From: Acidimicrobiaceae bacterium
GTDB lineage: Bacteria; Actinomycetota; Acidimicrobiia; Acidimicrobiales; RAAP-2
Assembly: GCA_003164095.1 (NCBI GenBank)
Contig: PLRX01000093.1
Location: 1-42,979, forward strand
Length of the DNA stretch: 42,979 nucleotides
Direction: 5' to 3'
A model generated the notes under the pieces. The model searched no databases and was not told the DNA's origin. It saw only the letters and a list, made by a program, of their open reading frames with translations. Position 1 is the first letter of the stretch, and the number at the start of each line of letters is the position of its first letter. Position numbers and translations under genes: made by a program. Positions 1 to 42,979 of the stretch are shown here, one piece after another.

Positions 1-1235
1 ACGCCGGCCGCCTCCCGATCCCGTTCCGGCAGTGCGTGGGCGTACCGGTCGAGCGTCATGGTGGCCCGGGCGTGACCGTGGCGCTCGGCAACGGTCCGAA
101 CGTCCACCCCGGCCGCGATCAGGGTGGTCACGGAGAAGTGTCGCAGGTCGTGAAACCGGAACGGCCAACGCTGCCCCGGCGCGAGGTCTGACCGGGTCGC
201 CTTCGGCTTCGCCTCCCGCAAGCGCTGCAGTGCCGGCCTCTCCATCTGCACGCAGAGCCCGGCAAAGCCGTGGGTCAACGTGTCCGGGTTGGCCGCCGTG
301 GCGCCGTTGGCGTTATAGCTGAGGACGTAGGGATCCTCCACCAGGGGGGACTCCGCCTCGGCGGACAGCGCCACCATGTAGTCCCAGCGGCGCCGGAGCA
401 CGGTGACGCCCAGTGGTTCCAGCGCGAGGTCCCGGCTCTGATGGGTCTTCGTCAGTCCGGTGTGCTGCTCTCCCCCGGCGACCGTCAGTGACCGAGCGAT
501 CCGGACCCGGCCTGCGGCAAGATCGAAATCGGACCAACGAAGCGCGACCAGCTCCCCTCGACGGGCTCCGGTCAAAGCCGCCAGAGCGATCGCCGTGGCG
601 AGGACCGGGTCCTCTTCGTCTGCGACCTTCACCAGTGCGGAGAGCTGTTCCGGTGTCGGGACGACCATGTCCTTCCGGACCGGCGACGGTGGTGACGCCC
701 GGTCGGTCGGCGCCCGGTCGATCCATCCCCACTTGACCGCTTGGTGACATGCCGCCGACAGGATCGAGTGGTACTTGTGCACCGTCGACGCCGACAGCCC
801 GTCTGCCAGCCAGCCCCGGTAGGCGGCATCGATGGCGTCGGCCTCCAGTTTGTCGAGGCGGACATCCCCGAGCGCGGGACGGAGCCGGCCCTCGATCTTT
901 CGACGGTTCTCATAGACCGTCCGGGGACGGTGGCTCACCGCCGTCGCCTCGAGCCACTTGTCGAGCAGTTGGCCGACGGTCGCGCTGGTTCGGTTGAACC
1001 TGCCCGCCTCGACCTCGGCCACCAGAGTCGAAAGAGCCTTGCCCGCTGCCTTCTCCGTGCCACGGAACGAGCGCGTGGTTTGGCGGGGCTTGCCGCTCTT
1101 CGGGTCGCGCCCGATGAACGCCCGCAGCTCCCAGTGGCCCGGCGACCGCTCGCGCATGGTGCCCGGTTGGCTCTTCGTGCTCGCTCGACCGGCCATGCCC
1201 GACACCCTACGCCGTTTCCGGCTTCTGTAGGGCAT
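1..1235 (-). CDS. int: Tyrosine-type site-specific integrase (3' end cut by window edge)
   Basis: Site-specific recombinase that would insert and excise a mobile element. The reading frame is open from 1235 to the left edge (411 codons visible). It shows an N-terminal DNA-binding half (motif DKWLEATAVSHRPRTVYENR), the box I arginine in TGARRGELVALRW, box II HDLRHFS with His and Arg, then HGHARATMTLDRYAH, which carries the final His and the nucleophile Tyr at about residue 398. All catalytic residues are therefore present and only the last few residues are missing. The ATG at 1235 is the most upstream start; an ATG at 1196 gives a form 13 residues shorter and equally plausible. The gene lies just beyond the 3' end of tRNA-Val on the same strand, the usual position of an integrase beside its attachment site, so the element should extend to the left. 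Very sure of the family. Confidence 0.93.
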   Translation of the reverse strand, partial: MPYRSRKRRRVSGMAGRASTKSQPGTMRERSPGHWELRAFIGRDPKSGKPRQTTRSFRGTEKAAGKALSTLVAEVEAGRFNRTSATVGQLLDKWLEATAVSHRPRTVYENRRKIEGRLRPALGDVRLDKLEADAIDAAYRGWLADGLSASTVHKYHSILSAACHQAVKWGWIDRAPTDRASPPSPVRKDMVVPTPEQLSALVKVADEEDPVLATAIALAALTGARRGELVALRWSDFDLAAGRVRIARSLTVAGGEQHTGLTKTHQSRDLALEPLGVTVLRRRWDYMVALSAEAESPLVEDPYVLSYNANGATAANPDTLTHGFAGLCVQMERPALQRLREAKPKATRSDLAPGQRWPFRFHDLRHFSVTTLIAAGVDVRTVAERHGHARATMTLDRYAHALPERDREAAG

Positions 1236-1246
1236 CTGTAGGGCAG
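1225..1246. repeat. Tandem direct repeat at the integrase start
   Basis: CTGTAGGGCA occurs at 1225-1234 and again at 1236-1245, one base apart, overlapping the integrase start and lying about 40 bp from the tRNA end. Short direct repeats beside attachment sites can be arm-type integrase or excisionase binding sites. The repeat is seen directly; the role is inference. Confidence 0.5.
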
Positions 1247-1282
1247 GCCCTCCGGCTCCGACCCCAGAAAGTGCCTCTGACC

Positions 1283-1359
1283 TGGTGGGCGCTAGAGGAC
1301 TCGAACCTCCGACCTCAGCCGTGTGAAGGCTGCGCTCTAACCAACTGAGCTAAGCGCCC
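1283..1359 (-). tRNA. tRNA-Val (anticodon CAC), CCA encoded
   Basis: Read on the minus strand, a full cloverleaf folds: acceptor GGGCGCT (1359-1353) pairs with AGCGCCC (1293-1287), the D stem is GCTC/GAGC, the anticodon stem CAGCC/GGCTG holds loop TTCACAC with anticodon CAC, and the T stem is CGGAG/CTCCT-like with loop TTCGAGT. The discriminator base is A (1286), followed by an encoded CCA (1285-1283). An integrase gene starts about 50 bp beyond the 3' end, so this tRNA is the probable integration target. Confidence 0.95.
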
Positions 1360-1419
1360 GGACGACACCGTGCGGACACCGCGACGATGCAGACGAGCAT
1401 GCTAGCCCGTGCTCGCCAT

Positions 1420-1438
1420 CGGATCGTTCCGCGATCCG
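1420..1438 (-). terminator. Possible terminator hairpin after the amidase gene
   Basis: CGGATCG (1420-1426) and CGATCCG (1432-1438) form a perfect 7-bp stem with a 5-base loop, about 40 bp downstream of the amidase stop at 1477. There is no T-run, so termination is a guess from position and shape. Confidence 0.4.
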
Positions 1439-1476
1439 GCGACCGTCGCCGATAGGACACCCTGGAGCGGAACGGC

Positions 1477-2889
1477 TCAGGCCGGCGGAACGGGAGCAAC
1501 CTCGTCGAATGCCAACGCCGCCTCGAGCGCCGCCGCCGACCGGAGCACGACCAGGTCGGCGTGCTGTGGCCCGACGAGCTGCAGTCCGACGGGTACCCCG
1601 GTCGACGACGTGCCGACGCACACCGTGGCTGCAGGCGACCGGGTCATGTTGAACGGGTAGGTCATCTTCACCCAGTTGATGTCGGGCGTCCCGTTGATCA
1701 GTCCGGACCCCCCGAGCGACCGCGGGGGCGGCACGGCGGCCGTGGTCGGGGTGACGAGCAGTCGGACGTCGTGGAACAGGTCGACCAGTCGCAGGTTCAG
1801 GATGTGGCACAGGTCCTCGGCCCGCACCAGGTCGAGGGCCGAGGTCTCGGCCGCCCCGTCGATGAGGAGCCGCAGGACCGGGTCGACCTGCTCCCAGGCG
1901 CCCGTGCCGCGCACATCGGCGTGCGACCGCAGGTTGTAGACCCCCGAGAGGGTCAGCCACGACCCGATGGGGTCCTCGTCGAACACCGTGTCGACCTCCA
2001 CCACCTCGGTGCCCAGGTCGGCCAGTACGTCGACAGCCCGACGGCAGAGTGCCAGCACCTCCTCGTCGATCTCGGCGTAGCCGAGCGTCGGCGACCAGGC
2101 CACCCGGGTCGGCGGCCGAGGATCTTCGAGAGCCGCCGACCAGGAGGCCTCCGGCCGTGGGAGCGAACGCAGGTCGGTCGGGTCGGGACCGACGACGACT
2201 TCGAGGGCGGCCACGACGTCGGACAGCCTCCGGGCCATCGGACCCTTGGTCGACAGGTGCGCCCAGTCGGGCGCATGGGCGCCGCCGGAAGGGATCCGCC
2301 CGAGTGAGGCCTTGTAGCCCGACAGTCCGCAGCAGGCCGACGGGATCCGCAGCGATCCGCCCCCGTCGGAGCCGGTGGCCAACGGCACCATGCCGGCGGC
2401 GATGGCAGCGGCAGAGCCCCCGGACGACCCACCGGGCGTGTGCTCGAGGTTCCACGGATTGCGGGTGGCGCCGAACAGGGGGTTCTCGGTGTCCGCCTTC
2501 CACCCGAGCTCCGGGGTGTTGGTCTTGCCCACCACCACGCACCCGGCAGCAACCAGTCGGGCGACCAGGACCGAGTCCTCGGCGGCCGGGGGTCGTGCCG
2601 CATGGGCGGCCGAGCCGTGGGTGGTGACGTAGCCGGCGGCGTCCTCCAGGTCCTTCACCCCGAGTGGGATCCCGGCCAGGGGTCCCGGGTCCTGCCCCGC
2701 GGCAACCGTGGCGTCGACCGCCGCCGCCGCTGCCCTCGCCCGGCCCTCGTCCACCGCCACGAATGCGTTGACGGTGCCGTTGTGGGCCGCCACCTGGGCG
2801 AGCGAGTGGTCGACCAGCTCAGCTGCCGTCACCTTCCCGCTCCGGACCTGGGACGCCAGGTCGACCACCGATGCCGTGCGGAAGTCCAT
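1477..2889 (-). CDS. Amidase (amidase-signature family)
   Basis: Serine hydrolase that cleaves amide bonds; the substrate cannot be told from sequence. The 470-residue length fits the family. The Ser-cisSer-Lys triad is visible: Lys79 in GIPLGVKD, cis-Ser155 in TPGGSSGGSAAAIAAG, and nucleophile Ser179 in GSDGGGSLRIPS. The core continues with GYKASLGRIP, and a hydrophobic C-terminal half ends in a VPVGLQLVGP segment typical of these enzymes. I chose the ATG at 2889 because the homologous core begins at once (MDFRTASVVDLASQVRSG); the frame stays open further upstream but reads as Arg-rich non-coding sequence. It could be annotated as a GatA-like amidotransferase subunit, but no GatB or GatC is nearby, so a free-standing amidase is more likely. 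It is divergent from the VOC gene with a 107-bp gap. Confidence 0.9.
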   Translation of the reverse strand: MDFRTASVVDLASQVRSGKVTAAELVDHSLAQVAAHNGTVNAFVAVDEGRARAAAAAVDATVAAGQDPGPLAGIPLGVKDLEDAAGYVTTHGSAAHAARPPAAEDSVLVARLVAAGCVVVGKTNTPELGWKADTENPLFGATRNPWNLEHTPGGSSGGSAAAIAAGMVPLATGSDGGGSLRIPSACCGLSGYKASLGRIPSGGAHAPDWAHLSTKGPMARRLSDVVAALEVVVGPDPTDLRSLPRPEASWSAALEDPRPPTRVAWSPTLGYAEIDEEVLALCRRAVDVLADLGTEVVEVDTVFDEDPIGSWLTLSGVYNLRSHADVRGTGAWEQVDPVLRLLIDGAAETSALDLVRAEDLCHILNLRLVDLFHDVRLLVTPTTAAVPPPRSLGGSGLINGTPDINWVKMTYPFNMTRSPAATVCVGTSSTGVPVGLQLVGPQHADLVVLRSAAALEAALAFDEVAPVPPA

Positions 2890-2996
2890 ACGTCGACCGT
2901 ACCGGCGGCGCTGCCACCCGACAAGGGGTGCAGCCGGGCCGGGCGGGTGCCGGCGTCGGATCGACAGGGGCGCCCGCTCGCGAGCAGTCTGGTGCG

Positions 2997-3926
2997 ATGT
3001 CAACCACACCAACCGAGGACGCGCGCATCGAGGGCGCCGTCCTCGACCACGTCGCCCACGCCGTCCCCCGCTGGCAGGATGTTTGGCACCGCTACGCCGC
3101 CGATCTCGGTGCCGAGTGGAACTCGGGCGGTCCGGGCCCCGGGTTCGCCCCGGCACAGCTCCGCTTCGCTAACGGGGCCCGCGTGGAGGTGCTCATGCCG
3201 TGGGACGTCGACGTCAACGACTTCCTCGTGCGCTTCCTGTCCGCCAGCGGGCCCGGGCCGCACCACCTCACCTTCAAGGTGCCCGACCTCGAGGCGGCCA
3301 TCGACGAGGCCCGCACCTTCGGGATCGAGCCCGTCGGCATCAGCTTCGCCGACCCCGAGTGGATGGAATGCTTCCTCCACCCGAAACTCGCCACCGGCGT
3401 CGTCGTGCAGCTGGCCCAGCAGCGCACCGCCTGGAGGAGCGACCCACCCGACGACTACCCCGCTGACCGACGCCGGCGTGCCGACGGCTCGGGCCCGGTG
3501 CCACCCGCCGCACTGCGCCAGGTCTGCCACCTGGTGGCCGACCTCGACGCGGCACTCGCCCTCTTCGGCGGATTGCTGGCCGGCCGGGTGACCGCCGAGG
3601 GCAGGTCCGACAGGCTGCGCTGGGTCGATCTGGCCTGGTCCGGGCCGCTCGGGGTCCGCCTGGTCGGGACCGCCGACGCCGATCCGGACGGACCGGTGCC
3701 ACTGGCGTTGGCCGGCCTGCCCGGCCGGGTCCATCACCTGCGCATGGAGGTCGAGGAACCCGGCGGCGTGCCGGGGGCGGCGCCCGCCACGTCGCTGTTC
3801 GGCACCCTGGGCGGTCCCGACGCGGCCGACGGTGCCTACGAGATCCCCCGCGCCGACAACGCCGGCCTCGGCGTGGTCCTCCTGCCGGCGCCGGGGGCCA
3901 CTGAGCAGGCCCCGGCGTCCCGGTAG
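2997..3926 (+). CDS. VOC (glyoxalase/dioxygenase-fold) family protein, two modules
   Basis: A 309-residue protein with two vicinal-oxygen-chelate modules. The first (about residues 10-140) has VLDHVAHAVPRWQDVW, then GPHHLTFKVPDLEAAIDEA and GVVVQLAQ; the second (about 165-290) begins LRQVCHLVADLDAALALFG and has VHHLRMEVEE. The His residues in DHVAHAV, HHLTF and HHLRM are in places where VOC metal ligands occur, but I cannot confirm a full ligand set. The start is the ATG at 2997 (MSTTPTEDARIEG); the frame extends upstream without resemblance. The substrate is unknown; a ring-cleavage dioxygenase, epimerase or glyoxalase-like lyase are all possible. It ends 10 bp before the next gene, so the two may share a transcript. 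Confidence 0.8.
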   Translation: MSTTPTEDARIEGAVLDHVAHAVPRWQDVWHRYAADLGAEWNSGGPGPGFAPAQLRFANGARVEVLMPWDVDVNDFLVRFLSASGPGPHHLTFKVPDLEAAIDEARTFGIEPVGISFADPEWMECFLHPKLATGVVVQLAQQRTAWRSDPPDDYPADRRRRADGSGPVPPAALRQVCHLVADLDAALALFGGLLAGRVTAEGRSDRLRWVDLAWSGPLGVRLVGTADADPDGPVPLALAGLPGRVHHLRMEVEEPGGVPGAAPATSLFGTLGGPDAADGAYEIPRADNAGLGVVLLPAPGATEQAPASR

Positions 3927-3936
3927 TCTGAGGTCG

Positions 3937-4647
3937 ATGCCCAACTCCATCGACACCGGGGGCGCCGCCGACGGCGGCGAGACCCCCGCACCGCAGAAGA
4001 GCCTCATGGAGCGCCTGTTCTCGCCGGGGCCGACCGTGCCCGACAAGCCCGCCCTCGACAAGCGCGGCAACCCGACCAAGTGGTCGATCGACCGCCTCGA
4101 CGGCCGCGAGCGCATCTACGCCTACACCGCCGCCGTCCTGGCCATCGTGTTCGCGGTCATCGTCTACTTCGAGGAGCACCCGGCCAAGCACCTGGCGCAC
4201 GGCAAGAGCCAGCTCTCCCCCACCACCTCGCTCCTGCTCGGACTGGCCTCCGGGATCGCCCTGGCCGTGACCACTTGGATCGGCCGCCGGGCGCTCGTCG
4301 GGTTCGTCGCCCTGTTCGCCTTCCTGAGCTTCGGGACGGTCAGCACCATCATCGGGCTCCCGTTCCTGATCCTGGCCGTCTGGCTGCTCTACCGCTCCTA
4401 CAAGGTCCAGAAGGCGGCGACCGTCAAGCTCAAGGAGGAACGGGCCGCCGGCCGCGGTCCGGCCCCGGTGCCTCGTCAGACCCGCGCGGAGATGGCCGCC
4501 GCCCGCAGCGCGTCCCGGTCCGGCAAGAAGGCACCGACCGGTCCGGAGGCGAACAAGCGGTACACGCCGAAGAAGCCGACGCCGGTGGCCCCTCCTCCGG
4601 CCAAGCCGTCCCGGCGCGAGCGCAGGGCGGCCAAGGCCTCCGAGTAG
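3937..4647 (+). CDS. Small integral membrane protein with basic C-terminal tail
   Basis: Family not recognised. The 236-residue protein has a soluble N-terminal 65 residues (MPNSIDTGGAADGG...), then about three hydrophobic segments (YTAAVLAIVFAVIVYF; SLLLGLASGIALAVTTWI; ALVGFVALFAFLSFG running into TIIGLPFLILAVWLLYRSY), followed by an 80-residue Lys/Arg/Pro/Ala-rich tail ending RRERRAAKASE. The tail is probably cytoplasmic. The ATG at 3937 lies 10 bp after the VOC stop, so co-transcription is likely. The gene converges on the TetR gene at 4678 with a 30-bp gap. Confidence 0.75.
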   Translation: MPNSIDTGGAADGGETPAPQKSLMERLFSPGPTVPDKPALDKRGNPTKWSIDRLDGRERIYAYTAAVLAIVFAVIVYFEEHPAKHLAHGKSQLSPTTSLLLGLASGIALAVTTWIGRRALVGFVALFAFLSFGTVSTIIGLPFLILAVWLLYRSYKVQKAATVKLKEERAAGRGPAPVPRQTRAEMAAARSASRSGKKAPTGPEANKRYTPKKPTPVAPPPAKPSRRERRAAKASE

Positions 4648-4677
4648 CAGCCCCGGCGAACGGGCTCCGCGTCCGAC

Positions 4678-5364
4678 TCAGGAGGGCTCGGTCACCAGGG
4701 CGGAGCGCAGCAGCTCCAGGATCTCGTTGCGGCGGCGCACGAGCGACCGTGCCGTCGGCTCCTCGCCGAAGGCACGCAGCACCTCCACCTCGGTCAGCAT
4801 GCCGATCACGGTGGAGTAGATGGCCAGCAGGAGCAGTCGCGGGTCGTGGCGCCGCATGTGTCCGGCGTCCATCTCCGATTCGAGGAAGCCGGTGGCGCGC
4901 TGCACCAACGGCTCGACCGCGGTGACGAACCGGGTGGCTGCAGGTGTGCCCAGCCGGCCCATCTCGCGCACCAGGCCGAGCAGCTCGGGACGGCGTGCCG
5001 CCAGACGGAACACCGACCGGACCACGGCCTCGACCCGGGACCACCCCGTACCGGCCGCGGCCAACGACTCCTCGAGTGCCGCCGACAGCTCCACCGCGCT
5101 CCGGTCGATAACGGCCTCGAGCAGTACCTCCTTGCTCGGGAACCAGTAGAGGATCGTCTGCTTGCGGATGGCGAGGCCCACAGCGAGGGCGTCGAGCGAC
5201 GAGGCCTCGTAGCCCCGTGTGGCGAACGAGGCGAGTGCGGCGTCCAGGATCCGTTCGGAGGTGGAGGTGCCCTCGGCGTCGGTCCGCCCGCCGACCGGCA
5301 CGGGCCGTGGCCGGGTGCGGTCCCGGGCCCCGGAGGTCCCCTGTCCTGTGGTCGACCCCGTCAC
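4678..5364 (-). CDS. TetR/AcrR-family transcriptional regulator
   Basis: One-component DNA-binding regulator. The N-terminal helix-turn-helix module is clear (SERILDAALASFATRGYEASSLDALAVGLAIRKQTILYWF split around residues 36-75), including the family signature KQTILYWFPSKEVLLEAV; the rest is an alpha-helical ligand domain. The most upstream start is GTG 5364, which gives 228 residues with a 35-residue unstructured lead. A GTG at 5301 would give a more usual N-terminus. The gene is divergent from the acyl-CoA reductase operon, and a palindrome lies in the 23-bp gap, so it most likely represses that operon and itself in response to a fatty acyl or aldehyde ligand (inference). Confidence 0.9.
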   Translation of the reverse strand: MTGSTTGQGTSGARDRTRPRPVPVGGRTDAEGTSTSERILDAALASFATRGYEASSLDALAVGLAIRKQTILYWFPSKEVLLEAVIDRSAVELSAALEESLAAAGTGWSRVEAVVRSVFRLAARRPELLGLVREMGRLGTPAATRFVTAVEPLVQRATGFLESEMDAGHMRRHDPRLLLLAIYSTVIGMLTEVEVLRAFGEEPTARSLVRRRNEILELLRSALVTEPS

Positions 5365-5365
5365 T

Positions 5366-5377
5366 TACCATATGGTA
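5366..5377. promoter_or_regulatory. Palindromic operator between the TetR gene and the reductase operon
   Basis: TACCATATGGTA is a perfect 12-bp palindrome in the 23-bp gap between the two divergent starts (5364 and 5388). It also contains TATGGT on both strands, which could serve as -10 elements, so a bound regulator would block both promoters. Likely leaderless or near-leaderless transcription of the 5388 gene. Confidence 0.6.
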
Positions 5378-5387
5378 GACAGATCGG

Positions 5388-7847
5388 GTGACCCGCGTCC
5401 GCGACGCCCTGGCCGGTAGGCGATTCTTCATCACCGGCGCCACCGGGTTCCTCGGGACCGCACTGGTCGAGCGCATCCTCCGCAGCATCCCGGACAGCCA
5501 GGTCGTCCTCCTCATCCGTCCCGGTCGCCGGGCGACGCCGATGCAGCGGGCCACCAAGGAGATCCTGAAGAACGACTGCTTCGACCGCCTCCGCGAGGAG
5601 CTGGGCGACGGGTTCGACGAGGCGATGGCGACCCGGGTCTCGGCCGTCGGCGGCGACGTGGCCACCGACGGCCTCGGCCTGGACGCCGGCGGCCTCGAGG
5701 CACTCTCGCACTGCGACATCGTCGTCCACTCGGCCGCCAGTGTCAGCTTCGATTCGCCGCTGGACGCCGCCGTGGAGGTCAACCTGCTCGGGCCGTCACG
5801 GGTGGCCGGCGCCATCATGGAGGCGCGTACCCTGGCCGAGGCCGACGGGCGCACGGGCCCGGCCCACTTCGTGCCGGTGTCGACGGCGTACGTCGCCAGC
5901 ACCCACCAGGGCGAGGCGAAGGAGGAGCTCCTCGACGCCAACCCGTTCACGGTGGAGGTCGACTGGCGGACCGAGGTGACCGCCGCCCGCCGCCAGCGCG
6001 GTGACACCGAGGCCGAGTCCCGCCAGCCCGAGCGGCTGGCCGGGTTCCACAAGGCCGCACGCGAGGAGCTCGGGGGCGCCGGGCTCCACCTCCTGGCCGA
6101 GCGTGCCGAACGCCTGCGCGAGGACTGGGTCAAGAAGCAGATGGTCGAGATCGGCCAGGCCCGCGCCCAGTCGCTCGGGTGGCCCGACGCCTACCCGTAC
6201 ACCAAGGCACTGGGCGAGCGGGCACTGGTCACCCAGTTCGGCGACGTCCTCCCCATCACCATCGTCCGACCGTCCATCATCGAGTCGGCCCTGGCCGAGC
6301 CACGCCCGGGCTGGATCCGGGGCTTCCGGATGGCCGAGCCGATCATCATCTCGTACGCCCGGGGGCTCCTCCGGGAGTTTCCGGGGGTGCCCGAGGGCGT
6401 CACCGACGTGATTCCCGTCGACCTGGTGGTGGCCGCCATCATCGCCGTGTCCGGCGACGCGCTGGCATCCGCTGCGTCCGACGACCCGGCGGACGCCTAC
6501 GGCGGCCCGTCCGTGTACCACGTGGCCTCCGGCGTCCGGAACCCGTTCCGCTACGGCAAGCTCGTCGAGCTCGTGACGGCCTGGTTCCAGGAGCATCCGG
6601 TCTACGACCAGGACGGGCAGCCCATCGTGGTGCCTGAGTGGTCCTTCCCGGGACGGGGGCGCGTGCAGCGCCAGCTCACCCGGGCATCCAAGGCGATGTC
6701 GCTGGCCGAGCGGGTCGTCGGATCGCTGCCGATCCGGGGCAAGCAGGCCGAGTGGATGGCCGCACTCGAGGAGCAGCACCTGCTGGCCGACCGGGCACTC
6801 GGGTACGTCGAGCTCTACGGCGCCTACACCGAGACCGACGCGCTCTACCGGGTCGACCGCCTCCTCGCCCTCTGGGACCGCATGGACGAGGACGACCGGG
6901 CCGCCTTCTGCCTCGACCCGGCGGCCATCGACTGGACCACCTACGTGCGGGAGATCCACCTCCCCTCGATCATCGAGCACGCCCGCGTGCGCACGTCGCC
7001 CGGCAAGTCGGTCAAGACCAACCGGGCCGACCGGGCCAGGAAGAACATCCTCTCCCCCGACCGCCATCTGGCCGCATTCGACCTCGAGAACACCCTCATC
7101 GCCTCCAACGTCGTCGACTCCTACGCCTGGCTGGCCTCGCGCCACCTGCCCCCCGGCGAGCGGGCGGCCTTCGTCGCCGACCTGGTGGCCGAGGCACCGC
7201 AGCTGCTGGCCCTCGACCGCCGCGACCGGGGCGACTTCCTCCGCTCCTTCTACCGCCGCTACGAGGGGGCGCCGGAGGCCCGTCTGCGTGACGACGGGTG
7301 GGACCTGTTCCACCACTTGCTGCTGGCGAAGTCGTTCCCCTCCGGTATCGCCCGGGTGCGTGCCCACCAGGCGCTCGGCCACCGGACGATCCTCATCACG
7401 GGCGCCCTCGACTTCGTGGTCGAGCCCTTCCGGCCGCTGTTCGACGAGATCGTCTGCGCCGAGCTCAGCGTGGAGGACGGCAAGTTCACGGGTCGACTCG
7501 AGACGCTGCCCCCCATCGGCGAGGCGCGGGCCCTCGTACTGGCCGACTACGCCGAGGCCGAAGGGCTCCGGCTCGAGGAGTCCATGGCCTACGCCGACTC
7601 GGCCAGTGACCTGCCCATGCTCGAGGCCGTCGGGTTCCCGGTCGCCGTCAACCCCGAGGCCAAGCTGGCCGCCATCGCCCGACGCCGCGGCTGGCACGCC
7701 GAGACCTGGCACAAGGCGGAGGGCGGCAGCCAGCCGCTGCTCCCACTCGGACCCGTCGACCGGCGGGGCGCGTCCCGCCGCGGTCGGACCAGCCCTGCGG
7801 CGCGTGCCGGACAGGCCCGCCGGACCGCTTCCGAGGCCCGGCGATGA
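5388..7847 (+). CDS. Fatty acyl-CoA reductase-like SDR fused to HAD-IB phosphatase
   Basis: An 819-residue fusion. Residues about 10-420 are an extended SDR/male-sterility NAD(P)-binding domain: Rossmann motif GATGFLG at 17-23, VVHSAASVSFDS, and catalytic Tyr269-xxx-Lys273 in YPYTK. Such domains reduce fatty acyl-CoA or acyl-ACP to aldehyde or alcohol. After a linker, residues about 560-780 form a HAD-IB domain: motif I DLENT (Asp565), motif II Thr in ILITGALD, and acidic motif IV YADSASDLPML. The second motif I acid is Glu567 rather than the usual Asp. The tail is basic and low complexity. The GTG at 5388 is the only start compatible with the Rossmann fold. It overlaps the next gene by 4 bp (ATGA). 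The fusion suggests a product that is both reduced and dephosphorylated, or a HAD domain with another role. Confidence 0.85.
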   Translation: MTRVRDALAGRRFFITGATGFLGTALVERILRSIPDSQVVLLIRPGRRATPMQRATKEILKNDCFDRLREELGDGFDEAMATRVSAVGGDVATDGLGLDAGGLEALSHCDIVVHSAASVSFDSPLDAAVEVNLLGPSRVAGAIMEARTLAEADGRTGPAHFVPVSTAYVASTHQGEAKEELLDANPFTVEVDWRTEVTAARRQRGDTEAESRQPERLAGFHKAAREELGGAGLHLLAERAERLREDWVKKQMVEIGQARAQSLGWPDAYPYTKALGERALVTQFGDVLPITIVRPSIIESALAEPRPGWIRGFRMAEPIIISYARGLLREFPGVPEGVTDVIPVDLVVAAIIAVSGDALASAASDDPADAYGGPSVYHVASGVRNPFRYGKLVELVTAWFQEHPVYDQDGQPIVVPEWSFPGRGRVQRQLTRASKAMSLAERVVGSLPIRGKQAEWMAALEEQHLLADRALGYVELYGAYTETDALYRVDRLLALWDRMDEDDRAAFCLDPAAIDWTTYVREIHLPSIIEHARVRTSPGKSVKTNRADRARKNILSPDRHLAAFDLENTLIASNVVDSYAWLASRHLPPGERAAFVADLVAEAPQLLALDRRDRGDFLRSFYRRYEGAPEARLRDDGWDLFHHLLLAKSFPSGIARVRAHQALGHRTILITGALDFVVEPFRPLFDEIVCAELSVEDGKFTGRLETLPPIGEARALVLADYAEAEGLRLEESMAYADSASDLPMLEAVGFPVAVNPEAKLAAIARRRGWHAETWHKAEGGSQPLLPLGPVDRRGASRRGRTSPAARAGQARRTASEARR

Positions 7848-9082
7848 AGGCACTGGTGGTCGAGCGCAACCTGCCGCGTTTCGCCGCCTCGCGGGTCGCG
7901 TCCCTGCTCGGGTCCGGTAGAGGGGCGGGCATCGGCCCGGTGCAGCTGCTCGACGCCGAGGCACCGGACCGTCCCGGCACCGACTGGTACCCCCTGCGCC
8001 CACTGCTGTCGGGCATCTGCGGGTCCGACCTGGCCACCCTCGACGGCCGCACCTCCCGCTACTTCCAGGACCTGGTCAGCTTCCCCTTCGTGCCCGGCCA
8101 CGAGGTCGTCGGCGTACTTGACGAGGGTGGCGCCGACTTCGCCGGGCGCGAGCTCGCGCCCGGCACCCGGGCGGTCATCGAGCCGGTCCTGGGTTGCGCC
8201 ACCCGGCACATCCACCCGCTCTGCCCCCGGTGCGGCTCCGGCCACACCGGGCTGTGCAGCAACCTCGCATTCGGCGCCCTCGAGCCGGGTCTCCAGACGG
8301 GCTTCTGCACCGACACCGGGGGTGGGTGGTCGACGGCGCCGCTGATGGCCCACACCAGCCAGCTGCACGCCGTGCCCGACGCCCTCTCGGACCAGGACGC
8401 GGTGATGATCGAGCCCACGGCGTGCGCCGTCCACGCCGCCCTCTCGGCACAGGTCGCCGACGGCGACCTGGTCGCCGTGGTCGGGGCCGGGACGCTCGGG
8501 CTGGCGACCATCGCCACCCTTCACTCGCTCGTGCGCCCTTCGGTGCCGTGCACCGTGGTCGTCGGAGCCAAGCACGCCCGTCAGCGCGAGCTCGCTGCGT
8601 CGTTGGGTGCCGACCACGTGGTGCCGCCCGACCAGCTGGCCCGCACCGTGCGCCGCCAGGCCGGGTCGCTGGTGCTGGCAGGACGGCTCACCGAGGGTGC
8701 CGACGTGGTCTTCGACTGCGTGGGCAGTGCCGCTTCCCTCACCGAGGCACTGTCCATGGTGCGACCGCGAGGCAAGGTGGTCCTGGTGGGCATGCCCGGC
8801 AAGGTGTCGGTGGACCTCGCCCCGCTGTGGCACCGGGAGCTGACGCTGGTCGGCGCCTACGCCTACGGCAACGAGACTCCCCCCGGGGCGGGCGAGCCCG
8901 ACCGCCGCAGCTTCGAGCTGGCCATCGACCTGGTAGGCACCGCCTCGCTCGGTCAGCTGGTATCGGCCCTCTACCCTCTCGAGCGCTACGAGGAGGCCCT
9001 GGTCCACGCCGGGGCCGCCGGCCGCCGGGGTGCGGTCAAGGTGGCCTTCGACCTCCGCAACCCGAAAGGACGCTCCCGATGA
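7844..9082 (+). CDS. Zinc-dependent alcohol dehydrogenase (MDR superfamily)
   Basis: Medium-chain dehydrogenase of 412 residues. Catalytic zinc ligands are recognisable in SGICGSDLATL (Cys) and VPGHEVVG (His-Glu). Structural-zinc cysteines are in HPLCPRCGSGHTGLCSN, although the spacing is tighter than the classical four-Cys lobe. The Rossmann motif VVGAGTLGLATIATL precedes a DVVFDCVG segment. It should interconvert an alcohol and an aldehyde or ketone with NAD(P). The start ATG overlaps the stop of the acyl-CoA reductase fusion (ATGA), and its own stop overlaps the next ATG in the same way, so the three are translationally coupled. In context it may act on the fatty aldehyde or alcohol made by its neighbour (inference). 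Confidence 0.88.
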   Translation: MKALVVERNLPRFAASRVASLLGSGRGAGIGPVQLLDAEAPDRPGTDWYPLRPLLSGICGSDLATLDGRTSRYFQDLVSFPFVPGHEVVGVLDEGGADFAGRELAPGTRAVIEPVLGCATRHIHPLCPRCGSGHTGLCSNLAFGALEPGLQTGFCTDTGGGWSTAPLMAHTSQLHAVPDALSDQDAVMIEPTACAVHAALSAQVADGDLVAVVGAGTLGLATIATLHSLVRPSVPCTVVVGAKHARQRELAASLGADHVVPPDQLARTVRRQAGSLVLAGRLTEGADVVFDCVGSAASLTEALSMVRPRGKVVLVGMPGKVSVDLAPLWHRELTLVGAYAYGNETPPGAGEPDRRSFELAIDLVGTASLGQLVSALYPLERYEEALVHAGAAGRRGAVKVAFDLRNPKGRSR

Positions 9083-10668
9083 GCCCCAGGCCCGGATTCG
9101 TGCTCGACGTCGACAGTTCGACGCCACCCACCCTGTTCTGGCAGGGCGAGCGCTTCACCCTGGAGAAGCTGCCCGAGGGGAGCCGGGTCATCTACGCGCC
9201 CGAGCCCATCGACCCGCTGTCCGACCCCCAGGCCGCCATCCGACACGCGCTCAACCACCCGCTGGGCGACCAGGAGCCGCTGCCGGCGCTGCTGCGTGCC
9301 GGCATGAAGCTGACGATCGCGTTCGACGACATCTCGCTGCCACTGCCCCCCATGGAGCGGCCGGACATCCGTCAGCTGGTGATCGAACAGGTCCTGGACA
9401 TGGCGGCGGAGGCCGGTGTCGACGACGTCGAGCTCATCGTGGCCCTCGCACTCCACCGTCGCATGACCGAGCCGGAACTGCGCCACGCCATCGGCGACCG
9501 CGTCTACGACGCCTTCGCGCCGAACGGCCTGCTGACCCAGCACGACGCCGAGGACCCCGACAACCTGCTCCACCTGGGGCAGACCGATCAGGGCGAGGAC
9601 GTGGAGATCAACAAGCGTGCCGCCGAGTCCGACCTGCTGGTGTACGTCAACATCAACCTGGTGGCCATGGACGGTGGCCACAAGAGCGTCGCCACCGGTC
9701 TCGCCAGCTACAAGAGCCTGCGCCACCACCACAACCCCGAGACCATGCGGAAGTCCAAGTCCTTCATGGACCAGCACCGCTCCGAGCTCCACTCGGCGAA
9801 CTGGCGCATGGGCCGCCTCATCAGGGAGTGCGGCGTCAACGTGTTCCAGATCGAGACGACGCTGAACAACGACACCTTCCCGGGGGCGTTCCAATTCCTG
9901 CAGAAGCGCGAGTGGGAGTGGAAGGCCAAGGACCGCCTCGCCTACGTGGCGTCGTCGTCGGCGCTCGACCGGGTGCCGGCCAAGCATGCTCGTCGGATCT
10001 TCCACTCGGTCAAGGCCCCCCACCGGATGACGTCGGTGCAGGCCGGCGAGGTCGAGGCGGTCCACGCCGTCACCACGGCCAACGTGTGGGAGCAGCAGGG
10101 CGTGGTGGTGGAGGGCCAGACCGACATCCTGACCATGGGGCTCCCCTACATCAGTCCCTACAACGTCAACTCGATCCTCAACCCGATCCTGGTGGCCTGC
10201 CTCGGGCTCGGCTACTTCTTCAACCTCTACCGGGGCAAGCCGCTGGTGCGCGAAGGCGGCGTGCTGATCATGACCCATCCCACCCCGCGGGAGTTCAACC
10301 CGGTGCACCACCCGAGCTACATCGACTTCTTCGAGCAGGTGCTGAGCGAGACGACGGACCCGAACATCATGTCGGAACAGTTCGAGGAGGGGTTCGCCAC
10401 CGATCCCTGGTACGTCCACCTCTACCGGACCGGCCACGCCTACCACGGGGTGCATCCCTTCTACATGTGGTACTGGTGCGCCCACGCCCTGGAGCACCTC
10501 GGCGCCGTCATCATCGTGGGTGGCGATCCGAAGGCCGTCCACCGCCTCGGCTTCCGGGCCGCGTCCACCCTGGCCGACGCGCTGGAGATGGCCCGGGACG
10601 TGGTGGGCACCTCCCCCACCCTGACGCACCTCCACGCACCGCCGCTCCTGATGGCCGATGTCCAGTGA
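9079..10668 (+). CDS. LarA-like protein (lactate racemase N-terminal domain, DUF2088)
   Basis: Homologue of the nickel-pincer enzyme LarA, 529 residues and thus longer than lactate racemases (about 420-430). Family signatures are KLTIAFDDISLPLPPM, ALALHRRMTEPEL with His126 (equivalent by eye to LarA His108), GGHKSVATGLASYK with Lys202 (equivalent to the cofactor-bearing Lys184), and LRHHHNPETM with His residues 216-218 (equivalent to Ni-binding His200). The segment before GGHK reads YVNINLVAMD where LarA has the second catalytic His, so that residue seems absent. No larB, larC or larE cofactor genes are in the window. Translationally coupled to the dehydrogenase. Likely substrate is a 2-hydroxy acid or related lipid intermediate, but this is not shown. 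Confidence 0.82.
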   Translation: MSPRPGFVLDVDSSTPPTLFWQGERFTLEKLPEGSRVIYAPEPIDPLSDPQAAIRHALNHPLGDQEPLPALLRAGMKLTIAFDDISLPLPPMERPDIRQLVIEQVLDMAAEAGVDDVELIVALALHRRMTEPELRHAIGDRVYDAFAPNGLLTQHDAEDPDNLLHLGQTDQGEDVEINKRAAESDLLVYVNINLVAMDGGHKSVATGLASYKSLRHHHNPETMRKSKSFMDQHRSELHSANWRMGRLIRECGVNVFQIETTLNNDTFPGAFQFLQKREWEWKAKDRLAYVASSSALDRVPAKHARRIFHSVKAPHRMTSVQAGEVEAVHAVTTANVWEQQGVVVEGQTDILTMGLPYISPYNVNSILNPILVACLGLGYFFNLYRGKPLVREGGVLIMTHPTPREFNPVHHPSYIDFFEQVLSETTDPNIMSEQFEEGFATDPWYVHLYRTGHAYHGVHPFYMWYWCAHALEHLGAVIIVGGDPKAVHRLGFRAASTLADALEMARDVVGTSPTLTHLHAPPLLMADVQ

Positions 10669-10704
10669 GCGCGTCGCAGGGCCTGCGGCGATGAGAGGGG
10701 CACG

Positions 10705-11742
10705 ATGAGGAAGGTGCACGGCACCTCGCGGATCCTGCGTCCCCGCCGGGCCGTGCGGACAGACGCCACCCTGGGTGCAGAGGCAGCCGGAGGGGGACGC
10801 TCGAGGACGTTGCGCCCGTCGGCGCTGGTGGCCCGGGCCGGACGCAGCCGCTTCCCGCTGGCCGCGCCGACGTGGCCCGGCTCGGTCCCCCGACCGGCCC
10901 CCGAGCCCGAGCTGGGTGTCCACTACGACACCGCGTGGTCCCGCCGGTATCCCGTCCGACTGGCCCGCGCCGTAGTGCTCGACAATGTCACGCGGCCGCT
11001 CGCCCGGGCCATCGCATCGCCCCAGCTGCGCGGCGAGGAGCAGTTGGTCGACGTCGAGGCGCCGGTCATCTTCGCCGCCAACCACGCCAGCCACATCGAC
11101 ACCCCACTCCTGCTGGCCTGCCTTCCGCTGCGGTTCCGGCACCGCACGGTGGTGGCGGCCGCCGCCGACTACTTCTTCGACCGGCGGTGGAAGGCCGACA
11201 CGTTCTCCTTCCTCCTCGGAGCCATCCCCATTGAGCGCACCAAGGTCAACCGACGGTCCGCCGAGCTGGCCGCCGAGCTCCTGGCCGACGACTGGAACCT
11301 CGTGATCTTTCCCGAGGGCGGGCGGTCCCCCGACGGGTGGGCACAGGAGTTCCGCGGCGGGGCCGCCTACCTGGCGTCGCGCACCGGTCGACCGGTCGTC
11401 CCCGTCCACCTCGACGGGACACGCCACATCCTCCCCAAGGGCAGCGGCACCGTCAGGCGGACCCGGACCACCGTCACCTTCGGAACACCCCTGTGGCCGG
11501 CCGAGGGCGAGGACGCCCGCAAGTTCAGCGCCCGCATCGAGGCCGCCGTCGCCACCCTGGCCAACGAGTCCTCCACCGACTGGTGGACGGCCCGCAAGCA
11601 GGCCGCTGCCGGCACGACCCCGTCCCTCCAGGGCCCCGAGGTGGCGCCGTGGCGGCGGGCCTGGGCGCTCGACCCGGCACCCGACCGGTCCGAGGCCATC
11701 GACGTCGAGGGCAACGACTGGCCGAGGCGGTCGAGGGACTGA
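10705..11742 (+). CDS. PlsC-type lysophospholipid/glycerol-3-phosphate acyltransferase
   Basis: Membrane-associated acyltransferase of 345 residues that transfers a fatty acyl group to a glycerolipid or related alcohol. Motif I NHASHIDTP carries the catalytic His and Asp; motif II region is FDRRWKADTFSFLLGAIPIERTK, split by a hydrophobic patch; motif III is VIFPEGGRSPDG; motif IV is VPVHLDGT. A 95-residue N-terminal extension rich in Arg and Pro precedes the domain. The ATG at 10705 follows a purine-rich GAGAGGGG ribosome site and lies 36 bp after the LarA-like stop. An ATG at 10691 gives only a 5-codon frame. Last gene of the operon; converges on the gene at 11761 with an 18-bp gap. Confidence 0.87.
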   Translation: MRKVHGTSRILRPRRAVRTDATLGAEAAGGGRSRTLRPSALVARAGRSRFPLAAPTWPGSVPRPAPEPELGVHYDTAWSRRYPVRLARAVVLDNVTRPLARAIASPQLRGEEQLVDVEAPVIFAANHASHIDTPLLLACLPLRFRHRTVVAAAADYFFDRRWKADTFSFLLGAIPIERTKVNRRSAELAAELLADDWNLVIFPEGGRSPDGWAQEFRGGAAYLASRTGRPVVPVHLDGTRHILPKGSGTVRRTRTTVTFGTPLWPAEGEDARKFSARIEAAVATLANESSTDWWTARKQAAAGTTPSLQGPEVAPWRRAWALDPAPDRSEAIDVEGNDWPRRSRD

Positions 11743-11760
11743 GCCCGCCGGCGTACTGCG

Positions 11761-12114
11761 TCAGACGGGACGGAACCGCAACGCCGACCAGACGTCGTCG
11801 ACGGCCACCTGGCGCACCTGTCGCACACCCTCGGCGGTCAGCAGCGCCGCCAGCACCTCGCGGTTGAGGTCGGTTCCGAGCTGCCCGGCCTTCGGGTAGG
11901 CCACCCACGTCAACCGGTCTACGGATGCCGCGCCCACCACCGCGGCAAGCTCGCCGCCGAGGGCCGCCCGGTCGACGGCAAACGCCAACAGACCGGCGCC
12001 GGGACCCCCATCGGTCGGCAACCCGGCGAGTGCCCGTACCGCTGCTGCGTCGGTGCCCGAAACCTCCAGGCCCTGCCCGGGTCGCAGTTGCAGCTTCTGC
12101 ACCAGGTCCATCAC
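11761..12114 (-). CDS. Small DUF3052-like conserved protein
   Basis: A 117-residue soluble protein. The central segment LTWVAYPKAGQLGTDLNREVL resembles the YPK...TDL.R.V signature of the actinobacterial DUF3052 group, and the N-terminus KLQLRPGQGLEVSG resembles its opening strand; the match is by memory and modest. Function unknown. ATG codons at 12114 and 12111 are both usable. It lies 21 bp after gatD on the same strand, so it is the probable last gene of the HAD-plsC/murT/gatD operon. Confidence 0.65.
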   Translation of the reverse strand: MMDLVQKLQLRPGQGLEVSGTDAAAVRALAGLPTDGGPGAGLLAFAVDRAALGGELAAVVGAASVDRLTWVAYPKAGQLGTDLNREVLAALLTAEGVRQVRQVAVDDVWSALRFRPV

Positions 12115-12135
12115 CTCAGTCCGGTGGTGGAGGGC

Positions 12136-12957
12136 TCAGCGTGCCACCCGCACCCGACGGCCCAGGCCCCGCCAACCGCGGCCACCCGCACGGTCGACCG
12201 CCTCCAGCCGCTCGGCCCGCAGGGCCAACTCCTCATGGTCGTCGAGCGGCTCGAGGGGGACCCCGGTGCCCTCCGGTGCGTCGGAAGGGGCCAGTACCCA
12301 ACCGAGCAGGAGGTCGGCCAGCGCGGTGTTACGGGCCAGCACCGGTCCGTGCAGGTAGGTGCCGAGCACCCGTCCGGACCAGGCGCCCTCGGTGCCGTCG
12401 CCCCCGCCGTTGCCCACCCCGCGCTCCACCCGGGCCAGCGTGTGCGCGCCCGGGCCGACGACCGACACCCCAGCGTGGTTCTCGAAGCCGGTCAGCCGCG
12501 GCAGGTGTCCACCCGTCGCCATGCGTGGCGCCTGCGGGGTGGGCGTGGCCACGAGCTCGCCCACGGCACGCTTCCCTGTCCCCTTGGCCGTCGTCAGGTC
12601 GAGCAGCCCGACGCCCTGCTGGATCCGGTCGGCACTGTCCGGGAACGTGGTGCCGATCACCTGGAAACCGGCGCACACCCCGAGGACGACGGCGCCCTCG
12701 GCCACCCGGGCAGCAAGGGTCCCCTCCTCGAGGAGGGTGGTGGCGGCCCGCGCCTGAGGGCCGTCCTCGCCACCCCCGATCGAGTACAGGTCGGCAGTCG
12801 GCAGCGGCCGGTCCGAGAGCGCCTGGACGAGGTCGACGTCGATGCCGCGCCAGGCGGCCCGGCGGGCGAGGATCACCCCGTTGCCGCCGTCCCCGTAGGT
12901 ACCGAGGAGGTCGGGGTAGACCACCGCTATGGTCAGCCGGCGGCCGCGCACGCTCAC
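12136..12957 (-). CDS. gatD: Lipid II isoglutaminyl synthase, glutamine amidotransferase subunit GatD
   Basis: Class I glutaminase subunit that supplies ammonia to MurT for amidation of the D-glutamate of lipid II to D-isoglutamine, in the cytoplasm at the inner face of the membrane. Catalytic Cys95 sits in VLGVCAGFQVIG and the catalytic His in GTYLHGPVLARN, as in CobB/CobQ-type amidotransferases. The start GTG (12957) overlaps the murT stop (GTGA); the longer frame beginning at 13182 lies inside murT and reads as Arg-rich non-coding sequence. 273 residues, normal for GatD. Identification is strengthened by the directly overlapping murT. Confidence 0.93.
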   Translation of the reverse strand: MSVRGRRLTIAVVYPDLLGTYGDGGNGVILARRAAWRGIDVDLVQALSDRPLPTADLYSIGGGEDGPQARAATTLLEEGTLAARVAEGAVVLGVCAGFQVIGTTFPDSADRIQQGVGLLDLTTAKGTGKRAVGELVATPTPQAPRMATGGHLPRLTGFENHAGVSVVGPGAHTLARVERGVGNGGGDGTEGAWSGRVLGTYLHGPVLARNTALADLLLGWVLAPSDAPEGTGVPLEPLDDHEELALRAERLEAVDRAGGRGWRGLGRRVRVAR

Positions 12958-14270
12958 AGCGCCCGACGCAGGTCGGCGAAGGCGGTGTAGTTGCCGAGGA
13001 ACTCGATCGGCGCGCCGTCGGGCGAATGGGTGGCGGCGTGGTCGATTGCGGACACCGGGCCGTCGACGACCGCGTGCTCCACACCGCCGTAGCGGAGGCG
13101 CACCGCCAGGTCGAGCCGCCGCTCCCCCGTCGCCACCACGGTGCGGCCCACCAGCCGCTCGAAGGGGACGTCCCACAGCCACGACGTGTCGAAGCCGTCG
13201 GCGGTCCGGGCATTGACCGACAGCACCACCTGGTCGTCCGGGTCAGCCGTCTCGTCGAGCAGGTCGAAGATGGCGGTCCACCCGGCCGGATTCTTGGCCA
13301 GGAGGAGGCGCACCGGGTGCCCGGCACGGGCCACGGTGGAGAACCGGCCGGCGACCTCGGTCACCCCGTCGAGGCGCCCCAGTGCGGTGCCGACGTCCCC
13401 CTCGCCCACTGCGCCGAGCATCGGTGCCGCAGCCATCGCGGCCATACCGGCGTTCGCCCGGTTGAAGGCTCCGGGCAGGCCGATGCGAATCGGATGGTGC
13501 GTGCCGTCGGCAAGCACCAGCTCGTCGTCTGCCACCTCGGCCGCCACCTCGGGCCGGGCGAAGTCGCACCGGTCGCAGGCCCAGCGGCCGTCGTCGGCGA
13601 AGTCGATGCGCCCGCCGCACGAGGGGCACCCCACGGCATCGTCGTGCCACACCTGCCCGGCACCGACCCACGTCACTTCCGGGGCCGTGCCCGCCGCCCA
13701 GGCCACCATCGGGTCGTCGGCATTGGCCACCACGATCGTGCCGGCGTGGCCCTCCTCCGGCGCCGTCAGCCCGGCCAACGCTGCCCGCCACCGGTCGACG
13801 AGCATCCGCACCTCGCTGATGCGGTCGAGCTGGTCGCGTGACAGGTTGAGCAGCACCACCACCTCGGGAGCCGACTCGACGATGCACCGGCCGAGGTAGC
13901 CCTCGTCGACCTCGAGTACCGCGACGCCGGCATGCGGAGCGCCGACGAGGGCGGCCACGTGACCGGCCGGCATGTTGGCGCCGGTGTCGTTGCTCACCAC
14001 GTCGGCGACGCCGCCGGACAGTGCGGCGGCCAGCAGGCGGGTGGTGGTGGTCTTGCCGTTGGTGCCCGTCACCAGGGCGACGCGTCGCCCGGCTGCGAGC
14101 GTCGCCAGCAGGCCCGGGTCCACGAGGAGTCCGGCACGACCCCCGGCCACGGTCCCGCTGCCCCGACCGAGGGCCCGGGACAGCCGGTTGACGCCCGAGA
14201 CGGCGGCGGACGCCACGGCGGCCCGCGTCGTACGCGGGCGGGCGGCGGAGGGGCTGACCCGGACCGTCAC
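12954..14270 (-). CDS. murT: Lipid II isoglutaminyl synthase, Mur ligase-like subunit MurT
   Basis: ATP-dependent Mur-ligase-family subunit that activates the glutamate carboxylate of lipid II for amidation by GatD. The P-loop is VTGTNGKTTTTRL (about residues 68-79). A four-cysteine zinc ribbon, CPSCGG then ACDRCDF (about residues 213-236), is inserted in the central domain as is usual for MurT. The C-terminal DUF1727 domain has NPAGWTAIFDLLDE. The GTG at 14270 overlaps the stop of the HAD-PlsC gene; 438 residues fits the family. The stop overlaps the gatD start. The pair is found mainly in Gram-positive bacteria that amidate their peptidoglycan. Confidence 0.94.
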   Translation of the reverse strand: MTVRVSPSAARPRTTRAAVASAAVSGVNRLSRALGRGSGTVAGGRAGLLVDPGLLATLAAGRRVALVTGTNGKTTTTRLLAAALSGGVADVVSNDTGANMPAGHVAALVGAPHAGVAVLEVDEGYLGRCIVESAPEVVVLLNLSRDQLDRISEVRMLVDRWRAALAGLTAPEEGHAGTIVVANADDPMVAWAAGTAPEVTWVGAGQVWHDDAVGCPSCGGRIDFADDGRWACDRCDFARPEVAAEVADDELVLADGTHHPIRIGLPGAFNRANAGMAAMAAAPMLGAVGEGDVGTALGRLDGVTEVAGRFSTVARAGHPVRLLLAKNPAGWTAIFDLLDETADPDDQVVLSVNARTADGFDTSWLWDVPFERLVGRTVVATGERRLDLAVRLRYGGVEHAVVDGPVSAIDHAATHSPDGAPIEFLGNYTAFADLRRAL

Positions 14271-15649
14271 GCGGAGGGGCGCGTGGCGGCCAGTTCCTCG
14301 TCGGTGGGGACGTGCGGCTGGCGTGCCTCGTCGGGCAGCAGGTCGGCGACGGCGTCCAGGAGCGTGCGCGTATCGGCCACCGCGTCGGTCAGGCCGAGGT
14401 CGACCGGTGGTCCGACGGTGACCGTCACCCGCGGCGGGTGCTGCAGGCTCGTGACGTTCGGCACCTTGGAGGAGCGGGGCCACACCTTCTCGGTGCCCCA
14501 CAGGCCGATCGGGACGACCGGTGCGCCGGTGTCGGCCGCCAGGCGGGCCGCCCCGGTCTTGCCATGGAGGACAGGGTCGAAGAAGGCATCGCCACGGGGA
14601 ATGGTCCCCTGGGGAAGGACGATCACGGCCTCACCCGCATGGAGGGCCGCTGTGGCCCTGCGCATGGGGTCACCCGAGCCGCTCCCCCGGTCCACCGGGA
14701 TCCCGCCGAGCGCACGGGAGATCTGACCGACCACCGGCGCGTCGAACAGCTCCTGCTTGCCCATGAAGCGGACGGGACGGCCGAGGCGGGCGGCCACGAT
14801 GGCCAGAGCTGCGACGTCGAAGTAGCTGCGGTGGTTGGACACCAGGATCACCGGCCCGTCGTGGGGCACGTGCTCGACACCGTTGACCGTGAACCGGGCG
14901 TACGGGAACGACTCCGGCCGGACGAACGGACGCAGCAGGTAATAGGGCTCGAGGCCGATGACCGAGGGGACGCCCGGCGGGCGGTCCCAGTGCTCGAGCG
15001 GCCAGCGTCTGGCCAATGCCACCGCGGTCAGTCGGGGGTCGGCGTTGAGTGGGTGGGGGTGACCGACGGCGCCGAGCAGCGGCACGTCGAAGAAGCTGTC
15101 GGAGTAGACATGGCACTCGGCGAGGTCGATGCCCCGAACAGCCGCCCAGTCGCGGGCGGCGTCGCGCTTGTTCGTGCCCCAGATGAACCGGCCCACCAGC
15201 CGTCCCGTGTAGTGCCCGTCGATCTCCTGGTACCGGGTGGCGAGCACGTCGTCGAACCCGAGCGCGTTGGCCAGCGGGTCGACCAGGTCGTGGGGCGAGG
15301 TCGTGGCCAGTACGAGCAGGCGGCCGTCGGCCCGGTGGGCGGCCAGCTCCTCCAGCGCCCAGGGCTGCACCAGGTCGATGAGGTCCTCGACGACGGCCGC
15401 GCCGGCCGTCCGCACTCCGGCGGCCGGGCGTCCCTTCATCATCCGGGCCGCCGCCCGGGCCAGGCCCATGAAGGGGACCGTCTCGCCGAAGGAGTTGTAG
15501 AAGCCGTAGAGGTAGCGGTCGCCCGGCAGCTTGCGGCCGGCCGCCAGGACCCCGGCTGCGACCATCGCCTCCTGGAACACCGGGCCGGACGCCGACCGGA
15601 TCAGTGTGCGATCGAGGTCGACGAAGACGGCACCGGTGGCGTCGGACAT
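14267..15649 (-). CDS. HAD-IB phosphatase / PlsC acyltransferase fusion protein
   Basis: Bifunctional 460-residue protein. The N-terminal HAD domain (about 5-215) has motif I FVDLDRTLI, motif II TTSPHDL, a Lys in GTNKRDAARDW and motif IV YSDSFFDVPLL. The C-terminal lysophospholipid acyltransferase (about 240-430) has motif I SNHRSYFDV, motif II FMGKQELFDAP through GGIPVDRGS, motif III VLPQGTIPRG and motif IV PVVPIGLWG. This order is known for mycobacterial PlsC-type proteins. It would make phosphatidic acid from lysophosphatidic acid, with a phosphatase of unproven substrate. Note motif III is PQGT rather than PEGT. The ATG at 15649 is clear, and the stop overlaps the murT start, so it leads the murT-gatD operon. 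Confidence 0.9.
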   Translation of the reverse strand: MSDATGAVFVDLDRTLIRSASGPVFQEAMVAAGVLAAGRKLPGDRYLYGFYNSFGETVPFMGLARAAARMMKGRPAAGVRTAGAAVVEDLIDLVQPWALEELAAHRADGRLLVLATTSPHDLVDPLANALGFDDVLATRYQEIDGHYTGRLVGRFIWGTNKRDAARDWAAVRGIDLAECHVYSDSFFDVPLLGAVGHPHPLNADPRLTAVALARRWPLEHWDRPPGVPSVIGLEPYYLLRPFVRPESFPYARFTVNGVEHVPHDGPVILVSNHRSYFDVAALAIVAARLGRPVRFMGKQELFDAPVVGQISRALGGIPVDRGSGSGDPMRRATAALHAGEAVIVLPQGTIPRGDAFFDPVLHGKTGAARLAADTGAPVVPIGLWGTEKVWPRSSKVPNVTSLQHPPRVTVTVGPPVDLGLTDAVADTRTLLDAVADLLPDEARQPHVPTDEELAATRPSA

Positions 15650-15781
15650 GCCCTCAACCTACCGCCGGGCAGCGGCCGACGGGGGCTGGCACCGAGCGCA
15701 CCACCGACCGCCTCGTGACGGGGAGTCTTCGGAACGACCGACGATACCTCCCACCAGGCAAAACGGCCCCTGGACGCGGCA

Positions 15782-15814
15782 AAGGGACCACCGGGGGGGG
15801 AGAGGTGGTCCCTT
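15782..15814 (+). terminator. Strong hairpin with G8 loop upstream of the leader ORF and LysR gene
   Basis: AAGGGACCACC (15782-15792) and GGTGGTCCCTT (15804-15814) form a perfect 11-bp stem around an 11-base loop of eight G and AGA. It could be a terminator or the attenuator-type element of a leader transcript; the plus-strand 3' side has TTCG, not a T-run. The structure is certain as sequence, its function not. Confidence 0.5.
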
Positions 15815-15849
15815 CGCACTGACTCAACGAGGAAAGGAGGGGGATTCCT

Positions 15850-15879
15850 ATGTCCTGTGGTCGTGGAGTCACTGTATAA
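15850..15879 (+). CDS. Possible 9-residue leader peptide (MSCGRGVTV)
   Basis: A nine-codon frame ATG to TAA encodes MSCGRGVTV. It is preceded by an almost ideal Shine-Dalgarno, AAAGGAGG at 15833-15840, ending 9 bases before the ATG. That site is stronger than those of most genes here, many of which have none, and it serves no longer frame. It lies 35 bp after the strong hairpin and 56 bp before the LysR start. Could be a translated leader (one Cys, one Arg codon), or a chance match. No homologue known to me. Confidence 0.35.
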   Translation: MSCGRGVTV

Positions 15880-15911
15880 CGGCCGCGAGCAATCAGTCAA
15901 CCAGTTTGTCT

Positions 15912-15927
15912 AGATAGCTGGTATCTT
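15912..15927 (+). promoter_or_regulatory. Candidate LysR-type operator and -10 region
   Basis: GATA-N5-TATC dyad (about 15913-15925) in an unusually AT-rich stretch directly before the LysR start at 15936. TATCTT at 15922-15927 is spaced as a -10 for a transcript starting at or near the ATG, with no visible ribosome site, suggesting a leaderless autoregulated promoter. Confidence 0.35.
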
Positions 15928-15935
15928 TATTGACG

Positions 15936-16850
15936 ATGGAACTACGACACCTCCAGGCACTCACCGCCATCAGCGACCACGGTACGTTCTCGGCCGCCGC
16001 CGAGCACCTCGGCACGGTCCAGTCCAACATCTCGGCCCACGTGGCACGCCTCGAGAAGGAGCTCGGGACCCCGCTGATCGACCGGGCCGACGGGCGGCTC
16101 ACCGCCGAGGGGACCGTCGTGGTGGCGAGGGCACGACGCATCCTGTCCGAGCTCGACGCCCTCATGTCCGACGTGGCCGCCTGCAAGGACGAGGTGACCG
16201 GCACGGTCCGGGTGGGGATGATCGGCACCACCGCCCGCTGGCTGGTCCCCCGTCTCATGGACGCCGTGGCCCAGCGCCACCCGCAACTCCGCCTCGTCAT
16301 CGTCGAGGGCACGACCACCGGCCTCGAGCCCCAGCTCGCCAACGGGCAGCTCGACCTCGCCATCCTCAACCTCCCGGTCAGCGGCAAGGACCTCGTCACC
16401 CGCCTCCTGTTCGAGGAGGACCTGATGCTGGTCGTGCCGGAGGGACATCCCATCGCCGCCAGGGAGCAGCCCCTGCAGCTCGAGGACCTGGCCGAACTCG
16501 AGCTCCTGCTACCGCTCCCGGGCACGGCGTTCCGAGACGAGCTCGACAGCGTCACGCGGCCGCTCGGCATCACACTCCTGCCCGCCGCCGAAATCGACGG
16601 TCTCCGACTGATCGCCTCGCTGACCTTCGAGGGCTACGGGCCGGCAATCCTGCCGGCCACCGCCATCCCCGGTTGGCTGCGGGAGCGGTTCCGACCCGTC
16701 CAGGTCGTCGGTCTGCCACGCCGCCGGGTCGGTGTGGCCCAACGCAGCCGCGGCCTGCCGGCGGCACCCACCCGCGCCCTGCTCGAGCTGCTCCGTTCGA
16801 CGGTCGCCCAGCCGGAGGGCCGGCCGCAGGGAGTGCACGTCCCGGTCTGA
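15936..16850 (+). CDS. LysR-family transcriptional regulator
   Basis: A 304-residue LTTR. The winged helix-turn-helix is MELRHLQALTAISDHGTF, SAAAEHLGTVQSNISAHV and LEKELGTPLIDR (about residues 1-60). The effector-binding domain starts near TGTVRVGMIGTTARWL and contains typical LDLAIL and LMLVVPEGHP segments. The ATG at 15936 is chosen; the upstream TTG adds only two residues. The likely target is unclear since the divergent neighbour starts 286 bp away; the gene may regulate itself, or the HAD-plsC operon on the other side of the gap. Confidence 0.92.
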   Translation: MELRHLQALTAISDHGTFSAAAEHLGTVQSNISAHVARLEKELGTPLIDRADGRLTAEGTVVVARARRILSELDALMSDVAACKDEVTGTVRVGMIGTTARWLVPRLMDAVAQRHPQLRLVIVEGTTTGLEPQLANGQLDLAILNLPVSGKDLVTRLLFEEDLMLVVPEGHPIAAREQPLQLEDLAELELLLPLPGTAFRDELDSVTRPLGITLLPAAEIDGLRLIASLTFEGYGPAILPATAIPGWLRERFRPVQVVGLPRRRVGVAQRSRGLPAAPTRALLELLRSTVAQPEGRPQGVHVPV

Positions 16851-16883
16851 CCCGACCCCCGGCCGGAGGCACCACCCACCTGT

Positions 16884-17537
16884 TCAGTTGGCAGCCGGGT
16901 CCGAGGGGTACCCGGACACCAGTGCGAGCGCGCCACCCTGGCGCCGCAGGACCCGCCGCCACAGGCCCTCGGGATCTGCGGACACCGGGTCCCGGGCCTC
17001 GGCGGACACCACGTACCACGAGCCCTCCTCGAGTTCGTCCTCGAGCTGACCCGTCTCCCAGCCCGCATAGCCCGAGAAGAGGCGAGCGCCCACGATGGAG
17101 CCGGCCACGGGCGCCGGATCGGTCCCGAGGTCCACGGTGCCCACCGGCCGGTCGTCGTCGACCAGCAGCCGCCAGCCGGCCGGGCAGCCCGGCGATCCCT
17201 CAGCGGCGACGTCCCGACCTGCCAGCCTCACCAGGCCGATCAGCGAGTTGCGGGACACGGGGCCACCGGTGAAGAGCTCCGCCGGGGCCGTGGCCAGATC
17301 GTGCCACTGCGGCAGGAGCTGGTCGACGGCCACCCCACCGGGCCGGTCGATCACCACCCCCATGGCACCGTGCAGTCCATGGTCCAACACCAGGATCACC
17401 CGACGCCGGAAGTTCGGGTCCTCGACTGCCGGTGTGGCGATGAGCAGGCGGCCGACCAGGGTGGGCGGCTCCGGATCGCCCCCGAAGGGGTCGAACTCAC
17501 TGAAGGGCTCGATCGGCACGCCCAGATGATGGCCCAT
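16884..17537 (-). CDS. YqgE/AlgH family protein
   Basis: A 217-residue member of the YqgE/AlgH family (DUF179), of uncertain molecular role. Family signatures: LVGRLLIATPAVEDPNFRRRVILVLDH, split over residues 29-55; GAMGVVIDRP; FTGGPVSRNSLIGLVRL; RLFSGYAGWETGQLEDELEEGSW. The ATG at 17537 gives a short acidic lead before the conserved core; the frame continues upstream to 17699 through Arg/Ala-rich sequence that overlaps the neighbouring gene and is unlikely to be coding. Divergent from the enoyl-CoA hydratase gene. Confidence 0.9.
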   Translation of the reverse strand: MGHHLGVPIEPFSEFDPFGGDPEPPTLVGRLLIATPAVEDPNFRRRVILVLDHGLHGAMGVVIDRPGGVAVDQLLPQWHDLATAPAELFTGGPVSRNSLIGLVRLAGRDVAAEGSPGCPAGWRLLVDDDRPVGTVDLGTDPAPVAGSIVGARLFSGYAGWETGQLEDELEEGSWYVVSAEARDPVSADPEGLWRRVLRRQGGALALVSGYPSDPAAN

Positions 17538-17640
17538 CAGGGGCCGGAAGGGCACGCCGGACAACGCAGCCGGAGGGGCGCGCACCTGTCCGGCGCCCCG
17601 ATGAATGGCGCGTCGGGCGCCCGTCGGTGAGGCTGTGGCC

Positions 17641-18441
17641 ATGGCCCTCGTCACCGTCACCACGCCCGCACCGAACGTACGCACGATCACGCTCGACAAC
17701 CCGGCCCGCCTGAACTCGATGTCGTTCGCGCTGGTTGCCGACCTCTACGCCGCCATCGCCGAGGTGGCGGCCGACAACGACTGCCGCGCCGTGGTCCTGA
17801 CCGGAGCCGGTCGGGCGTTCTGCTCCGGCCTGGAGCTCGAGCACGCCGGCCTCCCACCCGGCGCCGAGGACCTCGGTCGCCACCGGATGGGGCTCCGGGC
17901 GATGGAGTACATGGGCGGCATCGTGCCCGCCCTCCGCGACATGCCCCAGCCGGTCATCGCCGCCATCAAGGGTCCCGCCTACGGGGGTGGGATGTGCCTC
18001 AGCCTGGGAGCGGACGTCCGCCTGGCCGGGAGGTCGGCCGTCTTCTGCGGGGCGGGCATCACCAACGGCCTGACCGGATGCGAACTCGGGGTGAGTTGGC
18101 TGCTCCCCCGCGCCGTCGGGACGTCACGGTCCAACGAGATCATCCTGACCGGCCGCAAGGTCGACGCCGAGGAGGCCGAGCGGATCGGGCTCGTGTCCCA
18201 GTTGCTGGACGACGACCAGGTGCTCGACCGGGCCGTCGAGATGGCGGTGCACCTCTGCACCCTGAGCCCGCTCGGCTTGACCCTGACCAAGGACACGCTG
18301 TGGGGCTCCCTCGAAGTCGGGAGCCTCCAGACCGCCGTCGACCTGGAGAACCGGACCCAGCTGTTGGCCGGCTTCACCGGGAACCTCAACGAGGCCGCCG
18401 CCGCCTTCAAGGAGAAGCGGCGCCCCGTCTACACGGAGTAG
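17641..18441 (+). CDS. Enoyl-CoA hydratase/isomerase (crotonase) family protein
   Basis: A 266-residue crotonase-fold protein. The oxyanion hole segments are GAGRAFCSGLELE and IKGPAYGGGMCLSLGADVRLA. Glu148 in TGCELGVSWLLPRAVG and Glu166 in SNEIILTGRKV lie where the two catalytic glutamates of hydratases are expected, although the loop between them is about two residues shorter than in the classic enzyme. It would hydrate trans-2-enoyl-CoA in fatty acid degradation; other crotonase reactions cannot be excluded. The ATG at 17641 starts right at the conserved core (MALVTVTTPAPNVRTITLDN). Confidence 0.9.
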   Translation: MALVTVTTPAPNVRTITLDNPARLNSMSFALVADLYAAIAEVAADNDCRAVVLTGAGRAFCSGLELEHAGLPPGAEDLGRHRMGLRAMEYMGGIVPALRDMPQPVIAAIKGPAYGGGMCLSLGADVRLAGRSAVFCGAGITNGLTGCELGVSWLLPRAVGTSRSNEIILTGRKVDAEEAERIGLVSQLLDDDQVLDRAVEMAVHLCTLSPLGLTLTKDTLWGSLEVGSLQTAVDLENRTQLLAGFTGNLNEAAAAFKEKRRPVYTE

Positions 18442-18445
18442 TCCG

Positions 18446-18676
18446 GTGGCCAAGGCACGACGGGGCAGGAAGCCATTGCCGCGCCGCGACACGTCGAGCG
18501 GTGGCGGAGGCGGGCGCGAGCACTGGCGGGCCGACGGCCAGCCCAAGACCCGCTACCCGTCGTCCGGCGACGCCAACCGCTACGCATTGCAGGCCCTCCT
18601 TGAGGACGGGGTGCAACTCGACCCGTACGTCTGCGGGATCTGTGGCGACTGGCACCTGGGAAACCGCCGGGGCTGA
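18446..18676 (+). CDS. Small basic protein with C-terminal Cys-x2-Cys motif
   Basis: A 76-residue protein starting at GTG, 4 bp after the enoyl-CoA hydratase stop. The N-terminus is Arg/Lys-rich (AKARRGRKPLPRRD), followed by a Gly run, then YALQALLEDG and a C-terminal YVCGICGDWHLGNRRG that resembles half a zinc ribbon with a nearby His. Small proteins with a CxxCxxWHLG end are common in actinobacteria and phages, function unknown. The close spacing suggests translational coupling. Confidence 0.65.
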   Translation: MAKARRGRKPLPRRDTSSGGGGGREHWRADGQPKTRYPSSGDANRYALQALLEDGVQLDPYVCGICGDWHLGNRRG

Positions 18677-18721
18677 GGGGCCACATCGGCCGACCGACCC
18701 GGCGCTAGTCGGCTCGGTCAC

Positions 18722-18745
18722 ACTATACCGTCCGGACGGTATAGT
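18722..18745. promoter_or_regulatory. Perfect 24-bp palindromic operator of the TetR-MFS operon
   Basis: ACTATACCGTCC followed by its exact reverse complement, 24 bp without a mismatch, ends 6 bp before the GTG start at 18752. The right half contains TATAGT (18740-18745), positioned as a -10 for a transcript beginning at the start codon; GTCACA at 18717-18722 could be the -35. A bound TetR dimer would therefore occlude the promoter: a textbook autorepression layout. Confidence 0.8.
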
Positions 18746-18751
18746 TCATGC

Positions 18752-19369
18752 GTGACCGCCACGACCGCCGCACCTTCCGCGCCCACCGACAAGCCCTCGG
18801 GCCGCGCCCACCGGGACGGCGCCGCCACCAAGCGACGCATCCTCGACGCGGCCGAGCAGGTCGTCCTGCGCGACGGGGTGGGTCATCTGACTCTGGAGGC
18901 CGCCGCCCACCAGGCCGGCCTGTCCAAGGGTGGCGTGCTGTACCACTTCCCGACCCGCGACGCCCTGGTGGCCGCCATGGTGGCGCGCATCATCGAGCAG
19001 TTCGAGGAGGACATCGCCGCCTACCTGCCGGCTCCGGACGCACCTGGGCACGGGATGCCCGGCGCGTTCACCCGGGCCTACGTACGGGCCACCATGGAGC
19101 CGATCTCCGAGGGCGAGGAGCGTCTCGGCGCCGCCTTGCTCGCCGCAGCAGCCGCCGAGCCGGCGCTGCTCGTTCCGCTGCAGCGGGCTGCCGACGGCTG
19201 GCAGGCGCGCCTCGTCGACGACGGGCTCGACCCCGCCACGGCCACCGTCGTCCGATTGGCTTGTGATGGCCTGTGGCTCTGCGACCTGTTCGGCCTGGCC
19301 TCCCCTCAGGGGGACCTTCGAGCCCGGGTGGCCGCCTCGCTCGAACAGATGATCGGGGAACCGTCATGA
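18752..19369 (+). CDS. TetR/AcrR-family regulator of the adjacent MFS transporter
   Basis: A 205-residue regulator. The helix-turn-helix is RRILDAAEQVVLRDGVGHL, LEAAAHQAGLSKGGVLYHF and PTRDALVAAMV (about residues 28-75). The remainder is helical, with no recognisable ligand signature. The start is the GTG at 18752, directly after the palindrome; translation is probably leaderless as no ribosome site is visible. The TGA overlaps the ATG of the MFS gene, so regulator and transporter are coupled. The likely inducer is a substrate of the pump. Confidence 0.92.
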   Translation: MTATTAAPSAPTDKPSGRAHRDGAATKRRILDAAEQVVLRDGVGHLTLEAAAHQAGLSKGGVLYHFPTRDALVAAMVARIIEQFEEDIAAYLPAPDAPGHGMPGAFTRAYVRATMEPISEGEERLGAALLAAAAAEPALLVPLQRAADGWQARLVDDGLDPATATVVRLACDGLWLCDLFGLASPQGDLRARVAASLEQMIGEPS

Positions 19370-20706
19370 TCCGCCGCGGCCCCGCGGGCGCCATCGCGCC
19401 CATGCCCGACACGTCGGTGCGGCTCATCCGCATCCTGGCCGTCACCGTCTTCCTCGAGTGGCTGGGTGCGACCGCCATCGTGCCGATGCTGCCGGTCTAC
19501 ATCCGTCAGCTCGGCGGGACGGACGGGTTGGCCGGCCTTGTCATGGCCTCGTTCTTCGCCGCCGGTGTGCTCTTCCAGTACCCGGTGGGCCGTCTGTCCG
19601 ACCGGCTCGGTCGCAAACCCGTGCTCGTCGGCGGGCTCATCGTGTACTCGCTCGCCAGCTTCGCCTTCCTGCTCCACATCGCCCCGGCGATGGCAATCCT
19701 GCTGCGCGGCCTCCAGGGCCTGGGCGCCGGTGCCTCGGCCGTCGCCGCGCTGGCCATGGTCTCGGGCGCGGTGGCCGTCGAGCGCAGAGGACGCGCCTTC
19801 GCCTCCATCTACGGCGCCCAGATCTCGGGCATGGCCGTCGGCCCGCTCATCGGCGCCATCGTCGGGGTCCACAACATGTGGGCCATGTTCCTCGGCTCCG
19901 GCATCGTCTGCCTCGTCGCGTGCGTGCCCGCGCTGCGCATCGTCGAGCCGCCCGAGGAGGCGGCGCGGCGGCGCGATCGCACCGCGGCCGACGGGTCGAT
20001 CACTCCCCTGGCCCGCGTGCGGTGGAACCGCTCGATGGCCGGCGCCATGGTGGCTGCCGCCGCCCTCGGCCTCACCACCGGGATCTACGACATCTGCTGG
20101 ACCCTGCTCATGGTGTCCCGTGGCGCCGCCGGCTGGGAGATCGGCGTGTCGTGGACGCTCTTTGCCGTGCCCTTCGTGGTGGCTGCCCGGCCGAGCGGCT
20201 GGCTGGCGGACCACATGGACCGCCGCTACCTGGTCCTCGGGGGCGTCGGCCTCGCCATGGTCTTCTGCGCCGCCTATCCGTTCATCCCGTTGGTCCCGCT
20301 CCTGATGGTGTTGGGCGGCACCGAGGCCCTCGGGTTCGCCGCCGCCATGCCCTCACTGCAGTCGCTGCTCACCCAGGGGTCCGGGCCGTCGGAGGTCGGG
20401 CGCATCCAGGGCATGTACGGCACCACCCAGACCGCGTGCACCGCCGTCTCGGCCGCACTGGCCGGTGCGGCGTTCGCCTACGCCCGCTGGCTGCCGTTCC
20501 TGTCGGCCTCGGTGTTCACCGCGGTGGCGCTCACCGTCACCGCCATCGTGTGGCGCACGGTCCCCGGCCACGTCCACCCCACCTTCGAACGGATCGAGGT
20601 CGATGCCGCCGACGGGGGCGACAGGGCTGCCGGGTCGACGGCGCAGGAGACCGGGTCCCCTGCCGGGGCTCAGGCGGCGGTCGGGGTCAGCTCCGAGGTG
20701 CAGTAG
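19366..20706 (+). CDS. MFS transporter (drug/solute efflux type)
   Basis: Major facilitator of 446 residues with about 12 membrane segments. The loop 2-3 signature is GRLSDRLGRKPVLVGG and the second-half equivalent is GWLADHMDRRYLVLGG. An N-terminal RILAVTVFLEWLGATAIVPMLPVYI and a motif C-like MVSGAVAVE... region suggest a proton-coupled exporter of the DHA type; the substrate is unknown. The ATG at 19366 overlaps the TetR stop. The last 37 bp overlap the convergent mscL gene; the final 40 residues are hydrophilic and low complexity, so a stop in this overlap is plausible. Confidence 0.9.
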   Translation: MIRRGPAGAIAPMPDTSVRLIRILAVTVFLEWLGATAIVPMLPVYIRQLGGTDGLAGLVMASFFAAGVLFQYPVGRLSDRLGRKPVLVGGLIVYSLASFAFLLHIAPAMAILLRGLQGLGAGASAVAALAMVSGAVAVERRGRAFASIYGAQISGMAVGPLIGAIVGVHNMWAMFLGSGIVCLVACVPALRIVEPPEEAARRRDRTAADGSITPLARVRWNRSMAGAMVAAAALGLTTGIYDICWTLLMVSRGAAGWEIGVSWTLFAVPFVVAARPSGWLADHMDRRYLVLGGVGLAMVFCAAYPFIPLVPLLMVLGGTEALGFAAAMPSLQSLLTQGSGPSEVGRIQGMYGTTQTACTAVSAALAGAAFAYARWLPFLSASVFTAVALTVTAIVWRTVPGHVHPTFERIEVDAADGGDRAAGSTAQETGSPAGAQAAVGVSSEVQ

Positions 20707-21083
20707 GCGCACTTCGTGGCCTTGTCCGCGACCTTGGACAGGCACTCGGGGCACTCGCGTACGGGCTCCTCGTTCGGGAGACGGCCGAGCCGGGCCATCA
20801 GCGAGTTGACCGGCTTGATCACGAGGAAGAAGATCACCGCGGCCACGATCACGAAGTTGAGCAGCGCGTCGAGCACGTTGCCGTAGAGGATCTTGGACCC
20901 GTTGATCGTGAAGTACAGGGAGCCGAACTGCGTGGAGCCGCCGAAGATGGCCTTGATCAGGGGTGTGATCAGATTGGAGGTGATCGACGTCACGACGGCG
21001 GTGAAGGCGACGCCGATGACGACGGCGACCGCCAGGTCGAGCAGGTTGCCCCGCAGCAGGAACTCCTTGAACTCCTTGATCAT
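20670..21083 (-). CDS. mscL: Large-conductance mechanosensitive channel MscL with zinc-ribbon-like tail
   Basis: Membrane pore that releases solutes under hypo-osmotic stress. A 137-residue protein with the N-terminal amphipathic helix MIKEFKEFLLRGN, TM1 LLDLAVAVVIGVAFTAVVTSI and TM2 LDALLNFVIVAAVIFFLVIKPVN. The C-terminal bundle is replaced or extended by Cys111-x2-Cys114 ... Cys125-x2-Cys128 (CPECLSKVADKATKCAYC), a probable zinc ribbon, seen in some actinobacterial MscL proteins. A good ribosome site GAGGAG precedes the ATG. Convergent overlap of 37 bp with the MFS gene. Confidence 0.95.
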   Translation of the reverse strand: MIKEFKEFLLRGNLLDLAVAVVIGVAFTAVVTSITSNLITPLIKAIFGGSTQFGSLYFTINGSKILYGNVLDALLNFVIVAAVIFFLVIKPVNSLMARLGRLPNEEPVRECPECLSKVADKATKCAYCTSELTPTAA

Positions 21084-21190
21084 GGTCGATCTCCTCGCAC
21101 AGGTCGGGGCCGCGACGCGGCAGGGATGTCGAATCTAGGTCCGGTCGCCGACCCGGTCCACCCCTGCGTCGCGGGTCGGCCCGGTACCGA

Positions 21191-21676
21191 TCAGCCGAGG
21201 CCGGGGTGGACGGCTGCCTCCCACCGTCCGGTCGCCTCCACCTGGCACACGATCGTCGCCGCCCGCAGTAGCCAGTCAATGACGGCGCCGTTGTCGGCGT
21301 CCGCCGGGACCTCGGCAACCATGCCCCGGCGGGGATGGTCCTGGGTGACCCGCCACCCCTCGGGCACGGGCAGCCCGAGGTCACGCAACCGCGACGCCAC
21401 CCGCGGGCCGGAGGCGTGCTGCAGGCCCACCGTCGTCGGTCGGTCGGGCCGCCCCTGTTGGTGCCTGCCCGGCATCCACGTCACCACCGGGACCTTGTGG
21501 GTCGAGCCACCGAGGAAGGCGAACGGGCCGGGCTCCGGCGGGCGACGCTCGTCGTCGATGACCGGCTCGAGGTTGATCCATCCGGTGCCGCCGGCCTGCA
21601 CCATGGCCATCTGGGCCAACAGATCGGGGTCGTCATGGGCGACGAAGCCGAACACCGTCGGCCGGGTGCGGCTCAT
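21191..21676 (-). CDS. Hypothetical protein, coupled to LLM oxidoreductase
   Basis: Not recognised. A 161-residue soluble protein starting MSRTRPTVFGFVAHDD, with WINLEPVIDDERRPPEPG, FAFLGGSTHKVPVVTWMPG and a C-terminal AVIDWLLRAATIVCQVEATGRW; no clear membrane or signal segments. The ATG at 21676 overlaps the stop of the upstream LLM oxidoreductase gene (ATGA), so it is translated with it and may share its pathway. The frame is open further upstream but overlaps that gene. Confidence 0.7.
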   Translation of the reverse strand: MSRTRPTVFGFVAHDDPDLLAQMAMVQAGGTGWINLEPVIDDERRPPEPGPFAFLGGSTHKVPVVTWMPGRHQQGRPDRPTTVGLQHASGPRVASRLRDLGLPVPEGWRVTQDHPRRGMVAEVPADADNGAVIDWLLRAATIVCQVEATGRWEAAVHPGLG

Positions 21677-22560
21677 GTCTGGAGATCGCCCACTGCCGCG
21701 GCCAGCGCCTCGAGCTCGGCGCGCCACGAGTCGCCCGGCAGGAGCGGCCGGACCACGAACTTGGAGAAGCCGACCTCGAGGAACGCCTCGAGGAACCGCC
21801 GAAGGTCGTCGAGGCCGGCAGGGACCACGGTGGCCGGGTCCACCCCCTTGCGGGCCCGACCCAGGGCGGCCGACAGCTTCGGGTCGAGCGGCCCGGGCGC
21901 GTAGGCCAGCGAGACGCCGAAGTGCTCACGGCTGATCTCCCGACCGGCGGCGGAGGCGGCTGCATCGATGGCGTCGCGTCCGGCCACCACCTCAGCGGGC
22001 GTGCACGACGACGGCAGCCAGCCGTCGGCGAACCGTCCGCACCGCTCGAGGGCGGCGGGCACCATGCCGCCCGTCCAGAACTCGAGCGGCTGCTGGACCG
22101 GGAGGGGTGCCAGCGTGACCTGCTCGAACGATCCCACCGGGCCGTCGTGGTCGACAGCCTCCCCCGCCCACAACCGGCGGAGCAACGGGAAGGCCTCCTC
22201 CATACGCGGCCCCTTCTCCTTGCCGGGAACACCGATCGCACCGGACTCGGGGGGCTGGGCCAGGCCCGGCACGAACGTCACCAGCAGGCGACCGGCCGAC
22301 AGTCGGTCGAGGGTGGCGAGTTGCTTGGCCACGCGGACCACGTTGCGACCGGGCAGCAGCATGGTGGTGCCGAGCTTGAGTCGCGGGTTGTGGGCGGCAG
22401 CGAAGGCCAGCGCAGCCAGCGGGTCGAGCGTGGGCGCGCTCAGCACCTCCGGGAGCCACAACGAGTCGAAGCCGAGCTCGTCGAGGTCGTCGACCAGCGA
22501 CGCGAGACTGCCCGGGTCGCCGTCGAGGGGTCCGGCGCCGACCCCGATCCGGACCTTCAC
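21673..22560 (-). CDS. LLM-class (probably F420-dependent) oxidoreductase
   Basis: A 295-residue luciferase-like monooxygenase-fold protein. Typical segments: MKVRIGVGAGPLDGDPGSL, LGFDSLWLPEVLS, DPLAALAFAAAHNPRLKLGTTMLLPGRNVV split over residues 46-75, and LSAGRLLVTFVPGLAQP. Family members use FMN or F420H2; short actinobacterial forms like this are usually F420-linked, which is inference. The GTG at 22560 overlaps the nitroreductase stop (GTGA). It forms a coupled set with the genes on each side. Confidence 0.87.
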   Translation of the reverse strand: MKVRIGVGAGPLDGDPGSLASLVDDLDELGFDSLWLPEVLSAPTLDPLAALAFAAAHNPRLKLGTTMLLPGRNVVRVAKQLATLDRLSAGRLLVTFVPGLAQPPESGAIGVPGKEKGPRMEEAFPLLRRLWAGEAVDHDGPVGSFEQVTLAPLPVQQPLEFWTGGMVPAALERCGRFADGWLPSSCTPAEVVAGRDAIDAAASAAGREISREHFGVSLAYAPGPLDPKLSAALGRARKGVDPATVVPAGLDDLRRFLEAFLEVGFSKFVVRPLLPGDSWRAELEALAAAVGDLQT

Positions 22561-23249
22561 CCGGACCCCAGGAGCGGACCGTCGAACCGGTCCACGGTCG
22601 TGAAGCCGTCGACCGGGCCCCGACGGAGCCGAGTGGGCTGGTGGACCGGGTGACCGAGGGCCAGCACGCCGGCCACCACGTGGGTGTCGGGAACCCCGAG
22701 CAGCTCCAGCACCGCCGCCTCGTCGCGTACGATCATCGTCGTCATGACCCCGGCCAGTCCCTCGTCCCGGGCGGCCAGGAGGATGCTCCAGGCGAACGGG
22801 TAGATCGAGGCCCCGCCCACCAGGGTGTAGTGGTCGAGGTCGCGGTCGACCGTGGCCAGGCGCTCCAGGTCGGCCAGCAGTACCAGCAGGACCGGCACCT
22901 CGTCGAGGTGCTCGGCGAACCCGCCCGGACCGTCCGCTGCGGCGGCCGCCACCTCGTCGGCGCCCTCGACGGCCCGGCGCTCCAGGTCGCGGTCGGTGAC
23001 AGCGGCCCAGGGCGTGAGCCCGGCCGACACCTGGGCGAGGTACTCGTACCAGCCCGGCAGGTAGAGGTCCCGCAGGGTACGGCGCACGACGGGGTCCTGC
23101 ACCACCACCACCCGCCAGGCCTGCCGGTTGCCCCCGTTGGGCGCGAACCGGGCGCTGTCCAGGAGCTGGCGGACCGTGCCCTCGTCCACCGGCTCGTCGG
23201 TGAACTCCCGCACCGCCCCGGTGGTGCGCAGCGCCTCGGTCAGCTCCAT
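22557..23249 (-). CDS. Nitroreductase-family flavoprotein
   Basis: An FMN-binding oxidoreductase of 230 residues. The N-terminus ELTEALRTTGAVREFTDEPV holds the Arg cluster that binds FMN phosphate; next come LLDSARFAPNGGNRQAWRVVVV and, near residue 145, LVGGASIYPFAWSILLAARDEGLAGVMTT, the conserved dimer and flavin segment. The natural substrate is unknown: an NAD(P)H-dependent reduction of quinones, nitroaromatics or enoates are all possible. It begins 13 bp after the peroxiredoxin stop and ends overlapping the LLM oxidoreductase start, forming a redox gene set. Confidence 0.88.
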   Translation of the reverse strand: MELTEALRTTGAVREFTDEPVDEGTVRQLLDSARFAPNGGNRQAWRVVVVQDPVVRRTLRDLYLPGWYEYLAQVSAGLTPWAAVTDRDLERRAVEGADEVAAAAADGPGGFAEHLDEVPVLLVLLADLERLATVDRDLDHYTLVGGASIYPFAWSILLAARDEGLAGVMTTMIVRDEAAVLELLGVPDTHVVAGVLALGHPVHQPTRLRRGPVDGFTTVDRFDGPLLGSG

Positions 23250-23262
23250 GGCGCGTCGCCCG

Positions 23263-23745
23263 CTAGAGCTGCTCGAGGACCGCGTCCGCCGCGCTGACGG
23301 TCAGCCCGCCGCCCGGCTCGACGAAGAGGCCGGTCACCACGCCGTCCTCCAGCACCATGGCGTAGCGCTGAGAGCGCGTGCCGAGGCCGAAGCCGCTGCC
23401 GTCCATCTCCAGGCCGACGGCCGAGGTGAACTCGCCGTTGCCGTCGGCCAACAGCACGACGGTGTCGCCCACGTTCTGCGACTCGCCCCAGGCGGCCATG
23501 ACGAACGGGTCGTTGACCGAGATGCAGGCCACGGTGTCGACACCCTTGGCGGCCAACTCGTCATGGCGGATCACGAAACTCGGGAGGTGGTAGTCCGAGC
23601 AGGTCGGGGTGAACGCCCCGGGCACCGCGAACAGGACGACCTTGCCGGAGCCCAGGACGTCGCGGGTCTGCACGTGCGTGGGTGACCCACCGCTGTTCGT
23701 CATGACCTGGATGTCCGGGATGGTGTCGCCGACGACAATGCTCAT
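23263..23745 (-). CDS. Peroxiredoxin, Prx5-like
   Basis: Thiol peroxidase of 160 residues that reduces peroxides. The peroxidatic Cys49 is in VPGAFTPTCSDYHLPSF, the Prx5/hybrid signature; the opening MSIVVGDTIPDIQVM and the later CISVNDPFVMAAWGE and RSQRYAMVLEDGVV segments also match. No second conserved resolving Cys is evident, so it may be a one-Cys type needing an external thiol. The ATG at 23745 has a strong GAGGAG ribosome site; the upstream extension of the frame overlaps a hairpin and is not coding. Confidence 0.92.
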   Translation of the reverse strand: MSIVVGDTIPDIQVMTNSGGSPTHVQTRDVLGSGKVVLFAVPGAFTPTCSDYHLPSFVIRHDELAAKGVDTVACISVNDPFVMAAWGESQNVGDTVVLLADGNGEFTSAVGLEMDGSGFGLGTRSQRYAMVLEDGVVTGLFVEPGGGLTVSAADAVLEQL

Positions 23746-23783
23746 CTTCACTCTCCTCAGGATGGAACCCCGCTCAGCGGGAG

Positions 23784-23821
23784 TGCACGGAGGGCCCACC
23801 GCTCGGGTGGCCTTCCGTGCA
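23784..23821 (-). terminator. Long hairpin between nhaA and the peroxiredoxin gene
   Basis: TGCACGGAgGGCC at the left pairs with GGCCtTCCGTGCA at the right, including one G-T wobble, and a further ACC/GGT pairing with a one-base bulge leaves a loop of about four bases. Length 38 nt. It lies 60 bp beyond the nhaA stop and before the peroxiredoxin ribosome site, so it probably ends the upstream transcript. A second small hairpin (CCCGC/GCGGG, 23769-23781) is adjacent. Confidence 0.6.
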
Positions 23822-23880
23822 GCATACGGTTCGGAGCCGGCCGCCGATCACCGGACGGCTCGGACACCACTCGGGCGCGA

Positions 23881-25104
23881 TCACCACGGGATCGGAGGTT
23901 CGCCCTCCGCCTCGGTCCCCGGCGGCCCCCCGTCGGGTTCACCGGGCCCGGACCATATGAGGACCGCGGCGCCCACGGCGAAGGCCGCCGCTGATCCGGC
24001 AAACAGGCCGAGCTCGGCAGCGGCAACCAACCGGGGCCGATCGACGAAGGCCAGCTCGGCGATGAGTAGCGGAACGGTGAAGCCGATGCCGGCCACCGCC
24101 GCGCCTCCCACGAGGTGGCGCCAGCGGATGGTGGCGGGAAGGCGTCCGAGGCCGAGCCGCACCACCACGAGGCAGGCCACGGTGATGCCTCCGAGCTTGC
24201 CGAGCACCCTGGCCAGCCCCACCCCGGCGAAGACCGCGGCGGAACCGGGGCCGGCCAACATCCCGGTGTGGAAGGTGATCCCGGCGTTGGCCACGGCGAA
24301 GACCGGCAACACGGCGAACGCCGACCAGGGGCCGACGCGGCGCTCGAGGCGCTCCGCCGGCTCCCGCCCGGACGCATCACGGCGGGCCGGAACGAGCAGC
24401 CCGGCGACGACGCCGGCCAGCGCCGGTTCCACCCCGCCGGCGGCCAACAGCGCCCACAGCACCACACCGCCGATCAGGACCACACCGGTGGTGAGCCGGA
24501 CCGTCCGGCGCAGCACCACGAGGGCCACGGCCACCACGGCGGCGCCGACGAGTGCCGGCACCGAGGTCCGTTGCGAGTAGAAGACGGCGAGCACCACGAC
24601 GGACCCGATGTCGTCAGTCACCGCCAGCGTGAGCAGGAAGACCCGCAGCCCGGGTGGGACCCGGCGGCCGAGGAGCGCCAGCGCTCCGAGCGCGAAGGCG
24701 ATGTCCGTCGCCATCGGGATACCCCAGCCAGGAGCACCGGGGCCGCCGTGATTGACGAACGCATAGACCAGGCCGGCACCGGCCATCCCGCCGAGTGCGC
24801 CGGCAACGGGCACCACGGCGGTGCGCGCATCGGCCAGGTCGCCGTGACGGCGCTCGCGCCCGATCTCGAGCCCGACCACGAGGAAGAACACGGCCATCAG
24901 CCCACTGTTGACCCAGTCGCGTACCGTCGTGAGGTCGGCGAACGCCCGACCACCGACGCGGGTCGCGTGCATCCAGGTGCTGTCGTAGGTGGAGGCCCAT
25001 GGGCCGTTGGCCCACACCAGGGCGACACCGACGGCGGCGACGAGGACCCAGGCGGCGGCGACGTCGGAATGGAGGATCCGCTGCAGTCGCGGTCCGGTCG
25101 CCAA
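23881..25104 (-). CDS. nhaA: Na+/H+ antiporter NhaA
   Basis: Secondary antiporter exporting Na+ (or Li+) for H+, used in pH and salt homeostasis. 407 residues with about 12 membrane segments. The ion-binding pair Asp164-Asp165 is in LAVTDDIGSVVVLAVFY, and GLMAVFFLVVGLEIGRE, MATDIAFALGALALLG and FAVANAGI are diagnostic. It starts with TTG at 25104, 6 bp after the stop of the preceding LLM gene; the next in-frame options lie too far inside. The C-terminus ends in an acidic, Pro/Gly-rich 25-residue tail. Confidence 0.95.
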   Translation of the reverse strand: MATGPRLQRILHSDVAAAWVLVAAVGVALVWANGPWASTYDSTWMHATRVGGRAFADLTTVRDWVNSGLMAVFFLVVGLEIGRERRHGDLADARTAVVPVAGALGGMAGAGLVYAFVNHGGPGAPGWGIPMATDIAFALGALALLGRRVPPGLRVFLLTLAVTDDIGSVVVLAVFYSQRTSVPALVGAAVVAVALVVLRRTVRLTTGVVLIGGVVLWALLAAGGVEPALAGVVAGLLVPARRDASGREPAERLERRVGPWSAFAVLPVFAVANAGITFHTGMLAGPGSAAVFAGVGLARVLGKLGGITVACLVVVRLGLGRLPATIRWRHLVGGAAVAGIGFTVPLLIAELAFVDRPRLVAAAELGLFAGSAAAFAVGAAVLIWSGPGEPDGGPPGTEAEGEPPIPW

Positions 25105-25110
25105 CGCCCG

Positions 25111-26046
25111 TCAGGCCCCGCCGACGACGGAGAGCACCGACCCGGCGAAGCGGTCGATGGCATCGAGCTGATCGGCGCGCGTGTCGCCCGGGAGGGACAC
25201 CGCCACCCAGTCCACGCCGACGGCGGCCAACTCCTCGATCGACGCCACCACCCGTCCCTCGTCGACGGGGCGGTCACCCATCGAGAGCCCCTCGGGGATG
25301 AAGCACACGGTCAGCGGTTCCGTCCGCCCCACGACCTCGGCATGGCTACGCGCGTAGTCGAGGGCGTCGGCCAGATCGGCGGCCGACCGCATGGGCGCCG
25401 TGCGCGTGCGGGACGCCGCACTCGCCGGAATGGGGAACGGGCACCAGCCGTCCGCCGACTCGACGGCCCGGCGGATGGCCCGCCGGCTGTTCCCGCCGAT
25501 CCACAGCGATGGTCGTGGGCGCTGCAGCGGGCGCGGCAGCATGGTGTTGCCCGGGGCGCGGTAGGACGTGCCGTCGAAGGTGACACTTTCGCCGGACCAG
25601 GCAGCCTCCATGGCAACCAGTGCCTCGTCCATGCGGTCGTTGCGCTCGTCGAAGGGAACGCCGAGCGCCTCGAACTCGGGTTCCAGGTAGCCGGCGCCGA
25701 GTCCGATCACGGTGCGGCCCCCGCTCAGCACGTCGAGGGTGGCGATGCCCTTGGCGGCCAGGAACGGGTTCCGGTACGCCACGATGAAGAGGTTCGTGTG
25801 GAGCAGCACCGTCGACGTGGCCGCCGCGGCGAACGACAGCGCCACCAGGGGGTCGAGGGCGTGGTGGCCGCCGTGTGCGAGCCAGTCGTCCCCCGGGAAC
25901 GGGTGGTCGGTGGTGTAGACGGCCCCGAACCCGGCGTCCTCGGCGGCGCGGGCCAGTTCGCCGATCGCCCCGGGTGCGAGGAACTCGGCACCCCGGTCGA
26001 CGCGGTGGGTGGGCAGTCCGTAGGAGACGCGCACCGGCTCAGTCAC
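25111..26046 (-). CDS. LLM-class flavin/F420-dependent oxidoreductase
   Basis: A 311-residue luciferase-fold oxidoreductase, a different subgroup from the one at 21673. Signatures: RVSYGLPTHRVDRGAEFLAP, AEDAGFGAVYTTDHPFPG, LDPLVALSFAAAATS, and DVLSGGRTVIGLGAGYLEPEFEALGVPF split over residues 103-130, followed by RPSLWIGGNSRRAIRRA. These resemble the probable F420-dependent (TIGR03619-like) group, by memory. The GTG at 26046 overlaps the thioesterase stop by 8 bp. Substrate unknown. Confidence 0.88.
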   Translation of the reverse strand: MTEPVRVSYGLPTHRVDRGAEFLAPGAIGELARAAEDAGFGAVYTTDHPFPGDDWLAHGGHHALDPLVALSFAAAATSTVLLHTNLFIVAYRNPFLAAKGIATLDVLSGGRTVIGLGAGYLEPEFEALGVPFDERNDRMDEALVAMEAAWSGESVTFDGTSYRAPGNTMLPRPLQRPRPSLWIGGNSRRAIRRAVESADGWCPFPIPASAASRTRTAPMRSAADLADALDYARSHAEVVGRTEPLTVCFIPEGLSMGDRPVDEGRVVASIEELAAVGVDWVAVSLPGDTRADQLDAIDRFAGSVLSVVGGA

Positions 26047-26479
26047 CCGGCCCGACGAGCCCGGCCAGAAATGCCGGCATGCGGGAGGGCCGGCCCCGCC
26101 CGTCGACGGCTCCGTGGACCGTCACCGCGGTGGCACGGGCCTGACCGTCGACGGTCAGCAGGTAGCCGACCTGGAACGTGGTCCGGGTGAGGTCGTCGAC
26201 CACCACGTGCACGGCCACCAGGTCGTCGAAGCGGAGAGGCTGCCGATGGCGGACGTAGAGCTCGAGCACGGCGAAGTCGATCCCGTCGTCGCCCGCACGG
26301 ACGTCCTCATAGGGGAAGCCGGCATCGCGCAGCATGGCCGCCCGGGCCTCCTCGAGGTACGCCGGGTAGTTGCCGTGGTGGATGATGCCCATGGCGTCGG
26401 TTTCGGCGAAGCGGGTCCTCACCTGGTGGACGAACCGATAGGCCGTCGGGTCGAGGGACGGCTGCAACGAAAGGCGCAC
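26039..26479 (-). CDS. Acyl-CoA thioesterase, 4HBT/YbgC-like hotdog fold
   Basis: A 146-residue hotdog thioesterase hydrolysing an acyl- or aroyl-CoA. The catalytic-type motif is TRFAETDAMGIIHHGNYPAYLEEA, with Asp and the following His-His-Gly-Asn-Tyr typical of the 4-hydroxybenzoyl-CoA thioesterase/YbgC group. I chose the GTG at 26479, which leaves a 10-bp gap to the upstream gene; the frame continues to 26539 but would overlap that gene. It ends overlapping the LLM oxidoreductase start. Confidence 0.88.
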   Translation of the reverse strand: MRLSLQPSLDPTAYRFVHQVRTRFAETDAMGIIHHGNYPAYLEEARAAMLRDAGFPYEDVRAGDDGIDFAVLELYVRHRQPLRFDDLVAVHVVVDDLTRTTFQVGYLLTVDGQARATAVTVHGAVDGRGRPSRMPAFLAGLVGPGD

Positions 26480-26489
26480 CGCGCCGACG

Positions 26490-27431
26490 CTACCGTCCCT
26501 CGGCGGCCGGCTGGGGCTGGTTCCACTCCACCCAGCCACTGCCCTGGCGCCCGTCCGCCGCGGTCAGCCGCACCTGCGCGCGGGGGAAGCGCGAGACACG
26601 GCCGTCGGTGGCGGTCAGGACGAGCGGTCCGAATGCGACGGGATCGATCGTGAGGTCGATCCCACCGGGTTCGATGCGGGCCCGTCCCGTCGTGGGGAAG
26701 CCGTCGGCATCGGTCACCTCGGTCACGTCGAGCCCGGTGACCGTCACCGGCTCGCCGGCGTGCTGCTGGACGTAGCCCAGGGCGAGCGAATGCCCCGGGA
26801 TGCGGATGTCGGCCCCGTGCACCCGGGTCCCGTCCTCGAGCCGGCCGGCGAACCAGCACCATCCGAACGCCCACCAGTCGCGCACACCCCAGGAGTGGTC
26901 GCGCTGACCGTGCCCCGCGACCGCCAGCACCTCGTCCCCCACCGTGATCGTCCCGCCCACCAGGCACGGGATCTCGTAGCGGGTGGTGACGTCGTACTGG
27001 TAGGGCACGCCGTCCGTCGTCCAGGTCAGGTCGAGGCCCAACGACGTCGGCCTGCCCGGATCGTCGCGGTAGACGTCGGCCGCCTCGTCGAGGACCGTCG
27101 CAGGTGCCGTCCCGTGGACGCGCACCCGGTCGAGCGGCGCCTCCACGTCGGTGTCCATGGCGAAGCCGGCGCCGTGGAGCCCGAGGCCCATCTCCGGCAC
27201 CGCGAGGTCGTAGGCCACGGATGCCACCACCGGTCGGTCCGGCCCGACCACCATTGCCGTCCACCAGGTCACCCCGAGGTTCGGGTACAGCCCGATCCTG
27301 ACGTAGCCGGCGACACGGCCGTCGTGGGAGACGACGTCGAGGTAATGGGACTCGTTCCACAGAGCGTCGTCGGAGGGGACGTGGCGCTGCTCGTCTTCCG
27401 GGTCGACGGTATGGGGGTCGGTCTGGCTCAT
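26490..27431 (-). CDS. CrtC/DUF7064-like beta-barrel protein
   Basis: A 313-residue protein with a long all-beta character. The segment AGHGQRDHSWGVRDWWAFGWCW resembles the conserved core of hydroxyneurosporene synthase (CrtC)-like and DUF7064 proteins, where His and Asp in GQRDHSWG mark the active or binding site; the match is from memory. No carotenoid genes are in the window, so a carotenoid role is not implied. The ATG at 27431 fits an acidic lead (SQTDPHTVDPEDEQ). First gene of a minus-strand run with the thioesterase and LLM genes. Confidence 0.65.
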   Translation of the reverse strand: MSQTDPHTVDPEDEQRHVPSDDALWNESHYLDVVSHDGRVAGYVRIGLYPNLGVTWWTAMVVGPDRPVVASVAYDLAVPEMGLGLHGAGFAMDTDVEAPLDRVRVHGTAPATVLDEAADVYRDDPGRPTSLGLDLTWTTDGVPYQYDVTTRYEIPCLVGGTITVGDEVLAVAGHGQRDHSWGVRDWWAFGWCWFAGRLEDGTRVHGADIRIPGHSLALGYVQQHAGEPVTVTGLDVTEVTDADGFPTTGRARIEPGGIDLTIDPVAFGPLVLTATDGRVSRFPRAQVRLTAADGRQGSGWVEWNQPQPAAEGR

Positions 27432-27668
27432 GGCTGCTCCTCGCTCGTCGGCACCGGTGGGTCGGAGGGTGGCACTGGCTCTGCCGGGCTCCGCCGTCCG
27501 GGTGGTCCCATGGGTCTAGCAGGCCCGTGCGCCGCCATGGCGTCCCATCACCGGGCCTGCACAACGTTGAGCCCGCCGCTCCGTATGCGCCACGGGGTCA
27601 CCGACGGTCAGGCCACGAGTCAGGTCGGGGTGACGCGAACCCGGCGACCGTCGCCGATCACCCGGTAG

Positions 27669-28610
27669 TCACGGGGCCGAGGAACCCGTCCCGCCGTTGG
27701 ACTGCGACGTCTGGCCCCCGGAGGCACCATGGTGGTGACCGCCCTTCCCACAGCCGGCACCCGTCGTCGTCGGGTCCGTCGTGGTGGTGGTGGCCGGGTC
27801 GGTCGACGTCGTCGTGGTGGTGGCCGGGTCGGTCGACGTCGTCGTGGTGGTGGTCGAGCCGGTCGAGCCGCCCTTGCAGCCTCCTCCACCCGCGCCCTGG
27901 TTGCCGCCACGGCTGGTGCCGCCCCCGGGCAGCGTGGTCGGCGGCGTGGTCGGCGTGCCGGTCGAGCCCGACCCGGTGTGGAGGACGACCGGTGTCGTCG
28001 GCGTGGCGTGTGTGGAACGTGGAGTGACGGACGCCACGGACGACGTGGTGGAGTGGCTCCTCACCGGTAGTGGCACGGTCAGTGCGCACGAGGACGAGCC
28101 GACCGTGCCAACTGCGGCGCCCGATGCCGCGCTGCCGCCGGTCGTGCAGCCGACATGGACGGTTCCCGCAGGGTGGAGGGCCGGTGCGCTCACGGCGTCC
28201 GACCCGACCGAGCCCGGCGCCGCGGGCGCCGCGGGCGTCGATGAAGGTGCGACGTCCACCCCGACGCTACCGAGTAGGCCGTCCACGGCGCGTCCGGCGG
28301 AGCCGGGCAGTACCGACGCGGCTGCCAGGCCGGTGGTGGCGATGAGCATGGTGGCCATTGTCGTCGCAGCGACGGCGGCGGGGCCCCGGCGCATCCGAAG
28401 ACGCCGGCGCGGCGACGGCCATGACTCGACGGCCGCGCGGTACGCGGTGCGTGCGGCGAGCTCGCCACGCAGCTCGTGGTCCTGAGCGGGGCCGCCGGCT
28501 GCGGCGAGCAGGTCGGCCAGGCGGCCGTTCATCAGGTCGGGCAGAGCCACGACGTTGTCGTCGAGGGCGCTCCTCCGGTCCTCCGGGTCGATCATCGGGT
28601 CCTCACGCAT
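27669..28610 (-). CDS. Probable membrane anti-sigma factor with low-complexity exported tail
   Basis: A 313-residue protein translated in overlap with the ECF sigma gene. The first 70 residues are soluble and charged; a single membrane segment lies at about residues 76-100 (VAATTMATMLIATTGLAAASVL); the following 200 residues are Ser/Thr/Pro/Gly-rich, presumably outside the membrane, with short runs such as TTTTTSTDPA and two Cys-Lys/Gly-rich clusters GGGGCKGGS and GAGCGKGGHHHG. There is no HxxxCxxC zinc anti-sigma motif, so the assignment rests on position, overlap (8 bp) and topology. Confidence 0.65.
   Translation of the reverse strand: MREDPMIDPEDRRSALDDNVVALPDLMNGRLADLLAAAGGPAQDHELRGELAARTAYRAAVESWPSPRRRLRMRRGPAAVAATTMATMLIATTGLAAASVLPGSAGRAVDGLLGSVGVDVAPSSTPAAPAAPGSVGSDAVSAPALHPAGTVHVGCTTGGSAASGAAVGTVGSSSCALTVPLPVRSHSTTSSVASVTPRSTHATPTTPVVLHTGSGSTGTPTTPPTTLPGGGTSRGGNQGAGGGGCKGGSTGSTTTTTTSTDPATTTTTSTDPATTTTTDPTTTGAGCGKGGHHHGASGGQTSQSNGGTGSSAP
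27784..27873. repeat. 30-bp tandem repeat within the anti-sigma gene
   Basis: Two perfect 30-bp copies at 27784-27813 and 27814-27843, followed by a degenerate third copy at 27844-27873. It encodes the repeated TTTTSTDPA-type unit of the exported tail, so copy number may vary among strains. Confidence 0.9.
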
Positions 28611-29232
28611 GGAGCCGGTGCTCCTCGTCGGCGACGCTTCGGTCGGCCGCTACCCCGGCCAACCCACCGCCGGACGGCACTCTCACGTCCTCGATCTCGA
28701 TCAGGTGCAGTTCGAGCCGGCGCAGGCCACGATGGCACAGGACACGGACGGATCCGGGCGATCGTTCCATGAGGGCAGCGACCCTCGCCACGTCCATGCC
28801 CGCCACGATGCGCAGCATCACGGCCTCGGCCTGGTCGGGGGGCAGCTCGCCGATGAGGGCGATGACCTCGTCGGTGGCGGAACGCTGGGCCGCCTCCTCC
28901 TCGACGTTGTTGACGGCAGGGAGCACGACGAGGCTCGAGTACTCGATGAGGTCGGGGCGACGTTCGCCGCTGCGGTACCAGTCGGTGAGCCGGTTCCGTG
29001 CCGTGGTGTAGATCCACCCGCGGAAGCCCTGCTCGTCACCCTCGAACGTCGGCAGGGCGCGCAGCACCCGCAACCAGATGTCGGCGGCAAGGTCCTCGGC
29101 GACCGGGGCCGCCTTGATGCGTAGGTAGCGCAGCAGGCCCGGATGGAACTCCCGCCACAGCCGGGCGAAGGCCTCCTCGTCACCAGCCTGTGCTGCGAGC
29201 ATCGTCCCCCGGAAGTCCAACATCCGCGCCAC
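28603..29232 (-). CDS. ECF-type RNA polymerase sigma factor
   Basis: Sigma-70-family extracytoplasmic-function factor of 209 residues. Region 2 is visible from AGDEEAFARLWREFHPGLLRYL to GFRGWIYTTARNRLTDWYR, and region 4 from IGELPPDQAEAVMLRIVAGM to VARVAALMERSPGSVRVLCHRGLRRL. The GTG at 29232 gives a short lead; an ATG at 29223 is an equally good start. The stop overlaps the start of the anti-sigma gene, the usual sigma/anti-sigma pair. It should direct a small regulon, perhaps its own promoter and the divergent secreted protein. Confidence 0.93.
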   Translation of the reverse strand: MARMLDFRGTMLAAQAGDEEAFARLWREFHPGLLRYLRIKAAPVAEDLAADIWLRVLRALPTFEGDEQGFRGWIYTTARNRLTDWYRSGERRPDLIEYSSLVVLPAVNNVEEEAAQRSATDEVIALIGELPPDQAEAVMLRIVAGMDVARVAALMERSPGSVRVLCHRGLRRLELHLIEIEDVRVPSGGGLAGVAADRSVADEEHRLHA

Positions 29233-29585
29233 CTGTCATCTCGAACTGCCCTCACCGGGCCGTTCCCCCGTCATGTTCTTACACCTGCGTTACCCGGGAG
29301 TCCAGGACATCGAACCGTCGGCCGTGCGGCGGTCGGCGACGGATTCCGTGGTGTAACGAATCAGCCGTCCCATTCGTTGTAGATTCACCTTTCCATTCGT
29401 TGTACCTGGTGCGTTCCTGGGTCCGGCGGGTCGCCGTCCGACCGGGATCCGGTGTCTCCGCCCGCCAGATCGCAGGATCGAGATGTGCGATCTCCCGCTG
29501 GCCGCGGGTCAGGCGCAGCCGACACGACGTCGTTCCGGGGGAACCACTGATTCAGCCAACTCCACCCAAGCGCACCCGGCCCCGG
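29233..29585. promoter_or_regulatory. Divergent promoter region with repeated ATTCGTT boxes
   Basis: The 353-bp gap between the sigma gene and the secreted-protein gene holds CCATTCGTTGTA at 29370-29381 and again at 29393-29404 (23 bp apart, about two helical turns), plus an inverted partial copy GTAACGAAT near 29353-29361. Between them is TAGATT (29380-29385), a possible -10 element. Binding sites for a regulator are likely but unidentified. Apart from these boxes I see no gene. Confidence 0.5.
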
Positions 29586-31265
29586 ATGGCCTGCCTGCTG
29601 GGCGCAGTGGTGCTCCTCGTGCTCGTGGCGGTGGGTAACACGGCCTGCGGTCAGTCGGCCCCTCCCCCCGGTCCACCCGGCAATGTCCAGTTCCTTCCCG
29701 GCAACGGCCTGGCCGGCGTCGTCTGGCATGCTCCCGGCGGCACCGCCGGCGTGACCGGCTACCAGGTGACGGCCGCACCCGGCTCGCACACCTGCACGTC
29801 CGCGCACGCCCTCCACTGTCTCGTCAAGGGCCTGACCAACGGGACCGTCTACCACCTGTCCATCCGTTCGAACGGCCCGGGCGGGTCAAGCGAGGCTGTC
29901 ACCGGCGCGGTCACGGCAGGCGCACCGTGGGCGCCCGGTGAGGTCGTCGGAACCCCTGGCGACTCGACCGTGACCGTCGGGTGGTTCGCCCCGCTCTCCC
30001 CCGCGTCGCCGATCACGTCGTACACCGTGGTCGCCGAACCCGGCTTCGCCACCTGCACGTCGACCGGACCCTCGTGCATCGTCACCGGGCTCACCAACGG
30101 CAGCAGCTACTCGTTCACCGTCACGGCGACCAATGCCTTCGGAGCCAGTGCCAATTCGGCGTCGAGTCCGTCTTACACGCCGTCGGTGCTGGCCGGCGGT
30201 TCGGCCGGCATCGTCTACCTCGGTCCGGTCAACGCCAACGAGGAGACGGCGACCGGCACCATCCTGCAGCGGGACGCGGGAATCAGCGTCGCCCTCCCCA
30301 ACGGACGCGACCTCTGGATCTTCGGTGACACCTCGTCCTTCTCGGCCGACGCGTCACAATCCAGCGCATTCATCGCCGGGAGTACCGCTGCCAGGGGGAG
30401 GTACATCCCGGGCCAGTCCCCCACCGCGCTGCATGACATCGAGCCGGCCGGCTCCGGCATCGCCTCGTCGAACCGGGCTCCGGCCCAGTTCATCCCCACC
30501 CCGTCCGACACCTACCTGCCCGACGGGACAGGACGGGCGTGCACACCGGCCAACGGTGCCGTCTACACGGCCCGTTGGCCCACGGGGGCGGCACTGCTCG
30601 ATGACCAGGCCCGCCTCATCGTCACCTACACCGACGTGTGCGTGACGTCGGCCACGAACTTCACGGTGGAGGGGTGGGGGTTCATGATCTACGCGTGGAA
30701 AGGGGGCAAGATCAAGACCGGACCGGTCGACGTGTTCCCGCCGGTGGCCTCCGGGGCGGCCCTGCCGGCGTCGCGCAGCTACCAGTCGCCCGTGGTCTCC
30801 AATGGCCAGGTGACGGTGTTCACGTCGGAGTGCACCCAGCTGTTCGTCGCCTGCACGGCAGGGACCGTCACGACCACGACCGTGGCGGACAACCTGATCG
30901 CACTGGCCACCCCGTCGTCATACGTCGGCCAGCCCGCGGTCACCGAAGCCCCCACCACGTGGACCCCCGTCCTCGTGACCATCGCCGCCTATCCGGGCGG
31001 ACTCCGCCTCATCGAACAGACGTCGATCGGTGGGACGTTCGTGGTCTTCTCGTCGACGTCGCCCACCGGGCCGTGGCACCCGTTCGTCTCCGGCGTCCTA
31101 CCCGGCTGCAGTACGACGCCCCGGGGGTTCTGTTACGCCTTCGTCGGCCATCCGGAGCTCGGTAGCGACACGAGCCTGATCATGTCCTACTTCAAGCCGG
31201 ACTCGCCGGAGAATGCCAACGTCGGCCACGTCGACCTGGCCGCGGTACCGGTCCCGGCCGGCTGA
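29586..31265 (+). CDS. Secreted protein with two FN3-like modules and a DUF4185/DUF5005-like domain
   Basis: A 559-residue exported protein. The N-terminus MACLLGAVVLLVLVAVGNTACGQS is hydrophobic and ends in a Cys that could be lipidated, though the residue three before it is Asn rather than Leu. Two fibronectin type III-like modules follow (about 30-110 and 115-200), each with a GLTNGTVY or GLTNGSSY strand motif. From about residue 210, NGRDLWIFGDTS and repeated beta strands resemble the beta-propeller-like DUF4185/DUF5005 or glycosidase family 43-like folds, by memory. The frame is open upstream of 29586 but without coding character; KRTRPR just before the ATG might belong to a longer signal peptide. 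Confidence 0.75.
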   Translation: MACLLGAVVLLVLVAVGNTACGQSAPPPGPPGNVQFLPGNGLAGVVWHAPGGTAGVTGYQVTAAPGSHTCTSAHALHCLVKGLTNGTVYHLSIRSNGPGGSSEAVTGAVTAGAPWAPGEVVGTPGDSTVTVGWFAPLSPASPITSYTVVAEPGFATCTSTGPSCIVTGLTNGSSYSFTVTATNAFGASANSASSPSYTPSVLAGGSAGIVYLGPVNANEETATGTILQRDAGISVALPNGRDLWIFGDTSSFSADASQSSAFIAGSTAARGRYIPGQSPTALHDIEPAGSGIASSNRAPAQFIPTPSDTYLPDGTGRACTPANGAVYTARWPTGAALLDDQARLIVTYTDVCVTSATNFTVEGWGFMIYAWKGGKIKTGPVDVFPPVASGAALPASRSYQSPVVSNGQVTVFTSECTQLFVACTAGTVTTTTVADNLIALATPSSYVGQPAVTEAPTTWTPVLVTIAAYPGGLRLIEQTSIGGTFVVFSSTSPTGPWHPFVSGVLPGCSTTPRGFCYAFVGHPELGSDTSLIMSYFKPDSPENANVGHVDLAAVPVPAG

Positions 31266-31323
31266 GCCACGTCCGCCCCGGCAAACTCGTCGAGCACCAA
31301 CCCGGTCGACCGTCCGATGGACC

Positions 31324-31959
31324 TCAGTCGGGAAGCGTGTACGAGTTCTCGAATTCGTCCTGCAGCACGGTGGCGACCGTGGCCGTGGTGTCCACCACCA
31401 GCTCCTCGTCGAGGATGCGGGTCCGGTAGGTCCAGCCCTCGGGCATGTCCAGGCGCCCGCCGAGGTCGGCGAGCGACGCCTCCGTGATGGTCGGGTCGAC
31501 CCCGATGCACAGCGCCTGCATCACGTACGCCTTCCCGTCGGGCCCCACCAGCTCGTAGACGGGCTTGCCGGCGTCGAAGAAGAAGACGGCGCCGCGGTCG
31601 ACGTGCACCTCGGTGTAGGGACCCGGCGACGTCTCGTCGCCGAGGTCGATCACGGCCAGGCGACGCATCAGGATGCCGTTGAACTCGCGCAGGACCGGCT
31701 CCATGGCGTTGACCTTGGTGCCCATGCCGTCGAGCACCCAGTAGCGCGGGCCGTTGAGCTTGACGGCCACGGCCCCCATCGCCTCGGCGATTGCTTCCGC
31801 GTCAAGTCCGTCCCACAGGTCCTGGGGGCAGTCGTTGAGGAACTGGGTCCCGAACACCTCCGCCTCGATGCGACCGTCGCGAAGGAAGGCGGCGATGACC
31901 TCGCCATAGCGGACGCCGCGGACGTCCGAGATCAACCGGGGGGTGTCGGTGGTGGTCAT
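31324..31959 (-). CDS. Conserved hypothetical protein, 211 aa
   Basis: Not recognised. A soluble protein with no membrane segment: MTTTDTPRLISDVRGVRYGEVIAAF, then DGRIEAEVFGTQFLNDCPQDLWDGL, AVKLNGPRYWVLDGMG, and GPYTEVHVDRGAVFFFDAGKPVYELVG. Its codon use is normal for the window and an AGAAAGG ribosome site precedes the ATG. A nested dyad lies 33 bp upstream. It is the last gene before the decayed region on the right. Confidence 0.75.
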   Translation of the reverse strand: MTTTDTPRLISDVRGVRYGEVIAAFLRDGRIEAEVFGTQFLNDCPQDLWDGLDAEAIAEAMGAVAVKLNGPRYWVLDGMGTKVNAMEPVLREFNGILMRRLAVIDLGDETSPGPYTEVHVDRGAVFFFDAGKPVYELVGPDGKAYVMQALCIGVDPTITEASLADLGGRLDMPEGWTYRTRILDEELVVDTTATVATVLQDEFENSYTLPD

Positions 31960-31991
31960 CGAGCTGCCTTTCTGCCGTGGGGGCTGGACGA

Positions 31992-32021
31992 CAAACTCTA
32001 GTCATACCGACTGACAGTTTG
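31992..32021. promoter_or_regulatory. Nested dyad upstream of the 31959 gene
   Basis: CAAACT (31992-31997) with AGTTTG (32016-32021) encloses AGTC (32000-32003) with GACT (32009-32012). The two-tier symmetry about a 5-base centre resembles an operator or a 5'-UTR hairpin on the minus strand, 33 bp before the start codon. Confidence 0.45.
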
Positions 32022-32049
32022 CTGATGGACCGGCGGGAGGACGTGCTGC

Positions 32050-32612
32050 GATCTCCTCGTACAATCGCTGCGCTACGGCGAGCGCTATGGGTAGGTGGGG
32101 CGCAATGTGGCCCAACCCGTCGGGCTGCCCCCAGCTCCAGCGCATCAAGGAAGGTCGCTCACGGTTGAGCAGGCAGAGTTGCTACTGGCTGCCGCCGTTG
32201 GCGAACGTCTCGAAGGTGCAATCGTGACCGGCCTCGTGCTCGGTCTTCGCCCCGGCGAGCTGTTGGGACTCACGTGGGCCGCAGTCGACTTCGAAGCGGG
32301 TCGCCTGTCCGTGCTCGCGGCCCTCACGCGCGAGCGTGGCGTCCTTGCCATTGGCAAACCCAAGACGCCGAAGTCCATCCGTACGCTGGATATGCCAAAG
32401 GTACTGTCGGTGGCGCTCAGATCCCAACGATCACGACAGTCCAGGGACGGATCGGTCGCTGGGCGGATGTGTACAGATCACGATCTTGTCTTTGCCAGCG
32501 AGGTCGGCACTCCCGTGGATCCGAGCAATTTCCGTCGAGTCTTCGGGCGGATCGCAGCGCGTGCAGGCCTCGGGCACTGGCATCCCCACGAGCTGCGGCA
32601 CTCACCAGCGCA
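32050..32612 (+). pseudogene. Tyrosine integrase remnant, truncated at both ends and frameshifted
   Basis: Recognisable integrase pieces in two frames. TIAALRRALWVG (about 32055-32090, one frame) should join RNVAQPVGLPPAPAHQGRSLTVEQAELLLAAAV (from 32095, another frame), which is split here by a frameshift. The second part contains box I GLRPGELLGLTW with Arg, and the later HWHPHELRHS. After that the frame stops resembling an integrase, so the final His and Tyr boxes are absent. The N-terminal arm-binding domain is also missing. An inactive fossil of a second mobile element, distinct in sequence from the intact integrase at the left end. Confidence 0.85.
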
Positions 32613-32665
32613 ACAAGGACTTCGGTCCCTGTTCGGGTGGCATCCGGCGTGTGACGATGCTTTCT

Positions 32666-33901
32666 ATGAAGCTGGTGCCGGATCGACGACGTCTGCCAAG
32701 GGTGACGGCCGTGCTCGTCCTGGCAGTCTGTGCCGCGTCGTGCAGCTCGTCGCCCACCAAGGCCCCACGGCGCACGACGACCACAAGTACCACGACGACC
32801 TCCGTGGCGCCGTCGACGACCACGGCGCCCAGCCCCACAGTGCCGGCCGGGTCTCCCGTGTCCAGCGGCTTCGAGCCGGGATCCGTCACGTTCGTCTCGG
32901 CGACCACTGGGTTCGTCATCGGCGTCGACTCGACGTGTGCGGCCGGGTCCTGCGTCGCCCTGGCCCGGACGAGCGACGCGGGCTCGACCTGGGTGTCCCT
33001 GCCGACGCCGCCCGCCGCATACGTGAACCGCTTCGGGACCAGCGCCACCGCGCCCGCCGTCAGCGAGGTCCGCTTCGCCGACGCCCTAGATGGGTGGATC
33101 TACGGCCCGTCCCTCTTCGCCACCCACGACGGCGGGGCCATCTGGCAGCAGCTCGACCTCGGGGGGTCGGTGGTGGCCCTCGAGACGTCGGGGGGCTTCG
33201 TCGACGCCGTGGTCTCGCCCTGCAGCACCCAGGAGACATGCAGCGGTTCCCTCCGGCTCGAGCAGGCTCCCGCCACGGGCGGGTCGTTCACGACGGTGCT
33301 CACCGGGCCGACCGTGCAAAGCACTAGCGAAGGAGTGTTGGCCCTGTCACTGCACGCCCCGGTGGGGTTCGTGAACCTGAGCGGCGTGGGCAGCCCGCAG
33401 TACGGCCTGTGGGCCACGAGGAGCCTGGCGAACTCGAGCGGGTGGAGCCCCTTCCCGGACCCCTGTGCCGGATCGGCCGAGGACTCCCTCGCTGCGTTCG
33501 TGGCCCCCGACGTCACCAGCCTCTACTCGCTCTGCGGCGGTGAGGGTGCGGCCGGGAGCGCGATGAAGGAGGTCGTCAAGACCCAGAGCGGCCACAGCAC
33601 CGTGGTGGGGCAGCCCCCGCCCGGTGGCGACCCCGAGTCGCTGGCCGCCACCTCCTCGGGCACGCTGGTCGTCTCGGCCGCCTCGGGCGCCAGCGAACTA
33701 TACCGGTCGGCCGACGGGGGGACTACCTGGAGCACGCTGACGTTCGACGACGGCGGCATCGGCTTCAAGGACCTCGGGTTCACCAGCTCGAGGCAGGGGG
33801 TGGTGGTCCACGGCCAGCCGGGCCCGCCAGGCGAGTACGCCAGCCAGCTGCTCATGACCTATGACGGCGGGGCGACCTGGCAGGCGGTGCCGATCGGCTG
33901 A
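32666..33901 (+). CDS. Secreted/lipoprotein with BNR/sortilin-like beta-propeller repeats
   Basis: A 411-residue exported protein. Signal MKLVPDRRRLPRVTAVLVLAVCAASCSSS has a basic n-region and ends in a Cys cluster; the lipobox is imperfect (Ala-Ala-Ser-Cys). A Thr/Ser/Pro-rich linker of about 50 residues follows. The mature part has repeated Asp-box-like motifs: TSDAGSTWVSL, THDGGAIWQQL, SADGGTTWSTL and TYDGGATWQAV, as in YCF48/sortilin-type propellers. Glycan or protein binding is likely, no catalysis is visible. ATG 32666 gives the best signal; ATG 32657 or GTG 32651 are alternatives. It begins within the integrase fossil's downstream debris. Confidence 0.8.
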   Translation: MKLVPDRRRLPRVTAVLVLAVCAASCSSSPTKAPRRTTTTSTTTTSVAPSTTTAPSPTVPAGSPVSSGFEPGSVTFVSATTGFVIGVDSTCAAGSCVALARTSDAGSTWVSLPTPPAAYVNRFGTSATAPAVSEVRFADALDGWIYGPSLFATHDGGAIWQQLDLGGSVVALETSGGFVDAVVSPCSTQETCSGSLRLEQAPATGGSFTTVLTGPTVQSTSEGVLALSLHAPVGFVNLSGVGSPQYGLWATRSLANSSGWSPFPDPCAGSAEDSLAAFVAPDVTSLYSLCGGEGAAGSAMKEVVKTQSGHSTVVGQPPPGGDPESLAATSSGTLVVSAASGASELYRSADGGTTWSTLTFDDGGIGFKDLGFTSSRQGVVVHGQPGPPGEYASQLLMTYDGGATWQAVPIG

Positions 33902-33912
33902 CGTCGCATGCT

Positions 33913-33932
33913 CGGGGCGCGTGCACGCCCCG
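33913..33932 (+). terminator. Terminator hairpin after the beta-propeller lipoprotein
   Basis: CGGGGCG (33913-33919) and CGCCCCG (33926-33932) make a perfect 7-bp stem with a 6-base loop, 12 bp after the stop codon. No T-run follows. Confidence 0.55.
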
Positions 33933-34651
33933 GGTCGCTCCCGAGGTACCCACCCGGTGATGGTCACCAGTGCCACGGCGGCGTTGTCGGCGACGTCAGG
34001 GTCGGCCGAGAAGGCGCTGGCCCACCCTGCGCGGGCAGGCCAGCGAGGCCGAGGCGCCCGCGTCACGCGAGCCGGTCGGAGGTGACGTCGGGCTCGTCGA
34101 ACTTGAAGTTCACTATGACCTCGCGTGGCCTTGAGATTCAGCGCGAGGTGCCCCCGTTCGCCAATGATGTTGTTGAGCATCCGTGAGGGTGACCCATTCC
34201 ACCCTTTGATGGCAGCCACCAGGTCTCCGAGTGACCTACTCGCTACGGCTGCCATCCGACTGATGCGATCAACGAAGAGACCATGGAGTGCTTCGAGAAC
34301 GTGGTCGGCTCGATGCCCATTCCAGACTCTGGAGACAGATGGGCAACTATTCCGGTCGGGCTGATGCACGTCTTGCCTGACTGCTTGATGCCCGTGGCGG
34401 GTCCGTTGAAGCACGTTGTTCTGAACCTGCGATCTCTTGGGACGAGACCGCTACCGACTTCCCCAGTACGACCTGATTCTCGATCGCGTTCAGAAGGCCG
34501 ACCGTCGAGTTCGGGGAGCGCACGAACGTGAGCGCCGATTCGAACGTGACCTTGGTGCAGATGGTCGTGGATGTTGGTATTCAGAAGCACGTCCTCGACG
34601 GCGTCGGTTGCCATGCGGAGAATTCCGACCGACCCAGCCTCGGACGGCGGG
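33933..34651. other. About 720 bp without a convincing gene, with nested inverted repeats
   Basis: No open frame here has a recognisable family or clean coding signal; several Arg-rich or random frames exist on both strands. Structure is present: GATGGCAGCC (34208-34217) with GGCTGCCATC (34247-34256) encloses AGGTC (34221-34225) with GACCT (34232-34236), and ACCTCGCG (34118-34125) pairs with CGCGAGGT (34142-34149). On the minus strand a 24-codon piece ending DVTSDRLA at about 34076 looks protein-like but has no start. Possibly eroded genes or a structured RNA. Confidence 0.5.
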
Positions 34652-37015
34652 TCACCTGACCGCACCAATTGCGGGTTCTGACCCACGTCCATAGGGAGTA
34701 GCGGAGCGTCTCGAGGCCCTGCCGGGGCGGTCAGCCAGGAGCCGATCGACCTCTCCCGCTTCGAGGGGGAGAGCGAATAGGAACCCCTGTCCGATGTCTA
34801 CGTTCTCCCTCCGGAGTCGCAGAAGTTGATCGTTGTTCTCGATTCCCTCGGCAAGAGTCTTGAGCTCCAGTACCTTCCCCAGCTGGACCAGGAGGTGGAC
34901 GATGGCGGCCGACTCTGGCGAATCGGACATCCCCGACACGAACGACTGATCGATCTTCAACACGTCGATCGGGAACTGCTGCAGGTAGGCAAGTGACGAA
35001 AAACCAGTGCCAAAGTCGTCGATCGCAATGCCGACACCGATCGCCTTGAGCAGCGTTAGACGCATGAGAGTCGCCCGGACGTCGTGCATCAGGGCGGACT
35101 CGGTGAGTTCCAGGATCAGCAGAGCGGGGTCGAAGCGACTCGCCACGACAGCACCGCGAACCTCCTCGATGATCTGCCCCCGTTCGAGCTGGACGGCCGA
35201 GACGTTGACGGACACCGTGATCGGGCTGCCATCGTTCTGCCATGCTGCTCCCTGCCGGCACGCAGTCTCGAGTGCCCACTGTCCGACGGGAACGATGAGG
35301 CCACTTGATTCGAGTGCGGGGACGAAGTCTTCGGGCAACACGATTCCGCGCTGCGGATGACGCCATCGCAGGAGCGCCTCGACGCCGATGAGGTCTCCGG
35401 TCACGAGATCGACTGTGGGCTGGTACAGCAGGAAGAACTGGTTGAATTCGAGGGCACGATGCAGATCGACCTCGAGGAGCCGGTGGTTGTTCACCGACTC
35501 CCCCATCGCGGGGCAGAAGACCACGGCACACTGCTTGCCGGCGGCCTTCGCCTGGTAGAGGGCGATGTCGGCGTCGCGCAACAGGTCCTCCGGTAGGGCC
35601 CTGTCGCCTTCGGCGATGCCGATGCTGGCGGTGACCTCCAGGGGCTCGTCGACCCCGGGAATCTCGAACGGGATGCTCAACACATCGAGGATCCGCTCCG
35701 CCAACACGGAGGGCCCGGCCAGGAGGGATCCGCCCTCCGCCAGTACGACGAACTCGTCCCCACCGAGGCGTCCGACCGTGTCCCCACCGCGCAGCGCACT
35801 CTCCAGCCTCGCCCCGACGCCGGCCAGCAGCTGGTCGCCTGCACCGTGGCCGAGCGTGTCGTTGATGTCCTTGAAGTTGTCGAGGTCGATGAACAACGCG
35901 GCCATCGGCGTCCGGTCGCGCCGGGAGCGCGCCATCATCTGGCCGGCCCGATCCAGGATCAGGGCCCGGTTGGGGAGCCCCGTGAGAGAATCGTGGAACG
36001 CCTGGTGCCGGAGGTCGTCGGTTCGCGCACGCACCAAGTCGAGGGCCCGGGAGCGACTGGTCCCCAATGCGTAGAGCAGAATCGCCAGGGACAGGCTGAT
36101 CACGATGCCACCCAGCAGGACGGACAGCCCTACCGGGTTACCGGCCAATCCGGTCCCCGCCACGGTGAACACCCGGACACTCCATCCGTTGTGGAGAATG
36201 ATCGTCATCTCCTGCGCCCCCGAGGGCGCAATTCCCGCCTTGAACATGGCATGCGTGGAGCCACTCTTGTAGTCGAAGGCGAGAGCGGTGTGCGGATGGC
36301 CCTTCAGGGCCTCAGTCAAAATGACGTTCGGGAGTACCTGCGTACCCACCCAGCCGACGAGCGCGTCCCGCCGGGCTTGGGCCGTCGTCGGCAGGACACC
36401 ACCTTGGTAGATGGGCGTGCCCACCACCAGTTCGGCGCTCCGTCCCACTCCGCCCGGGACGTACGCGCCCTGACCAGAGTCCCTCGCCGTCATGAGTGCC
36501 GGGCCCAGGCCGGCGGCACACAGGTCGAGGCCGGCCGGGGTGGTCGCCTGCCCGTTGCCCGCCTGTGACACGGTTTCGAAGCAGTAGTACGGACGATTCC
36601 CCGACGGGACGACCTGAAAGGTGCCGTCTGCAGCCAGAGGGCCCACGGGATCGGCCTCCGCACGCGCCGCGAATGCAGCCAGCTGCGAGGCGGGGACCAG
36701 CACCACCTCGCCGATCCCCTGGAGTTCGGGATAGCGCTCGAACGCGCCGATAGCGCCCGTCCATTGGAGGAACTCGGACTGGGTGGCATCCGGGTTGCCG
36801 AGCACGAAGGCGCGGACGCCCACGACGAGGTCCTGTTCATGCTGAATAGCGAGATTCAGGGTCGAGGAGATCTCCGTCGCAGTCGTGACCTGGCTCTGCC
36901 TGGCGCTCCGCTCGCCGCCTCGGACGACGGCCCAGGCTCCGAGGAGCGATCCAACGGTTCCGGCGATGAGGAGCAGGAGCGCCGCGTACACCCAGATGTG
37001 CTTGAACAGGCCCAT
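34652..37015 (-). CDS. CHASE-GGDEF-EAL cyclic-di-GMP turnover protein
   Basis: Membrane sensor that makes and/or degrades c-di-GMP. From MGLFKHIWVYAALLLLIAG (first membrane helix, residues 8-28), a periplasmic CHASE-like domain runs to about residue 295, then a second helix (VLLGGIVISLSLAILLYALG), GGDEF domain (HDSLTGLPNRALIL; FIDLDNFKDINDTLGH; intact RLGGDEF at about 417) and EAL domain (GVEALLRWRHP at about 546; DDFGTGFSSLAYL; LKIDQSFV). Both catalytic cores appear complete. I chose ATG 37015 because GGGAGG stands 7 bases ahead; ATG 37030 and 37048 are also in frame. 787 residues. It faces away from the KimA-like gene. Confidence 0.93.
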   Translation of the reverse strand: MGLFKHIWVYAALLLLIAGTVGSLLGAWAVVRGGERSARQSQVTTATEISSTLNLAIQHEQDLVVGVRAFVLGNPDATQSEFLQWTGAIGAFERYPELQGIGEVVLVPASQLAAFAARAEADPVGPLAADGTFQVVPSGNRPYYCFETVSQAGNGQATTPAGLDLCAAGLGPALMTARDSGQGAYVPGGVGRSAELVVGTPIYQGGVLPTTAQARRDALVGWVGTQVLPNVILTEALKGHPHTALAFDYKSGSTHAMFKAGIAPSGAQEMTIILHNGWSVRVFTVAGTGLAGNPVGLSVLLGGIVISLSLAILLYALGTSRSRALDLVRARTDDLRHQAFHDSLTGLPNRALILDRAGQMMARSRRDRTPMAALFIDLDNFKDINDTLGHGAGDQLLAGVGARLESALRGGDTVGRLGGDEFVVLAEGGSLLAGPSVLAERILDVLSIPFEIPGVDEPLEVTASIGIAEGDRALPEDLLRDADIALYQAKAAGKQCAVVFCPAMGESVNNHRLLEVDLHRALEFNQFFLLYQPTVDLVTGDLIGVEALLRWRHPQRGIVLPEDFVPALESSGLIVPVGQWALETACRQGAAWQNDGSPITVSVNVSAVQLERGQIIEEVRGAVVASRFDPALLILELTESALMHDVRATLMRLTLLKAIGVGIAIDDFGTGFSSLAYLQQFPIDVLKIDQSFVSGMSDSPESAAIVHLLVQLGKVLELKTLAEGIENNDQLLRLRRENVDIGQGFLFALPLEAGEVDRLLADRPGRASRRSATPYGRGSEPAIGAVR

Positions 37016-37347
37016 CGGCTTGCCTCCCATCCGCAATCCCGACGCCATACCGTGCCCGCTAGTCGGATCGGAAGTACCGGGACGCCGAAGGTACTTCGAG
37101 GGTCACGATACGGGAGCTGCCGGCGAGAAATGGGTCCATAGCTGTGGAATCGGCGCGTTCCGATCAGACCTTGAGCCCGGATCCTCGGCCTCGACACCTC
37201 TCCAGGAGTCGTCGAACCTGCGCAATCAGCTCGACAGCGACGAACTTACCTGGAGCGACAGCGAGAAGGACATGGGAGGGCACATTCGCCCCGCTATCCG
37301 TCGACGATGGAAGTGGACGGGTTCACGAAGCCCGGTCATGAGGTCGG
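37016..37347. promoter_or_regulatory. Divergent intergenic region with an 8-bp inverted repeat
   Basis: The 332-bp gap between the c-di-GMP gene and the kimA-like gene holds GAAGTACC (37071-37078) and GGTACTTC (37090-37097), a perfect inverted repeat 11 bases apart, about 60 bp upstream of the c-di-GMP gene start. It may be an operator. I looked for a c-di-AMP (ydaO-type) riboswitch upstream of the transporter and could not recognise one. No gene is evident. Confidence 0.45.
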
Positions 37348-39408
37348 ATGATGACGTCTCCAGCAGATTCAGGAACGGCTGACGGGGACCCGATCACAAC
37401 GGCAAGCACCCGCCACCGGATCACCCGCCAAGAGCCAGGAGACGGAGGCTGGTGGCAGGTACCATCGTCGGACGATGCTCGTTTCGACGGTGACGCCTGG
37501 CGAGCCACGGTGACCACCGGCGAGCGGATCCGGCGACTGGTGTTCGGCAGGGCCCTTTCATCGGACCAGGCGACTTCCGAGCAGATCACTCCGGTCGAAG
37601 GGCTCTCCGCCCTGTCCCTCGATGCACTGACTTCGGTGGCCTACGGCCCCGAGGCGATCCTGCTGGTGCTGGCCGGCGCCGGGGCAACGGCACTGCATCT
37701 CATGTTGCCGATCACGCTCGCCATCATCGGTCTCCTGGTGCTGCTCGTGATCTCCTACCGCCAGGTCATCGACGCTTACCCCCACGGTGGCGGGGCCTAC
37801 GCCGTCAGCCGGGACAACTTCGGTGCGCGCGCCAGCAAGCTCGCAGGGGCCTCGTTGATCGTCGACTACACGCTGACCGTCGCTGTCTCCATCGCCGCCG
37901 GCGTGGGACAGTTCACCTCGGCGTTTCCCTCGACCACCAGGTACACGGTTCCGATGTGCCTTGGCATCCTCTTGGTCATCACCGTGCTCAATCTCCGCGG
38001 CCTCGGCGAGGGGGCCCGGATCTTTCTCCTGCCCACCATGGTCTTCATCGTGGGACTGCTCGCGATCATCGCCATCGGCATGATCCACCCGCTCGGTCTG
38101 AATACCCCCCGGACGGGAAGATCCCTGGTCCCCGCCCACGCGGTGGAGGCCGTCAGCGTGCTATTGGTGCTCAGGGCGTTCTCGGCTGGCTGCAGCGCAC
38201 TGACCGGTGTCGAGGCGATCGCCAACGGCGTCCCGCTCTTCCGTGAGCCCCGCGTTATCCGGGCGAAGCGGACCGAGCTGCTGCTCGGCTCCATCCTGGG
38301 GGTGATGCTGCTCGGCTTGGCCCTCCTCACCGACAAGTTCCATGTGGAGCCCCGTACCGGGCAGACCGTACTGAGCCAGATCATGGTCTACGCGGTCGGC
38401 CGCCATTGGGCCTACTACATCGTGTCCCTCACCATCACGCTGGTACTCGCCCTGGCTGCCAACACATCCTTCGGCGGCCTCCCGGTCCTCACCAGTCTGT
38501 TGGCTCGCGACAACTACCTGCCGCACTTCTTCGGCCTGCGTGACAGCCGACAGGTCTTCGGCAACGGCGTCTGGGCTCTGGCCGTGTTCTCGGCGGCCCT
38601 TCTTGTCGCGGTCAGGGGGAACACCAACTCACTCATCCCCCTGTTCGCCATCGGGGTGTTCATCGGTTTCACCATGGCCCAGTCAGGCCTGGTGGTCCAC
38701 TGGCGCCGGACCCGGGAACCAGGGTGGTCCCGCAAAGCGCTCATCAACGGGATCGGTGCGGCGGTGACCGCCGTTGCGACGCTCATCTTCCTGGTATCCA
38801 AGTTCGTGGAAGGGGCGTGGGTGGTCGTCGTCGCGATCCCCCTGCTGATCGTGCTGTTCAACCGCATCGAGTCCTACTACGCACGGGCGCGCCGGGAACT
38901 CGAGACCGGCGTGATTCCGGCACCTTTGGACCCGAAGCACACCGTCGTCGTCGTCCCTGTCAATTCTGTCTCCCGGTTGACCCAACACGCCCTGTCCGAA
39001 GCGGTGTCGCTCGGCGACAAGGTGATCGCCGTCATGGTCGTATTCGACGGCGTCGAGCCAGGTCGGCCACGCACCGAGATCGAGGAGCATTGGGAGATCT
39101 GGAATCCCGGAGTTCCTCTTCGCCTCCTCCACACCAACTACGCCTCGATCGTCCGGCCAATCATGGGATTCGTCGACGAGTTGCGCACCGTGCCGGACCA
39201 GCAAGTCGTGGTGCTCATCCCGGTGGTGATCCCCGAGCGCATCCGTTATCGGCTCCTGCACAACCAGATCGACGTCGCGCTCACCTCGGCGCTGCATCGG
39301 CGCCCCGACGTGGTGGTCGCCCGCGTTCCCGTACCCGTGCGACCACCTGATCCGGATCCTGAGCCTGTCGACGGCACCGATCGCCCCGAAGAGGTCGGCG
39401 CGCCCTGA
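37348..39408 (+). CDS. KimA-like APC-superfamily potassium/amino-acid permease
   Basis: A 686-residue transporter. After a 60-residue soluble lead come about 12 membrane segments from SLDALTSVAYGPEAILLVLAGAG, through YPHGGGAYAVSRDNFGARASKLAG and LIVDYTLTVAVSIAAG, to WVVVVAIPLLIVLFN near residue 490, and a soluble C-terminal domain of nearly 200 residues with a THTVVVVPVNSV-like strand. The SVAYGPEAILLVL and YPHGGGAY motifs and overall plan resemble the K+ importer KimA (YdaO) and related permeases; an amino-acid substrate cannot be excluded. Starts at ATGATG (37348 or 37351). Confidence 0.82.
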   Translation: MMTSPADSGTADGDPITTASTRHRITRQEPGDGGWWQVPSSDDARFDGDAWRATVTTGERIRRLVFGRALSSDQATSEQITPVEGLSALSLDALTSVAYGPEAILLVLAGAGATALHLMLPITLAIIGLLVLLVISYRQVIDAYPHGGGAYAVSRDNFGARASKLAGASLIVDYTLTVAVSIAAGVGQFTSAFPSTTRYTVPMCLGILLVITVLNLRGLGEGARIFLLPTMVFIVGLLAIIAIGMIHPLGLNTPRTGRSLVPAHAVEAVSVLLVLRAFSAGCSALTGVEAIANGVPLFREPRVIRAKRTELLLGSILGVMLLGLALLTDKFHVEPRTGQTVLSQIMVYAVGRHWAYYIVSLTITLVLALAANTSFGGLPVLTSLLARDNYLPHFFGLRDSRQVFGNGVWALAVFSAALLVAVRGNTNSLIPLFAIGVFIGFTMAQSGLVVHWRRTREPGWSRKALINGIGAAVTAVATLIFLVSKFVEGAWVVVVAIPLLIVLFNRIESYYARARRELETGVIPAPLDPKHTVVVVPVNSVSRLTQHALSEAVSLGDKVIAVMVVFDGVEPGRPRTEIEEHWEIWNPGVPLRLLHTNYASIVRPIMGFVDELRTVPDQQVVVLIPVVIPERIRYRLLHNQIDVALTSALHRRPDVVVARVPVPVRPPDPDPEPVDGTDRPEEVGAP

Positions 39409-39414
39409 CGCCAG

Positions 39415-39478
39415 ATATCCTCAGGGCTGGAGAAGGCCAGGGATATGTGCCGGCAAGGGCGTCGCCCCCCCTACCGGC
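39415..39478 (+). terminator. Two adjacent hairpins after the kimA-like gene
   Basis: ATATCC (39415-39420) pairs with GGATAT (39441-39446) over an inner CTGG/CCAG stem. Next, GCCGG (39449-39453) pairs with CCGGC (39474-39478) around GGGC/GCCC. Probably the end of the kimA transcript; the second may instead lead the small-gene cluster beginning at 39506. Confidence 0.4.
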
Positions 39479-39505
39479 CATCAGCGACCGGAGTCACGGA
39501 TTGCA

Positions 39506-39781
39506 TTGTCTGGTCACGTCCGGGCCTTCGCACTTCAAAATCGCCTTGTTCTTCGCGGGGAGTGGGCTGCCGCGGTACTCCTCGGCCTGACGGCACTGCT
39601 CGTGGTCGCGTTCCGACTCATACTTCAGGGCCGCTTGCCTGAGCAGATCGGAAGGGACGGGGTTGGTTGGGGCCCAGAAGCGATCGAACAGCTGAAGGGC
39701 GACGTGGTGACAGCCAAGGAGTCGGTGGCCAGTCTTCAGCTGCAGATTGACGCGCTAGAGGCGATCGTCCGCGCAAACTAG
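39506..39781 (+). CDS. Small membrane protein with coiled-coil tail
   Basis: Not recognised. 91 residues from a TTG start: one membrane segment at about residues 20-40 (WAAAVLLGLTALLVVAFRLIL), a short Gly-rich stretch, then a helical heptad-like tail AIEQLKGDVVTAKESVASLQLQIDALEAIV. The TTG start is uncertain because no ATG or GTG is better placed. Followed 16 bp later by another small coiled-coil gene, suggesting a unit. Confidence 0.55.
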   Translation: MSGHVRAFALQNRLVLRGEWAAAVLLGLTALLVVAFRLILQGRLPEQIGRDGVGWGPEAIEQLKGDVVTAKESVASLQLQIDALEAIVRAN

Positions 39782-39797
39782 TAGAATTGGTTTCAAG

Positions 39798-40028
39798 ATG
39801 ACGAAAGACGAGCAGGTGTCGTTCCAAGAGATGACGGACCGCGTTGCGTCTGCATTGGAGCAGGCGCGCTCTAGCGGCCATCTGGACGATGAGCAGGTCA
39901 GCAAGCTGTTTGACGATATCGCGACCAGCCGTGCTCGTGTCCACGCGTCGATTGAGAAGCTTGATGCAAGCGTCGAGCGACTTGATGAACTGGCCAAACT
40001 CGCAGCCGCATCCGTGTCGGCCCGGTAG
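39798..40028 (+). CDS. Small coiled-coil protein
   Basis: Not recognised. 76 residues from ATG: MTKDEQVSFQEMTDRVASALEQARSSGHLDDEQVSKLFDDIATSRARV and a C-terminal helix IEKLDASVERLDELAKLAAA with heptad spacing. No membrane segment. Ribosome site weak. Its helical tail could pair with that of the membrane protein just upstream. Confidence 0.6.
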   Translation: MTKDEQVSFQEMTDRVASALEQARSSGHLDDEQVSKLFDDIATSRARVHASIEKLDASVERLDELAKLAAASVSAR

Positions 40029-40031
40029 AAG

Positions 40032-40172
40032 GTGTCCCCCCGTGACGCCTTCCCCGGCTACGACGACCCGGTCAACATCGAGGGCGACCCCGACGACGTA
40101 CTGAAGCTCCTCATGACTGACGAGGCCGATCCAGGAGCAGACGACGTGGTCGAGCCAGTCCTGGACGACTGA
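40032..40172 (+). CDS. Very small acidic protein (46 aa)
   Basis: A 46-codon frame from GTG, 3 bp after the preceding stop, encodes SPRDAFPGYDDPVNIEGDPDDVLKLL and MTDEADPGADDVVEPVLDD. About a third of residues are Asp or Glu. The codon third positions are GC-rich as in real genes here, and the frame is tightly placed, so I think it is genuine despite its size and a poorly spaced purine site. Function unknown. Confidence 0.5.
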   Translation: MSPRDAFPGYDDPVNIEGDPDDVLKLLMTDEADPGADDVVEPVLDD

Positions 40173-40309
40173 GCCAGACTTCGGCTCGCCGAAAAGATTC
40201 CGTAAACAAGCATTGACGGAGTTGGCTGCCCATGGCAGGTTGCCGCAGCCGGACCCGTCGAGCAGAAGGTCCCGCCACCCGATGTTCCGGGTCCGGCATC
40301 CTTTTGGAT
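40171..40309. terminator. Structured convergent intergenic region
   Basis: GAGCC (40171-40175) pairs with GGCTC (40183-40187) right at the stop of the acidic ORF. Further on, GCCGGACCCG (40248-40257) and CGGGTCCGGC (40288-40297) form a perfect 10-bp inverted repeat with a 30-base loop, followed by ATCC-TTTT-GGAT. Lying between convergent genes, this is likely a two-way terminator. Confidence 0.5.
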
Positions 40310-40567
40310 TCAGCACTCATCTGCACTCGGCCAGACGATCTCGGGGTAGCCGCCTTCAACTGCGTCGACCGTGAAGTGGCGGATCGTTGGTTGCACCAGA
40401 GAGTCGGTGAGCACCTCAATGGTCACGTCTTGGACACCTGACGTGTTCAGGCAGGGTGCCTTCAGGACGGCGTAGTGGGATTCTCCCGGCCCGAGGCGCA
40501 GGTCAGTCAGCTCCTTGTCGGCTATCTCCCACCACAAGGTGACATTTCCAGGGAGGGGCGACGTCAT
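40310..40567 (-). CDS. Small beta-rich protein, possibly N-terminally broken
   Basis: Not recognised. 85 residues from ATG 40567: MTSPLPGNVTLWWEIADKEL, then LGPGESHYAVLKAPCLNTSG and VTIEVLTDSLVQPTIRHF, patterned like an Ig-like beta sandwich. The same frame reads upstream without a start as a Pro-rich sequence (HPTGPKPPPPAPHHGKKF) until stops near 40674, and a 31-codon frame (40584-40679) in a neighbouring frame ends 16 bp away. It could thus be a remnant of a longer exported protein. Confidence 0.5.
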   Translation of the reverse strand: MTSPLPGNVTLWWEIADKELTDLRLGPGESHYAVLKAPCLNTSGVQDVTIEVLTDSLVQPTIRHFTVDAVEGGYPEIVWPSADEC

Positions 40568-40765
40568 GAAGACGCGGCAGCGCTCAGCAGGCCCATCTCC
40601 CGTAGTTGTACTCCTGAACTTCTTCCCGTGGTGAGGCGCGGGCGGTGGTGGCTTCGGTCCGGTCGGGTGTCACGCTCACTGATCGGGGGCACCCTTGATA
40701 GATGACGCCATCGGTTCGCTTCGATTGCTCGCTCCGAAGTTGCAATGACCTGTCAAGATCATCCG

Positions 40766-41521
40766 ATGGCGAACAGCGGGAGCGATGGCACGCTCAGCAG
40801 GCGGGTGCTTCTGGTGCGGGGGGTGGTGGCCACCTCAGCAGTCGTGCTGGCTGCTTGTGGTGGTAGCTCGGGTTCATCTGGGACGGTCAGCACATCACCG
40901 AAGTCTGGGACCTTCGACGACACGTCATTCGATCTGATCATCAATCCAAACCGCGCCGTTCTCGTATCGGGCACCGTCGGCGGCAAGCCAGCCGCAGCCA
41001 CTGGTTCTCTGTACGCGAGCGGCACAGCAACGGTCAAGGGAGTGGTCGCTGGCTTGGGCTTGCTCGCACGGCTCACTCAGCGGGACCAATCTCCAACTTC
41101 CGGTGGATATCAGACGACGACACACCTTGATGCTTCCGTGGGTCAGGCGCCTACCGCGCTCGAAGGATTGTTCACGTTGGATTCCAGCTACGTCTTCAAG
41201 AGCGGCGTCATCAGTGGGTCGAACCAGGGGCTGGAGGTCCACGTGAACGCGATGCCGCTCCCCGGATCCGGCACCGGGAGCAGCGCCACCATCAGCGGAG
41301 CCTTCGGTTCAACGCCACTTGCACTGTCAGCCGACATACCCTCGGGTGGTCCGGGCAGCGTGGTCGGCAAGGTGGATGCCCGCAAGGTCCGGTTCGACGT
41401 GACCAACGGGCCTAAGACCACGAGCGAGAACTTCCGGAACCTCCGGGTGACCGGGAACTACAGCGGTCCGGCCGACCTGTTTGCTCTGATCATTGGTGGG
41501 ATCACCTACTTCGGCGCCTGA
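40766..41521 (+). CDS. Putative lipoprotein with twin-arginine-like signal
   Basis: A 251-residue exported protein of unknown family. The signal contains SRRVLLVRG, similar to a Tat motif, then VVATSAVVLAACGG with a good lipobox (Leu-Ala-Ala-Cys, Cys32). The mature part is Gly/Ser/Thr-rich and beta-like: FDLIINPNRAVLVSGTVGG, TTTHLDASVGQAPTALEG and a C-terminal NLRVTGNYSGPADLFALIIGG. ATG 40766 gives the best n-region; ATG 40745 lies seven codons upstream in frame. A hairpin follows 80 bp after the stop. Confidence 0.7.
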   Translation: MANSGSDGTLSRRVLLVRGVVATSAVVLAACGGSSGSSGTVSTSPKSGTFDDTSFDLIINPNRAVLVSGTVGGKPAAATGSLYASGTATVKGVVAGLGLLARLTQRDQSPTSGGYQTTTHLDASVGQAPTALEGLFTLDSSYVFKSGVISGSNQGLEVHVNAMPLPGSGTGSSATISGAFGSTPLALSADIPSGGPGSVVGKVDARKVRFDVTNGPKTTSENFRNLRVTGNYSGPADLFALIIGGITYFGA

Positions 41522-41600
41522 CCGTCCCTCTGCGCAAGGGCTCGCCAGTTGGCGCTCGGTGCGGTGGCGCCCCCTTCCCGGCGTTCGGTGGCACCCCGTG

Positions 41601-41620
41601 GCCGGTGTTGCACCACCGGC
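41601..41620 (+). terminator. Hairpin between two lipoprotein genes
   Basis: GCCGGTG (41601-41607) and CACCGGC (41614-41620), 7-bp stem and 6-base loop, downstream of the 40766 lipoprotein gene; a likely terminator. Confidence 0.5.
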
Positions 41621-41658
41621 TTCACTCTCGTCCTCGATTGATCTGCTCCAATGGGGCC

Positions 41659-42102
41659 GTGAGACGGTGGCGATGGTCGGCGGGAGCCTTGTCATTTCCC
41701 ATGGTGGTTGCTGCGGGATGTTCGACAACTCCGCCGGCTGCAGCGGTCCACCCCGTGCCACAAGTTGCGACCGCTACAGCTTGCGAGGCCGCGACACAGG
41801 GAGATACTTCAGTTCAGCCCGTGCAGATCGTGGTCAAGCTGAAGGCAGATGAGGTCGCTGCAGGCAACCGCTACCTCACAATCTTCGGCAACCACAATGC
41901 CTCGTGTATGCCAAGTGGATCTGGAACGACCGACACCCAGTCGTTTACCTTCGCCCCCAACATCACCGCCGCAAGGGCATCAGAGGTCGCCGACGACCTC
42001 CGAACGACCGGCCTCTTCGCTAGCGTGACCGAAATCACCGTTCCGCCGTGTACCGAGCCTGGCCTCACTTCAGGAAGCTGTACACCGCCTACAACTCCGT
42101 GA
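41659..42102 (+). CDS. Small putative lipoprotein, 147 aa
   Basis: Not recognised. From GTG 41659: RRWRWSAGALSFPMVVAAGCSTTPPAAA, a basic n-region, short hydrophobic core and lipobox Val-Ala-Ala-Gly-Cys. The mature part has VQIVVKLKADEVAAGNRYLTIFG and NITAARASEVADDLRTTGLFASVTEI, with four more Cys, ending CTPPTTP. The second region loosely resembles the extracellular FtsX-type domain that often has Cys and DDLR elements, but I would not call it. The frame is open to 41605 without a better start. Confidence 0.6.
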   Translation: MRRWRWSAGALSFPMVVAAGCSTTPPAAAVHPVPQVATATACEAATQGDTSVQPVQIVVKLKADEVAAGNRYLTIFGNHNASCMPSGSGTTDTQSFTFAPNITAARASEVADDLRTTGLFASVTEITVPPCTEPGLTSGSCTPPTTP

Positions 42103-42170
42103 CGTCGATCCGGAAGCGGCTCTACCATCCGGCGATTGGGGCAGTGCGAGGCACCAAGGGATTCAGCCCG

Positions 42171-42782
42171 CTACGTCCTCCTCCTTGCCCGGCGACGGTT
42201 GCGGAATCCAATGGTCAACTCGTACGCCGTGGCCGGGAGCTTCAACCACCATTGCTCCAAGAACCGGTAGTCGTCCGCACTCACAAGGCGTGCTTCAAGA
42301 TCAGGTCGGCGCTGTAACGCAGAGCGTCGTGCCCGAGCTGCGTGCATGGGATCTGAACAGAATGCGATCGTGTCGCAGCCATCGACCAGCGGCAAGGAGA
42401 ACTCCACGTTCTCTCCGGTGGTAGTTGCCTGCTCTTCCAGGACCAGCAGGTCGCTGTCGATTCCGATCGACTCGGCATAGTCGGCCAGCACCTGGGCCTC
42501 TGACGGCCCGTTCGAATGGGATCCGCCAGAGAGCACGATGCGGGCCACCTGAGTCTCGGTGAGCGATCGTCCCGCAATATTCACTCTTCAGCGTTGGACA
42601 GGGTGGACCGAGCCATCCCGATTGGAGCGATAACCAAGGACCACCAGACCACAGGAGCCCTCGACAGCACCGATCGCCTTGGCCGATCTGGACGCTCGCC
42701 AATGGAGTCCTTCCGAAATCGCAACGGCACCAACTAGGGCTGCGCCAGCACCGAACACCGAGACCGCATGGCGAGTCCGCAC
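42171..42782 (-). pseudogene. DUF218 (YdcF/SanA/ElyC-like) protein interrupted by an in-frame TGA
   Basis: One frame runs 42782 to 42171 with a single TGA at 42590-42588. The first part, MRTRHAVSVFGAGAALVGAV..., has one membrane helix and ends GLVVLGYRSNRDGSVHPVQR; the second, after TGA-AGA-GTG, continues NIAGRSLTETQVARIVLSGG, SHSNGPSEAQVLADYAESIG and ATTTGENVEFSL. In DUF218 relatives I recall, a Trp stands in an RWRV motif at this place, so TGG to TGA explains the break. The active-type residues of the fold lie on both sides of it. Either a recent nonsense mutation, a sequencing error or readthrough. Confidence 0.75.
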
Positions 42783-42979
42783 CCAACGATCGTTGCAGAT
42801 GTGAGGGCGGAACGTCCCGGAAACAAGGGACGGCTACGTCCGAACGTGCGCCACTGTCCCAGCAGTTAGAGGCACTCGAGAGTCCGCAAGCAAACCGGAC
42901 GGTTGCGCACAGCTGCAGGCCTGCTCTGACTCCAAAGTCCCTGGTGAGCGCGAGCTAGCCTTCGTGGCATCCCGTTGAT
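42783..42979. other. Right-end segment, no gene seen
   Basis: About 200 bp with no supported gene. A short hairpin CGTCCC (42813-42818) / GGGACG (42827-42832) is the only structure I notice. A gene could begin beyond the window. Confidence 0.4.

Follow-up and report, generated by a model that had tools for sequence, protein, structure and literature searches.

A conserved actinobacterial operon that combines a fatty acyl-CoA reductase, an alcohol dehydrogenase, a LarA-like protein and PlsC, with a possible role in making a modified membrane glycerolipid

Results

Organization of the operon

The window, that is, the whole stretch of 42,979 nucleotides from an Acidimicrobiaceae bacterium that was analyzed (contig PLRX01000093.1 of assembly GCA_003164095.1), contains four enzyme genes in series, a divergent regulator gene and a predicted operator:

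4678-5364, minus strand: TetR gene, a TetR-family regulator, divergent from the FAR gene
5366-5377, no strand: palindrome TACCATATGGTA, a perfect palindrome and predicted operator
5388-7847, plus strand: FAR-HAD gene, a NAD_binding_4 and Sterile-like reductase fused to a HAD-IB hydrolase
7844-9082, plus strand: Zn-ADH gene, a zinc-dependent medium-chain alcohol dehydrogenase
9079-10668, plus strand: LarA-like gene, a candidate nickel-pincer nucleotide (NPN) enzyme of the LarAH14/15/16 family (NF052592)
10705-11742, plus strand: PlsC gene, a PlsC-type glycerolipid acyltransferase

The FAR and ADH genes, and likewise the ADH and LarA genes, overlap by ATGA, 36 bp separate the LarA and PlsC genes, and the palindrome lies in the 23-bp gap between the TetR and FAR genes. 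This layout, which the initial annotation had described together with the divergent TetR gene and the operator, was confirmed by the open reading frames, the domains and the palindrome.

In Pfam the FAR-HAD protein matches NAD_binding_4 (8.6e-56) and HAD (2.9e-28), with the Sterile match (1e-6) at 29.2 bits, under the cut-off of 35.4. Its residues 5-534 match PDB 7eoz, "Fatty acyl-CoA reductase" (5.1e-64), and the Tyr and Lys of the YxxTK motif are kept in 100% of homologs covering the site (n=91), so that the protein has both the NAD_binding_4 fold and the catalytic Tyr-x-x-x-Lys of a fatty acyl-CoA reductase. The HAD nucleophile, the first Asp of Asp-x-Asp, is present in 100% of covering homologs (n=93), the second position being Glu in 90% and Asp in 10%. 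The alcohol dehydrogenase has ADH_N and ADH_zinc_N domains (2.2e-20 for the latter), and the Cys, His and Glu of its motifs GICGSD, GHE and EP are invariant (n=99 to 103 homologs). In PlsC (Acyltransferase, 1.4e-20) the His and Asp of HxxxxD are likewise present in 100% of 97 homologs.

The regulator matches TetR_N (6.6e-11) and shows weak similarity, far under cut-offs, to FasR, FadR and comparable fatty-acid regulators. A divergent TetR gene lies 5' of FAR in 46 of the 59 named loci with enough flank. Of 86 regions 5' of FAR (the window counted), 58 contain the motif TACC-N4-GGTA, against a mean of 0.07 and a maximum of 1 in 200 rounds of mononucleotide shuffling, the 86 regions being related sequences and hence not independent. 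Twelve of the 13 named loci without a TetR gene also lack the motif, which is present in the exception, L075; L077 and L111 have the TetR gene and lack the motif.

Conservation and distribution

The four-enzyme unit is ancient: FAR-HAD, ADH, LarA and PlsC stand together in 57 of the 58 named loci with enough flank. Among 396 Actinomycetota genomes, scored for two candidates each, LarA was over its cut-off in 86 (a count that leaves out LarA fragments and homologs under the family cut-off), FAR-HAD in 93 and both in 84; the 11 mismatched genomes comprise four with LarA fragments and seven cut by contig ends. FAR and LarA share a contig and strand in 79 of the 84 genomes carrying both. The one true exception to linkage is genome G164, in which LarA stands alone, FAR lies on another long contig and ADH does not adjoin FAR; ADH is missing from G358. 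None of the 396 genomes clearly breaks the co-occurrence of LarA and FAR, even where the two are unlinked, and the recurrence of the gene set over this phylum sample exceeds what chance gives. The conservation of gene order, proposed as a check in the initial annotation, is largely borne out, and the separation of the genes in close relatives, which would have spoken against its reading, was mostly not observed. FAR and LarA distances also correlate (r=0.92, without species-tree control).

Clustering of open reading frames from 45 loci placed ADH in 44, LarA in 44, the FAR-HAD cluster in 42 and the PlsC cluster in 37, the last two being mixed with HAD-PlsC and shadow frames; with manual reading, no further conserved real gene was found in more than nine of these loci. 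Distant LarA relatives (L158-L169, L174 and L175, with identities of at most about 43%) have no adjoining FAR, ADH or PlsC, so that the operon marks one LarA subfamily. Three of these loci (L158, L162 and L163) have in common an open reading frame named CoA-transferase-like by manual reading. A plasmid search with the LarA protein gave nine records, all of them distant LarA proteins under 60% identity and none covering 80% of the query.

In the host's own genome the NPN cofactor genes larB, larC and larE are all over cut-off, which answers positively a check that had been suggested for this locus, and the operon protein is the only Lar_N match. Of the 69 good family genomes, 38 have both LarC and LarA and 31 have neither, so that the two never disagree; 27 of the 41 LarA-less family genomes belong to one genus. 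The three genes adjoin the operon in 6 of 28 diverse loci (in L135, by Pfam).

One family of carriers, f25, looks like Rubrobacteraceae, and the rhodopsin of its genome G140 is identical to PDB 6kfq, which we take to be that of Rubrobacter xylanophilus. A PlsY gene (G3P_acyltransf, 8.7e-53) lies directly 5' of FAR in all ten f25 loci examined and also in G164, whereas most of the loci examined outside f25 have PlsC in the operon. HGD-D (PF06050), a domain of the Ger ether enzyme, served as a proxy for Ger; only one of 12 operon genomes had it, and neither the host genome nor any of the five from f25 did.

The LarA-like protein

The LarA-like protein matches Lar_N (2.8e-40) and is a member of NF052592 (LarAH14/15/16), scoring 904.4 bits against a cut-off of 740. 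The NPN ligands Lys202, His218 and Asp84 (Lys184, His200 and Asp72 of canonical LarA) are kept in 108 of 108 homologs, as are the first catalytic His, His126 (His108), and Tyr361 and His459. The protein lacks the second catalytic His of canonical LarA: the place of His174 is taken by Asn193, an assignment from sequence alignment in which the loop is one residue shorter, and is Asn in 106 homologs and Cys in two. Nor is the canonical Arg present; the place of Arg75, which in LarA binds the NPN phosphate and the substrate carboxylate (PMC12611868), is taken by Leu87 (Leu in 102 homologs, Ile in four and Cys in two). The AF2 model has a mean pLDDT of 95.5, and its nearest solved structure, with matches under Z 8 disregarded, is 9q3k (Z 41.6, rmsd 2.2, 453 aligned).

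Discussion

The sequences themselves show a set of genes that occur together, the presence of the NPN genes and the conservation of catalytic residues. These point to a TetR-regulated operon that may produce a modified glycerolipid of the membrane, with a mixed ether/ester glycerophospholipid of the 1-O-alkyl-2-acyl type as the likeliest product, a reading that we hold with about as much confidence as doubt. FAR-HAD and the alcohol dehydrogenase would convert an acyl thioester to a fatty aldehyde or alcohol, and PlsC, or PlsY in the Rubrobacteraceae-like family, would supply the acyl-glycerol-phosphate side. LarB, LarC and LarE would make the nickel-pincer nucleotide, which would be loaded into the LarA-like protein for a required hydride-transfer step on a glycerol or alkyl intermediate. 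That this protein holds NPN, and that its substrate is a lipid intermediate rather than a free hydroxy acid, we infer, as we do the order of the steps and an ether lipid as the product. The initial annotation had read the reductase, dehydrogenase and acyltransferase as lipid chemistry and proposed an unusual ether, alcohol or hydroxy lipid. PlsC and PlsY strengthen its glycerolipid part, the chemistry itself is still conjectural, and the ether part draws only indirect support, from the reported dominance of mixed ether/ester lipids in Rubrobacterales.

It is improbable, in our judgment, that the LarA-like enzyme itself forms the ether bond, by transient oxidation. NPN would here take the C2 hydride of 1-acyl-glycerol-3-phosphate, leaving acyl-glycerone phosphate, on which AGPS acts, bound to the enzyme. 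The fatty alcohol made by FAR and ADH would displace the C1 acyl group, and return of the hydride to the same C2 face would yield 1-O-alkyl-glycerol-3-phosphate, to be acylated by PlsC. S-adenosylhomocysteine hydrolase follows the same principle of transient oxidation, which would depend here on an organonickel cofactor. Such a mechanism would need only one acid/base His, which would spare C2 from racemization, and under it one would expect the carboxylate-binding Arg to be lost. We know of no earlier NPN enzyme that does not isomerize, and an ether-forming LarA would be the first.

Other products can be envisaged from the same genes. LarA chemistry is established on 2-hydroxy acids, and FAR, ADH and PlsC would suit a diol backbone, so the LarA-like enzyme might epimerize or oxidize 2-hydroxy-fatty acids, with FAR and ADH giving long-chain 1,2-diols or hydroxy alcohols for acylation by PlsC; a hydroxy- or diol-lipid would then result in place of an ether. 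We regard this as unlikely, though worth keeping in view. The Leu and Asn that predominate at the places of the carboxylate-binding Arg and second catalytic His argue against a plain hydroxy-acid racemase, and the PlsY gene adjoining FAR in f25 points to glycerol-3-phosphate; the Frankia LarAH14 was also negative in seven assays, which weighs little as none had a long-chain substrate. The same PlsY, a G3P-handling enzyme, would favor inversion of C2 of glycerol phosphate or acyl-glycerol phosphate (an sn-3/sn-1 switch) before acylation, as would the hydride movement at secondary carbinols by NPN enzymes and the invariant Tyr361 and His459, which match residues near the bound ligand of LarA_Sp. 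However, Asn stands in the place of the second acid/base His, and we know of no sn-1 bacterial lipids in operon hosts, making such an inversion very unlikely.

A narrower role, in which FAR, ADH and the acyltransferase yield only fatty alcohols and esters of the wax-type neutral lipid kind and the LarA-like protein is an unrelated NPN enzyme under shared regulation, would fit the unlinked FAR and LarA of G164, but the co-occurrence of the two across the 396 genomes, linked or not, makes it a rather poor prospect. There is very little likelihood that the operon is catabolic, with alkyl or hydroxylated lipids as its substrates and an acyl-CoA as the signal for TetR. The dehydrogenase and reductase reactions are reversible and the TetR similarity to FasR and FadR, weak as it is, would agree with this, but PlsC and PlsY are biosynthetic enzymes, and in manual reading of the 45 loci none of the genes conserved with the operon was one for beta-oxidation, a lipase or transport.

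In favoring a mixed ether/ester glycerophospholipid, we note that fatty-chain reduction, glycerolipid acylation and a nickel-cofactor enzyme occur together over much of Actinomycetota, which suggests that unusual membrane lipids, perhaps ether lipids, are made by a route so far unrecognized. The carriers of this gene set probably include the ether-lipid-rich Rubrobacter group. The operon is a candidate source of the ether-type membrane lipids of Rubrobacter and other aerobic Actinobacteria, and lipids of this type would be predicted in Acidimicrobiia as well. LarAH groups 14 and 15, for which the literature consulted gives no reaction, are placed in a pathway that narrows their possible substrates to a few that can be tested, and if the nickel enzyme does act on a lipid, the role of NPN would extend past hydroxy-acid isomerization. 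Among the matches listed in an open-literature search, none describes the operon, and in one list, 15 of 153 matches, none mentions Acidimicrobiia. Sinninghe Damste and colleagues reportedly proposed in 2023 a putative Rubrobacter operon for 1-O-alkyl glycerol phosphate, which is possibly the same locus as the PlsY, FAR-HAD, ADH and LarA genes of f25; the earlier statement that no pathway of this composition had been described may therefore be too strong.

A comparison with the myxobacterial elb operon (ElbB, ElbD and ElbE), as described in passages of PMC9131029, shows both likeness and disparity. Both operons combine a FAR-like domain, a HAD domain and an acyltransferase. ElbD has FAR, ACS, ACP and acyltransferase domains, whereas Pfam found neither an acyl-CoA synthetase domain nor an ACP domain among the window operon proteins, which sets it apart from the elb type; HAD is fused to FAR in the window, unlike in elb, and the Zn-ADH and LarA-like protein have no elb counterpart there. 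In the same description the FAR and acyltransferase activities of elb were undetected in vitro, and elbD homologs are present, according to a second report (PMC11868695), in bacteria without detected ether lipids, so that gene content is a weak guide to the product.

The closest structural relatives of the LarA-like protein are the single-histidine NPN enzymes LarA_Sp (PDB 9q3k/9q2u) and LarA_Bw (9q3j), which have the same fold (Z 41.6 and 38.1) at 27% and 24% identity and likewise have Asn in place of the second His. His126, Lys202, His218, Asp84, Tyr361 and His459 all match these proteins by sequence alignment, while Lys76 and His306 of LarA_Sp are replaced by Leu87 and Pro360. The solved relatives contain only an unidentified bound ligand, and their authors link them to carbohydrate metabolism (PMC12611868); their neighbors belong to sugar metabolism, in contrast to the lipid genes beside the window protein. 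LarAH groups 14, 15 and 16 were defined by Desguin 2020 (PMC7583248), groups 14 and 15 lacking His174 (PMC12611868). A Phytophthora protein named LarAH15 (PMC11770544) belongs to the GntE branch and epimerizes gluconate, and its number seems to differ from the group 15 of 2020. Group 16 had been thought not to use NPN, unlike the window protein, which keeps the NPN ligands. Nothing places this protein outside the LarAH14/15/16 family, and what it adds to that family is a fixed lipid operon.

The operon and its conservation

The operon comprises four co-directional genes and a divergent regulator.

Genes of the operon in the window (assigned by Pfam/NCBIfam)
TetR gene, divergent from FAR-HAD
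5388-7847, fatty acyl-CoA reductase (FAR) fused to HAD-IB (FAR-HAD), co-directional with the three below
7844-9082, zinc alcohol dehydrogenase (ADH), same direction as FAR-HAD
9079-10668, LarA-like protein, same direction
10705-11742, PlsC, same direction

The best solved relative of FAR is the fatty acyl-CoA reductase 7eoz, which aligns over residues 5-534. For the HAD-IB portion fused to it the match is 3fvv (6e-16), and the structures nearest to ADH are 4ej6 and the ketose reductase 1e3j. Judged from its sequence, the HAD part is perhaps an altered phosphatase. Its motif reads D-x-E instead of D-x-D in 90% of 93 homologs, and the first Asp is invariant in these.

A genome-contig scan for LarA returned more than 80 loci, of which the best 80 (70-92% identity) were taken. 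Where flanks sufficed, ADH adjoins LarA in 73 of 73, FAR lies alongside it in 64 of 64 and PlsC in 71 of 72. The initial annotation had proposed the four genes as a candidate new lipid pathway, and the set is indeed conserved in relatives: all four enzymes are present in 57 of the 58 of these loci with enough flank, the sole exception being L111, with PlsC 9.2 kb downstream. ORF clustering of 45 loci (28 diverse, 16 named from the best 80, and the window) placed ADH and LarA in 44 each; the clusters holding FAR-HAD (42 loci) and PlsC (37) are both mixed with a HAD-PlsC protein and shadow frames. All other large clusters were judged by eye to consist of shadow frames, and no further genuine gene occurs in more than 9 of the 45 loci. 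Distances of the four proteins correlate over 83 loci (FAR-LarA r = 0.92, others 0.76 to 0.88), which, being without species-tree control, shows common descent only. Records titled Bifidobacterium breve and Acidobacteria/Acidobacteriota (L117, L124, L078, L122) carry window-type LarA at 73-78% identity; these titles are probably wrong.

The 23-bp TetR/FAR gap contains TACCATATGGTA, and the operator pattern was found in 58 of 86 upstream regions, versus a shuffle mean of 0.07. The divergent TetR gene is present in 46 of 59 loci with enough flank among the best 80. The pattern is absent from 12 of 13 TetR-less named loci, and also from L077 and L111, where TetR is present.

Around the operon, a GATase_3/MurT pair, typical of lipid II amidation, adjoins it (12136-14501, minus strand). 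A second HAD and PlsC protein, here fused (14267-15649, minus strand; HAD 5.1e-29, Acyltransferase 3.3e-27), lies 2.5 kb downstream, and similar HAD matches recur downstream in many named loci. Further along, 34652-39408 encodes an amino acid permease and a protein with CHASE, GGDEF and EAL domains; G+C drops to 0.63 at 39001-42000 versus 0.70-0.74 in the first 30 kb.

Co-occurrence and cofactor supply

Across 396 Actinomycetota genomes, LarAH14-type LarA (above the family cut-off) was found in 86, FAR-HAD (E 1e-40 or better, two candidates scored per genome) in 93, and both in 84. FAR occurs without above-cut-off LarA in nine genomes: four hold LarA fragments (G194, G240, G382, G404), and in five the contig stops inside or just past FAR or ADH (G139, G163, G354, G440, G448). 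LarA occurs without FAR only in G479 and G485, where the contig starts within ADH or within FAR. These cases leave no genuine exception to the pairing, although a truncated assembly does not prove that the missing gene is there. Among the 84 genomes with both, 79 have the same arrangement: FAR lies upstream of LarA on the same contig and strand; the gap is mostly ADH-sized, reaching 7.7 kb in f25, a family resembling Rubrobacteraceae. G164 has FAR and LarA on separate long contigs, and G358 has no ADH between them.

The host also carries the genes for synthesis of the nickel-pincer nucleotide (NPN), whose presence the initial annotation had left to be checked. Its genome (95.5% complete) contains a single Lar_N match, the window's LarA-like protein.

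NPN synthesis genes in the host genome (all above cut-off)
C110:4593-5273, larB
C110:5399-6520, larC
C110:27124-27894, larE

Of 100 genomes of the family, 59 have LarA (56 of them above cut-off) and 61 have LarC. The two disagree in eight genomes, all less than 90% complete (LarA only in G019, G052 and G076; LarC only in G033, G043, G054, G077 and G080), and the 69 good genomes have both genes (38) or neither (31). Since 27 of the 41 LarA-less genomes belong to one genus, g10, independent losses are few. Of 28 diverse loci, hand-picked from phylum LarA matches and thus not random, six have larB, larC and larE 2.5-6 kb past the LarA start (L135, supported by Pfam, L142, L144, L145, L149 and L156); none of the three was found at that distance in the named loci. 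The host genes, the LarC-LarA agreement and the neighboring larBCE make it very probable that NPN is the cofactor of the LarA-like protein.

The LarA-like enzyme

The AF2 model (alignment A1, 50 sequences) has a mean pLDDT of 95.5. By Foldseek and VIA its nearest structures are the single-histidine enzymes 9q3k (LarA_Sp; Z 41.6, rmsd 2.2, 453 aligned) and 9q3j (LarA_Bw; Z 38.1); other LarA structures score Z 31.9 to 24.3. Sequence alignment indicates that the NPN ligands Lys202, His218 and Asp84 and the first catalytic His (His126) are retained, while the second is replaced by Asn193 in 106 of 108 homologs and by Cys in two. The Arg75 position is Leu in 102 of 108; in LarA_Ip this Arg binds the NPN phosphate and the substrate carboxylate (PMC12611868). 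These residue changes argue that the enzyme would not be a simple hydroxy-acid racemase. Tyr307 and His401 of LarA_Sp, near its unknown ligand, are matched here by Tyr361 and His459; its His306 aligns with Pro360.

Other Actinomycetota carry a sister LarA subfamily at about 40% identity (L158, L162, L163), whose loci have in common an ORF that resembles a CoA-transferase; L158 and L163 also have Asn near the second-His position. It constitutes a second orphan context.

Proposed function and known ether-lipid systems

The best interpretation of FAR, in most cases ADH, the LarA-like protein and PlsC or PlsY, taken together with the NPN genes, is a glycerolipid operon whose product is probably 1-O-alkyl lipids. 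An unlikely, putative route would have the LarA-like enzyme transiently oxidize C2 of an acyl-glycerol phosphate, after which the acyl group would be exchanged for alkyl. If true, this would use nearly all gene products, though perhaps not the HAD part, and would explain the single histidine.

A caution on the ether-lipid reading is that elbD homologs are on record from bacteria without detected ether lipids (PMC11868695). The f25 loci with sequence past LarA (L151-L155) showed no PlsC next to it, and at all 10 f25 loci inspected (L151, L152, L154, L155, L184, L185, L188, L189, L193, L194) the gene immediately upstream of FAR is PlsY (Pfam G3P_acyltransf 8.7e-53); no PlsY was seen among the other loci of the flank survey that located larB, larC and larE. 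A protoglobin gene stands between ADH and LarA at L151:12667-13323 and L152:12204-12794 (Pfam) and L194:10222-10809 (tblastn). The rhodopsin encoded by the f25 genome G140 has 100% identity, over 239 residues, to 6kfq, the Rubrobacter xylanophilus rhodopsin. HGD-D (PF06050), part of the Ger system, was found in one of 12 operon genomes searched and was absent from all five f25 genomes searched. Work by Sinninghe Damste from 2023 reportedly finds mixed ether/ester lipids to be dominant in Rubrobacterales. The five genomes of that study are all reported to carry a putative 1-O-alkyl glycerol phosphate operon, which resembles another ether-lipid operon.
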